NCBI GenBank assembly: GCA_038025085.1
Contig: CM076152.1
Location: 26,062,001 to 26,126,000 of the forward strand
Origin: Tetragonia tetragonoides
Taxonomy: Eukaryota; Streptophyta; Magnoliopsida; Caryophyllales; Aizoaceae
Reading direction: 5' to 3'
DNA: 64,000 bases
Below, in pieces: positions 1 through 64,000 of this stretch. The translations under genes and the position numbers were made by a program. Numbering within the stretch: the first letter of the stretch is position 1; each line of letters begins with the position of its first letter. The notes beneath the pieces are model-generated. The model did no database searches, was not told the DNA's origin, and saw only the letters and a program-made list of their open reading frames with translations.

Positions 1-560
1 GGTCCCTTAGACCTTGGATCTTATCTCTTAAAGTGAGTCATCTATCGGTGTCATGACCTCGACATCTATGATACTTGCAGAATGCGGTCGCATCCCAATA
101 GGATGATCTCTAATTTTCTGGTGGGTCTAGAGTAGGTCCTATTGGTTGTAGAATGTCTGTCTTGATGAGCATCTTGAGAGTAGTGGAGAGACTCATAGGT
201 AATGGTGAGCCAAAATCCTTGGATTTTGGATTGCACTTAACTTGGCCATGGTTAATTGTTTGGCCAATGTCGTGACATTTTTCTTGGATGGGGTTTTCCT
301 TTTTGGGATACCCATCTTGATCATTATTAATGGGTTCTGGAATGGAGTATGCGGTTACTCTACCATCTTTCACACATCTTTCTACACTACTCAACCTGTC
401 ATTTACGCTCTTTAGTTCTCCTAGAATTACAACTAAGAGTTCTTCAATAGCCATGTTGCTTTCAGACATGGTTGACGGTGTTTGCTTACGATCCTTGGTC
501 TTAGGTTCCTTTGAGTAAACTTAGGCTTTTCGATCCTGGATGGAATTCTCAACTTAGTAA
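1..560 (-). pseudogene. gag remnant of a Tat/Ogre-type Ty3 element
   Basis: On the minus strand an ATG at 469 opens a 119-codon frame whose first third looks like a coiled coil. It ends with the IGPTLDPPEN block that precedes the nucleocapsid motif. The same frame continues past a stop into CKYH-x4-GHDTDR near position 50, then another stop and a LTLRDKIQGLRD segment. The gag of element A (4110-5600) has the same order: PIGPTPDP, CKYHRGRGH, TLKEKIQDL. The capsid core found in A is absent here, so this copy has a large internal deletion as well as nonsense codons. The window edge cuts off anything further downstream. The family assignment rests on this internal comparison; no function is expected. 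Confidence 0.75.
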
Positions 561-1595
561 GGGACACCTAGGAGGGATATTCGAACATGCTTTTTAGAAG
601 AAGACAAACTCTTATATTAACCCTCAAAGTCCAAATATGAGAACTCTATATGCAAGTATGAGATGAACATGCAAATGATGACTCTTCTAGATGCCTTGTG
701 GCCTATGACTCGACGAATGCAACTCTATGAGGTGAACGAGTATGATGCAAGACTCTATAGTGTCCTACACATGCCTAAAATTATTTACATGCAAATGATA
801 TGTGAGAATCTAGAATTTCCTAAAATGATATGCAATGCGATATGCGACGCCTATATGTATGCACAAATTATCTAGTATGAGATGCGTGATGAAGCTACCC
901 ACTTATGGAAAGTGGGTGTATGCAACGTTCTAAGTTGATGCAAAATGATAAGCGATGCAATGCAATCTAAAAAATGATTCTATATGTCCTAGTATGGAGC
1001 TTCTAAAAATGAAATGCAATGCAATTTTTTTTTTTGATTTTTTAGTTAGAAAAAAGATGGGAAAAAAATCTAAAATAATCCCTCAATATGGTAACTTCTC
1101 AAGGAGACCCAATTTTTTGGAAATATTATCGATGCAAGTAATGTAGTTTCCCAATGATCTTTCGTCTTTTTATTAAAAAGAGAAAAAAGAAAAAAAATAC
1201 TCTTGACGAAAGAATATTACTCTTGACTTGCAAAATAAGTAAAGGGAAAAAGGATGAACCTAGACCCTAAACAAAATATGGGAAGCAAAAGATTACTCTT
1301 GACTTACTATGGGAACAAGATTTTTTTAGACTGGGGGAAGGGGAAAGATACTCTTGACTTGCAATGGAAAGTATAAAGACGCTACTCTTGACTTGCCATA
1401 AAACTCTTGACTTAGACATGGAAAATATATTCCGGACTCAAGAAAAGAAAAATATACTATTGACTTGTTTAAGGAAAGAAATAAGACTCTTTCTTACCTT
1501 TGGGAACGATCATTGGTCGAAATATATTACTTGCTCGAAATTGATTTTCTTGGAAAATAAGTCTCCCTAATATGGTTACTAGCATCGTCGGGAAG
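561..1595 (-). other. Untranslated leader of the same minus-strand remnant
   Basis: No gene is visible. The stretch is A+T rich and contains a degenerate motif, CTCTTGACTTG, about six times between 1200 and 1470. On the minus strand this reads CAAGTCAAGAG. The leader of element A has the same motif with the phrase GAAAGATCATTG at 3850-3960, so I infer this is the leader upstream of the gag remnant. Its LTR is missing because element A begins at 1596. Confidence 0.55.
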
Positions 1596-3093
1596 TGTAT
1601 ACACCCTAATCGGTTCTCATCCCCTGGCACCGCAACGCCCGATGATAATGGTAATGGATTAACATGGACGTAAGTAGAAAAGGACATTGCTCAGAAATCT
1701 AGACCAAATTCCTTGAAACCTCAGTCTTTAGATAGCCCTTGTTATAAGGTTTCCAACGCCTTTGACCTTGCCTCAATCAGGCTCCCAGATCAAGAGATAT
1801 CGCGCCTCGAAGATTTGGGTCAAAATCGATCAATCCCGACCCCCTGGGTCAGCCCAAGGGCAATTTTGTAATTTACTAAGCACAAAAAGTCAAAAAACCC
1901 TAGTCACGCGCGCGCCTCCAGCCCAGCGGCAGACGCTGTCAGCCCGACGGCACACACGTGACAGCGAGGACCTTCTGGGCAGCCGCAGGGGCCATCGGCA
2001 TGCCGCGATGGCCTGTTTTTTTGGCTGGGCCGAGTTTGGCGCCGGGTTTCTTACCCTAGGCCCCTAATTCCGTCCCCTAACTCTATAAATACTCCTTTTT
2101 ACCGTCTTTTGAGAGAGGTTGGTCAGTTTATAATTTTGAGAGCATTGAGAGCTCAAATTTCCCCTAATCATAGAGAATTCAGATTTTGAAGACTCAAGCA
2201 AGCCATTGCATCCCACCTAGCACCCAAGATTGAAGAGAAAGTCCAATTCTACTAGTCCCGTTCGAATAGAACGTCCAGGTTAACCATCCTGAGGGCCTAA
2301 ATTGTTTATTAAAATCTCTTATTTATTGTTTATAATCATGTTTTATTTAGCTTTTGATTATGGTTGAATAAATTTGCATGCTTGGGTTTTTGTACATAAT
2401 TATGCATGAGTAGACAATTTAAAGTTAGTATCTTTTTATTAGTTTATACAAATTTGCATCTTTTTTATAGTTTGTACATGCATATAGCAACCTCCTAGGT
2501 TTATTTTAGCATAAAGTTGATATTTTTGCATTGTTCTTCCTTTGAAGTTACTAACAAATTTATTGATGTGCATATGCAATACTTGGAGCGTTTAGCAAAG
2601 TGCGGTAGGTTGGAGCGTTAATTTAATGCTTTACCTCTTGTTTATGCTTGGTAATAGTATGCATGTAACTTAGATATAGTTGTGCAAAGTGATAACATAG
2701 GAAATTTTTTTGGTTTTAACCCGCCTAGTTAATATAGGATCTTGGACGACCGGACTTATATGGAACCATATAGTATAAATGAATATTTGACATGGATAGG
2801 CTTAGTACAGGACGTTTATTCAGGCGATTTAGGTGAGATTCGTTTTATTTATCTCGTACCTACACCCCCGAACTCAATATTTAGTCCCCATGGGCATGAG
2901 TCATTTCCCAATAGGAATTGGGTGTACTTTTTTATGGTTTCCAATTGTTTCCTAAAAATTGGTGGCGACTTCTTTGTTTGCAAATCGTTATTCCCCATAA
3001 TTAATTCAAATTGCATTATTGACGTATTATTTAAGAACCATGAATTCCATGCCAAATATCACGATTAGCGCCGGAAAGGCGAGGGTTCTTACA
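1596..3093 (+). repeat. 5' LTR of element A
   Basis: A 1498-bp LTR that starts TGTATACACC and ends GGGTTCTTACA, directly followed by the primer site. It matches 26142-27572 over almost its whole length. U3 holds a G+C-rich AGCGGC cluster (about 1915-2010) in otherwise A+T-rich DNA, followed by a TATA box. The last 25 bp contain CGCC-GGAAA-GGCG, a short hairpin. The open frame at 2742-3068 lies in U5-like sequence and is not taken as a gene. Confidence 0.88.
2084..2090 (+). promoter_or_regulatory. TATA box of LTR A
   Basis: TATAAAT sits about 75-170 bp after the G+C-rich cluster of U3 and is kept in the 3' LTR at 26660-26666. It is the likely start signal for the element RNA. Confidence 0.6.
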
Positions 3094-3094
3094 G

Positions 3095-3112
3095 TGGTGA
3101 CTTCACTGGGGA
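3095..3112 (+). other. Primer binding site of element A, Arg tRNA-like
   Basis: TGGTGACTTCACTGGGGA begins one base after the LTR. It resembles the complement of a plant arginine tRNA 3' end (TGGCGACTCCGCTGGGGA) with three differences. Elements B and C have TGGCGACTTCACTGGGGA at the same place. Arg tRNA priming is characteristic of Ogre/Tat elements. Confidence 0.75.
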
Positions 3113-4109
3113 CAATTAACAAGAGGGTGTAATTCGAATACCTATCCATGTCAATAATTTATTTTAGCTATTTGGTTCAATCACCGTATGTGTTTACTTT
3201 CTTTGCTTTTCATTCATATCATTCATATTGCATGCGTTATCATCGCAAGATGTCGAAAGACATCACCACACCATAAACAGGAATTACCCTTTGGAACATT
3301 GTCTATGACTTAGGCCGGTGACCCACTCGGTCCGAATTACCTTTGCACATAGTCGTGTTCCGCCCCATGGCATTCACATGTTGCCATTTGAAATGTGTGA
3401 AACGATACGTTTAGTTTTACTATGCACCCCATAGATGACGAAACGCATCCGGTCGTGAGTTACCGTATCCAACCATAGATTGTGTCAAAATATCGCATTA
3501 GTCCTATAGTCCATATCAAGGTGCTATTTGATTTACTTGCCATATTATTATTGATTGTTTCCTTGCTATGTGATTAGTTTCCATAGAATATTAGCATTAG
3601 ATCCCCCCTTAGGATTTTTTATTGAGTCCTGGTTAGGGAAGGTTTCCCTTTTGTTTGCTTGTGCGTTTTGTCAAGTTTGCCAATAGAGTCTAGGATCTTT
3701 TTTTTTAGGAAGTAGAATCCATGCATGACTCCAATGACACTAGTGACCATATTAGGAAGACGCTCCTTTCCATATGAATTAGATTGTGTGTCAATAACAT
3801 ATTCCCGTCAATGATCTTTCACAAAATAAAAAAAGAGTCTTACTTTATTCCATATGCAAGTCAATAGTTTATCTTCCTTTCTTAAATTAGGGAATTTTAT
3901 CCCATATGCAAGTCAAGAGTAGATTTTTTTTTATATAGAGTCGAAAGATCATTGACTAGAATATTCTATTTACATAAAATCGCGTTTTTTCCAAAGATCA
4001 CCATGTTGAGGATTAGTGCTAGATTCTCTTCCCACGTTTCTTTTTAAATAAAATCTTTATTCTGTGGAGTTTTTCATTTCCTTTCTATTTTATTAAATGA
4101 GCCTATTTT
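3113..4109 (+). other. Untranslated leader of element A
   Basis: No gene is seen. The leader contains CAAGTCAATAG and CAAGTCAAGAG motifs with GAAAGATCATTG (3850-3960), shared with the minus-strand remnant at 561-1595. Its first 560 bp match the leader of element C read from 28141 leftwards. Confidence 0.6.
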
Positions 4110-5600
4110 ATGTCAAGAATTGGTAGGAGTAAAGATCCCGGTCCTAGGAAGTGGGAGAAGGACGAGTCCAGCAAGAGATTGGTCCGCAAGTTGTCGTTCG
4201 AACCTTCACCAAAAGCACAGTTCGCGGGCCCCATTTGGCTCGACTACCTTTGCACACCGCCATTGTCACTCCAAGCCTCACCACCTAGTTCACCTAAGTC
4301 CCCTATGTCTAGAGACGCTGAGAAAATCGCTGACCAAAAGATGGATGACCTTTTAGCCCAATTGGTCACCATAAATGCTAGATTCACTGATATGGAAGCC
4401 CGTGTTGCCAAGTTGGATCCCCCTGCTACGGATGATGATGAGCCCAAGCCCAACGAGGAAAAGACAGAGCCCTCCACTAAAGAGGTTTAAGAACTTCAAG
4501 CCAAACTGAACAGGCTTGAATCTGACTTAGGCAAAAGTCGTGTCTTACATGATCATCAATTCTGAAGGCTATGCTCCCCACATCAAGGGAAAATTGCCCA
4601 CTAAGTTTTCCATGCCTGAAATTCCCACCTTTAAAGGAACCGACGATCCACAAGATCACATTAGAGCTTTCACTACTGCATTGGGCCTCAGAGGCATTGA
4701 ACAAGAGTTGTATGTTCACCTCTTTCTCCAAACTTTGGATCCTGCTGTCAGGGCCTGGTTCTTCAAGTAGCCCACCCAAAAGTTGCAAAAATGGGAAGAT
4801 TTATCCACCTTGTTCCTCGAGAGATATGCTGACAATGTCTTGCCTCCCATGACATTAAGAGAGTTGGACATCACCAAGCAAGGTGATAAAGAAGGTTTCA
4901 CCAATTTCGTCAGAAGATGGAGAACTAAGGTTGCTGAAATGATTGATCGCCCATTTAAAAGGGATCAAATTAGGATGCTGGTCCAGAACTTGGCATCTGA
5001 ATACCGTGAACACATAAAGTTTCAGCCCATAACCACTTATGCCCAACTAACTGAAGTAGACATGGCCATTGAAGACGACCAACTCCAAAGAGGAAAGAAC
5101 AAGGTCACTTACAACAACAATACAAGTGGGTACAAGGATAAAAAATACACCAATACCAATCATGCCTCCACGAGTAGAGGAAATGAAGTAAATGTCATTG
5201 CTGATAGACGTGCAAGAAGGTTTACTCCCCTCGGGATGCCTTATGTCAAGGCCCTAAACAAACTAGTCAAAGGAGACTATCTACACCCGATTGGGCCTAC
5301 TCCCGATCCACTTATAGAGAAAAGGTCGCCATACTGGAACGAGTCTGCATTCTGCAAATACCATAGGGGTCGTGGGCACGATACTGAAAACTGTTACACC
5401 CTCAAGGAGAAAATCCAGGATCTGTTCGACAATGGCACCATACCAATGACGCACCGCCGCCCAGCAACAACAATAATCCCCTCGGGAACTCTTTTGCCAT
5501 CGACCACCGAAGAAGGGTTTGATCCATCCTATCTGATCACTCCTGTTGGGCAGGCCATACCACCATACCCAAGCCCAAGGCCCACGCTAGACATTTGCAG
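4110..5600 (+). pseudogene. Element A gag (capsid and nucleocapsid)
   Basis: The frame starts at 4110, breaks at a TAA (4488-4490), shifts, resumes near 4540 and continues through a TAG at 4768-4770 into the long frame that begins at 4783. The capsid core is recognisable from the block around SMPEIPTFKGTDDPQDHI, with PMTLRELDITKQ and FVRRWRTKVAEM further on, a typical plant Ty3 gag series. The nucleocapsid motif C-x2-H-x4-H-x4-C lies at 5353-5394 (CKYHRGRGHDTENC). The acidic and proline-rich N-terminal part is poorly conserved. Element B (12991-13690) and element G (63420-63999) carry related gag frames. At least three lesions show that this copy cannot make gag. Confidence 0.85.
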
Positions 5601-6684
5601 CCTTTGGGACAGTGACGAAGAGGATGATGGATCCTATACTGATCCAGAAGACGTGTTGACCCCGCAAGTCCATGACATAGCAAACGGCAAAGCCTGGTAT
5701 AATATCTCCGATGACGAGAAAGAGGAGGATGACAAAGCTCTGTACTACCTCACAAGGTCAGGACGCCAATTCAGGCCCGAAAATATCTATTATCACCCAT
5801 CTCAAATCCAACACATGGAGCTCGTAACAATCCCCAATAGGGATCCAGCCCAAAGAGAAATGGCTAAAGAAGATGATGGGACCAACATTCTCAAACAGTT
5901 GCAAAGGAAAAAAGCTGACATATCCATCTGGCAATTGTTGACCACTTCTATCACACATAGAAGGGCCGTGTTAGAAGCCTTGAATGCAACCACCATTTCT
6001 CCATACGCCACTCCTGAAGAGATAATTAACCTCCTGGTCCAAGGAAAGTCATCCACACCTGTCACCTTTTCTGATAAAGACCTTCCGCCTGAAGGTATCC
6101 ATCACAACAAAGCCCTTTATCTGACCGTAATCTGTCAACAAAGACAACTCCCTATGACTTTGGTCGACAATGACTCAGCCGTAAATGTATGCCCTTTGAG
6201 GACCGCTGAAGACCTCAAAATAGATTGTAACAATCTCGCGCATTCCGCACAAGGACTAAGAGCTTACGATAATTCCAAAAGAAACGTCTTGGGCACATTT
6301 TCCATGAACGTCAATATTGGGCCGATCGAGAAAATGGTCCAGTTCCACGTAATCGACATACCAGCCACCTTCAACCTACTCCTAGGAAGGGCTTGGTTGC
6401 ATGGGCTAAATGTTGTAGCTTTAACCCTGCATCAAAAGGTAAAGCTTTCCATGGAAGGATCCACACTGGAAATCTGTGCTGATACCATGGTGGCCCAGAT
6501 AGAAAAACCTCCAGTCCTAAAGATAGAGCATAATGAGCAAGACGAAGAATTGTGGGGCTTCGAGAAAATAGCCTTCATAGAAACAATAGAGCTCCCACTC
6601 AATGTAAATGGTCTACTCAGAAAGCAAGGTCACTTTCCAGGCACTACTCTGGGCCCTCACCCCGAGGTAGCCCAAACCTGCTAG
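5601..6684 (+). pseudogene. Element A protease region
   Basis: This is the same frame as the nucleocapsid, open to a TAG at 6682-6684. A variable acidic linker is followed by an aspartic-protease-like domain: LVDNDSAVNVCPL with the candidate catalytic Asp codon at 6166, then the HVIDIPATFNLLLGRAWLHG flap and fold region at about 6345-6410. In this retroelement family the active site normally reads DNGS, so DNDS is a likely missense change. The frame goes on after the TAG into the segment at 6766-7299. Confidence 0.75.
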
Positions 6685-7437
6685 AATACCAAGATCAAAA
6701 ACGATCTATCTGGGCTAGACTACAAGCCCACAAGGCAAGAAATCCGATCTTACATATCAAAGGAAGTGGCTAGGAAAAGAGTCCGCGTGGCCAACAAGCC
6801 CGGTTCACATAGCATGGATCCTTATCCCCTCACCCTTAATGGGCAGTTTCTTCAAGAAGGCGACCCATATCCTTATTACGGATTCCCTGAACCATATGCA
6901 ATCAATGGAGTCCTAGTTCTAGGCTTTGAAACATTTCAAGACTGCTTCACCATGAGTGAAGACACACCCATACCTCCTAATGAAGACCGATCCACGAAAG
7001 ATTGGGCTATTGACATGGCACCAAACGACTTCGGGCTACTATTTGGTGAACAGCGTCGCCAATACTACGAGGCAACAAACAAACTTCCCCTTGCTATGCT
7101 TTTTAATGAAGGTTTCGACCCGTCCAAGCTGATCGCCCCAATCGGCCCCGACCGCACCACCTGGAAGCACGAGATAAAGTGGACTCCAGTCGAAGGAGCC
7201 AAGTACAAGTTCACGATTCGCAACGGTCCGAGTCCGAGTCTGATTCTGATTCTGAGTCCGATTCCGAGTCCGAGTCTGATTCTGAGTCTGTTATCCTAGA
7301 AGTGTCGGGTAATCCACCCCAGTCTATTCCTGCTATTACTAAGGTCCTTAGTGATGACCTCATTGATGTATTTTCCGCTTCTATTAATTTTTATGAGTGT
7401 CGATTTTGCTTACTCGGATTGTCTCGTTGCTAATAAT
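6685..7437 (+). pseudogene. Element A protease-RT linker with Ser-Asp-Glu repeat and frameshift
   Basis: After the TAG the same frame continues at 6766-7299 with FNEGFDPSKLIAPIGPD, then enters a simple GTCCGA/TTCTGA repeat at 7226-7290. In the upstream frame the repeat reads as Pro/Ser/Leu/Ile. In the frame that leads to RT it reads as alternating Ser, Asp and Glu, followed by VILEVSGNPPQSIP. The reading frame therefore changes inside the repeat, most simply by a slippage indel. The acidic serine reading is more likely ancestral because it joins to RT. Confidence 0.6.
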
Positions 7438-8757
7438 TCAGAAGATATAGTGGAATTGCCAAAAGAATTCATTAAAGCATTAATCGAACATGAACAAAAG
7501 ACTTCAATAGTCAAAGAAACAGAGACAATAAATATTACAGCTAATGACGAACCTCGCCACGTGCAAATAGGCTTGTCTTTAACCTCTAATGAACGCGAAC
7601 CATTCGTAACACTCCTAAATAATTATACGGATGTCTTCGCCTGGTCCTACAAGGACATGCCCGGCATAGACCGCAACATTGCCCAGCACACCATCCCGCT
7701 AAAACCCGACTGCAAACCAGTCAATCAGAAGTTAAGAAGAATGAAACCAGAGTGGGCTCTTAAGATCAAAAAGGAGGTCCAAAAACAATTAGATGCAGGC
7801 TCCATAAGAGTGGCCAATTACCCCGATTGGGTAGCTAACATCGTCCCAGTCCCAAAAAAGGACGGACGGGTGCGAATGTGTGTAGATTTCAGGGACTTGA
7901 ACAAAGCAAGCCCAAAAGATGACTTTTCAATACCCCATATAGATGTTCTGGTGGACAATACTGCTGGACACGCCCTCCTATCATTCATGGACGGGTACGC
8001 AGGATATAATCAGGTCTTGATGGCCAAAGAGGATGAGAGAAAACCACTTTCGTCACGCAATGGGGGACTTATTGCTACACAGTAATGCCATTGTGGCTTA
8101 AGAATGCAGGGGCCACATACCATAGAACTGCGACAACCCTGCTCCACGATATGATGCATAAAGAGGCTGAAGTTTATGTAGATGACATGATCATAAAGTC
8201 CAAAGATAGGGAAGGGCATGTACCCTCACTTCAAAAGTTCTTCGACAGGCTTAGGAAGTACAACATGATGTTTAATCCCAAAAAGTGAGCATTCGGAGTT
8301 ACATCCGGCAAACATCTAGGATTTGTAATAAGTACTATAGGAATCGAGATTGATCCATTCAAGATCAAAGCCATAATAGACATGCCAGCACCAAAAACAA
8401 AAAAAGGAATAAAAGGCTTTTTGGGAAGGATCCAATACATTAGCAGGTTCATTTCCAAGTTGACTATCACTTGTGAGCCCATATTCAAGAAACTAAAAAA
8501 AGAGGTAAAAACGGAATGGGATGAACAATGCTAAAAAGCCTTTCACAAAATTAAGGCCTATTTATCTGAACCACCCGTTCTGGTACCGCCCACTCTAGGC
8601 ATGCCTCTAATCCTTTACCTTACAGTCACAGAGACGTCAATGGGGGCCATGCTAGCCCAAGAAATAGACAAGAAAGAAAAGGCAATCTACTATGTAAGAA
8701 ATAAGTTTCTAGGATACGAAACCCAATATTCGCCTCTAGAAACGAACATGCCTAGCC
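7438..8757 (+). pseudogene. Element A reverse transcriptase and RT-linked RNase H
   Basis: The fingers and palm motifs are clear: VPVPKKDGRVRMCVDFRDLN at about 7843-7900, HALLSFMDGYAGYNQ at about 7968-8012 and the catalytic YVDD at 8175-8186. A one-base deletion near 8041 shifts the frame at the KTTFVT segment. Stops follow at 8286-8288 (TGA) and 8532-8534 (TAA). The connection domain (GFLGRIQYISRF) and the first, RT-linked RNase H region (LYLTVTETSMGAMLAQE, then PLETN) run up to about 8760. The order and sequence are Ty3-like and match Tat elements. The number of lesions rules out activity. Confidence 0.85.
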
Positions 8758-9402
8758 TTGGTCGCGACAACTAAAAAGCTACGACATTACATTCTCCAAC
8801 ATACGATCCACATAAGATCGAGAGAAAATCCTCTAAAGTACATATTTGAAAAGCCCATACTCCATGGTAGAATAGCCGGGTGGACCGTCCTCCTGCCAGA
8901 GTTCGACCTCAAATTTGAACACCAAAATGCCATAAAAGGGCATGCCATCTCGGAGTACTTAGCCGACCAGGCTATACACGAACCTGATCACAAAGATGAA
9001 TACCACTTTTCAGAAGAAGGGGTCATGACATTAGATACCGAGACTTGGCAACTCTATTTTGATGGAGCATCTAACCAAAATGGTTTTGGAGTAGGAGTAC
9101 TAATAGTATCCCCCGACGGTGCACATACACCTATTTCAGTCAAATTAGACCACGAAGTCACCAACAATGGTGCAGAATATGAAGCTTGCATAATAGGAGT
9201 GCAATCCACTATAAGCCTCGGTATAAAGACGCTTCGAGTCTATAGGGACTCATCACTCATAATTAACCAAATTTCTAAAGTATGGAAAGTCAAAAGTGAA
9301 TCCTTGGCACTCTACCAAGATTACTTGGACAAGATCCTAGTTTAATTCAACCAAATACATTTTACATATCTCCCACGAGAAGATAATCAATTTGCAAACG
9401 CT
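8758..9402 (+). pseudogene. Element A second, archaeal-type RNase H
   Basis: The first part (RHYILQHTIHIRSRENPLKY) ends the RT-linked RNase H. A separate RNase H follows, beginning WQLYFDGAS, with acidic residues at codons 9061 (D), 9181 (E of AEYEAC) and 9247 (D of YRDSS). The fourth expected Asp, in the A-D-A-L motif, is Asn here (9397-9399), consistent with GAC to AAC. A TAA at 9343-9345 interrupts the frame. A second RNase H of this kind between RT and integrase is a hallmark of the Tat lineage. With the stop and the D-to-N change this copy is inactive. Confidence 0.8.
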
Positions 9403-9884
9403 TTGGCCAAGCTAGCAAGCATGATTAATATCCCTGAAACCATTCGGATGATGCCCATCTGCGTGCAAAGAAGATCCGAGCCTTCGTACTGCAACACTTT
9501 AGAAGTGTTCCATGATAAAGAAGACGAATGGTACACCTATATAAAGAATCTACTCGTCCATCAACTTTATCCTCCTGATTCTAGTCCTAGAGCCCAAAAG
9601 GCACTCAGAAGCCTTGCAACCCAATTCCTAGAGGTACAAGGCCTGATATACAAGAAAAGCCCAAACGGGATTAACCTCCTATGCGTAGGCACCAAAATAG
9701 CCCATAAGGTTTTACGAGAGGTACACACAAGAGTTTGTGGACCGTACATGAACGGCATGATGTTATCCAGGAAAATAATAAGGCTCGGATATTATTGGAC
9801 AACAATGGAAAAGGATTGTTGCGAATTTGTCAAAAGGTGCATACAATGTCAGACACATGCAAATCTACAACACTTACCGACAAG
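9403..9884 (+). pseudogene. Element A integrase, N-terminal part, cut by element B
   Basis: The frame shows the zinc-binding region of integrase: EVHTRVCGPYMNG, LGYYWTTMEKDCCEFVKRC and IQCQTHANLQ. The usual second His appears replaced in PYMNG. At 9885 it runs into the LTR of element B, after codons for HLP and an ACA. The same frame resumes at 18613 with the integrase core. The segment from 9885 to about 9927 that looks open is LTR sequence and does not belong to the protein. Confidence 0.85.
9880..9884 (+). repeat. Left target-site duplication of element B
   Basis: ACAAG precedes the LTR start and CCAAG follows the LTR end at 18607-18611. Four of five bases match, as expected for a 5-bp Ty3 duplication with one later change. 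Confidence 0.65.
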
Positions 9885-11262
9885 TGTAGACGCCAAAAAA
9901 GCGTCTTCAGGCTTTTCTACGAGATGATGAAAGGAGTAATTTTTAAGCTTGAACTGCTATTTTGCTTTAATAGTTTAAAATAAGGTCTCAGGCTTTTCTA
10001 CGAGATGGCATGCCCTTTATTTTTAACACTCCTTTATTTACATTCTATCCAAAAGCCCTATTCAAGAGCTTTCCAATGACACGTCTCATGCCTCATTCCG
10101 ACCCCCGACCGCCAAGTTGCGATAGAGGGGCAAAATCGTCTTTCGCCACTCAAGGGTAAAACAGTCTTTTCCCATTTTTCGGATCATTAAAAATTCCCTG
10201 GAAGATAAAGACAGGTTGGATGACGTCATCATGACGTCATCCAGCTGGCTGCAGACAGCCGTCAGCGGCCCTGAAAAACATCCCAGGGCCGCTAGCGGCG
10301 CTATCCTGGGCCGCTAGCGGCCTTGTCCAGCGCCGCTAGCGGCGCTGCCTTTCTCCTCGGGCCCGGCTCATATTTCAGGCCTGTTTCATTTTTCAGCTCA
10401 TTTTCACCCGTCCAACCCTACTTCTCCACGCCTATATAAACAACCCTCCACCCTCAGTTCAAAACAGACAGTCTACAGTTGACACCCTTTATTCTCAGTA
10501 GTATTGACTCTGAGCTTCTCCCTCTTTCTTCCATAAACAATTCTATTCTATTCTCGGGAGTATTGACACCGAGCTTCTCCCTCTTTCTTCCAAACTTGAG
10601 ATCTATTTTTACTATTCTTGTCAAATATAGCCTACAGTTCAGGTACAAATTCCTGAGGGCTCAAATTAAATTAATTGCTTAACTGTTTATTTTTCCAATA
10701 GTCATAACGTAGATATCATGCTAGAATAACGTTTTTATTGCTTCTTAAATATGTCTGTATAGTCGTTGTGCTGGTCAACTTGTCAAATCGAATGCATGTC
10801 TAAATAAGAGTTAAAAATAAATGTTGTGATGCTTGTGATGAACCAATTAATAGTCTAAGTCTAGGTTGTTAATCCGGTTTGTGTGGGAATAATGTCTTTA
10901 CATTATTAAGCAAACTTGAGTTAGTAGAGGCCGTCAAAATACGGGCAAGTTGGGTGCCTAACACCTTCCCACCTCGTACCTTTGCCCCCGAACCCTTTAT
11001 TCTTGGGTACTTATATGTTTTATATAAGCGGGGATCTTTCTAAAAACATGATTAGTTCACTTTTCGCGCTATTGGGTTGTCCCTTCGATAAAACGCCGAT
11101 AGCAGATTTGTGACCTCTTTCATGGTTTTTATTCAATTCAAGTCTTTACAAAAGCTTTTCTAACTCGATGGTCCCTTGAACTTATCTAAGCCTCCAACTG
11201 AAAAATTTTCTATAAGGACGCACTCCGTGGAAACCAACGTTGGAAAATCCCGGGTCCTTACA
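9885..11262 (+). repeat. 5' LTR of element B
   Basis: A 1378-bp LTR starting TGTAGACGCC and ending GGTCCTTACA. U3 holds three copies of the 12-bp palindrome GCCGCTAGCGGC (10288-10299, 10310-10321, 10332-10343), while the 3' LTR has one (17724-17735). The TATA box TATATAAA is at 10433-10440. A short phrase around CTTTTCTACGAGATG is duplicated near the start (about 9910 and 9990). The two LTRs differ by several indels, so the insertion is not recent. Confidence 0.9.
10433..10440 (+). promoter_or_regulatory. TATA box of LTR B
   Basis: TATATAAA lies 90 bp after the last palindrome. In the 3' LTR the same place reads TATGTAAA (17825-17832), so the 3' copy has a damaged box. Confidence 0.6.
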
Positions 11263-11263
11263 G

Positions 11264-11281
11264 TGGCGACTTCACTGGGGA
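11264..11281 (+). other. Primer binding site of element B, Arg tRNA-like
   Basis: TGGCGACTTCACTGGGGA starts one base after the LTR. It has two differences from the complement of a plant arginine tRNA 3' end and equals the site of element C. Confidence 0.78.
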
Positions 11282-12990
11282 TTGTTTAATATTTAAGAGG
11301 GTGAGACTCGAAAGTCATATTTTGCATCATTTGCATCATTTGCATGTGCCTTGGCACAACCTTTTGGCCCTTATCGACCCTCGAGGAAGTTTGTGTCGCA
11401 ACTCGTAGACAACGCATATATCTAAAGGAATATACAGTTGTCCTATCGTGCAAATCGACGCTTCCTCACCCATGACTCATCAATCCTTTGTTGATGAAAA
11501 GAATTACAATCGATGTGTCGACCATCCGCCAAACGGAAATTGTAATTTGTCGTGGTAACCTCACAGGAGCCAAAAGCCTTTAACCCACATTCGTGCATTC
11601 GCTTGCTTGTTGTGCATGTGTCGTTGTAATGCCCGTCTGATCACATGTTTGCCTGTAAACTACGTTGTTATAATGCTTGCTTGAACGCATGAATACCGTG
11701 ACTATGTGCCAACATGTACTTACGTGCTAGGAGTCATTTCTTTTATTTTTAGCTAGTTCCTAATGCCCAAAAAAAGTGTGAGAATTCTATTCAATGAGCA
11801 CTCGTTTCCCCAATGATATATTTTCATATAGCGTCGAAGTCATGAACAATTTTCTAGAACCTTTTAGCAAAAAAAAAGAGTCAGTCTCTCCAATTCCCCT
11901 CTCCCACTTTTTTTTTTATTTTTTCTTTTCTTTTCTTTATTTTATTTTTTTGATGTAATTCAGATTCGAAAAAAAAAAAACCGCCGAAAAAAAAATAATA
12001 CTAAATTCCGAAAATCAAAAAAAAAAATGCCGAAATTTCTTTTTTTTTGTTTTATCCCATTTTCCATTTTCTTTGAGTCAAAAAAAATAAATAAATAAAC
12101 GCCGAAAATAATGAAAAAAATTCGGAAAATAAAAAAATTGCCAAATTTCTTTTTTATTTTATTTTATCCCATTTTCCATTTTCTTTGAGTCTAGAAAAAT
12201 AAAAAATAAATAAAATAGGATGGTCCGTCTTTTTCTATTTTTTTTTTTTTCGTTCATCGACTTCATTTTTTCCTTTGATATGAGGGGAAATAATCGGGCA
12301 TTTAGGCTTAGGTTGTCATTTTTCTATTTCTTTGCATTGCATTGCATTACGTCGTACGTATTAGACGCTCCATGCTAGGATTCATAACTAGTCGTCATGT
12401 TTGCACTGTCGTCATTTTGCATATGCATTTGTACAAAAATCCGAGTCTTGCATTCATCAATGTCTCCATTTGTTCATTACGTCTCATACACTAGAAGTCC
12501 AGAAAGGTCACTCATTAAGTGCTTTAGAGTAATTCCAGGAAGCATCCACTCATTGTCATACATGTCAAGGTCAGTTCGTCATGCATCTTGCATATTGTTG
12601 TCGTAACTCTGTCATTGCATTGTCGTCATCATGCATTCAAGTTCATATGAGACGTCCATAGGCACATTAACCTTAGGGGTCATCGAGGGTCTTCTAAAAA
12701 TAACGAGTCTTTGTTTTCAAGTCCTTTCTTTGGCGTCTTTCTAAGTTGAGACTTGTGTTCAGGATTGGGGACTCGAGGAAGATTTACGGTGACAAAGGTT
12801 GGGCTCGATTGTCCGGCAGATTGATTCGTGTACAAGCTACTTGCAAGACACCACCACATTCCAAAAGGCCATCACCCCATAATCCATCACCACCACAAAG
12901 CTCGCCCCCACTCAATACATCCTTTACCTCACCAATCACACCCCCAAACTTCACCATGGTCAAAACCACTGACGAGAGGTTTATGAGCTC
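11282..12990 (+). other. Untranslated leader of element B
   Basis: No gene is seen. The part from 11870 to 12260 is built of A and T homopolymers and contains a roughly 115-bp direct duplication (about 12000-12190) that includes TTTTATCCCATTTTCC and TTTTCTTTGAGTC. Such tracts are hard to sequence, and lengths here may be unreliable. Confidence 0.6.
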
Positions 12991-13690
12991 ATGAGTGAGG
13001 TGGAAAGTCTGCGACTCAAGGTTGAAGATATCGACAGGAAAAGAGAAGAAGAGTCAAGGATCCCTTCCGATTCCGATTCTGAGGAAGAAGGTTCAGATGC
13101 CATGCTGGCTAAGATCACCTCTGTGCTCAAGAGTAGCGACTTGATCTCCAACTATAGTGCCAACGTAGGAAAGTTCGACACTAAGATCAAGGGCAAGCTT
13201 CCAGCCAAGTTCTCCATGCCCGAGGTTCCGACGTTCATTGGCACTGATAATCCACAAGATCACCTCAAGGCCTTCACCAATGCCATGGCTTTAAGAGGAG
13301 TTGACAAAAATATCTACATTCACTTGTTCCCACAGACTCTTGATGCCCAAACTCGTCGTTGGTTCTAGACCTTGAATTTAGAACTACCCAACTTGGTCCG
13401 ATTTTACCACAGTCTTTCTTGTACGCTACAAGGAAAATGTTGCTCTACCTATGACCCTTCGAGAGTTAGAGATCACGAAACAAGAAGAAGATGAGCGATT
13501 CACTGCCTTCCTTAGGAAGGTAGCCGAACTGGTTGAGCGACCTTCGCAAGCTGATCAAATCCGCCAACTCATCAAAAACCTACAACCTGCTTACAAGGAA
13601 CCCCTCAAGTATCAAGCAATTGACTCCTACAACCGGCTCTATGTTGTGGGCATCCTAATTGAACATAACCTTCTTAGGAATTCCATTTAA
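12991..13690 (+). pseudogene. Element B gag, broken and truncated
   Basis: The frame at 12991-13368 has an acidic N-terminal part (SDSDSEEEG) and the capsid block around KLPAKFSMPEVPTFIGT, ending at a TAG (13366-13368). A frameshift follows, and 13451-13690 carries PMTLRELEITKQ and the helices to YNRLYVVGILIEHN. Compared with element A, a few residues of the RRWR segment are missing near 13515. The nucleocapsid zinc motif and all of pol are absent. Thus even the undamaged ancestor made at most a capsid-like protein. Confidence 0.82.
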
Positions 13691-15892
13691 GTCGTGAACA
13701 ACACGGGTACCTACAGGGGGTTGTCCTTCGTATCCTTGTGAACAGCCTATGCTCGAGAAGTTGAAGAGAGTCAAAGTTTCCTAGTGTGCAAGTCTAGTTA
13801 AGTCCAGTCAAGTTTAATGATATCTAGTTGTCTTTTCAATTCTTCCATAGAGTCTAGCTTACTTCTCGTGTAATGCTTTTCTTCGATTCAATAAAGATTG
13901 CATTTTGATTCCCATCATTGTTCTTTGTTCAATTCTATGACGAACTTAAGTTGCCTATGACGGAATAAAAAAAATCAAAAAAAAATTCAAAAGAAAGCCT
14001 TCATTGTGGAAAACATTAAGCAACAACTCCCTAATGATCATCCCTATAGAAGCATACAGTTGAACCGTCCGTGCCGAGGACAGGAGGCATTCATTTGGCA
14101 CTTCACATCAATATCCTTTACTACCCTATACATCATTACCACTTGCAACCCTTTGAGCCTTAAACACATAGCCTTTCATTTCTTAACCACATCATCCTTA
14201 CCCGGGGAATGGGTGTGTGCGACATCGGAGTAGAAGCAACCTTCTAGGCAAGGTGGACCGACCTACAAAAAGAGCCACCAAGAGGAATACCAAAAAACAA
14301 ATATAGAGAACTCGCAAGTTCAAAATTAAAAAAAAAAAAAAAAAAGAGGAAAAAATTCAAGAGCGATCAAAGATCCAAAAGAGTGAAAACACTCCTAGCA
14401 CAACCAAACAATGGCCTTACCTAAACATAGGTCTCTTAGCCACCTTGCCCAGATTACAAGCTTCTATACCATCTAGCATACTTTGGGGAGGGGATTTACA
14501 ATGGGTTTCTTTGAACCTTTATCCTTTCTTTGACACCTTAACCCAGCCTGACATTACAACCCTAAAGCCCTCCAAGAGGTACGACCATTCAATTGTACGG
14601 TCCTGAACTACGTTTGCCTGATTCTATAAACTGGATACGTAGGAAACCTCAAGGAGGTCCGGCCATGACAACCACTTTGTCACATGATCATAAAGAAGTT
14701 TTCCTATTCCACCATTCTCATCTAAGACTAAAAAAAAAATGAGCCCGGTAGGTTGAAAACCCGAAAGGGCGGCCTAGGCAAAAGTTAGGGCAACCAAAAA
14801 AAAAATATATAAAATAGATAAAATTCAACATCTTGAGGCAACTTAAAATTCCGAGGATTTAGAACATTGTTTCTCATGTAAGCGCTCATTGGTCAGTTGT
14901 CTAGAGGTCATACTCATCACCTTTCTCGTAGGCTTGCACACAAACTTCCCAACTGGGGGCTTTTTCAGAATGAGTCGGTTCCTTGTCCGCTACGTTCCAA
15001 GTTGGCCATTTTGTCCCTATACCTTAAGTTAGGATAATTTGTACCGCCGCATCAACACCCATAGCTCCTCGAGTAGGTCATAACCATCAAGAACCACACA
15101 TTAAACTGGGGGCTGATTCTCCCTTGACTACACCCAGTTTTGTCCACTTTTCTCATACTCTTTCAAGATTACCACAAGAATGAAATTCTTGAGGTCAAAA
15201 ACTTTTCTCATATGAAGACCCTCTTCAGACCCTATAGGAGAGTCGTGCATGTTAGGCTAGGCTGCATGGAGCTGTGAGTTAATAGAGTCTGCATCCATCA
15301 TATTTGCATAAGTACTAGAGTCGCCTTTAAAGGCATGTATGTTTACATAATTTCTCAGTGTCTTGAGTCCCTACGTCTTTACATGTAAATCCCCCTATTA
15401 CCCGTGCATATTATTATGTCATGTGTTGTGCATCTTGTCATGGTCAGTCGGGCATGTCTATTGCATCTTTTCTCTATGTGCATATTTCCACTGCAGGTTT
15501 GAGTCTACCTGCTCTCCATCGAAACTAGCAAGCAAGCCCGAAACTCATGATCAAGTCCAGAGGCAACCTTCCAACTACAGCCAAGAATGGACATAACCTT
15601 CCAACAACAGCCAAGCGCGCGGGCCCCTTTTGCTGTCCCACGGCCCCTTTTCCAGTCCAAAGTTCGTTATTACAGTTCATCTCGCGGCAACATTAGTAAA
15701 AAACGCGCGGGAGCAAAGCCCTCAGGCCCACAAATTCAAAATTTGACAGTTAGCTTATTTTACGGTACCTACTACTTACAGGTAAAACTAACCCATTTAT
15801 TTTGCAGGATCTACATGGCGACGACTCTTACGACCAGGAGCGCCCAATTTATCCATAAGCCCGAAATTTTCAACGGCACTTGTCAAGCAATT
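13691..15892 (+). other. Noncoding interior of element B
   Basis: No convincing gene. Two blocks are shared with element G: the CTACG...CGTAG block at 14608-14642 and a segment at 14741-14792 containing AAAGGGCGGCCTAGGCAAAA. Short frames here, such as 15363-15916, have no recognisable content and are not called. Confidence 0.6.
14608..14642 (+). promoter_or_regulatory. Conserved CTACG...CGTAG block, element B copy
   Basis: CTACG at 14608-14612 and CGTAG at 14638-14642 can pair and enclose a 25-nt loop with CCTGATTC. Elements A (19624-19659) and G (62298-62330, minus) have the same arrangement after their last coding region. The role is unknown; an RNA signal is my inference. Confidence 0.5.
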
Positions 15893-16672
15893 CAACACTA
15901 CAATCTTCCGGGTTAGTCGATGATCGCTAAAGTTATTGTGGTTAAACTATCCCTGGGCAACACTACAATCTTCCGGTTTAGTCGATGATCGCTAAAGTTA
16001 TTACGGTTAAACTATCCCTGGGCAACACTACAATCTTCCGGTATAGTCAATGATCGCTAAAGTTATTGCGGTTAAACTATCCCTGGGCAACACTACAATC
16101 TTCCGGGTTAATCAATGATTGCTAAAGTTATTGCGGTTAAACTATCCCTGGGCAACACTATAATCTTCCGGTTTAGTCAATGATCGCTAAAGTTATTGCC
16201 GTTAAACTATCCCTAGGCAACACTACAACTTTCCGGTTTAGTCAATGATCGCTAAAGTTATTGCGGTTAAACTATCCCTGGGCAACACTACAACTTTTCG
16301 GGTTAGTCAATGATCGCTAATGTTATTGTGGTTAAACTATCCCTGGGCAACACTACAATTTTCTGGTTTAGTCAATGATCACTAAAATTATTGCGGTTAA
16401 ACTATCCCTGGGCAACACTACAACTTTCCGGGTTAGTCAATGATCATTGAAGTTATTGCGGTTAAACTATCACTGGACAACACTACAATTTTCCGGTTTA
16501 GTCAATGATCGCTAAAGTTATTGCGGTTAAACTATCCCTGGGCGACACTACAATTTTCTGGTTTAGTCAATGATCGCTAAAATTATTGCGGTTAAACTAT
16601 CCCTGGACAACACTACAATTTTCCGGTTTAGTCAATTATCGCTAAAGTTATTGCGGTTAAACTATCCCTGGG
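15893..16672 (+). repeat. Tandem array, 12 x 65 bp, in element B
   Basis: Twelve units of exactly 65 bp start at CAACACTACAATCTTCCGG and end at AACTATCCCTGGG. Units differ by point changes only; none changes the length. More diverged pieces (GTCAATGATCGCTTAA and similar) follow to about 17060. The array sits in the 3' untranslated part shortly before the polypurine tract, the place where Tat elements are known to grow satellite-like repeats. Confidence 0.92.
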
Positions 16673-17337
16673 CAAGGTTACAGATTTTGTATGCTTCAGT
16701 CAATGATCGCTTAAAGCGGTTATACTGTCCATTGTTTTTATATGTTTCAGTCAATGATTGCTTAACCTATTGCATTTAAACTGTTCATATGTTTTAACCA
16801 TTTTGCAGCAGTCATTTTGATCGCGTTGTCTCGTCGACCTTTTCGTTTCTTATGCATGGACGGAATCTCTGCATCCGCCGAGTGGTGTTTAGTCAATGTT
16901 TGCTCGATAAAGCATTTATACTATTCACTCTCATGTTACTAACCATTTTTTGCAGCCGTTATTTTTAATCGCGCTGTCTTGTTGACTTTTTCGTTTCTCA
17001 AAAAGGGACGAAATCTCGACATCCGCCGAGCGGTGTTTAGTCAATGTTTGTCGAAGCACTCTATGTTGATCATCCTCAAAGTATTGCTAACTTTTTCATT
17101 CACTCTGAATACAGGTCCCCAGCAGACGTTTAGACCAGCTATCCTTCTACTATTAACCTTTCAGTTTCTCTTGTGTTCACAGGGATGAAATCTTAGCACA
17201 CTACGAGCATTGTTCCAACACAGGTTTGTCTTCATATACATACATATTGTACACTCTCACACACCGTTGCACATCAGCATCCTGCATGTCGCCTTCAGAA
17301 TACTTTGATCTTCGCTTTTATTCAAACCCGATCAAAG
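16673..17337 (+). other. Diverged repeat remnants before the 3' LTR of B
   Basis: No gene. Degenerate half-units continue the 65-bp array, and a second phrase, CATCCGCCGAGxGGTGTTTAGTC, occurs twice (about 16870 and 17020), suggesting an older repeat of about 155 bp. Confidence 0.5.
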
Positions 17338-17347
17338 TGGGGGCTTC
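17338..17347 (+). other. Polypurine tract of element B
   Basis: GTGGGGGCTTC directly precedes the 3' LTR. The same sequence stands before the 3' LTRs of A (26131-26141) and G (61020-61031, minus). It primes plus-strand DNA in LTR elements. Confidence 0.75.
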
Positions 17348-18606
17348 TGTAGACGCCAAAAAAGCGTCTTCAGATTTCTCCGCAAAAGCCCGATGATGAA
17401 AGGAGTAATTTTTAAGCTTGAACTGCTATTTTGCTTTAATAGTTTAAAATAAAGTCTCAAGCTTTTCTCCAAACACTCCTTTATTTTCATTCCATCCAAA
17501 AGCCCCGTTCAAGACATTTCCAACGACACGTCTCATGCCTCATTCCGACCCCCGACCGCCAAGTTGCGATAGAGGGGCAAAATCGTCTTTCGCCACTCAA
17601 GGGTAAAACAGTCTTTTCCCATTTTTCGGATCATTAAAAATTCCCCAGAAGATAAAGACAGGCTGGATGACGTCATCCAGCTGGCTGCTGACAGAAGTCA
17701 GCGGCCCTGGAAAACGTCCCTGGGCCGCTAGCGGCGCTGCCTTTCTCCTCGGGCCCGGCTCATTTTTTAAGCCTGTTTCATTTTTCAACTCATTTTCACC
17801 CGTCCAACCCTACTTCTCCACGCCTATGTAAACAACCCTCCACCCTTAGTTCAAAACAGACAGTCTACAGTTGACACCCTCTATTCTCAGTAGTATTGAT
17901 TCTGAGCTTCTCCCTCTTTCTTCCATAAACAATTCTATTCTATTCTCGGGAGTATTGACACCGAGCTTCTCCCTCTTTCTTCCAAACTTGAGATCTATTT
18001 TTACTATTCTTGTCAAATATAGCCTACAGTTCAGGTACAAAATCCTGAGGGCTCAAATTAAATTAATTGCTTAACTGTTTTTTTTTCCAATAGTCATAAT
18101 GTAGATATCATGCTAGAATAACGTTTTTATTGCTTCCTAAATATGTCTGTATAGTCGTTGTGCTGCTCAACTTGTCAAATCGAATGCATGTCTAAATAAG
18201 GGTTAAAAGTAAATGTTGTGATGCTTGTGATGAACCAATTAATAGTCTAAGTCTAGGTTGTTAATCCGGTTTGTGTGGGAATTATGTCTTTAAATTATTA
18301 AGCAAACTTGAGTTAGTAGAGGCCGTCATAATACGGGCGAGTTGGGTGCCTAACACCTTCCCACCTCGTACCTTCGCCCCCGAACCCTTTATTCTTGGGT
18401 ACTTATATGTTTTATATAAGCGGGAGTCTTTTTAAAAACATGATTAGTTCACTTTTCGCGGTATTGGGTTGTCCCTTCGGTTTGTCCCTTCGATAAAACG
18501 CCGATAGCAGATTTGTTACCTCTTTCATTGTTTTTATTCAATTCAAGTCTTTACAAAAGCTTTTCTAACTCGATGGTCCCTTGAACTTATCTAAGCCCAC
18601 AACTGA
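17348..18606 (+). repeat. 3' LTR of element B, 3' end missing
   Basis: Matches 9885-11262 but stops after the CAACTGA phrase, lacking the last 65-70 bp that in the 5' copy end GGTCCTTACA. It is followed at once by CCAAG and integrase sequence. The G+C cluster is shorter than in the 5' LTR, with one palindrome instead of three. Confidence 0.85.
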
Positions 18607-18611
18607 CCAAG
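18607..18611 (+). repeat. Right target-site duplication of element B
   Basis: CCAAG, paired with ACAAG at 9880-9884; it is followed by the codon series CCG TTA TAT ACC of the interrupted integrase. Confidence 0.6.
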
Positions 18612-18612
18612 G

Positions 18613-19500
18613 CCGTTATATACCTTCACCTCACCTTGGCCTTTCTCTGCTTGGGGAATACACATCATTGGCAAGATAAGCCCGACAGGAAAAGGAGCTC
18701 ATGAATATATCCTGGTCGCAATCGACTACTTCACCAAGTGAGTCGAAGCTCAATCATACGCAAAGCTCAAGGCAAAGCATGTGGTTAAATTCATCAAGAA
18801 TAACATAATAGCTAGATATGGAGTTCCCCAAGAAATCATCAGTGATAATGGGTCACACTTCATGAAAGAAGTAATTGAGCTTTTAACCCAGTTTAAGATC
18901 CAGCACCGAAAGTCGTCTCCCTACAGATCGCAAACGAACAACACAGCAGAGACAACTAAAAAAAACATCAAGAAAATCATTAAAAGAATGTCTGAGAATT
19001 ATCATGATTGACCTGACAAATTGCCATTCGCACTTTGGGGTTACAAAATGTCGGCCCGCGCATCAACAGGAGCAACACCATACTCCTTGGTCTATGGAAT
19101 GGAAGCTGTATTGCCAATTGAGCTAAAGGTCCCATCTCTACGGATCGTTTTAGAAAGTCAAATTCCAGAAGTGGATTGGGTCCAAGCCCGCTATGACCAA
19201 TTAGTCTTGCTAGATGACAAAAGGTTACAGGCTTTGCACAATGTAAGAATCTATCAAAAGAGGTTAACAAAGCATTCTAACCAAAAGCTCAAACTAAGAG
19301 ACCTCAAAGTTGGAGATTTAGTACTTAAAGAGGTGAGGGCCAATGTCACTGACCCAAGAGGCAAATTCAGACCCAACTGGTCAGGCCGATTCCTCATTAC
19401 AAAGATCCTACCAGGTGGAGCAGCAAGATTAGCATATTTTGACGGCATTGAGTTTAGTCAATGGATAAACATGAATCAATTTAAGAGGTTCTATACTTAG
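18613..19500 (+). pseudogene. Element A integrase, catalytic core and C-terminal part
   Basis: This continues the frame of 9403-9884. The DDE spacing is intact: codons 18661, 18844 and 18949 are 61 and 35 codons apart. The first is His (CAC) where Asp is expected in the WGIHIIG motif; the Asp of SDNGSHF and the Glu of TAETTKKN are present. TGA replaces Trp at 18739-18741 and again at 19009-19011. The C-terminal part (19021-19500) has the GxxPYSLVYGMEAVLPIE block and the RGKFRPNWSGRF beta-barrel and ends at TAG 19498-19500. No chromodomain is seen, as expected for Tat elements. The lesions make it inactive. Confidence 0.85.
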
Positions 19501-19623
19501 GCAAGACACTCAATGTTTCACTTTCGAGAGGCCCATACAAGGCTACACAATCCCCCAAAAAAAAAGATAATAAAAAAAAAAATAAATAACGGGATTTAAT
19601 ATTAAAAAAACAACGGATAAGAA

Positions 19624-19659
19624 CTACGAGCGGCCTGATTCCCCTAAAATGATACGTAG
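19624..19659 (+). promoter_or_regulatory. Conserved CTACG...CGTAG block, element A copy
   Basis: CTACG at 19624-19628 and CGTAG at 19655-19659 flank a 26-nt loop with CCTGATTC, 120 bp after the integrase stop. It is shared with elements B and G. Confidence 0.5.
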
Positions 19660-19660
19660 G

Positions 19661-20054
19661 ACAACCCAATTGCAATTGGGCCCGACCCCTTCATCATTTC
19701 GCGTTCAAAAGTTGTTAAAAAAATGTGTGCATATAATAAACACTAAGTTGCAATATTAAATAAAATAAGCATGTCTGCATAAATAATAATAAAGTCCATT
19801 ACAAAGTCTTGGTAATTCCTAAATATTAAGGCAAAAATTAAACTTAAATCTAAAGAAGGGGCACATCACCCTTATTGAATTTAAATCAAAATAAAAGGCA
19901 ATCCTAAGCTAGACATGTTCCAAAATAATATTTCCTTAATAGACTACTCCGTAGCTTCGGTAGTAGGGACTGCATCCTCCATGGGCTCATCTACCTTTGG
20001 GTCTTCCACTTCGCGTTCCTTGGGAGCCCATCTCTCACGAACCAAAGGCTCTCT
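19661..20054. other. Spacer between integrase and the first antisense gene
   Basis: No gene. The A+T-rich stretch 19720-19900 lies downstream of the antisense gene on the minus strand, where its 3' untranslated region would be. No clear poly(A) signal can be singled out. Confidence 0.45.
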
Positions 20055-21479
20055 TTATTCAACCTCCATTAGAGAGATGCTTGAGGAGGCCTCATGATCA
20101 TTGGCCCAAATTTGGGGCTCTACTTGCGGCTTGGTAGTAATCTTTTCCAAAGCCTTCTTGGCCTTCGGGTTGAGGACACTTCTCACATGCTTGACTCCTT
20201 TGTTTACCTTCCCTTTAGGATCATTGGGGTTTGAAAGTCTTAAGCTGGCTTTGACTGATTGGGCCTTGAGATCGCCTTGTTCGGATTTCCTGCATGCATG
20301 ACGACCCTCCGCAGTCTTACAGTCCATCCAAGCTTCATAGGCCGAAGATATGGTCGTAGGCCCCTTGACGTGAGGAATAGTCCACTTACGGCGACGATCC
20401 CACGCACACTCCCATGATCGCACCATGCTAATTGTTAAAGCCCGTGTAGCAGGAGCAATACTATCCTTTTGTGGGATAATTTGACGTTTCCGATATTGCC
20501 GCATGATACGGCTAGGAAATATGTAAGTCAAGTTTTGAAGGCCAAAGATTTGATAATATCCCGTTTCCTTGGTACATCCGATTGCGGATTTTAGGCCCAA
20601 ACACTTAATAGTCCATCTTAGCAAAGGGCAAGCTTTAAGGTACCCGCGCCATTCATCAATGGTTGACTCATAATAGAGCCTTTGGCGAGCAGGAAATTGC
20701 TTTGGTTGATATTTGAGCGCATTAGCAGGCCTCTCAATGAAGCACATGTGCTCCAGGAGCCATATCTAAAAAAACCACAAGGCAAAAACATAGAGTTAGA
20801 TATCCATTAAAGAGCCAAACTTTAATTCAAAGCAATTTATTCAAGCACTCACTTGGAGGAGAAGAGGGCTTCCCGTCCATCCGCCAGGCGACGGCTCTTG
20901 TTTCTTGCGGTCCAAACAAATTAAAGTTTCACCAAGAACAAGAGACATTGGGGTAAAATCGTTTTGAATTTGTTTCACAATTCTAGGCATACAAGTTTTA
21001 CCATTATTTCCTCCACCAACAAAGAGGTACCTATGCAAGAGACATAAGATAAAAGCACGCCTATAATAAGTCTCATCATGGTTATCCCTTACCTTGGAGA
21101 ATAAGATGTCAATCACACCATTGAGGTCTAACTCACCGCTCCTTGCAACGGAGGAGGCTTGTGTTGAGGATAGGCCAAGATACCTTTTATAATAGCCTTC
21201 AAGGTTTGCCGCAAGCCATGGAGTAGCGGGAGCTTGATCATGAGGAAACCCAAGGATAGCAGCAAATTCTTCGGGAACAGGGCATAATTCGTTGTACCGG
21301 AATCGAAAGACATAGAGTTTGTCATCGCAAAATTCAATGGAAGCCTCAAGAAGGTTCCAAACGATTTGAACTTTCTTTATGTGGAAGAGAGCATTCAAGT
21401 GGAAAGGCACAATTCTCATCCTTTCTTTGGAGGTCATAGATTGTAACCACTTGTCAAATTTAGCATCAAAGCTTGTCAT
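20055..21479 (-). CDS. Intact two-exon antisense gene, DUF7745-like protein (445 aa)
   Basis: Exon 1 is 21479-20853 (209 codons, from ATG) and exon 2 is 20765-20055 (236 codons plus stop). The 87-bp intron has donor CAA|GTGAGT and acceptor TTTTTTAG|ATA, phase 0. The joint puts LLLQ next to IWLLEH, a combination typical of this family. N-terminal features are FRYNELCPVPEEFAAILGFP and a region of hydrophobic helices. Later come YIFPSRIMRQYRKRQIIPQ and a basic, Lys-rich tail with PKAKKALEK. The domain is of unknown function and is seen in plant retroelement-associated proteins; I compare it from memory with DUF7745 and the related plant mobile domain. The gene lies inside element A, opposite to gag-pol, between integrase and the PMD gene. 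No nonsense or splice lesion is present, unlike every sense gene of A. Confidence 0.78.
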
Positions 21480-21639
21480 GGATAAAAACTAAATTAATGG
21501 GGAGGTTTCTCTCTCTAAAAAGCTCTCTAGTGCTACTTTTGCTAGTAAATTATGAAGGTGATGTCCCAAAACCGGACTAACCCAATGCTTATATTGGGCT
21601 CGCACGAAAAAGACGAAAAAATAAGGCAATGCGTCAAAA

Positions 21640-21800
21640 AAGGGCTTCAGCGGCCCCTGAGACAGCCGCCGAAGGCTCGGTGGCCCAGATAGTGTAGCAC
21701 AGGCCCAGCGGCGCAGCGGCAGGCTGCCGAGCCCCAGAGGCACAGCCGCTGATCCTGGCAACCCTTGTTTTCGCCCCTGCTCCTTCGCATCAGCCGCTGA
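21640..21800 (-). promoter_or_regulatory. AGCGGC-rich cluster upstream of the DUF7745-like gene
   Basis: A G+C-rich island in A+T-rich DNA, 160-320 bp upstream of the ATG on the minus strand. It holds several AGCGGC/GCCGCT words, the same vocabulary as U3 of all four Tat-type LTRs. On the minus strand AATATAAG follows at about 21575, a possible TATA-like element. A promoter role is inference. Confidence 0.45.
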
Positions 21801-21859
21801 ACGCCTACCTTTGACTGCCGGGCTATTTTCTCGAGACAATCCTCTTTTCTCCGATTTTG

Positions 21860-22294
21860 GACACTTTCCTTAACCGTTTTGGACTCCAATTTGGCTCTAT
21901 TTCCTATTTTTCATTATTATTTCCATTTTGTATTATTTCCTTATTACTTATGGAAGATCAAAAATTTCCTTATTTCTTTCGGACGATTATCATCTTTTCT
22001 TTTTTGTTTATTAACCCCTTTTTCTACTTATTCATTTCATTTCATTTTTGCATCCCTTTCCTTTTTTTATTTTTTTAGGGGGATAGGGTACATCCAATTT
22101 TAACTTTTTTGGCTGTACCATTTTTTGCTACATGGCTATTACTTGCGTTTTTGCTTGACTACCTATGCAATTGCATTAGCCTAATTACGTGCAGGCACCA
22201 ATAAATGAGCAAAATTTACAAGCAAAGTTCGAATGTTTGTTCAACACGAATGTTCAAAAATGTATTTCATACAAATACATTATCATAAAAATCA
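21860..22294. other. Spacer between the two antisense genes
   Basis: T-rich on the plus strand (21900-22140), no gene. It would hold the 3' untranslated region of the PMD gene and the far upstream region of the DUF7745-like gene. Confidence 0.45.
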
Positions 22295-25035
22295 TCACCC
22301 GCATCGGCATCCGTAAGGAAGCACCTCAAAGTGATCCTCCGTTCTCCGCGGCTCGTCGCCGAAAATCGACGCCGCAAACTGGCTAGGGTCAAAGGAAGAT
22401 TGTCGGACAGGCTCCCGGTACGAGCACCCTTCCCCAGCATAACTCAAATCATAGCCCCACGAAAAACGAGGAGGCATGGTAGGCATCACAGGAGCAGGGA
22501 CGGGAGGCTGGTAGTAAAGACCACCATATGAGGGATACCCCGCAAACCCGGGATAAGAAGGATACATCGGCAGAGGCATAGGAGTAGGCTCCACAAACGG
22601 AGTCATCCTACTCCCACCAGGATGATCCGTCCGATGCACAAGTACACTCTCTCTCCTAGGACTCTCCCTCCTAGGGCTCCTCTCACGCGAAGGGCTACGC
22701 TCAGGAGAGCTCACAACCTCATCATCCGACAATACTACCTGTCGTGACTGACGACGAAGGGGTCGACGATACTCAACCTGCAACCCACAGAAAATACATT
22801 AGATACCTTTCTCAAAGCATGCAACTTTGAAAATGCAAAACCAAGTTTACCTTGTCCAAGTCGACTCTTGAGCAAGTACCCTTCGAGAGAGCCCGAGATA
22901 TCCAAGACTTCATAGCATGCATCATCTTGAAGACCTTCCCAGTCTGCTCACGGTCAAGCTGCACAGGGAAAGTCAATACAAGCATGCAAAATGGTAAAAA
23001 TCACATACAATAGGTAAAATTACGAATTTACCCTAGGATGCCTACCTGGAAGACGAAGGCCCTGGATGTCCTCATCAAGGTCCTCCGTCATGGGGATTTC
23101 TCCCCATCACTCCTTCCCGCCATAGTCCCGACCTCCGACCCGCATATCCGGGACATCCACATCGATGGCGTCAACCCGAGGCTCCAGCAAAGCAAAGTAG
23201 GTTAGTATCAAGCAAAACAAGAAAGGCATAGAATATAAAATGTTAAATTCTTATCTTCAAACCCATAAAAAAAGGCATGAGGCGACCAAGGCGGAACTGC
23301 TCGTAATGCCCCGCAAGGTCCTCCGCAGGCTCCCTCAAATACCGCATAGCATCCGAGCCCACCATGGCCTCCACAACCTGCTCACGAGACAAGCACCTCA
23401 CTAAGAACATGGTCGACGGAGGATCCAAAGTAATCCTCGGACCAGCCACGTCAGGGTAAACCTGACAGAAGATCCGCTCTCCTAGATACCACACGAAGGA
23501 GAACGGACCTGCAATCAGGATCCTCTGGCGGTCCACCGCCCTAGATGCAAGGATAGCATCCGAAGCCAACCCATGATACTTCGCCCATGGGAAGTAGTCA
23601 ATCTACGCAAGAATGCAATATAAGATATTTCCACACCAAGAAGTACAATCCATATAATCTATACGACAAAAAGCAAGGATACGTTACCTTGTGCCAGTCT
23701 AGGCGCAAGAGGGCCTCCCTGTACTGCTGAAGAGTTTGCAGAGGCACAGGACCCCTATGACGCCATGCTCTACAAACCGAGAAATCTAACTACCATCCCA
23801 TAGGCGCCATGTCCGGAAAATTCTTTAAAAACCAAGGCTATATCAAAACATGAAATTAAGCACCACACAGTTAAATCATGCAAATTACAAAAAACGGATA
23901 CAAAAAGCAAACGCACCTGCAAAACCTTCCAAAAACCGCACAAGTTCACGGGAGGAAGAGTCGACTGCTTGTATCCCTCATCATTCATGCGGCAAGCAAA
24001 CCGCATGCACCTCAAGAGGTTTGCGTAGCCCGGCAACCCCCAATTGTACTCTCTCACTCTCTCCCAGTTCAGCAGACTCGGGAGGTAAATAGCATGAATG
24101 CGCTCCCCCTTGTAACTAAAGATAGTAGTGGCAATGAGGTAGGCCATGAACATCCTCGCCTTCTGCTCCACCGAGGTATTTCTCTTATACCTCGGTTCCT
24201 TCAAAGCGGTAAAGAGCTCGTTGTAGGGACGATAATGGTGACCCCAAGTGTTCCCCCAAGGGCCAAACAACTCCACTATCTCCGTCTTACACTTCCAAAT
24301 GGAAACGTCATATACGATGGGCGTACCCATGCAAGGTACCCCGGTCAACATAGCAAACTCCAAAGGAGTGATCATCATCTCCCCATTAGGGAAATGGATT
24401 GTGTTGGTAGTGTCCCAAAAACGCTCCAAAGACAAGCGGACAATACACCTTTTGACTCGCTCAACCGAGTCCGTCGCTTTTAAAAGGGGCCCAAAACCCG
24501 CACTCAAAACTGCATCTTGCACCTCTTTGGGCAGGATTTTGTAAAGCTTCATTGAAGAGCCATAGTTTCCATAGGCCTTCAAATTCCCATCGGGTTCCTA
24601 TGATCAAATTTGCGACCTCTTAGGTTCACATTTCAATCAAATGTTCAATCCTAGGAATCTTTCTAAGTTCATTCAAGCCGCGCAAGATCACATGCGCTAC
24701 AAACATGACAATTGCATACAAGTTCTACACAAATTCTACTCAAGGCAAAGCATATAAACTAAAATTCAATGCACAAAACTATGAATTCAAAGTTTGGGGC
24801 TTACCACAAACATGAAAGCCCGAGAGCTCAAATGAGTCGTCGGTCGGAAAAGCAACTCCGATCAATCCGAAACAATGTCGGGCATCCTATCCGACCGGGT
24901 GTATCGAACTTGAGGGAAAGACACATTAGGCTTCCTCTTTGAAGGCTTCACATGAGATGGAAAAGCCTTGGTGAAAATGTCAATTTTCTCGACCTCTTCT
25001 CACACCTCGGCCCTCCTACTCTTCCTCTTTGCCAT
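22295..25035 (-). pseudogene. Seven-exon antisense plant mobile domain (PMD) gene, nearly intact
   Basis: Exons by minus-strand order: 25035-24805, 24597-23917, 23789-23688, 23602-23255, 23181-23032, 22958-22851, 22777-22295. All introns are phase 0, and together the exons give about 700 codons. The start MAKRKSRRAEV is basic and could be a nuclear signal. The PMD (aminotransferase-like) core lies in exon 2: FWDTTNTIHFPNGEMMI, TPLEFAMLTGVP, and LPPVNLCGFWKVLQ at its end. Exon 3 has YREALLRLDWHK and exon 4 begins DYFPWAKYH. Exon 7 encodes an Arg-Ser-rich stretch and a Pro/Tyr/Gly-rich tail. Lesions are TGA at 25000-25002, 24862-24864 and 23107-23109, and a donor that reads ATAAGA (23254-23249) where GTAAGA is expected. 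PMD proteins act in silencing and genome stability in plants and are known from retroelements. The exon model is mine, from splice sites and frame. Confidence 0.75.
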
Positions 25036-25369
25036 GAAGAAGCCTTGGTGAAAATGTCAATTTTGGAGCCATGAAGAAGGATGAGCAAAGCTAGCAAAAA
25101 CAACAAGCAAAAATGGAGAAATTGGGATTTTCTCTCTCCAAGGGTTTCAAAAACCCACTCTCAAATTCACCCAAATTTGTGAGAAATCACAAATAAACTC
25201 TAAATTATGCAAAGTTTATGCAAGCGCAAGCAAAAAGGAGCAAATTTGAGCAAGAAAAGAAGATTGGGCAACAATGGAGGTAGAGAGAGAGAGAGTCTCA
25301 AAATTTTGGTGAAGAAATGACCCAAAATTCGGCTCTCCCCAAAATAAACTCCATCCGCGCCTCGGAAAC
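25036..25369 (-). other. 5' flank of the antisense PMD gene
   Basis: On the minus strand this reads as a T/C-rich leader with a (CT) run near 25295 and a CCAATTTCTCC phrase, plausible 5' untranslated sequence. A 23-bp phrase around CCTTGGTGAAAATGTC occurs twice (about 24967 and 25044), so the start region carries a short direct repeat. Confidence 0.45.
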
Positions 25370-25510
25370 GGCCCAGCGGCCCGGTTCAAGGCCGCCCAGG
25401 CTCAGCCGCTGGCCCCGGCAGTAGAGCCTCCAGGCGGCGCGACCTTTCTCATCACCCCCGCACTGTCATCTGAGCCGCTGAGCAGGCCTGATAAGGCCGC
25501 CCAGCGCTCG
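25370..25510 (-). promoter_or_regulatory. AGCGGC-rich cluster upstream of the PMD gene
   Basis: A G+C-rich island with AGCGGC, GCCGCT and GGCGGC words 340-480 bp upstream of the inferred ATG, matching the cluster at 21640-21800 and those in the LTRs. A shared promoter element is inferred. Confidence 0.45.
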
Positions 25511-25802
25511 GCAGCCCTGCGCATGGCCGCTAAGCATGATTTCTCTTCCGTCTCACGGGGCGGACCTGCAAGTTCAAATTCCGCGCGGGATTGCATTTCT
25601 CGACCGTTAGAAGTCCGGGAGATTCGGGCATGTCAACCAAAATGACTCTTTTGCCCCCACAACTTGGTTTCCTATCCTAGGGACCGGGTATTATCTATTT
25701 TTCTCAGGCACAGGCATTCTATCTATTTTCCGCAGGCACAAGCACTTTATTCAATTTTTGCAGGCACAATTTTCCAAGACACAAGCATTTCTAGAGCAGA
25801 GG

Positions 25803-26000
25803 TACACAACGCTCTTTAACGTTGAGGCTATTAAAATTAGCGTCACGTTGGCACCCGCAAAGCGGAGCTACGCAATGCTCTTTGACGTTGAGGCTATTAA
25901 AATTAGCATCACGTTGGCACCCACGAAGCAGAGCTACGTAATGCTCTTTGACGACGAAATTATTAAAATTAGTATCGCGTTGGCACCCGCAAAGCAGGTA
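25803..26000 (+). repeat. Tandem array, 3 x 66 bp, in element A
   Basis: Units begin at 25803, 25869 and 25935 with TACxxAxGCTCTTTxACG and end GCACCCxCxAAGC. The open frame across them (25758-26219) exists only because 66 is divisible by three. Shorter CAGGCACA repeats precede the array (25706-25765). Confidence 0.85.
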
Positions 26001-26127
26001 ACCCTGACCACAGGCGGTCAGGAGTCTACCCCTTCCTTTCTTTCTAACAAAAAGCATTTTCAAACAAAAACACTGCAGGCATTTTCTTTTAGCAAATACT
26101 TTGACTTTCTCTTTCACAAGCTTGGCC

Positions 26128-26141
26128 AAAGTGGGGGCTTC
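26128..26141 (+). other. Polypurine tract of element A
   Basis: AAAGTGGGGGCTTC directly before the 3' LTR. It is shared with B and G. Confidence 0.75.
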
Positions 26142-27572
26142 TATAGACACTATAATCGGTTCTCATCCATTGGCACCGCAACGCCCGATGATGATGGTAA
26201 TGGACTAACATGGACGTAAGTGGAAAAGGACATTGCTCAGAAATCTAGACCAAATTCCTTGAAACTTCAGTCTTTGGATAGCCCTTGTTATAAGGTTTCC
26301 GACGCCTTTGACCTTGCCTCAATCAGGTTCTCGGATCAAGCGATATCGCGCCTCGAAGATTTGGGTCAAAAACGAACAATCCCGACCCCCTGGGTCAGCC
26401 CAAGGGCAATTTCATAATTTACTGAGCACAAAAATTCAAAAAACCTAGTCACGCGCGCGCCTCCAGGGCCAGCGGCTGACGCTGTCAGCCTGGCGGCACA
26501 CGCGTGACAGCAGGGGCCTTCTTGGCAGCCGCTGAGCTTCAGCCGCAGGCCGCGCAGCCTCAGCGGCCTTCCGTGTGGCCGCTAGGCCTGTTTTTTTTGG
26601 CTGGGCCGAGTTTGGCGTCGGGTTTCTTACCCAAGGCCCCTAATTCCGTCCCCTAACTCTATAAATACTCTTTTTCACCCTATTTTGAGAGATGTTGGTC
26701 AGTTTATAATTTTGAGAGCATTGATAGCACAAATTTCCTCTAATCATAGAGAATTCAGATTTTGAAGATTCAAGCAAGCTATTGCACCCCACCTAGCACC
26801 CAAGATTGAAGAGCAATTCCAATTCTACTAGTCCCGTTCGAATAGAACGTCCAGGTTAACCATCCTGAGGGCCTAAATTGTCTATTAAAATCTCTTATTT
26901 ATTATTTATAATCATGTTTTATTTAGCCTTTGATTATGGTTGAATAAATTTGCATGCTTGCGTTTTTGTACATAATTATGCATGACTAGACAATTTAATG
27001 TTAGTATCTTTTTATTAGTTTATACAAGTTTGCATCTTTTTTATAGGTTGTACATGCATATAGCAACCTTCTAGGTTTATTTTAGCATAAAGTTGATATT
27101 TTTGCATTGTTCTTCCTTTGAAGTTACTAACAAATTTATTGATGTGCATATGCAATACTTGGCACGTTTAGCAAAATGGGGTAGGTTAGAGCGTTAATTA
27201 ATGATTTATCTCTTGTTTATGCTTGGTAATAGTATGCATGTAAATTGGATATAATTGTGCAAAGTGATAACATAGGTAATTTGTTTGGTTTTAACCCGCC
27301 TAGTTAATATAGGATCTTGGACGACCGGACTTATATGGAACCATATAGTATAAATAAATATTTGACATGGATAGGCTTAGTAGAGGCCGTTTATTCGGGC
27401 GATTTAGATGAGATTCGTTTTGTTTATTTCGTACCTACACCCCCGAGCTCAATATTTAGTCCCCATGGGCATGAGTCAATTCCCAATAGGAATTGGGTGC
27501 ACTTTTTGATGGTTTCCAATTATTTCCTAAAAGTTGGTGGCGGCTTCTTTGTTTGCGAATCGTTATTCCCCA
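26142..27572 (+). repeat. 3' LTR of element A, truncated
   Basis: Colinear with 1596-2996 of the 5' LTR. The first bases read TATAGACACT, so the terminal TG is mutated. The U3 cluster has more AGCGGC words than the 5' copy. Homology stops at TTCCCCA (27572); the last 97 bp, with the hairpin and the CA end, are gone and sequence of element C follows. Confidence 0.85.
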
Positions 27573-28141
27573 ATCTTAAGTTAGTTTACAAAGTTAGTCA
27601 TATACACAAATAGGAAACTTCTTATACTCTAGACCACTAAGATCTTAAAGGGGGCCTAATCTAGCAATCTCAGGAAACAAATCACATAACAAGGAAGCAA
27701 TCAATCACAATATGGTAAGTAAATCAATTAGCACATTGAATGGATCATAGGACTAAATGCAATGGTTGACACAATCTATGGGTGAATAAGGTAACCCACG
27801 ACTGGATGCGTTTCGTCATCTATATATGGGATGCATAGTAAAATTAAACGTACCGCTTTACATATCTCGAATGGAAACATGTAAATGTCATGGGGCGGAA
27901 CACGACTATGTGCAAAGGTAATTCGGACCTAGTGGGTCACCGGCCTAAGTCATAGACAAAATGCTCCAAAGGGTAATTCCTGTTTATGGTGTGGTGATAT
28001 CTTTCGACATCTTGCGATGATAATGCATGCAAATGGATGATATGAATGCAAAGCAATAATGAACACATAAAGGCCATGAACCAAGAAATATGAATTAATA
28101 ATCAACATGGATAAGCTTTCGAATTACACCCTCTTATTAAA

Positions 28142-28160
28142 TCCCCAGTGAAGTCGCCAC
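28142..28160 (-). other. Primer binding site of element C, Arg tRNA-like
   Basis: GTGGCGACTTCACTGGGGA on the minus strand directly after the LTR. It is identical to the site of element B. Confidence 0.75.
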
Positions 28161-29988
28161 TGTAAGAACCCTCGCCTTTCGGCGTTAATTGAAATATTTA
28201 GTTGGAATTAATGGTTTTTAAATAATACGTCATATGCAACATGATTAATTGTGATAGGGGAAATAACAAGCAAATAGTGAAGTCGCCATCAATTTTTAAG
28301 GGAACAATTGAAAACCATCAAAAGTGAACCCAATTCTTATTGGGAATTGACTCATACCCAAAAGGGGACAAAGATTGAGTTCGGGGGTGTGGGTACGAAA
28401 AAGATAAAACGAATCCTATCTAAATCTCCCGAATTAACGGCCTCTACTAATCTTATCCATGTTGATTCATAACTCATATCGCAAGGTCCCAAACAAATCC
28501 GGTCGTCCAAGATCCTAAATTAACTAGGGGGGTTGAACAAATAAAATTATTAAAGTGATTGATTTGCACATATTAACCAATTGCATGCATTAATTAACAA
28601 GCAAAAACCAAACCAATAATAAGATAATAGAAATAAATCTCCACCTTACCTTTCTTGCTAAATGCGTCAAATTGTATATGCACACCAATAAGATTGTTAG
28701 CAACTTCAATGGAAGTAATAAGAAATATAATAAAAATAATAAAAATATGCTAATATGCAATTTAGGGCTAAGTATATGCAACAACCCTAATTATATGCTA
28801 ATATGCTAATTAAATATGCTAATCATGCAAAGATGCAATATTTACACTAACCATGCATTAAACTAATTAAAACATGCAAATTAATAATCTAGATATGAAT
28901 ATGATTAATAATAAAACTAAAACAATCAAAACATGATATACAAATCAACCATAATCATAATCAAAGTAAAACATGATTTGAAAAAGAGTTTTAAAAGGTT
29001 GAGAAATTTGCCCTTAGGTTAACCTTTTGTTGCACTAGAATTGAATGTCAATTGCTGTTGTAGTTGCTTTGCTCTTGGTTGTGAAGTTGCTCTTGAATGG
29101 TGGTTGAAGAAAGCTTGGATTGATTTGATTAGGGTTGCATGAGAGAGGAGAGAGAGAGAGAAAGATTAGGATTCTCTTGGGAGAAATCCAGTAATAATGA
29201 GTCTTGGTCCCAAAAAACAGAGTTTAGAGGGTTATTTATAGGGATTGGGCCGAAAAGAAGGCCACATTAGGGTTCCCGGGCCAAAATTGGTGCCCAGCAG
29301 CCCCCCGAAGCGCTGCTGAAGGCTCAGTGGCCCCGTTAGTGCCTCATGAGCTCTGGCGGCACGCCGCTGGACCAGGCGGCCCGTTTCATGGCCTCCGCTC
29401 CCATGAAAAAGCCGCTGCAGCGCTTGTTTGAGCTCCTATTGGTCTGATTCTTGGATCGTTGGATTCCTTGTTCAAAGGGGTTTCGTTGGACATATTGTGG
29501 GCTCAAATAGCACAAGTATCCTATGAGTTATGGCCCAAACACAAGAGAAGTGTCCGTTTCAGCGCATTAAACAATGATCGGATCATATCTTTTTCAATCC
29601 TAATGGGATTTTGGCCCATAACATATCATTGGAAAGCTAATTACAAGGGGAATACAAGCCTAGTGGGATAATGAACGAATTAATCATTGCATGGATAAAA
29701 ATCAGTCTTGAACCGTGACATGCGAGTATGAGAACATTGTTTTTAGCCCATATCTTCATTAAATCTTGACTTTTGACTCCGGTGTCCGATTAGGACAAGT
29801 GAGATAGCGTTGAAAAGCTTATGAAAAGGTTTATTTGTGGATATGAAAACTATTGAGATCCTGAATGAGGATGCATAAAGGGTTTCAATGAGCATAAATA
29901 CGTGGATCATTCACATTCGTTTCTTTAACATGATTATAGGTTATCATCATTGGGCGCTGCGCCAGGGGGACACATTTGGGTGTCTACA
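28161..29988 (-). repeat. 5' LTR of element C
   Basis: It begins TGTAGACACCCAAATG on the minus strand and ends GGCGAGGGTTCTTACA. The TATA box TATAAATAA is at 29240-29232 and the AGCGGC-type cluster at about 29295-29420. CGCC-GAAA-GGCG lies 13 bp from the end. It is related to the LTR of G throughout. Confidence 0.88.
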
Positions 29989-29990
29989 GA

Positions 29991-31440
29991 AACTTGAGCC
30001 CCAGAGTCATTAAACAAAGATAGAGGACTTGTTTTCAAGGCCGATGAAGATGATGAGCCAATCAAAGATTTTAATGAAGATAATATTATGTTTATTATCA
30101 ACATGTTTTTCTAATTCTTAAATTTTTTTAAATCTAATAAAAACTCAAGCAAAAACAAAAATTACCCACTAATGTTTACAAGCAAAATGTAAATGATTGA
30201 TTTTTTCATAAATGCAGGTTACCTGGACATACGATAAATCAATGCCCACTGTGGGATATGGAGATGAAGAAAGATAAAAGAGCAAATTTATCCATCGTAA
30301 TAGACAAAGAGTTGGACAAAGTGATGGCTGCATTGAGAGAAGAAGAAGTAGATTCGGAAGAAGAAGAAGAACATCCTCCGCAAGCCCACCTAGCGCTGAT
30401 GACAATTTTGGATGATGAGACCGATGATGAAGAAGATATTAAGGTATCTACAAACGAATTGAAATCTAAACTATCTTATTTTTCAAAAGAAAAATTGATG
30501 AATGCCATGAATGTTGTTATTAATAGTTCTCAAGAGACATTGTCTAAAATTGAAGAAGAATCTGAAAATAACAATTTCATTTTGTTAAATGAAATTAGTG
30601 AACTTAATGAAAGGATGAATACTCTTGATAAAGATAAAAAAAAAAAAAAAATGCTTAACTGCTAGAATTAATGAAATAGAAAAGAGTAGAAATACTATGT
30701 TTATGCTTAATGAACAACTCACCAAAGAAAAAGGAAGTAATCAGTGAAAAGATAAAAACTCTTGAAAAAGAAAATCGTTCGCTGAAAGAAAAGAACATGG
30801 CCTTAGAAAAGGAAAAGGGAACGTTGGGGAAAAACATGAAAGAACGTTTCCTAGAGTTTGAGAAGGAGAAACGTTTAAAAGACAATTTAGTAAAAGAGAA
30901 GGGAACGCTGGATAAAAAGTTGAAGGAACGTTCTATGGAATTACATAAGCTAAAATTTAAAGTGAACTTTGTAACAGAATCTAATACTCCCACTAGTTCT
31001 AACGATTATTCTCATATGTTGCAGAAACGTTTGGATGCTCGTAATAAAGAAAATGAGACTCTTAAACAGAATTTGTCCACCGTAAAGAAAAATAAAATTA
31101 ACGGCACACACAAAGGAAATTTGTGGTTTATTGGTCAAAAAGATTATGAGATGTATATGAAGCATGTTAATACATCTTCCAATCAAAGAATTAGGATCAT
31201 AGTTAAATCTAGTCCTAAAAAGAAATATAGAAATTATGTTGATGTGCTAGAACATCGTGTTTGCATGCATTGTGGTCTTATTGGTGATTTTACTTATGAA
31301 TGTCCTAAGTAATTTTTCATGATAAGAACAATGTTACGTTTAAACAAATATGTGTTAGGAAAGATTCTTTGCATATTATTAATACTACTAATCCAAAGGG
31401 ACCCAAAAAGGTTTGGGTTCCCAAAACCAAGAATTGATGG
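29991..31440 (+). pseudogene. gag remnant of a SIRE/Maximus-type copia element
   Basis: Interrupted frames give GLVFKADEDDEP, an acidic block (EEEVDSEEEEEHPP), a long Lys/Glu-rich coiled coil (30258-30665 and 30710-31312) and a degenerate zinc knuckle CMHCGLIGDFTYECPK at 31261-31309. NPKGPKKVWVPK, a common copia gag-pol boundary phrase, follows at about 31388-31425 after a frameshift. Poly(A) runs (30638-30650) mark one frame break. No LTR or pol of this element is recognised nearby. Element C sits at its left edge. The lineage is assigned by memory of these motifs. Confidence 0.65.
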
Positions 31441-31842
31441 ACTTGTGCAGGCTATAAGAGAAGGAGTAAGATTAGTATTGACTAAATGTGTCTTGTTTAT
31501 CTTTACTTGCTCTCACTCATTGCATTTAAGATCGAGTGAAGGTGGTGATGATTGGTGACAATAAAATAACAAAATTGTCAAGAGCAATAAGGTTAGTAAG
31601 TCACTCACATATACTCTCTAAGTAACGTGTTGTTGGTAGATGTATGTTTTAATGAAAATTTTGTTTGATATTACTTGGCTATGTGACAGGGGGAATTTGC
31701 TGAATTTTATTGTTATTGTCATGTAATTAAGAATTTCGTGGGATGTTATTTACAAGGAGAATATTTATTATGCTTTGAGTTTGTTCCTTGGAATTAATTT
31801 ATTTTACATTTAAGTTTTGAATGGATCTAACTGATGTTTATG

Positions 31843-31844
<2 letters not shown>
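31441..31844 (+). other. Unassigned stretch after the copia gag remnant
   Basis: No gene. The first 120 bp may be decayed start-of-pol sequence; the rest is A+T rich without a recognisable feature. Confidence 0.35.

Positions 31845-31874
<30 letters not shown>
31845..31874 (+). repeat. (CT)15 microsatellite
   Basis: An uninterrupted CT run at the junction between copia-like and LINE-like DNA. Confidence 0.9.
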
Positions 31875-31876
<2 letters not shown>

Positions 31877-32143
31877 ACTGGGCAAAGCAGTAACACCCCC
31901 TCCCTACCAGCTCACACTCTCTGTCTCCCACTTATAAAAGCTGATTGTGACTCCCCTACAATATCATTTATCACTTTCTTCAATATATTGGCTAGAACCT
32001 TGGCTAAAATCTTGTACAAAGTCCCTATCATACTAATTGGTCTGAAATCTTTCAACTCCACAGGGTTATCAATAATCTTCGGTATCAAGCTAGTAAAAGC
32101 CACATTAGCACTTCTTAAAAACTCACCAGTTGCCCAAAGTGAT
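31875..32143 (-). pseudogene. LINE reverse transcriptase fragment, downstream part
   Basis: The minus-strand frame contains LIPKIIDNPVELKDFRPISM, YKILAKVLANILKKVI and QSAFISGRQ, the conserved finger and palm start of plant L1-type RT. Upstream residues (LWATGEFLRSANVAF) reach the edge at 32143. The protein continues in frame at 40182 after the 8-kb insertion D. It is an old fragment cut off after GRQRV. Confidence 0.85.
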
Positions 32144-33092
32144 TGTAATATCCCGTATTTCAGTTTAGAATAATAATTACTTAAAATAAAAAAATGTGAA
32201 TTTGGATTTAAAAATATTAAATGGGCTCGAGAGTTTAAATTTCCTAATTTAATAATGGGTTTTGGTTATGTACCTAATTAAATATAATTGGGCCAAAATA
32301 AATAAAAGAAACTATGGGCTAATAATTTCGGATGGCCGAAATTATGGAGCAAGAAAATCATATTTTTTATTTCAAAAATTATTTCCAAAAAGGTGAGGAT
32401 TGAAAGGAGCTTATTTTGGAGAGTTTTTAAGAAGATGACTTGAGATAAAGAAATAATAGGTCTAGGTTACCTAAATCTACTCAACTTCCTAGTAAACTGA
32501 TCACTTTGCTTTAAAAAAAGAAAAAAAAAATGTCTATCTCTCACACTTTCGAACGACACCAAGGGGAAGAAGAAAGAGAAACTTTGGCTCTCTTTCATAA
32601 TTCATCCTCTTGTTCAAGTTTTAATCCTACTTTTACAACTAAGTATTTTTAGTTAGTTTTTTATTCTTAAAAGTTTTGTTTTTGATTCAAGTTTATGTTT
32701 TTATGAACACTTGCATGTTGTTGAGTAAACCCTAATTTATGTTTTTAACCTAGGGTTACTAGATTCGTTCGAGTATTTTGCATGTTATAATAATGCTTAG
32801 GGTTTGATTTGATGTTTTTATTGAACTTGAATCAAAAGGGATTATTAAAATTTGGATCTTTGTGAAGTTTATTAAATTTGTAATTATGAAAAATATTAAG
32901 ATTTAATCAGGGTTTGAGTTTGTTAAATTTGATTAACAAAAAAAAGGGTTTAGGGCCACATGACTGAGGCTTGCGTGATGCACGACCCAACCTTGCGGCG
33001 CTGCAGTGCAGCCACTGGTGGTCGTGCCCCGCCAGGTGCCAGCCGGCGGGCCACCAACGGGTCTGGTGGTGGTGGGGCCCGCTGGTGGTAGT

Positions 33093-33789
33093 TAGGCCCG
33101 GAAATGGATCAAGTTCGAGTCGGATGGAGCATCACACGCATCCACCCATTTAATTTTTTAGCTTCACCCGTCCACCCATCACCCACGAAACACTTCACTT
33201 GCATCCAATCCACCCATCATCCACGGGTGAATGGGTGGATTCGGGTGGTAAACGGGTGATATATTACCGCGTTGATCATTTTAAAAACAGATGCAAAATA
33301 TGCTTAATACAAAACAAAATATGTGTTTGCAACATAAACTAGATGGTCAAAATAAACCAAGTATCAACATGAGCTAGGAAAGCAAGAGAAAAGAGAATGC
33401 AAACTAGCTACTTGAGTCCCCTACTAGCTGCTACTGTATGTCCTCAAACAAACAATGAACGAAAGGGGAAATAAGGAACACTGCCTCATGTTTGGTGCTT
33501 GCTGTTGTAGTAGTCTTGTGGTCCTTGTGGATAATATATTGGTTTTTTAGTTTTTATTTGAAGCATTATTATATTTATACATATATATTTATATTAAATA
33601 CAAATAAATGGGTGACGGGTGGATTCGTTGGTCAGGTTTGCGGGTGAAAAATCATCACCCGAATCCCACCCGCTCCATCACACGATCCACCTATCACCCG
33701 CTTATTCACCAATTTAATCGGATTTTCATCCATTTATTTTGATCGGGTAGAGCGGGTATCCGTGGATGCGGGTGAAATTGACAGCCCTA
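33093..33789. mobile_element. hAT-like MITE, 697 bp
   Basis: The ends are TAGGCCCGGAAATGG and, inverted, TAGGGCTGTCAATTTC, imperfect terminal repeats. The 8-bp duplications are GTGGTAGT (33085-33092) and GTGGTGGT (33790-33797), one mismatch. The interior is full of CACCCGTCCACCCAT-like words. The 8-bp duplication and TAGG ends point to the hAT superfamily. No transposase is encoded. Confidence 0.72.
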
Positions 33790-34401
33790 GTGGTGGTGCA
33801 TGGTTTGTGTTTGGTGGTGTTTTAACTTTTTATTAATTGTTGACTTCAATTAGGATTTAAGGAACGTTTCCCTAAATTGGTTTATGAATGTTTTGTTTGA
33901 AAAATCATTGACCATGCATGAGTAATAAAATTTCAGCAACTTAATTATTTATTTTTAATGAGCTAAACCATCCTTAATGTTTAATTTAGAGGTTTAGACG
34001 TCAAGATATTGACTATTGGAGTATTGTGGATTTGGTAGGCGCCGTTGACGGCACCTAACGTAAAGGAGCTTACGTAAATTGATTGGAATTGCCTTTTCAC
34101 TCAAGGTATATTCATTGTCTAGTTTCAAATAGATTGTATTTCATGTCTAGATGAATTAAATTGGTTCATTGTGAATATTGTGACAAGGCATAATTGATAT
34201 TTATTTCCTTAAATTAATTCGTATCGAATTATGAGACAGTGAATGCATGATGAACTATGTTGGAATTCATTTTGTGTAGCAATTACTACTTGTTGAGATT
34301 CATGTTATATGATGCATGTTAATCTTTGTAATTACGTGGAGTAATTATTTGTGACATTGGACTAAAGATATGATTAATATTTGTTCAATTTGGCTATGCC
34401 A

Positions 34402-34994
34402 TGTTGGAAACAATGCTTAGAGTTGGAGTTTGGTTCCACCTAATCGTATTTAGATTGGCGAGATCTTACTTGCTGAAATCACAGAATTAATGAGATTCGT
34501 TTTCGTTGTTATAATCCTTTATTCTTGTATTTAACAGCTCTTGATTTTCAGCCCATTATCTTTATTGTGATATTATACCCTTGATCTCCAAGTCATTGAT
34601 TTCCTTGATTCTGTCCCCACTTGCCTTAATTGATTTCCTATTAATGTAAAAACCTCATCTCTCTTTTGGCTACAAAAGCCGTATTCATATTGCTGTAGAA
34701 AACACAAGAGAAGATCACTTATCATCATTTTCTCTCTCTGCACCTTCCATTAATCCTGAGCAAGTTGCGTTTTGTTCCAATCTTTCCTCGTGAGTGTGCA
34801 CAAAGGGTGATGTGTTAACCTTAGGAAGCGAGCGTAGCGTAATCGATTGGCACCTAGATCAAGGTGAAATTGCTTTTAAGGTAGTGGCTAATCCCACGAC
34901 GCAGCAAGTTACTTTCGTGTTCTGTTTCTGCCAGCTGATCATTGGGACTGACCAAACAGCAGTTTGGGTACACCTATTCAAACAATTTAAAAGC
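34402..34994 (+). repeat. 5' LTR of the copia element
   Basis: 593 bp, matching 37279-37940 with indels. The 3' LTR has about 70 bp more around 37660-37740. It contains TAATCCTTTATTCTTGTAT and a pyrimidine-rich start-site-like region TTTCTCTCTCTGCACC. Confidence 0.85.
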
Positions 34995-35026
34995 AATTTA
35001 CCTTATTCCTTTGATTAATAGCTCTT

Positions 35027-35659
35027 GTGTTAAACAAGACTATCACTGACCTGTCAAAAATTGAGCCTCTTGATGGGAACAACTATAAGAGGTTGTCCCA
35101 AAACATGCTCATCGTTTTCGAACAATTTCAATTGGACTATTTCTTATTCAACCCACCAATATTTCCAGAGAAGACAAAGAATGATGCTCATGAGAAAGTC
35201 AAAAGAAACTTCGAGAAGGACAATAAATCTGATCGTGTTCATATGTTAAGTCATATGACATACGCCCTCTTTGACTTGTTCATTAAAGAAAAATCCGCAA
35301 AGTCGATTTGGGATACTCTTGAGAGGAAATATGGTGCCGATGATGCTGGAAAGAAGAAGTATGTGGTTGGTAATTGACTCGAGTTTTAGATGGTCGATGA
35401 TAAACCAATCATGGACCAAGTGCACCAATATGAGAACCTTTGTGCCGATGTGCTGACCGAAGACATGAAGATGTGTGAGATCTTACAAGTCAATGTCTTG
35501 ATCGAGAAATTGCCTAATTCTTTGAATGACTTTCGTGGTCATTTGAAGCGCAAGGACATGTCACTTGAGGAGTTGATTGGGCACATGAGGATTGAGGAAG
35601 CCAATCGACTCAAAGATACGTCTAACCCCCTCTCAGTTACTTCTAATAATGCTTATTAG
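35027..35659 (+). pseudogene. copia gag (UBN2-type) fragment
   Basis: The frame begins TDLSKIEPLDGNNYKRLSQN and contains KSAKSIWDTLERKYG, continuing after a stop near 35375 into MVDDKPIMDQVHQYENL, EKLPNSLNDFRGHLKRKD and MRIEEANRLKD. This is the standard copia gag order. The last part, including the zinc knuckle, is missing. Confidence 0.82.
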
Positions 35660-36029
35660 TTTTGGAAGCATATGGAGGTTAGCAGTTTTATTTACTTATC
35701 GCATAGAATGCTCAATGAATAAAGCCCATATGTAATTTTCATGGCTTTACACTAAACGTGACTAATTTGAAGTTGTGGGGGTGTTTAATTAAAGTAATTT
35801 TGCCTAGTCAATAGCACACGAATTTTGGGTTAAAACCATTGGTTATGTTTATTGGTTATGCCCAAATATCAGTTAAACATATAGATTGAATAATTGTTAT
35901 ATTATTGAGTCTGGAGATGTTGAATTCTTTGAGCATATTTTTCTTTGAAAATGAATCTCGAATCATGTGGTATTGCTATGATTATGCATGCTTCTTTTCG
36001 TTACCCACTCCATTTAATAATGATATGTA

Positions 36030-36218
36030 TGATGTTGAACCACGAAGGAGTAAAATAGTTAAAAATGATACCAAGTTTGGTTCTGACTTTATGAAAGCTT
36101 TTGTAACCGAATATTTAAATTTTGATGAATTAAATGAGATTACCATTTATTCTTATATGATTGACGAAGAGCCTAAAACTTTTGCAGATGCTATGTCTTT
36201 GGTTGATGTTAGCTTTTG
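36030..36218 (+). pseudogene. copia pol fragment before RT
   Basis: Codons read EPRRSKIVKNDTKFGSDF, then DEEPKTFADAMSLVDVSF. The pattern RRSKR...FGxDF...T(F/Y)xEAMxSxDAxFW is the segment just upstream of RT in copia elements. The frame ends at TGA where Trp of FW is expected. The deletion between 35660 and 35900 removed protease and integrase. Confidence 0.72.
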
Positions 36219-36654
36219 AAAAGAAAAAATAAACAGTAAAGAAGTCAAATGATTATGCAATTTTCTTGCGGATGTTCCTTTGTGAGGAAAACATCTCATG
36301 TCTTCATTTATTGTGATTCAATAGCATCCATCTCGGTAACTAATAATCACACGAATAATGGTAAGAAAATACATTTACGCATAAGACATGGTGAGACAAT
36401 TTATAGAATGGTGTACTCTATTTAGAGTACTTGAAATCCGAAATAAATTTGACGAATCCTTTAAGTAAATGATTGACCAGAAAAATGGTCATAAATGCGT
36501 CAAAGGGGATGGGCTTAAAGCCCTTGGATTGAGAGAATCATGGAGGATAGCTAACGTTTTAAGGTTCAATGTGGTCAAACGAAGCCATGAAGAGACTCAA
36601 TGAGCACCAACCTACCCATCCCTATGGCGATTATTAGTGATATTTGTAAGATTG

Positions 36655-36860
36655 AGCTTTTTTTCTCTTAATGAATTCATAGCCCTAGTTGGGTGGTCCT
36701 TGAGAGACAGACTTGATGGATTCACCACTGAATTTTGTGAGGATGAGCTTACGCTCTTAATGAATTCATAACCTTAGTTGGGTGGTCCTTGTGAGACGGA
36801 CTTGATGGATTCACCGCTTGATTATATCAGGATAATCACTCATTTCTCTTAATGATTTTA
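36655..36860 (+). repeat. About 90-bp tandem repeat in the copia 3' region
   Basis: TCTTAATGAATTCATA, GTTGGGTGGTCCTTG and CTTGATGGATTCACC recur at about 36670-36740 and 36758-36822. A third start (CTTAATGATTTTACAG) is at 36847. Two and a partial copies. Confidence 0.7.
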
Positions 36861-37278
36861 CAGTCCTAGTGTTTCATGGTCAGAGCCAAGGGTATATTTG
36901 GGTAGACTTGTTTGTGTTGGACCCGTAGAAAATCACCTATGTGAGTGAGAAGGTTTGGCCACCTTCTATGAAAAATGTTTGGGCTTTATTTCTAGACACT
37001 CAAGAGTACCCAGGGTTCTTTTGGCTATTTATATGAGTTTATTAGCCCGGAACAAAATCTCAATAAAGTTATAAGGTACGTGTCTTGAGGTGTCACATTT
37101 ACATCTTGAAGTTCAAAAGTAACTTTACTCCTTGATGTTCGGTATGACCTCAATTCACGATCAATTACTTCAAATTGCAAGATATTAGCACTTAAGTGCG
37201 AAGTCATTTGTTTGCTCAGGAAACTTTGCACATTCGTTCTTTTGGAATTATTTTATCTCTTTCGCATTGGTGGGGGAT

Positions 37279-37940
37279 TGTTGGAAACAATGCTTAGAGT
37301 TGGAGTTTGGTTCCACCCAATCGTATTCAGATACGCGAGATCTTAATTGCTGAAATCTCGGAATTGATGAGATTCGTTTCTGCTGTTATAATCCTTTATT
37401 CTTGTATATAACAGCTCTTGATTTGCAGCCCATTATCTTTATTTTGATATTATATCCTTGATCTCCAAGTCATTGATTTCCTTGATTCTCTCCCCACTAA
37501 TTGTCTTAATTGATTTCCTATTGATGGGAAAGTTTAAGCCCTTTTTTGGTATAAAAGCCTTATTCATATTGCTGAAAAATACACTGAAGAAAATCATCCA
37601 TAATCCTTTTCTCTCCATGCACCTTCCATTACTTCTAAGCAAGTTGCGGTTTGTTCCAAGAGCGGGTGGAGCAGTAGGGAGCCAAGGAGCAAGGTGTTGT
37701 TGCATAGCTCAGGTCAGAGCAAGGTGCCATCAGAATTCCCCGTGACTGCATACGAAGAAGGGTGTTGTGTTAACCTTGGGAAGTGAGTGCTGGGTAATCG
37801 ATTTGCACCTAGATCGAGGCGAAATCGCTTTTTGAGGCAGTGATTAATCCCACGGTGCAACAAGTTACTTTGGTGTCCTGTTTCTCCAATTTGATCATTG
37901 AGACTGATCAAACATCAGTTTAGGTACACCTATTCTAACA
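37279..37940 (+). repeat. 3' LTR of the copia element
   Basis: 662 bp beginning TGTTGGAAACAATGC directly after GGTGGGGGAT. It ends CCTATTCTAACA. Confidence 0.85.
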
Positions 37941-38570
37941 TAGCTTATCGCATTTTACATCATGTTAGTAAGCATGTTATTTCAATAAGTTGATGTGAAT
38001 TTGACTATTTAATTGTTAAACAATATTGGAAAGATGTAAAAGGTATATCGTAAGGTGGTTGTGAATTTGAGTGTTGATACTCATTCATGTGAAACTATGC
38101 CATCGGGATGGTGAACTTAAATTGTTCATTTTGTAACTGTTGAGTAGTTACTTGCGAATCTCAAAGTATGTGTATTACTTGTTTATGTGAGCACCTTATG
38201 AAAATGAATTGACAGTTAAGACTTCTTTGGTAATGGATCCACCGAAGGACGCGAATGAGAATTTGTCACTGGGTATGTTGAGTGGGACTATAACTGCGGG
38301 TATGGCCTCAGAGTATTGAAAGCTTGTATCCATAATTGAGTAATTGGGCAAGTTAGGTTTGATAAATAGTTCTTCTTGTAAACCTAAGGGTTGAGAGAGG
38401 GTATGCATACTTAGGAACAAAGGAATAGGAGTCATCTATACTCCGGGACGGTTGATCCCTTTTTGTTAATATGCACAGGACTAAGATCCTTTTGAATTGA
38501 TTGCGATTGGTTTGACAATTCATGCGATCCTCTTCTCTCTAATGGACTTGGCTGATGGATAATAATAAAT

Positions 38571-39332
38571 AGGAAAAATGGATGAGAATAATCTCACATT
38601 TGGGCGATCGTACAAGAATAATCCCACATTTGACTTTAGTTGTGAATAATCCCACATATTACCGGTGTTTACCCGCGTGCATTAAATAAGAACGGTGTTA
38701 GCAAACCGTTAACTCTTTCTTTCTCTCTCTCTCTCAACCTTAATTTCTTAACCTCTCAACCAAGGAAGAAACCCAAGAACCTTTCAATCATGGAAGAAAA
38801 CTAAGAACAACCTTCAAAACAAAAATGTTATGAGAGGATTTATTGAGTGATCCAATAATATTATCAATACCACCAACACTAGCAGAATGCTTTGCTTTCT
38901 TGAACGGATGTGGCCGGTGCATGTACACTCGGAATACTTGTGACCAACCACAACATATGTTGAACATCTCCATTTTTTACCATTTGTTCTTCTACACCTC
39001 CCTGGTTCTGGATCCATTGACCATTTTCCCAAAAAACCCTGGTTGCAATACTAATATACACCAAAAAACAAAGAGCAAAAACAAAATGATTAAAGACACA
39101 AACCTTGCCTTTTAAATCTAAAAATCAAGAAGAAATCAGAATCAAATGAAATGGGGAAAATATGAAGGGAAGAAAAATCATGATCAAATGAATTGAGAAA
39201 AATATGAAAAGTATGATAAATAAAAATAGGACTTACAAGCAGCTTGCTGTAAAATAAAATTAAGTAGGTTACTTAATTTGTTGATAATGGAGAGAAAGCC
39301 ATTTGATTATTCAGCTTCAAGCTTTCAATTGT

Positions 39333-39406
<74 letters not shown>

Positions 39407-39561
39407 CGTCATCAAGGAGTTAACGGATTGCTAACACCGTTCTCATTTAATGTACGTGGGTAAACACCGTTAATATGTGGGATTATTCACAACTAAAGTC
39501 AAATGTGGGATTATTCTTGTACGACCGCCCAAATATGAGATTATTTTCATCCATTTTTCCT
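38571..39561. mobile_element. Non-autonomous TIR element with terminal repeats of about 145 bp
   Basis: The left end AGGAAAAATGGATGAGAATA and the inverted right end agree over about 145 bp (38571-38715 and 39417-39561), including CCCACATTTGACTTTAGTTG. Direct repeats AATAAAT flank it (38564-38570, 39562-39568). Long terminal repeats suggest a Mutator-like element, although 7 bp is shorter than its usual duplication. The inside has no gene, only a CT run near 38725 and a long GA run. Confidence 0.75.
39337..39403 (+). repeat. (GA)33 microsatellite
   Basis: A near-perfect 67-bp GA run inside the TIR element. Confidence 0.92.
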
Positions 39562-40181
39562 AATAAATTTTGATATTTTATTTAGTGATTGATGCATGTC
39601 TTATTTAAGCATGTCTTATCGGTTATTATTGAAAGCATGATTGTTATTATTTTTATTTAAGCATGTTGATTTAACTTCGAGATTGAAATGGATTATGCCG
39701 TATTGGTTGTTTTTCTTTTTACTTGTGTTAGTTGTCCATTTCTCTTCAATGGTGGGTCTATGATGAATTTGTACAGAATTCGTTCGTATGGGGGAGGAGA
39801 TTGAAGGTATCTGTGTAGCTCGTGTTGGGATCTAGAAGAGGTGATCAAAGAAGATAGTATATATTCTAAAAACAATTATTTATTTGTTTAGATTTTGGAT
39901 TAATGTATTATTGGGAGTTTATTGTAATTAGGTTAATCTCTTGCATGAGAACTAATCGTTTAATCATTTGGATTTATATTTTTTTTATGTTTAGTTTGGA
40001 AAGATAGTTAATACTTAATTATCTAGTATGTTTTGTTCGGGATTTAAACATTTGTTTCTTTTTAGCATTGTATTTAATTTGGACATTAAATACGACGGTA
40101 ACGCTTCAAATTTCCAGTATTTTCCGCTGGAACTCGTGGTTTAAAATGGTTTTAAATTAGGCAGAAATTCGGGGTGTTACA

Positions 40182-40500
40182 ATGTTTCCACAAAATCTAT
40201 CACACCTTTTTTTTTATTTATTAAACTCCATGCACCTTTAACGAAATTGAAGTTATAACCATCCGGTCCCGGGGCCTTAGAACCCTCACATTGCCACATT
40301 GCCACATTGCTACATTGCATCTCTAATCTCCTCTTCACTAAAATTTTCTACTAATTCTCTGAACCAAATCCTAGCTGCCTTACAATCTCTCTTTTCTCAC
40401 CGGGCAACTCAGACAACAACTTCACAACACCGTGAGGGTCACACCCAACATTTTCCTTCCGCTCGACTTTTTTCTCTTTAAACTCCTTTAACATCTTCTT
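40182..40500 (-). pseudogene. LINE reverse transcriptase fragment, upstream part
   Basis: The minus strand reads EGSKAPGPDGYNFNFVKGAW and KGVIDFVET just before the edge at 40182, the N-terminal RT block of plant L1 elements. The frame fits the fragment at 31875-32143. Upstream, the GCAATGTGG word is repeated four times (40292-40320), a small expansion that disrupts the frame. Further stops lie near 40340. The right limit is not defined. Confidence 0.8.
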
Positions 40501-41269
40501 CTGCTCAGCCACATGCTTGGACTTCACCTACAAAGATGCACCCCGCCAAGCCTCTGATATTACAACGTTCTGATTCAACATCAAACATATTGTCAGCGTT
40601 TATTCAATCAATACAATGTCCATCTTCAGTTATGATAATTGATATGTACCTGTTTCTTCAATGTTAATCCTTGCAACTTCTCACTATTGTTTTTCACAAA
40701 CTCTTTTCTGGAATCCAAAGAAACACTAACAGTTACTTATCAAATGTACAACACTAATTGATTGACACATTTTTAATGAAGCCAAGTCCTTACGAGAATA
40801 GAAGATACGAAGATTTAGGATGCTTGAGAGTCTCAGTGGCCCAATTCTTTTTCTGTTTTGATGGCATCAAACCTACCAAGGTAATAAGAGTATATTCAAA
40901 ACGTCATTATCATATACACAATGAATTTTATGCAACAAAACAAGGTAACAAAGACTAAAATTATTTAATTCTCAACTTCATCATGCTCCATCCAACAACT
41001 CTTACACACTATATATTATGGGACTTGCTAAATGCAGGGAGGAAAAGTTCTAAATGTAGGGTGTAGTGACTATAACTTATTTTTTGCTAACCTCTTTTAA
41101 TAATACAATTAGAATTACTGGACCACGAACTACTAATAATGGTCAACTAAATTTTCTATTATGGTCCACCATTTCGTAATTTTAATTTTCGACTTCATAT
41201 CTAAGACAACTTATTGCACCATCTTTACCTTTAGTCGACTATCTTGTGTCCCCCATTTCAACTTTCACA
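40501..41269. other. Unassigned region between the LINE and the tandem repeat
   Basis: No supported gene. On the minus strand short open pieces (about 40650-40720 and 40790-40880) have splice-like edges, but I recognise no domain. It could be a decayed gene or transposon fragment. Confidence 0.3.
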
Positions 41270-41350
41270 AATACTATAAACAATAACTACTCTGTTTAAC
41301 TCCAAATTTAATTCTTTTTTCGACATTATTGTCGACCATAACACTATTTG

Positions 41351-41352
<2 letters not shown>

Positions 41353-41404
<52 letters not shown>
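41353..41404 (+). repeat. (CT)26 microsatellite
   Basis: Uninterrupted CT run at the end of a tandem-repeat unit. Confidence 0.9.
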
Positions 41405-41408
<4 letters not shown>

Positions 41409-41811
41409 TTTATCCAAATTAACCTACTCCATCTACCCCCAAATATCTAGATTTTCAACTATTTCACACTCCATTCTACCATCGATAAAATCATAATCAA
41501 TTTGAATTTTGTCCCACCTAAATTACAAATTTTTAATTCCAACTTAATAAAACAAACTATTTTTCCCATTTTATCGTCCACCATAATACTAATTGACCCC
41601 TCTACCTCTCTCTCTTTTTCATTAATCAAAATTTATCTACTCCATCTACCCACTAATTTTAAGGTTTTCAAATATTTCACACTCCATTCTATCGTCGATA
41701 AAATAATAATCAATCAATTTAGTCCCAACAAAATCACAAATTTTCAGTTCCAACTACAAAAAAAAAAACTAACTAATTTCCCAAGTTATCGTCGTCATAA
41801 TACTAATTTAC

Positions 41812-41813
<2 letters not shown>

Positions 41814-41870
<57 letters not shown>
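41814..41870 (+). repeat. (CT)28 microsatellite
   Basis: Uninterrupted 57-bp CT run at the end of the next long unit. Confidence 0.9.
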
Positions 41871-41873
<3 letters not shown>

Positions 41874-42045
41874 CATCAAAATTAACCTATTCCATCTACC
41901 CCCAAATTTATAGATTTTCAACTATTTCACACTCCATTCTACCATTGATAAAATCTAAATCTATTTCCATTTAGTCCCACCAATATCATAAATTGTGGTT
42001 CCAACTTATAACAACGAAACTAATTTCAACAATTTCACACATGCA

Positions 42046-42717
42046 TGTCCAAATTTAAGATGAAAAGCAATATCTATAGCATAATTGTAAAAACTCAAAA
42101 CATAATTAACCATATCAATTTGTTTTTGGGCCAATTTTAACATTACTAACCTCTTCAATGGCCGCGCTTCAGTGGTTGATTTCGCTTTTGTACTGGGCAA
42201 ATCAAAATGGTTCGACAATGGAGGAAATCTAAACGTTTTCTTCTTCACAGGGGCTCGATAATGGAGGATTTGGAAGTTTCTAATTTACAGAGGAACAAGA
42301 TAGAGAGAGAGAGAAGAGGGGAAGTTGGTGGGCGTGGATTTTTTTTTTTTTAAATACAAGCAACAGTTGTTTACAAGGTAATTGCTTTGCCAAACAAAAT
42401 TAAATTAAATGAAAAAAAAACACCAAATAGCCCAGCAAATTACAAATTACAAATTACAAGCAATAAACAACTGTGATGGGTTCACTTTAGCTAACGGCTC
42501 TCATTTAATTTTCTGCCCGTGCGGCACAACATATGAGAAGCGCCCGTAATTTTGCTATCGCTGAAACTTTTCCCAAACGATAAAGACCTCACTACCCCAA
42601 CCAACCACCATTTCTTCAAAGAGAGAGGAAGACGAAAGAAAGGTAGACGGTAAAATCAGCAGAGAGAGATCTGGTCATTTGGGGATCAAGGCAAAGAAAT
42701 ACTGTAGATCGGAAAAA
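42046..42717 (+). promoter_or_regulatory. Promoter and 5' untranslated region of the LIFEGUARD-like gene
   Basis: No separate gene. The last 130 bp before the ATG are rich in AGAGAG and GAAAG words, typical of plant 5' untranslated regions. I see no convincing TATA box. The exact transcription start is not determined. Confidence 0.45.
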
Positions 42718-45700
42718 ATGTACGGTTTCGAAAGCGTAAGCACCACCATCAAGGGTGACATCGAAGAAGGAACGCTATATCCAGGATTAGGCCATGGCGA
42801 GAATGAGCTTCGTTGGGGTTTCATTCGTAAGGTCTACGGTATCCTATCTGCCCAGATCGTGTTGACCACTATTGTCTCTGCTGCCACCGTCCTCTATTCT
42901 CCCATCAATGAAACTCTCCGTGGCAATTCTGGCGTTCTTCTCTTCTTTGCCTTCATGCCCTTTGTCTGTAAGTCTTTCTTGATTAGAATCTATTGTTACC
43001 TATAATTTTGCTTAGAATTGATAATTTTTGTGATGGGTTGAATTTCTTTTTTGCTTTTAATCGAGGGTTACCTATAATTTTGCTTAGAATTGAGAACTAT
43101 TGTGATGGGTTGAATAAATATTTTACTTTTTTCTTTTCTAATTGATGGTTACCAGTTTTGCTAGAATTTCAGAATTATTGTCGGTGGTCTTAATGAATTA
43201 CCTGATTCTTTTGGCTTTAACCCATCTTCAATTTGATTAATTTGTGCTTGCAGAATAAGTTTTGATCGTCTTTCCTCTCACCTCGTCTGTGCATCTAACT
43301 TTGCTCCCGCCGTTGTTTTTTTCTCTGCTTGATTTTCTGTGCTGTGGAATTTCACTGCTTAGCTTAGTATATGTATTCTTGGATGAGGAGGATTTTTGAT
43401 GATCAAATGGGTGAACGAGAGGACACCTGTAATTGATAATTGGTAATTGGTAATTAGTGATTGGTTATTGGCCTGATGAACCATTTGGGGTTTTGTTTGA
43501 GAAATGAGATAGTTGAAGCATGGCATGTATTGGGGAAGGGAGGTTTAGACTGTGGCAAGTCCAGGAATTTTAACATGGGGTTATAGAGAGTAAAAATTGA
43601 TAGATTATACAATAAGTTGAATATTATGTTGAACTATTTATAGTAACATCTGGTTCCAAAGGAAATACATATATGAAATTTGCAATTGTTCACCACGATT
43701 CTTCATTTTTTTGGAAGTGATTAACATTGTCAGTGCGGAAAAGTACCCTCTTCGGTCCTTGTTTTCTTTGAAATCAACCAATCCAAGGTTCTGAAAATAT
43801 TCTTTTTTGGTGGGGCATTCTTATTATTCATCTTGTTGCTGAAACTTTTAAAAGATGAGTATTTAGTAATAGCTATTTATTTTTGTGGCAAATTTTAGTT
43901 AGGTCAAGCAAGTAGTAGGAACAACAACTCAGTTAAGCACAGAATCTGAATCTGTTATGGACATAAATTTTCTAATGCATAGATACTCAAAATTCGTAAT
44001 TTCCTACGAAGTTTCTACAAGTACTACCTTAACTAGGGTCAAATAATCATATAATTGTCTGTCACAATATCAGAAAAATTGTGGTATCAAAACCCTAACC
44101 ACATGTTTCTGAACCCAACTAATTTCAATGTTCAACCCGAAACAAAATAACAAATTGGCTACTTAAACTCACAATTTTGGAATTGGTGGGAAGGTATAGT
44201 GAATTACTTTTCCTGATTAGTGGCCAATGCCCTGCAATCACCTGTCAGAACTCAGATTGAGTTGCCTTGCCGTCTTGCCCTTGCCACTCATTAGAGGATT
44301 AGGCAATACAGTGTTTATCTGTTTTTGTAGAGTGACTGAGGTGTGACTTGTGAGAGAGGGGGAGCGGCAGGAACCCTGTTCTGTTCACTATTTTTTTCTG
44401 TTTTGTTTTGTTTGGGGCTGCAGGTTCTCTTCGAAGGACCTTACAGGTCTGCCCTGGGGTTTAGAGTTCCATTTCATGTTCTACCATCAAAGAGGGAAAT
44501 GATTGCTCATGGTGCATTTTGATTTGTTCACACATTTGATTGGCCAAGTTTCTTGGAGTTGCATTTGAATCTCCAATTTGTTCACATGTTTGATTGGCCT
44601 AGTGTTCTTTGAGTTGCATCTGTATCTCCAATATTTTCTTGTTTTTCCATTTGAAATTTATAGAATATTCTTTCACACATGCAATGCATCTTCTTCCTTC
44701 GCACTTCCTTCGCACCCAAAAAATGCATCTTCTTCCTTGTATCTCATCAAGAGACTTCAACTGCAATAATAAATGTTTACTTCAGTTTTATGTTTTTTCT
44801 TTTGTTTCTTTTTTTTATTTTTTACCATTTCATTCTCTTCTGCCTCCCCTCCCCCTTTTCTGGGTATTACTCAGCCTTCAAAGGCGTCAAATGTTGGCAT
44901 GCCCTAGATTTTAGGGAGCTTGTGCTTAACTCCTCTAGCTCATAATGCCTGGAGTAGTACTATCTGAATAGGCATATCACGAAAAGATTAGAAAACTAGC
45001 GTAATTGGTAGATGATAGGAACTCAGGAAGAATGAGTGTATGGTGTACACAGAGGCGCTGTTTAGTAGGGAAAACTTGTAAACTTGCAGCTTGTGCCTTT
45101 GTTGGGTACTTGGGTTCATTTTTATGGTTAAGTGGGTGGAAATTTTAGACCTACAAAATTCCCCCTACTGTTTGAGATGGATATGGAGTGATTGTTGTAA
45201 TTCTTGGTAGATGTCGCAACATAGCATTTTTCACCTAACAAGTTGTGTTTGTGTAGTAGGAGCCCGTTTGTCATGGTACTACATTTCTTTTGTGAGTTAT
45301 AGCTTGACTTACTAGCTGGCGGTGAGACTAAATCTTACTTCAAGGGGCAGGATGCCGATTGCTCTTTCTGTGAAGCTTATTTCGTGAGGGATGTTACTTT
45401 TTGAGGTTGAGGATTGATGAGGATGAGGGTATGTTTGGCAAATTTCAGCTAGTTTTTCTATTTTTGCTACCTTTTCAGCTAATTTGGCAACTCTGAGAGT
45501 CTGAGCTACCAAATGGTTTCTCGGATTGTTTCCACTTCCGATTCCAAGTTGGCTACAACTTTGAGCTTTCACAAATTGTATTCAGAAAGTGCCCGTACAA
45601 GCATCTAACTTTAACTAGCTAATTGGTTAGTTTAACCAGTTGATAGTAACTTTTGACTAAGTCACCATTTTGACCTGTCTAAGCATATGGGTATTTGAGC

Positions 45701-48700
45701 TTTTTTGCTTTTGATTTTGATTTTAACAATTGTCCTTACCGTGATAACAGGACTTTGAATGAGCTCTAGTTATTTCCTCTATTAGTTTTCTTATTCAGAG
45801 TTCTTTGTGCTGTTTTGCAATATGTTTTCTATGAAAATCTGGTTTTCTTCTCTGATATGTTCGAATCTCTTGGGCCCGAGTGGGTAACTCAGATAGGTAG
45901 GAATTTTAGAGGTCACTAGTTCAAGCCCTTTTAGGGCTGCTAGAAGTTTACCCGGCCGTTAACTTTGGGGCCCATGGGATTTAGTGAGGCAAAGCCTGTA
46001 TTGGACACCCATGTTATCAACAAGAATTTGGACTGCTCTAGGATACAGGTGCATGGTGCACCACTAACAGTTCTATCTAGGTTGAAGTGTGAGGAGGGGG
46101 AAAACTATTTTGGTCCACCCAAGGAGTCACATTAACTAAACTAAAGGGAAAATCCGCTCAGTTACCTTTAAAATATTTATCTTCAGTCTTTTATCTAAAA
46201 TAAATATAATACTAATCTCATGTTTAGCTTAAATTTTGGGTGTTATACGAAAGGGATTAGCTGATAGGCCAACATCAGCATGAAATTTTGTGCCCTAGTG
46301 CCTCCAAATAGGCTCCCTCTCAGGTGAGCTCTATGTTACGTGGACTCGGGTACGGCTGTCAGGTACGGTTACATATCTGGCCAATCTAGGTGTCTCCTTG
46401 GCTGAAATTTCTGACACAGTGATTGTCCCCAATTTGGATTACACAGGTCTGGATACAGTATTCTGAATCTTTTTTTCTATTTTTCTATGGAAAAATGATA
46501 AACCATTGAAATAAGTTTTATAATTTCAATTTTTTTTATTATTTTATATAGTGTGTCCTGGCATTAATTGTTTGTTGAGTTTTTGTTTGTGAACGAGTAG
46601 ATTTCATCACCAAATGATGGAATATACACCTAATTGACCGTACATTCAGAGAAGCCACCTACTACGTATGTTTCTTCCTTGGAGAATCCATCCGAAAGAA
46701 ATCATTACACATCCAGTTCTAAACAATACTTCACTAACACTCGAGTAGAGAAATGACAATCATTCTCTCTACGAGACATTTTCTTTCGTGAACAAGCAGC
46801 AAGTGTAGCCTTAATGATGAACTTAATATTCTCGACGATGGCAGTGAAAATTGACTTGACACATTTACTGTTTCTCGCACACCAAATGCTATACACCAAT
46901 CCTGCAGTTGGCAAAAAGTTTCTGGGTATCAGATTTTTTCCTTCTTTCTAGCCAATTCAGGATAGCATTGACATTAGTAACCTCATTGACCACCGCAATT
47001 TAGACGTCACCCTTTGCAAAAGACCTGTTATCGCTGCTTTCAAAATATAGTTATCTATCTGATGCTCGCATTATGTTAAAATCTATGTTTGTTATCCTAT
47101 GGGACTCAAGGCCCACCTGACTTGTATTACTTACTTATTCTTTACTTAAAACATTCCACCAATATTTTACCCAAAAAAGCCAAGTGACCCAAATTTTACT
47201 TAACTAAGTGCTGCAGAGATAAGAAACAGAGATAGAGATAGAGCAGTGGAGCTTTTGGGTGAAAACAGCAAAGGCAAAAGTGGTGGTTGAAGACTTCGTA
47301 CGATTCTCTTACTCATAGTCTTTCTGGTCCCCTCTGATTTGTGATAGTTCTCTCTCCTCTCCAGTGATCCTTCTCTCTCCCCTGCCTACCTTTACCAGAG
47401 ATCATGTAACCTGGCATGTCCGACTGCAAAATCGAGGATCGAATAAAGATTCCGAACCTGGATCTGTGTTGTGTTGATATGGATATGCCCTAAAATTTAA
47501 CGAGTCTGGGTAAGGGGGAAAGGGGTTAGGTGTACGCAGCCTTGTGCCTGTGAATACATAGATGCTGCTTCTGTTTGACTATTGATGTTTCATAGACAAA
47601 GAAAACTGGACATTAAAGAATGTACAGAAGCTGAATACGAATTGAAAAAGAAAGCAACAAAAGTGGCTTATCACTTTAGAAACTTTAAAATCTGAAAAGC
47701 AGCTGATGCTGTGTGCAACAACAACAACAATGGGTCTTTTCTGGCTAATTGGGTGCAGCAGCTGCAAACTGGATGGACTTTTCTGGCTAATTGTCCTATA
47801 AGATACAGATAATTCTTCATGTTTTTCCGAGCTTTACAACCCATGGAACAATTGAAACTCAGTCTGTCATAGTCATGAATCAGCTAGTCCCTAGGCCTAA
47901 GTTAAGAGCATATTCACGTCTAAGGAAAATGAAAAATTGCATTGGAAACACAAAAGTTGGGTCCGAAGAGTGAGACATATGGGTCTTTCTTTTTTTCCTT
48001 TTTTTTTTTTATTTTCTCTGATTCTTTCACATTTATCTCTTGCCCTTATTTTCGTTTGTTTTTTTGAAGTACTGTTGTAAAATATGAGTTGAGTCTAGCA
48101 TTGAAAGAAAAAGTACTTTGTGTTTGATTCTAGCATTGTATGGCCTAAGGGCAATCATCCCTTCATATTCATGGGTGCTGCGTAAGATTAGCTGAAGTTG
48201 TCATTCAAACTGCTTCAGGTTTTTGACCTTAACTTATAAGCTCCTGGCGGTAATCAGAGCTACTTAACCTCACTTAATGATTCTAGCATTATTGTTATTT
48301 GTTATTGTTAGGGCAGACATCTTAAGCTATTAGCTGGATTCAGCTTATATGTTCACAGTTTACTGAATTAACAAGCTCATGTCAAGAAATTGTTTCCTTC
48401 TATCCATCTATATTTCTATACTAAATAATTATGTAATTTTTTTTTTTCTTTTCCTAATTGGTGCCTATTGCTTATTCTTCATGATACCTTGTCTGCAGTG
48501 TTGTGGCCACTGTATGTCTACCAGCAAAGGCATCCACACAACTTCATATTCCTTGGGCTTTTTACACTTTGTTTGAGTTTCACAGTTGGAGTAACTTGTG
48601 CTAACACTGATGGTATGTGTAACATGCTCTTCAGTTACCTCCCCTCCCCCCCCCCCCCCCCCCGCGCTTCTTCTTGCTCCTTGACTCATTGTGTATGCTT

Positions 48701-49195
48701 TATTAATGAAACACATGCAGGAAAAATTGTGCTTGAGGCTTTGATTTTGACCGCAGCTGTTGTTTCTGCCCTCACTGGTTATACCTTCTGGGCCGCCAAG
48801 AAGGGCAAGGACTTCAGCTTTCTTGGACCTGTTTTGTTTGCGAGCCTCGTTGGCATTGTTTGTGCTGGATTCCTCCAGGTCTGAATTTTATTTTAAAGTG
48901 CATGCGTGTGCTTGTCACATATTCCAATTGTAGAGTATCACAATGGTCGGGTAATGGCTATTCATATTACTTTGCTTATATGATGCAGGCATTCTTCCCA
49001 CTTGGGTCTACATCTGTTGCCATCTATGGAGGAATTAGTGCGGTAGTCTTCTCGGGCTACATCGTTTATGACACTGATAACTTGATCAAACGTTTCACTT
49101 ACAATGAGTACATTTGGGCATCTGTTACTCTTTATCTGGATATCTTGAACTTGTTCCTCACCATCCTGCGCATGTTGAGACAGGGAGACAATTAA
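42718..49195 (+). CDS. LIFEGUARD / Bax inhibitor-1 family membrane protein (242 aa), four exons
   Basis: Exons: 42718-42967, 48499-48612, 48721-48878, 48989-49195. Donors are GTAAGT, GTATGT and GTCTGA, all acceptors are CAG, and phases are 1, 1 and 0. The start MYGFES was chosen because it is the first ATG and fits the family length. Exon 1 has the conserved LYPG and ELRWGFIRKVYGILSAQI, then the first membrane helix. Exon 2 begins LLWPLYVYQQRHPHNF. Exon 3 has GKIVLEALILTAAVV. Exon 4 ends with YDTDNLIKRF, YIWASVTLYLDILNLFL and LRMLRQGDN, the family signature. About seven membrane helices are expected. Relatives are endomembrane proteins that restrain stress-induced cell death and affect calcium handling. 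It is the only intact host gene here; the 5.5-kb first intron holds transposon debris. Confidence 0.93.
45873..46020 (+). mobile_element. tRNA-derived SINE-like fragment
   Basis: GTAACTCAGATAGGTAGG resembles an A box, and GGTCACTAGTTCAAGCCC about 15 bp later resembles a B box of RNA polymerase III promoters, as in plant SINEs. Ends and tail are not clear. Confidence 0.5.
46680..46920 (-). pseudogene. LINE 3'-terminal fragment (zf-RVT-like)
   Basis: The minus-strand frame PTAGLVYSIWCARNSKCV resembles the end of plant LINE ORF2 (AxVYxIWxxRN). A short piece lying antisense in intron 1. Confidence 0.5.
47390..47580 (+). mobile_element. Au-like SINE fragment
   Basis: GGTGTACGCAGCCTTGTGCCTG followed by GATGCTGCTTCTG resembles the 3' end of Au-type SINEs (GTACGCAGCCTTACCC...GCTGTTTCC). 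GATTCCGAACCTGG at about 47445 could be a decayed B box. Diverged. Confidence 0.42.
48646..48663 (+). repeat. Poly(C) run in intron 2
   Basis: Eighteen C in a row, 57 bp before the exon 3 acceptor, within the polypyrimidine-rich part of a 108-bp intron. Confidence 0.9.
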
Positions 49196-49440
49196 GATTC
49201 TGGGTTTAGCTGAAGGTGTTCGTACAATGCCAACCTGCTTAACACAAAAGCCAAGTATAGGTCATTTGAGTATAGTAAAGTGCTGCTCTATACCTGACGA
49301 CTAAGAGTTAAGAAACAGATGAGCGGTTGCACGGTGCACTTCGTGTATCTTCAGTGTTTTAAATGAATATGTAAATTTTTGGTATTGCTTTTGGCTTTTG
49401 ATCATATTGTGCTAGCGTCAATGCTATGTGGCTGATTATG
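49196..49440 (+). other. 3' untranslated region of the LIFEGUARD-like gene
   Basis: Unique sequence after the TAA. AATGAATATG at about 49361 is a weak poly(A)-signal-like word, with T-rich sequence after it. The end is not defined. Confidence 0.45.
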
Positions 49441-49633
49441 AATTCTGTATCAAATCTATGTGTCTATAATCATACCTGTTGTGTTTGTTGGATAGTCTTG
49501 CAACTTCTTGTGAGGGAAGCTGCTTCTCTAAAGCATGGCAAGGTAACGATGGTTGTGACTGCAGTTTCTTCTCGCGAAGCTGGCATCTTATCATATGGTA
49601 GGATGAGGTTGCATGTGATTCATTACCTACACC

Positions 49634-50393
49634 TAGACCTAGCAATACAGACCCGGACCCGATCCGAATAACCCGACCCGTGACCCGATCCAACTCGAAT
49701 AGCAAGACCCCAAAATTGAACCGAAAATCCAAAACAACCCGATCCAAATCGAATAGACCTAAAATTAGCATACTCGATATGACCCGTACCCGAATCTGAT
49801 TCAAACCGAAACCGACCTAATCCGAATAACTCGAAGGGACCGTACATAACACAACCTGAAATTTATAACCCAAACCGAACCCGAACCGAAACTGATAATA
49901 AATTATTTTATTTATTTATTTGTTATTGTTTTAAAAATAGTAAAATTAAGATCTTTCAGATAAGATATTGACCGAAAACGACGTGCAATCATTTGATGTT
50001 GACTTGACTTGTACCCGAACTCAAATTATAGTAATACAATCGGGGAAAATTCTACGAAAATCGAACTTGAAAAAAATTGTGACTCAAATCAGTTCGACCC
50101 ATATCTGACCCGAATAAACATGACCCGAATCGACCCGAATCCAAATATACCCGAACCGCCCGAACACAAACCGAGTACTATTATAACCCAATTCAACCCG
50201 AACCAATATGGCCCAAACCGGATTGACCCGACCCGATCCGCAGCCAACCCGAAAACAACAAGAACTGAATCAACCTAGGCCCAAATATACCCGACACGAC
50301 TCGAACCCGAACTGAAAATAAAAATAACCCGAATCAGACCGAACCGAAATGACCCAATCCAAACCCGACCCAATGACCCGTTTATCAGGTCTA
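49634..50393. mobile_element. hAT-like MITE rich in CCCGAA words, 760 bp
   Basis: The ends are TAGACCTAGCAATAC and, inverted, TAGACCTGATAAACGGG, imperfect terminal repeats. Duplications are CCTACACC (49626-49633) and CTTACACC (50394-50401), 8 bp with one mismatch. The interior is built of ACCCGAA/ACCCGACC words. The 8-bp duplication and the TAG ends suggest hAT. Confidence 0.7.
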
Positions 50394-50435
50394 CTTACAC
50401 CCCATCACTCCATCTGCCTTTTCTCACCCACAGAA

Positions 50436-50940
50436 GCAGTTAGAGTTGGCAAAATCCGACCGACCCAAAATAACCGACCTGATCCGCCGGATATCAGTCC
50501 CGCCCGACACCCGAAAATGTAACAATTAGCATTATTCGAAACCAACACGACCCAACCTGATCCGACCCGGCACCCGATAACACCCATTCTCTTAATTGAC
50601 CCGATAACACCCGACCCGAGTTACCGGAAACTGAAATGAACCCGAACCGACTCTACCCGAAATTCGAATATATCCGATTCGTATTGACATTATATTCAAA
50701 ATGATGAAAAACACTAACTAAACATACGTGTAGGCCTTATTATTGAAAATTTTCATTTAAGATTGAGTTTTTCTTATTATTTTTCGACTTTATATGCTCT
50801 GAAACAACAATTAAATTTGACCTGATATGACTCGAAACCGAACTAACCCGAATTCGACTTAACCGAAATCTGAACTAACCGGCATCAACATAAACCCGAA
50901 TTAATCCGACTTGACCTAAATCGAAGCTAAATCGCTCATA
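50436..50940. mobile_element. Degenerate relative of the CCCGAA-rich MITE
   Basis: It starts TAGAGTTGGCAAAATCCGAC and has the same ACCCGA vocabulary, interrupted by A+T-rich DNA (50680-50820). No matching right end or duplication was found. A piece at 50940-51059 reads on the minus strand as about 40 open codons (HYVRLVIDGLPNKDPWKG) that I do not recognise. Confidence 0.4.
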
Positions 50941-51079
50941 GTTATGCTCGTTATCAACTTCAAGATCTACATACTTAGCTTTCACACCTTTCCATGGATC
51001 TTTATTAGGTAGTCCATCAATAACCAATCGCACATAGTGAGCACTATGGAATAGAACATTAAGCTATGTACAAAATTCC

Positions 51080-51655
51080 TCAATTATTTCCCAAATTCGA
51101 TTTACACAATGATAAAACTCTTTCACCTTCTTGCTCACGTAACACAAGGGCGGGAAGAGGAGGGCAACATGGCTCCCCTGGGACAACCCTGCGAGATAAG
51201 TCTAGAGCAATAGGGGTATTAGAAGTATACTCAAGAGAAGTTGGAGGAGAATCATCGTTAGGGTCCTCACGTGCCTTCATAAATACACCTCTTTCCACAT
51301 AGAAGTTGTAGGTGTTTCTCATTTCAGACTCAAATGGAGAGCGGGGTATCAAAGGACCAAGCTTAATAGAAGTCTGACTAAAAGGATGCCTCTCTTGGAT
51401 CACATTATAATCATCCATATCGACCTCATTTCCAGTGTGGTTGGCTTCATCAAAGCTATCAGGTTGCTTCGAATCCATAAAAGGATCAGATGAAACAGGC
51501 AAAGATTCAGCAGGAGTGGGTAATGGTTCTGGCACAGGAACAAGGGTCTAGTCGGTGGAACCGGTGAACCACGCAAGCTGGTTAGATGCTTGGGGCAGAG
51601 GTTCACGAAAGTTCCTAGCTGTCGACTTCCTTGCGGTCTTAGTCATTCTTACCAT
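51080..51655 (-). pseudogene. First frame of element E, unknown protein with H3-tail-like start
   Basis: An ATG at 51655-51653, 180 bp after the iMet primer site, begins MVRMTKTARKSTARNF and stays open to 51080 except for a TAG at 51550-51548. The later part is acidic and proline-rich (PEPLPTPAESLPVSS), then IPRSPFESEMRNTYNFYVERG. By position it would be the N-terminal part of gag, but I do not recognise the domain. The first residues resemble the histone H3 tail around K9. Confidence 0.45.
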
Positions 51656-51837
51656 CTACAAAGGTAAGTCACCAAATTAGGATTTCATAAATCACAAAGC
51701 ATAATAAGTTGTGATTTCACATAAAACTTAATGCTAGCACAAACACTCAACGGCTTTGACTTCAATTTTAATATCCCATGATTATCTAATCTTAATTAAC
51801 GAAATTATTAACGTTAATCAAATTAGGAAAATATATG

Positions 51838-51849
51838 GCTCTGATACCA
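51838..51849 (-). other. Primer binding site of element E, iMet tRNA
   Basis: TGGTATCAGAGC on the minus strand, two bases after the LTR end GGGGGTGTTACA. It is the complement of the initiator Met tRNA 3' end. Confidence 0.88.
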
Positions 51850-51851
51850 TT

Positions 51852-54061
51852 TGTAACACCCCCGAATTTACAACGATATCCTAGGAAATATCGACGTCAT
51901 GATCCATGACTCGTCATCACAAACCCGAGGGTGCTACTGCAACATTTATCACTAAGGAGTAAATGCTAAACAGAATGAAAGACCATGTATCCCAAAGCGA
52001 AACTAAGATTAATAAAAACATTATCCAACATTGTCTAAATAGTGAAGGTAAATTGTTATCCAATATTTATAGCCCAAAACACACGGGCGACAATCCAAAT
52101 CAAACCAGAGTTGAAAAGCGAAAACTTAATAACTACGCCAAGTTTAAGACGTCCTCACTCGGTATTACCCGCACATTTAATTTTCATGACGGAAATAGAA
52201 GAAAAGGAAAACAAAACAAAAAATAGAAAAACTGAGTAATTAACATCCAAACCCAGTAAAAACCTTTTCGCAAACCTTACCGGGTTTTCGAAGAATCTTT
52301 CAAATTCATTTGCACTCACACATAACAAATAGTCATATAAGACACCTCATTCAATATTATCTTACTTAATGATCACACAAGACGTAATTTATCTTGAAGA
52401 GTAATAAGAGAGCTAGACAAGCCGTTTGGTTGAATACCAAGAGACGACACTCATCTTTACATAAGCCGAGGACGTACCATCTGCGACGTTTATGAAGGCA
52501 AAGCCTTGAATAATAATCTTGCCATGGACTTAAAGACTCTAGTGTGCACACTATCTCGAGGTAATAACTCATGGTTTGTCAAGAGGACTTAATAAATGGG
52601 GAATGATCCGTCCCGAATACAACATCGTTGTATCCATAATAAGAGAGTAAAAGTTTTGGAAATCACTCATCCCTTGAGTAACACTCATTAGTGCACTCCG
52701 AAGCTCGACTACTCCTAGGGATCCATTAGGAGTCTTATTCTCTTTATTAAATCGATTTAACATGTGAGGTTCAGTAAGAACTCAAAGACATAATAATGTC
52801 AAAGGAACTAAGAGTCCAATTTAACTTATACCCAAGTTAACATGATTGACCACCAATTTATGCAATTGGGCAATTAATGGATTATAATAGAAATCCGGCA
52901 ACACTCCGGTTGTTCGGCACGTTAACTTGATTCCATTTTATTAAGTAATCATATCAACATATAAGGTCCATGTAATACATACGACCAGCGACACATCATA
53001 ATTTCATATGACGTTCCTAATCCATGCATAGAAGCAATTAAATTCATAATTCATGAATTACTTTAATAATTAACATATGAGTTATTCAACATCATATAAA
53101 TTCAATATCATGATTATACATCATAAGAAAATACAATTAGCACACATGCTCAAAATAATATAAATAATAATCATAATTTAAAGGCGAGAATAATTAAATC
53201 ATTCATTGGATATATAATTAACAATTATTCACAACTAGCAAGTAGCAACAACATACTATTTTGTTTGAGATTTAGAAGAAGGTTGGCATGTTAGCTTACC
53301 TCTGTCTAACGCTCCTAAATATAATAAAGAGTCCTACGAAGCGTTGAGTTCACGAACGGGTCTTATATCCTAATTAAAACATATTACCGAATCAGTAAAC
53401 CTAATTCATAAAATAGAAAAGGTGTTGATAAATGAATCTGACAACCTCATTAAATTTGAATTTTTCTAACCAATCTAGGCTTTTGAAAATCGATAATCGA
53501 ATTTGTAAAACTCCGTGAACAATTAAAACAAGAAATAAAAACTGCTGAACATCGAATAATAATTCAATTTAATTAAATAATTTCTCTATTCTTTTATTTT
53601 CAAAAATCCACTTTAAGAACACGAAAACGAAAACGAAAAAGACAATCACGACCTCCCACGCTCACCCACCACCACCACCACCAACTGGCTTGACCGGACC
53701 TTCCTAGGTCTAATGGTAGACGGTGGTTGACCGGCGGTGGAACGCCGGTGGTGGAGTTCACGGAGGAGAGAGAGAGCGAAACTTTGAAAGAGAAAACAAG
53801 GGAGGTGTGTGACGTGGCCGGGCTGCCGCGACTCACCCACGCCACCACCAGTCTCGGCGAAGGGAAGAGAGGCCAAGGCGACGATGGTCCGACGCTATCC
53901 TGGCGAGCGCACGAAAAACAAGGGACGAGAGAAACTGCGCGGAAACAAGGGAAGGGGAATGCGCGCAAGTTGAGAGAAAGAGAGGGAGCGCGGGCCATGT
54001 GGCTTGGCTTCGGTGACTCACAGCGCGGTGGACCTCCTGGTGGTCGTCGGTCAGTTTCGAG

Positions 54062-54107
<46 letters not shown>

Positions 54108-54525
54108 AGGGAGAAGGGAGAGCACGATTGAGGGAGCACAAAATCTGAACAAAGGGTTCAAGGGTGACTTCTTGGTCCTAATTATAGTCTCCTATTGCCC
54201 AAGTTTGACTTCACCCTGATTTAGTTGGACTATAACTCTCAAAAATCAGATTTTATTTATTTGATTAAATAACTCTATTTCCATAAATACACTATTGAAA
54301 TTATAAATAGTATTTGCTCTCAAATGGGCAAATTGATCTAAATATTAAATTGTTGAAATAATTTAAATTATAAAATTAATAATATTTATTACTATGATCT
54401 CAATAATTTAATGACGAGAGCAATCTCAAATACGAGAATTGCATTATCGTAAAATTTTACGATAAATATTTTTAAAAATGAATTTAAATCTAAATAATAA
54501 GTATAGAAAATATCGGGGTATCACA
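51852..54525 (-). repeat. 5' LTR of element E (Ty3-type, 2674 bp)
   Basis: On the minus strand it starts TGTGATACCCCGATATTTTC and ends AATTCGGGGGTGTTACA. It resembles LTR F (57182-59199) over its length, for example GTCCATGxxAxGACTC and ACTGCAACATTTATC near the left end. The G+C-rich part 53640-54130 with a GA run gives open frames on both strands that I regard as accidental. Only about 0.8 kb of interior remains to the left. Confidence 0.82.
54065..54101 (+). repeat. (GA)18 microsatellite
   Basis: In LTR E. LTR F has a more broken GA-rich tract at the equivalent place (59036-59085). Confidence 0.9.
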
Positions 54526-57181
54526 GTTATCGGTTGCTTATTGAGCAAGGAGTGTGTGCCACGTGATATTCTTTTGTTGGATGCGATAATGAAGATCTTG
54601 GGACAGTTAGACTTTGACTTTTTAGAAAGCTTAATGATACATGTCTTCTTAGAAGATTCTCTTATTGATATTCTCATCCTACCTGACAACCTATACAATT
54701 GATTTTTTTTTTTTTTTTTTTACTACAAGTGTGTTCAGCAACTAGCTTTTCGATAGCTGTTAGTGGTTTGAATTAGTCAAACCACTACCTATCCTAATTT
54801 ATTGCGTTCAATGACTAGCTTTTACTAGTAGTTGTTACCTATTAGAGTAATATTTTTGCAAGATCTAATAAAATTCGCCTTTCATCTCCAAAAGTTAGTT
54901 GTTGGAATTATTTAGGCATTTGATTATGATTCTATCCCCTTATCTTTAATAATAAATAATAATAATACGTCTTTTTATGTCGCTGTACATCAATCAGCTA
55001 ACCAAACCGCTAACTTTACCGAACACTCAACCAATTATATATTGCAGGATTTGTCAGGAGTTATTATAATAATGGGATAGTATATTAGAGAATTATATCT
55101 ATCTGTATTTAGGATATTATATTTACAGAGTTAGGAGATTATGTCTATGGCCTAGGTTCATTGAATCTCTACATATTGTACTCTATATAAGTAATGTTCT
55201 TCAGATCAATTGTAGGGGCGGATTGCTATCCCTAATTACTTAACGTAAATTTTTTCCTCCAAAATACCCGTAACCATAACTTTATCTCAAGCTCCACTCT
55301 CCCCCTGTCTCTCTCTCATGGCTTATTAAAGCAACAATCAAGAATTCAAGATAACGAAGTAGTGAATATTCATGCACTTAATTGATGAATAAGAAGGGAT
55401 GTGCAAATTGTCTTAAAAAATTAAAATTATTGATCCGCTTAATGGATTGGTGGCTGTTAGCAATTTGGTAGTTGGTAATCGCAATGCCTATATTCATATT
55501 GGGTTGTAATTTTATTACTTTGATGATCATGGTGATTGTATTTGATTGAATAATGGGGAGATCCACGAAACAAGTCATCATGAAAACCCCTGTCGGCTGC
55601 CGAGAACCACTACCACCCCTTCCCATGACCAGAATTGGGTGAATCAGGAGGAAGTCATGACTGCCAAAAACTCGTGACTTTCTCCCGAGTCACCCAGTTT
55701 GGTCTCTCTTCTGCCCAACCACCTCACCCAAACCCCCATATCCCAACCAACTCCACCAAACCCCCATATCCTAGCCGCCTCCATCCAACCCCCAAAACTC
55801 AGCCGCTTCATCACAAACCCTTAATTAGTTGATTGTAAGAAGAAAAAATAGTTTGTATAATGATTTAAGGGAAATACCAATTAGTGTCCTTGTGGTTAAA
55901 ACTTTTCCAATGGGTGCCCAAAACTTGTAACCAAATCCAGAGAATACATTGTGAAGTTTGAATGTTTACTCAGTCTACTCATTTATCAATTTCCGTCACT
56001 CCTCCATGAATTCCCCATTTTTCCCTTAGTGAAACACAACATAGCTCCCTCCAAACTCTTTTATCATGGTTTTTTGCTGAGACTTCAAAAGAGCAATTTG
56101 TGCCGATCATGATAATTTTGAAGCAATTCGGATCGGGACAAGTAATTAAATGGGAAAAGTCATCCTTATTTTTTTCCCCCAAATATTTGCATTAATAACA
56201 TGGTCCAAAGGCTTGAGGTGCTGAGCAAAATTCTCACAAAATCAGAGCTTGGCGTACATAAACTCTAAAGCCAATTTCCAACTTTAAAATGCTGCCAAAA
56301 GTACATGAACCCTAAATCTCTAAATACATATGCCCGAAAATCCCAAAGAACCAATTTAATTTCTTAAAGGCTATTACAACCCCAACTAAAATGAAAATAA
56401 AAACCCAATTATTTTCAGCCTTGTTTGAATCTTTCTTTAATTCTTACAATAATAAAAAAAAAACCCCAAGAGCACATTCAGAGGCTGTTTGCAGGTGTCA
56501 GAAACTCTGTGATGCAGATTGTAAAGCAGATTCAAATGTTTGTTTGCACTAGGCTGTATATTTTCTTTACACAAGAGGACATTTAGGTGGATGCAGTAAG
56601 CTAGCTCAAGTAGGTTTGTGTGTTGTGCTTTTGTAAGGATCATTTTGCTGGAGAGGTGTTTCTCTGACACCTTCTCGTCAGCGCACTTGTATTCTTTTCT
56701 TCAGGGCATTGCTTTGATGTCCGTTGGATGATGGAATGAAATTCTCTAACCATTTTCCAAAAAAAAAACTCCAACTAAAAACCCCAATAAAAAACTCAAA
56801 GTGACGAGGTCTTCAATCATTCTCTCCGTTTGTTCCAAATTTTCTTCAATTCTTCAACATTTTTCTTCACCTCAATCTCCAAATTCCAATTTTTAACTTC
56901 AGTGGTTGTTTCTTCAAAAGCTTTGTTTCTACTGTTGCTTCTATCTGGGTGTGACAACACATGTGAATTGTTCAACCCCTTGAGATCAGTAGCTCAGGCT
57001 TTATAGGAATTGGGCAATTACACCACTTGTTTTTTAGCCAGAGTGTGTTTGGGGGTGTAGAAGAAGAACCACGAGAAAAAGACGACGCTGGTGGATATGT
57101 CTTTTTTGTAGGGTCCTCAGATATTTCATTGGAGGAAGAACGCACTTCGCTTGGGTATATGTTGTAAAAAGAAATGGTGAA
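54526..57181. other. Low-content region with possible MITE, copia LTR and LINE tail
   Basis: No gene is supported. A run of 22 T ends at 54722. A possible 300-bp MITE (54729-55028) has ends GTGTTCAGCAACTAGC and inverted GTGTTCGGTAAAGTTAGC. 55040-55220 resembles a short copia LTR (TGTCAGGAGTTATTAT, TCTATATAAGTAATG). A piece ending GATGGAATGAAATTCTC with an A run (56759-56769) looks like a poly(A) retroposon end. Short frames elsewhere carry no domain. Confidence 0.35.
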
Positions 57182-59199
57182 TGTAATACCTCCGAATTCG
57201 CAATGATCTCTAGGGAACTATCGACGTCGCTGTCCACGACTCGACACCACTGAACCGTCACGGATCCAGGGGGATGCTACTGCAACATTTATCGTTAAGC
57301 AATAAATGCTAAGCAGTAAGGAAAACTAGGTATCAAATGAAGCATCTAAACAAATTAAACATAAATATCAGAGTTGTCTATCCAGCGGTCTTAAGTCCAT
57401 TATAGTTTTTTATTACAACTTTGCCTTCAAGGGCACAAATCAAAAATCCCAAATCCAAAGTAACCAATAAATCAACAGTTCTAAACAGACAGCCCACATT
57501 CAACCTTCTAGCGAACCATCCTCACTCAGCTACACCTGCACTCTGGTTTTCGTGATGCAAACAAGGTACAGAAGAAAAAGAGAAGAAACAAAAGAAAACA
57601 AAAATCAGATAAACTGAACAAAAGTCGTCCATACCCAGGTAAAACACTTTCGGAAACCTTACCTGGGTTTTAGAAGAATCATTGAAATTCATTTGCATGC
57701 ACAAGTAGTCATACAATCAAGCACACGCATACTCAATATTCGATTACATGCAATTCTTGCTTTAGTGATTATTCGAACACAAATAGATAAACTATCTTGA
57801 TTAGAGTAATAAGAGAGCGAATAGAACATCGATTACCCATACTATTCATAGATAGATATAGACATGCCATGGACTTATTCTAGTGTATACTCACACTACC
57901 TCTAACATAATAATCGATATGTAGAGAATTAAACAATGGGGAATGATCCATCCCGCATACACTAGGAGGTGTCCATAAAATTAACTTGGGAATCACGCAT
58001 CCCTAGACTACATCAATTAGATAAGTCTCGATAGCTCGACTACTCCTAGGGATCCATTAGGAGTCTTATTCTCATTTAATTCAATTCACACACTTGCATT
58101 GATTGACCTAGTGGTACAACGAGACCACGACATACTACTTCATTTCATGCTCATGATAATGAATAATAATAGCGACGATAATGACATAAAGGCACATTAA
58201 CAATAGTCATGCTTCTTATATGTCTAACATAATTTCGGCAGCATTTCGGCAGTATATCATGATATCCAAAAATTACACTTTCGCAATTAAACCATCCAAA
58301 CATAATAGTAGGTTCTCATTAGCACTCAATAATATCCAATTCCAAATAGCACGTATTATTATATCATAATAATAATAGAAATACAACATTGCCATACATG
58401 CTCAATAAATAACATATGAACTAATTGATTAACGAAACTTCATAAACTTGTCATACTCAATATAATTCATATTTACAGCGAAGAATATATTTCAAATTCC
58501 CATAATTAACGACGATATATTTTAATCATGCGTCGCATTTAAATTCAGAATAATAATAAATTAGCACATAACACATCAAAATAGTTTTGATTGGGCTTTG
58601 GAAAGAGTTAGGCACAATCGCTTACCTAACAAATGCTCACTACGCAGTAAGTAACCTGGCTAATCACAACCCGATCATGCTTGTCCGTTTGGTCCTAATT
58701 ACAAACAATTACTTAAACATAATTAGTAAATACGAAAATGCAAAAAGTACTAAAACTGTAAACTAATATTTTTATTAAATTTCTTGATTTATTCCAATCA
58801 ATCTAAGCTTTTTAAAATCCGGATTCGGACTCCGAAAGAGTACAGAAAAATAAAAACAATTATTGAAAAATACTGAAAATATAAAATTAATTAAAACGAA
58901 AATACAAAATTCGAAACCCTAACTTATTGTGCAAGTCTTGACCACTGTCACCCACAAGGGGACCCATGGTCGGACCCATCACCACCCACCGACCACCATG
59001 GTCGGCGGTGGGCTCGGCGGTGACCAGCGGCCAAGAGAGAGAAAGAGAGAGAGAGAACACGAGAGAGAGACTGAAGGAGAGAGAGGGGAAGGGGGAGCGA
59101 CTGGTGGGTCAGCCCACGGTGGTCGACCGCTCGGCCAGACGGTGGCAATGGCGCCCTGCCGCCGGCAAGCCAAAACAAAGGAGAGAGAGTGCAGGGTAC
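57182..59199 (-). repeat. LTR F, relative of LTR E, interrupted by element G
   Basis: On the minus strand it ends CCGAATTCGGAGGTATTACA at 57182 and is colinear with LTR E up to the GA-rich tract, where element G starts. No iMet primer site lies to the left, so it is a solo or 3' LTR. The remaining part should lie beyond the window. Candidate duplication left of it: GTGAA. Confidence 0.75.
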
Positions 59200-61019
59200 T
59201 GTAAGAACCCTCGCCTTTCGGCGCCTAATTTAAATAATAAATATCTGTTATAGGTTCTTAAATAGAAGAGATATATTGATTAAGTGATTATTGAACAAAT
59301 GAAGTCGCCACCAATTTTTAAGGAAACAATTGGAAACCAGATGTGCACCCAATTCCGATTGGAAATTATGTCTCATATAACCCAAAGGCCAAAGATCGAG
59401 TTCGGGGGTGTGGGTACGAAAAAGACAAAACGAATCTCATCTAACTCGCCCGTATTAACGGCCTCTACTAATCCTATCCATGTTGATTCTTAACTCACAT
59501 AACAAGGTTCCAAACAATCCGGTCGTCCAAGATCCTAAATTAACTAGGTGGGTTGAACAAACCAAATTATTAAAGTTACCGTTTTGCACATGATTATCCA
59601 ATTGCATGATTTGATTTATAGAACACAACCATAATAATAGAAATCAGTTCCCCAACCTTACCGTGCTAGCGTAATGCCCCAATTGCCAATTTGCATGAAT
59701 AAACGTGTTAGTAACTTCAATGGAAGTAAAATAAAAGATATAAACTTTAATTACATGTTAGTATGCTAATTGAATTGATTAATCATGGAAAACATGCAAA
59801 GATATGATATTTACACTAGACATGATAAAATGTAAGAAAACTAGAAAATAAACTAAAAAGTATGAAAACCATGTAAGGATAATAATTAAACTAACCTATG
59901 CATGATAATCATGAAAACAATAATTCAAAATTGATCTACATATGATAAACTAAATAAAATAATGAAAACATGCAAAGAATATTAACCATGATCATAATAT
60001 AAATAAAACATGCTTTGAAAATAGATTTAAAAGTTGAAAAGCTGAGGTTGAACCTTGATTGTACTAGAATAGAATGACAATTGCTCTTGATATTGGACTT
60101 GATCTTGGGATGAGACTTGTTCTTGATTAGAGTTTGAATATGGGTTTGATTGATGTGACTAGAGTTGAATGGAATAGAGGGGAGAGAGAGAGAGATTAGG
60201 ATTTTCTTGAGTTGAATCCCCTCATAATGAGTTGTGTCCCCAAAAAACGGAGTTTACAGTGGTATTTATAGGGAATGGGCCAAAAAGGAGGTCAAATTAG
60301 GGTTTTCCGGCCAAAATTGGTGCCCAGCAGCCTCCCGGAGGGCCGCTCGGGCTCGGCGGCCTCGATAGTGCAGCATAGGCTCAGCGGCACGCCGCTGGGC
60401 CCGGTGGCCCGCTTCACGGCCTCCGCTCCCACGACAAGACCGATGGAAGGCTCGTTTGACCTCCGATTGGCCTTCTTCTTATTGCGTTGGATTTCTTGTT
60501 CAAAGGGCTGTCTTTTCACATATTGTGGGCTCATATTGCACGATTATCCTATGAGTTATGGCCCTTACACTAGAGAGGTGTCTGTTTTAGCGCATTAATC
60601 AATCATCGAATCACATCTCCTTCGTTTCTAATTGGATTTTGGCCCATAATATATCATTGGAAAGCTAATTCAAATAGGAATACAAGACTATTGGGATAAT
60701 ACTCCAATTAATCCTTGAATAGCTAAAAATCAGTCTTGAACCGTGATATGCGGGTATGAGAACATCGTTTTTAGCCCGTAACTTCACTAAATCATAACTT
60801 TTGACTCCGGTGTCCGTTTGGGACAAATGAGATGGCGTTGGAAAGCTTATGTAAAAGGCTATTTAATGGTATGAAAATGTTAGGGGTTTGGAATAAATAT
60901 GGATAATGGGACACAAAAAACTACAAGTATTTCGAGCATTGACATTCAATTCATTATGTTCATTATTGGTTATCATCATTGGGCATTTAAAAAGGAGGGA
61001 ACCGATTTTGGTGTTTACA
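59200..61019 (-). repeat. 3' LTR of element G
   Basis: It begins TGTAAACACCAAAATCGG and ends GGCGAGGGTTCTTACA on the minus strand and is related throughout to the LTR of C (28161-29988). TATA box TATAAATA at 60270-60263. AGCGGC-type cluster at 60325-60440. Hairpin CGCC-GAAA-GGCG near 59213-59224. Confidence 0.88.
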
Positions 61020-61034
61020 GAAGCCCCCACTTTT
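61020..61034 (-). other. Polypurine tract of element G
   Basis: AAAAGTGGGGGCTTC directly before the 3' LTR in minus-strand order. Confidence 0.75.
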
Positions 61035-61138
61035 GCCGAGCTCGAGTAGAGCGAAGGGAAAAGTATGCACATTTTGGAAACATGCAATGCAAGCACATAT
61101 TGGAACCGTCGATGTTGACATCGATGTTGATGTTGATG

Positions 61139-61590
61139 GCTGTCAGGATTGCCAAGTTGACTTGAATTGAAGACGATGGTCGGGGTCGCTAGATTGACTT
61201 GAATTGAATATGGCAGTCAGGTTCGCCTGATTGACTTGAAGTTGAATTAGGCAGTCAGGATCGCCGGATTGACTTGAAATTGATGTTGACTGTCAAATTT
61301 GCCGAATTGACTTGATATTGATGGATACAGCTGTCAGGATCGGCAAATTGACTTGATCGAAAAATGAACATGGCTGTCCGGATGGCCAGATTGTCATTGA
61401 ATTTGAATATGGCAGTCAGGTTCGCCAAATTGACTTGATCGAAAATTGAACACGGCTGTCAGGATCGCCAAACTGACATCGAAATTGAATATGGCAGTCA
61501 GGTTCGCCAAATTGACATGAATGATTGAACATTGACTTGAATATTGAAAATGGTTGTCGGGGTCGCCAAATTGAATTGAGGGGTTGACTT
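61139..61590 (-). repeat. Tandem array of about 40-bp units in element G
   Basis: About eleven units of 38-43 bp carry CTGTCAGGATCGCCAAATTG or CAGTCAGGTTCGCC followed by ACTTGA. In the last part, units alternate in pairs of about 82 bp, a higher-order pattern. The position next to the 3' LTR matches the arrays in A and B, but the sequences are unrelated. Confidence 0.85.
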
Positions 61591-63419
61591 GAGTTAAGTA
61601 TTCCCGTAAATGAAAATGCAAGGGCACACACAAATATGGCAATGCATACACACAAACATGGCAATGCAAACACACAAATATAGCAATGTAAACACATATT
61701 CGACCAATAGGTACACATATGAGATTGACTTGAACTTGAAACGGGACTCAAAGCCCCCAACATAGAAAGCAGATTGAAAAATAGAAAATATTTTGAAAAT
61801 CGATTTTAGAAAAGACTTAGGGGTCCAAAGTAAAAATAATATCCTTGATCGAATTGAATAGGATGGTCTCCATAGAGCCTTCACCTTGAATGGGTGATAC
61901 TTCTTGAATGATCTACCATATCAGGATTTGGAAGAACACTTGTTGGATTGATGTCCAGCCTTGAGCATGGAGTTTGATTATTTGAGTATTGAAAGACTTT
62001 GCACGAGACATAGAGTATAGACACGATAGGTGATTGAAGGAAAGGTAAGGATCGAAAAAGATAAAACAATTTGACTTGTGGACTACAATTGGAAGGGTTG
62101 GTATGGGAAGCACATTGATCGTGGAGGTGATGGATAGAAAGACATGGCTTCAATAATCGAGTCCAAGTTCTAGGCTCTAATGAATGATCCACGGAACACT
62201 TGAGGTGATTCTTAAAAAACCAAGTTGATAGAGATTGTATAATGGGATATTTTTGATGATTGAATTTAGAATATGACCGAGCCTCGAGAGAAGCTGCCTA
62301 CGCATCCTTGCGGAATCAGGCCAAACGTAGTTTGTGGATTTTCATTTTTTATTATGCCCTTAGTTTTTGCCTGAATCATTGTCTTGGATAATCGATCCAG
62401 CGGGCTTGCCCTAAATTTTTCCAAGGCCATTGAATGAATGGGCCCAACGGGCTTTTTACTTGACTTTAATGCCCTAACTTTTGCGTAGGCCGCCCTTTCA
62501 GATTTTCAACCTAGCGGGCTGCACATGTTTTGAGTGTCAAATCTCTAAGAGGACTTTGGGTTGTAATGCAAGGTTTGGGTTTGGGTTACCAAAGAAAGGG
62601 TTATTAAGGCTCAGAGTCCCATCAAAGCCCCCAGTGTGCATATTATCACCTTATGTTTCGAGAATTGGATTGAACTTGAATTTCATTTCTTTTTTTTTTT
62701 CTTGACTTTGATTTTGCTTTGCTTTTGCACTTTGAACATTTTTCTTTTTTTATTTAAATCTTCTGAACTTTTGAAATTCCACATCTCTCATGGATGGTGA
62801 CATTGCAGCTTGCACACTATCAAACCCCCCCAGGTTAAGGATTTTATGGGTATGAAATGCTATGTGTTTGAGGCCCAACTTGGTTTCAAGAGGATCTTTA
62901 ATGTGGATTGAAAAGGATGGATAAAGGGTGACAAATGAATGCCTCTTGTGCTCGACTTGACTCATGGACACCTGCTCTTATTCTTATTTTGAATGCATTT
63001 ACGCGTTTTATCCTTTGATTTGAATTGATCATCTTTTCCCTTAGCATTAATGAATTATTGCAACTTGGATTCATCATTGAATTTGAGTGTTCCATGGATA
63101 GAAGAAATAACACAGTACAGAAAAGTAATTGACTTTATTGAATAGAAAGGAAGAAACACACGGCTAAGACTTGATTATTCCTAAAGTAGACTTGAACTCG
63201 AATTGGGAAAGAAAGAACTGGGAGGGACTCTCCGACTCATGCTAATCTTATTGAATTCGAAAACAAAATAAAATTCTAAGAGAAGACTACTCTTGAAGGC
63301 GCTTGACATCTTGATGCTTCTCTTGACGCTCTTGGCCTGAACTTAAAAAATGGGCCTCTAGAGTGGAGACCTCTAGGCCTAGTGGTTATGGCCCAATGGA
63401 TTACTGTTGTTATTGGGTT
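61591..63419 (-). other. Noncoding interior of element G
   Basis: No gene. It contains the block shared with B at 62463-62516 (AAAGGGCGGCCTACGCAAAA on the minus strand) and the CTACG...CGTAG block. Repeated phrases with ACACAAATATGGCAATG occur at 61628-61700. Confidence 0.6.
62298..62330 (-). promoter_or_regulatory. Conserved CTACG...CGTAG block, element G copy
   Basis: On the minus strand CTACG (62330-62326) and CGTAG (62302-62298) enclose 23 nt with CCTGATTC, as in A and B. Confidence 0.5.
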
Positions 63420-64000
63420 TCTTCATATCTGGAGCCGGGATGGTCCCATTATCTATGAGATCTTGGATATTATGCTTTAGAAACCAACAGTCATCAGTGT
63501 TATGACCTCGGCCTCGATGGAACTTGCAAAAAGCTTCGGAATCCCACGATTTGCTTCGATTCTGTGGAGATGGATCTGGAGTTGGACCTGTAGGGTGAAG
63601 ATGCCTAATTTATTGTAGTTTCTTGAATGCTTTGCTTAACCTCATGCCCAATGGGGTGAAGACCCTTCGAGGTTTGTTGGCATTGTCTTCATTTAGAGAG
63701 TTAACCTCGGGGCCTTTGAAACCAGTACCCTTTTTGTCTTTGGAGTAGTTAGTGTAGTTGCTCTTACTCTTTGTGGATTGAAGATGTTCCTCAATTTGTA
63801 TCCCAATCTTGTAAAGTCTATCAAAGGTCTCAATGGGACGGAACATTATAAGTTCTTGGTATTTGGGTTGAAGGTTGCGGACCAAAATCCGTACTTGGTC
63901 TTCTTTGGAGGGGCGATTGATGAGTTGAGCCGCCTTTTCTCTCCATCGAGTCAAGAAAGGAATAAAGTCTTCCTTTTCACTTTGTTTGGTCACTTCCAAC
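63420..64000 (-). pseudogene. Element G gag, C-terminal part
   Basis: The frame runs in from the window edge with FIPFLTRWREKAAQLINRP and RILVRNLQPKYQELI, then RRVFTPLGM. A single TAA at 63612-63610 follows, and the same frame continues with HPTGPTPDP, the zinc-type motif CKFHRGRGHNTDDC and FLKHNIQDLIDNGTIP. It is therefore closer to intact than gag of A or B. It ends near 63420 without going on into protease. Confidence 0.82.

Follow-up and report, generated by a model that had tools for sequence, protein, structure and literature searches.

Elements that are copied through RNA usually lose their introns, which makes intron-bearing antisense genes in a retrotransposon family surprising. How such genes could be carried, and whether they matter to the element, is the question raised by element A, a Tat-type Ty3/gypsy element at approximately positions 1596-27572 of the window, the 64,000-nucleotide stretch of Tetragonia tetragonoides DNA analysed here. 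A first-pass annotation had recognised, in the stretch from integrase to 3′ LTR and antisense to gag-pol, a DUF7745-like gene of two exons and a PMD gene of seven, whose seven introns are all phase 0. This plan can be read directly in the window, and its splice sites are kept across copies. Taking all the evidence together with the inferred steps described below, we consider it likely that the gene pair is a long-standing, selected component of this family.

The 5′ LTR of element A (1596..3093, plus strand) was found by self-BLAST, its end being set by comparison with an inverted relative and nested element N. The LTR pair (1598-2997 and 26144-27572) is 91.7% identical by self-BLAST, with a K2P divergence of 0.066 over 1399 sites. 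The 3′ LTR (26142..27572, plus strand) is apparently truncated at its 3′ end by about the last 95 bp, the 5′ LTR extending to TTACA at 3089-3093. A PBS-like GTGGTGACTTCACTGGGGA (3094-3112) directly follows the 5′ LTR and may correspond to tRNA-Arg, a tRNA-Arg PBS being a criterion for the Ogre clade; a polypurine-tract-like AAAGTGGGGGCTTC (26128..26141, plus strand) was recognised by its sequence. The first part of gag-pol (4101..9884, plus strand) holds gag, RT, RNase H, a second RNase H and the integrase zinc finger, and is broken by stops and frame changes; the ORFs at 4771-8082 share one frame and are split by stop codons alone, as in a decayed copy. Profiles PF17917, PF13456 and PF17921 scored above cut-off here and PF00078 below, while the gag ORFs gave zero Pfam matches, gag being assigned by position only. 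RT_RNaseH is followed by RVT_3 within 8740-9342 and then by Integrase_H2C2 within 9346-9924, all above cut-off. The second RNase H (aRH) that characterises the Tat lineage is thus present, and it lies between RNase H and integrase, its place in the angiosperm types. Gag-pol is interrupted in the window copy by a nested second LTR element inserted inside the integrase (9885..18606, plus strand; LTR pair 9885-11201 and 17348-18606, 88.9%), after which the integrase core and C-terminal part follow at 18742..19497 (plus strand; PF00665, 4.6e-8) with one internal stop.

The DUF7745-like gene (minus strand) consists of exon 1 (20853..21479; ATG at 21479; dN/dS 0.16), an 87-nt phase 0 intron (20766..20852; GTGAGT...TTTTTTTAG; GT in 14 and AG in 15 of 15 copies) and exon 2, which includes the stop codon (20055..20765; dN/dS 0.16). 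Both exons are open in the window copy. With the DUF7745 profile (PF24924), a check proposed in the first-pass annotation, window exon 1 scored weakly (E 0.0011, 18.5 bits; curated cut-off 26), but L029, a full-length unspliced relative, passes at 40.8 bits, and the profile was matched at E ≤ 0.1 by all seven copies scanned, the window copy included (best 3.9e-5). L029 is homologous to exon 1 (tblastn 4.7e-12), and exon 2 aligns, starting at its own first residue, to L029 residues 276-421. A TATATA lies 105-107 nt upstream of the ATG in 11 of 15 copies, the window copy being without it. A protein database search with this gene returned 3178 candidates, 0 at E ≤ 0.001. The spacer between both genes (21480..22294, minus strand) has ratios of 0.55-0.83 in all six frames.

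The PMD gene, also on the minus strand, runs from exon 1 (24805..25032; dN/dS 0.14 over the last 62 codons) through exon 2, the plant mobile domain core (23917..24597; 0.16), exon 3 (23688..23837; 0.17), exon 4 (23255..23602; 0.21), exon 5 (23032..23181; 0.25) and exon 6 (22851..22958; 0.13) to exon 7 (22295..22777; 0.27, 13 copies), an Arg/Ser-rich then Pro/Tyr-rich tail whose RS-rich stretch is readable in 12 of the 14 copies possessing exon 7. The exon plan and the proposed PF10536 match both held up: window exon 2 scored 7.7e-16 (58.6 bits; cut-off 34.9), and 11/11 copies scanned matched (best 4.1e-17). It had been overlooked that this gene is a pseudogene in the window copy: exon 1 has two in-frame stops, exons 3 and 5 have one each, the start is disrupted, and the donor of intron 4, downstream of exon 4, is mutated. 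Of exons 2, 3, 4 and 7, which were scanned, only exon 2 matched a Pfam profile (exons 3 and 4 from other copies gave nothing up to E 10 either); the predicted joining of the other exons is based on their conservation, their common phase and the codon signal. The 700 nt preceding the PMD start contain no TATA[AT]A, and a protein database search with exon 2 gave 483 candidates, 0 at E ≤ 0.001. AlphaFold models of single exons (mean pLDDT 38 and 43) were too poor for a fold search.

The codon signal was scored as dN/dS across 14 copies (13 for exon 7). Ratios were 0.13-0.27 in all nine exons, 0.14 for integrase and 0.52-1.01 for introns and spacer; the remaining antisense-strand frames of the exons gave 0.98-2.06. 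The sense-strand frame rc1 was likewise low (0.17-0.48), as expected since third positions mirror; in eight of the nine exons, all but exon 6, it contains on average over one stop per copy. Purifying selection on both genes is thus about as strong as on integrase, so they are more than mere passengers.

These ratios bear on the idea that the antisense RNA and not the protein matters, pairing with the genomic RNA into double strands or interfering with it, a possibility discussed for other antisense ORFs (PMC7264820). Antisense retroelement transcripts are reported in the available text of PMC7264820, and PMD loci yield phased siRNAs in tea, according to the part of PMC10673657 available to us. 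However, codon-level selection is seen in the predicted antisense frame, with little in spacer and introns, and we consider this reading unlikely as a replacement for protein function; RNA action could be an additional effect. Very unlikely, in our judgement, is that these are old transduced host genes, now neutral and retained as harmless. At least one exon is broken in each of the 15 aligned copies, so that present-day expression of intact proteins is unproven, and in two copies (L017 and L020) most of the cassette is gone, though nothing indicates that either has spread. Against neutrality, pairwise dN/dS is well under 1 and like that of integrase, and the antisense DUF7745 gene that occupies this slot in a second Tat family of the same genome looks constrained too (dN/dS 0.29, two copies). 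Neutrality was rejected; the earlier description of the cassette as a retroelement passenger therefore stands as regards carriage by the family, but not as regards mere passage.

Stops and a mutated donor in the window copy could also be taken to mean that the introns are unreal, the genes being decayed single ORFs with gaps. Yet GT/AG is retained in 13-15 of 15 copies at 13/13 splice sites tested, and in 14/15 at the fourteenth, the intron-4 donor, which is canonical in all 14 other aligned copies. For comparison, 44/80 GT and 43/77 AG dinucleotides inside introns and spacer are kept in at least 13/15 copies. The introns are also richer in AT (0.64-0.76) than the five exons measured (0.43-0.57), and uniform in phase. 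In addition, the second-family DUF7745 protein, encoded by a single exon, aligns continuously across the predicted element A junction. This reading is largely refuted by these observations and we regard it as scarcely credible.

We then consider how the cassette is distributed in the family, using 20 further copies that rank between 2 and 30 among the 150 best PMD matches, a sample that is non-random as it comes from the top ranks. Both genes occur in the same order beside integrase in 14 of them; two others have internal deletions, and in four similarity stops before integrase. Integrase or the family LTR adjoins the cassette in 20/20 (both in 13), and none of the 20 has the cassette outside an element. 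Cassette-part distances track integrase distances (r 0.66-0.75; permutation 0/2000). Copies lacking the cassette, or the gene pair outside retroelements, had been named in advance as signs of host DNA inserted by chance; although PMD genes exist as host genes too (PMC5418596, available part), there is practically no chance that a host gene pair landed in one element copy, given the other copies with the cassette, hundreds of genome-wide matches to its borders and the history common to cassette and integrase, and we rejected it. The layout shared among copies, and codon-level selection in the frame predicted for each exon, go beyond what chance would give.

How, then, do the introns survive? 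Two of the seven junctions were searched in the genome in spliced form, with 0 and 0 matches, using patterns able to catch 15/15 and 14/15 aligned copies had those been processed; matches to the two unspliced exon/intron borders numbered 838 and 709. The genes therefore seem to travel in sense RNA, in agreement with what had been proposed from the window. The element would be copied via its sense genomic RNA, in which antisense introns would go unrecognised and so pass reverse transcription unharmed. Laboratory antisense-intron retrotransposition reporters follow the same logic. In the family we see a natural way round intron loss, with antisense genes holding their introns through hundreds of copies.

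Both proteins would be made solely from integrated DNA, by opposite-strand Pol II transcripts spliced in the nucleus; this transcription and splicing are predicted from sequence features. With less certainty, the proteins may re-enter the nucleus to control expression of the element that encodes them. By analogy, they are possibly nuclear regulators with an anti-silencing function, the most plausible mode being interference with the silencing pathway of the host PMD proteins MAIN and MAIL1; such host relatives act in silencing (PMC5418596, available part). A parallel would be VANC, the anti-silencing genes of VANDAL DNA transposons, whose VANC proteins have a DUF1985 domain (PMC5735166, available part). 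VANC genes are likewise element-encoded and intron-containing, and DUF1985 is weakly matched by 11/11 PMD exons 2 (best 5.5e-6, below the Pfam cut-off; window copy 23 bits, cut-off 35.1). In contrast, VANDAL is a DNA transposon without RNA copying. We would offer only tentatively the wider proposal that this lineage keeps multi-intron genes antisense through its RNA intermediate, that opposite-strand splicing filters out protein from genomic RNA, and that the pair counters host PMD/PP7L-dependent silencing, the element's accessory proteins being both relatives and opponents of the host silencing factors.

The two proteins may themselves be relatives within one PMD-like superfamily, as the DUF7745 protein of L029 matches the PMD profile at 11-345 (3.7e-7, below cut-off) and L030 matches it at 0.00039. 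When the profiles of PMD exon 2 and DUF7745 exon 1, both from shallow alignments, were compared, the result (E 0.024, probability 2%) was no more than a hint.

Several features have precedents, as the first-pass annotation recognised for extra Tat ORFs and retroelement PMD domains (PMC6317226, PMC7264820 and PMC11963269, each in its available part). In Retand-type Tat elements, TRP28 (PF04195) ORFs lie antisense in the region from pol to 3′ LTR (PMC11963269, available part); like element A, these elements have a long pol-3′ LTR region, often with tandem repeats, and antisense genes in the same slot. Unlike them, element A has two genes with seven introns and PMD-superfamily proteins, and PF04195 is absent from the cassette ORFs and exons scanned (in the PMD gene, exons 2, 3, 4 and 7); the terms intron, PMD and DUF7745 occur 0 times in the main text of PMC11963269. 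Ogre elements, 57% of which have PF10536, resemble the large element A in their PMD protein and in a second RNase H before integrase; their two ORFs, about 274 bp apart on average, are not seen in element A, and the available part of PMC6317226 is silent on strand, introns and any second gene for the Ogre PMD. The PMD-A1 and PMD-A2 clades are also Gypsy-borne, across angiosperms, with no exon structure or DUF7745 partner described in the available part of PMC5418596. Maize Grande gene23, which has a promoter of its own, likewise lies antisense downstream of pol, its protein family and introns not being stated in the available part of PMC7264820. Since Tat antisense ORFs and Ogre-type PMD are already described, the novelty lies in the spliced two-gene arrangement; our literature search did not find a conserved multi-intron antisense gene pair described in a retroelement.

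The available part of PMC5418596 leaves open whether PMD proteins originated in elements or hosts. As transposon silencing involves host PMD proteins, a PMD pair that an element carries under selection offers a direct test of whether such proteins were element weapons or host defences first. The second Tat family, with no intron at the DUF7745 junction, indicates that introns are dispensable for this gene. With the same antisense gene present in two Tat families of a single genome, once with its intron and once without, gain or loss of introns in a retroelement becomes open to test.

Element A is a Tat retrotransposon, as the second RNase H domain between its RNase H and integrase domains shows; this domain marks angiosperm Tat elements according to PMC6317226. 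Its 5′ LTR starts at about 1596 and its 3′ LTR ends at 27572, and the two are 91.7% identical by BLAST (K2P 0.066 over 1399 sites). Profile matches within pol are to RT (below cut-off), RNase H, RVT_3 (the second RNase H-like domain) and the integrase zinc finger, and the integrase core lies at 18742-19497, downstream of a nested LTR element at 9885-18606. The nested element, which is perhaps non-autonomous, has a gag ORF that resembles those of Tat elements and matches Retrotrans_gag below cut-off (E 0.03), an array of 65-base repeats at about 15763-16777 and a PBS-like sequence nearly identical to that of element A; we noticed no pol ORF in it. The apparently truncated 3′ LTR of element A adjoins an inverted relative at 27639-29991, the first part of which (27639-28715) is 80% identical to 2536-3618 reversed. 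Another related LTR lies at 59198-61022, and the plus strand at 42565-49192 carries parts of a host gene that has several exons and belongs to the Bax inhibitor-1 (PF01027) family, the first part scoring below cut-off.

The first-pass annotation had described two spliced genes antisense to gag-pol between integrase and 3′ LTR, and this layout holds. Both are on the minus strand and, inward from the 3′ LTR, the seven-exon PMD gene (25032-22295) is followed by the two-exon DUF7745-like gene (21479-20055); all of the seven introns are phase 0. PMD exon 2 scores well above cut-off against PF10536. PF24924 matches exon 1 of the DUF7745-like gene weakly in the window copy; the same profile matches this exon in all seven copies scanned (E ≤ 0.1). 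The PMD gene of the window copy is broken, with stops in exons 1, 3 and 5, a disrupted start and a mutated intron-4 donor (canonical in 14/14 other copies), and both exons of its DUF7745-like gene are open.

This cassette recurs across the genome. Searching 753 Mb with PMD exon 2 returned 6430 first-look candidates, and all 150 that were scored match at 83-100% identity. We examined 20 copies (L009-L028) drawn from ranks 2-30 of these matches. Integrase, both DUF7745 exons and PMD exons occur in identical order and orientation in 14 of them, 13 having all nine exons and one (L016) being without PMD exon 7. In two further copies (L017 and L020) an internal deletion places integrase almost against PMD exon 3 or 2, and in four (L011, L014, L019 and L023) similarity stops short of integrase within the stretch read. 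A family integrase or LTR adjoins the PMD match in 20/20 copies, and both do so in 13. By position alone, among the matches listed on contigs C1-C3, at least 15 of 27 PMD matches are followed in the same orientation, no more than 6 kb away, by an exact DUF7745 donor, a lower bound since exact donor matches alone were counted, and 14 of these pairs are spaced 2.7-3.1 kb apart. When a donor was instead sought on the other strand or upstream, up to 20 kb away, as a control, 1/27 had one among the matches listed.

All nine cassette exons have dN/dS of 0.13-0.27 (14 copies, window excluded; 13 for exon 7), compared with 0.14 for integrase and 0.52-1.01 for introns and spacer, analysed likewise. Of the remaining frames, the two on the antisense strand give 0.98-2.06 and two of those on the sense strand 0.83-2.55. 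The third sense-strand frame (rc1) gives 0.17-0.48, a low ratio of the kind expected from mirrored third positions, and its mean number of stops per copy exceeds one in eight of nine exons, exon 6 being the exception. Distances for cassette parts correlate with those for integrase (r 0.66-0.75; 0/2000 permutations) and with one another (r 0.77-0.94), both over 15 copies. Among the 15 aligned copies, that of the window among them, none is intact in all seven exons checked, as expected of dead copies of a constrained lineage.

The dinucleotides of 13 splice sites are retained in 13-15 of 15 copies; in the background of introns and spacer, 44/80 GT and 43/77 AG are likewise kept in at least 13 copies. 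The AT fraction is 0.64-0.76 in introns versus 0.43-0.57 in the five exons measured. In the spacer (21480-22294 and its homologues) TATATA stands 105-107 nt upstream of the DUF7745 start codon in 11/15 copies, a possible separate promoter. We also searched the genome for processed forms at two of the seven junctions. The unspliced DUF7745 exon 1/intron border has 838 matches (21 bases, ≤1 mismatch) and that of PMD exon 2 has 709 (30 bases, ≤3 mismatches), with none for reversed-pattern controls. At the length and tolerance of the latter, the spliced junctions DUF7745 1|2 and PMD 2|3 each returned zero, using patterns that would detect 15/15 and 14/15 aligned copies, respectively. From these counts and element biology, the cassette thus seems to travel unspliced in sense RNA.

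A second Tat family, which carries an unspliced DUF7745 gene, offers independent evidence on the splicing prediction. Two of 11 long unspliced DUF7745 matches, L029 and L030, have integrases 45-55% identical to that of element A, and in both the gene is antisense to integrase in the same slot as in element A, as a single ORF, 477 or 504 codons long from stop to stop (L029:2734-4164; L030:2822-4333). Neither PMD exon 2 nor PMD exon 4 has a tblastn match in 7 kb of either locus; tandem repeats lie beyond the DUF7745 gene. L029 residues 89-274 align with exon 1 of the element A gene up to its penultimate residue, and residues 276-421 with exon 2 starting at its first (exon 2 score 82; maximum 53 in 300 shuffles), leaving a single residue between the two alignments, the last of exon 1. 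Since L029 is continuous across this junction, the intron is present in the A family and absent from the second. Like the spliced one, the gene without the intron seems to be under constraint (dN/dS 0.29 from two copies).

An early survey is that of Steinbauerova et al. 2011. The literature searched lay mostly outside subscription journals, so its silences are weak evidence: it yielded no mention of DUF7745, no title describing a spliced antisense PMD/DUF7745 pair and, for an intron-bearing spliced antisense ORF in a plant Gypsy LTR retrotransposon, nothing except an unrelated review. Antisense ORFs in Tat elements have already been described (PMC11963269), in a paper whose main text contains none of intron, PMD or DUF7745. 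According to three further papers, 57% of Ogre elements carry PMD (PMC6317226), PMD-A clades are exclusive to Gypsy (PMC5418596) and PMD is the commonest atypical domain in an LTR element survey (PMC9289625).

Judged by sequence, the two genes seem to belong to a single superfamily, since the L029 DUF7745 protein matches the PMD profile over almost its full length (3.7e-7, below cut-off); the L030 protein gives 0.00039. PMD exon 2 weakly matches DUF1985 in 11/11 copies, a domain contained in VANC anti-silencing proteins (PMC5735166), and PMD exon 7 has an Arg/Ser-rich stretch in 12/14 copies. The host PMD proteins MAIN and MAIL1 are active in silencing, according to PMC5418596 and PMC7156037. 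Our best guess is that the cassette encodes putative nuclear regulators or anti-silencing factors.

Two variants of a PMD intron start were seen at 100 exact places among the matches listed, of the 709 for the PMD exon 2 border, and are split by contig: 58/59 of the first are on C1-C3 and C5-C9 and 40/41 of the second on C4, C10 and C11. This split suggests allopolyploidy, with the elements having had distinct histories in each of two subgenomes.
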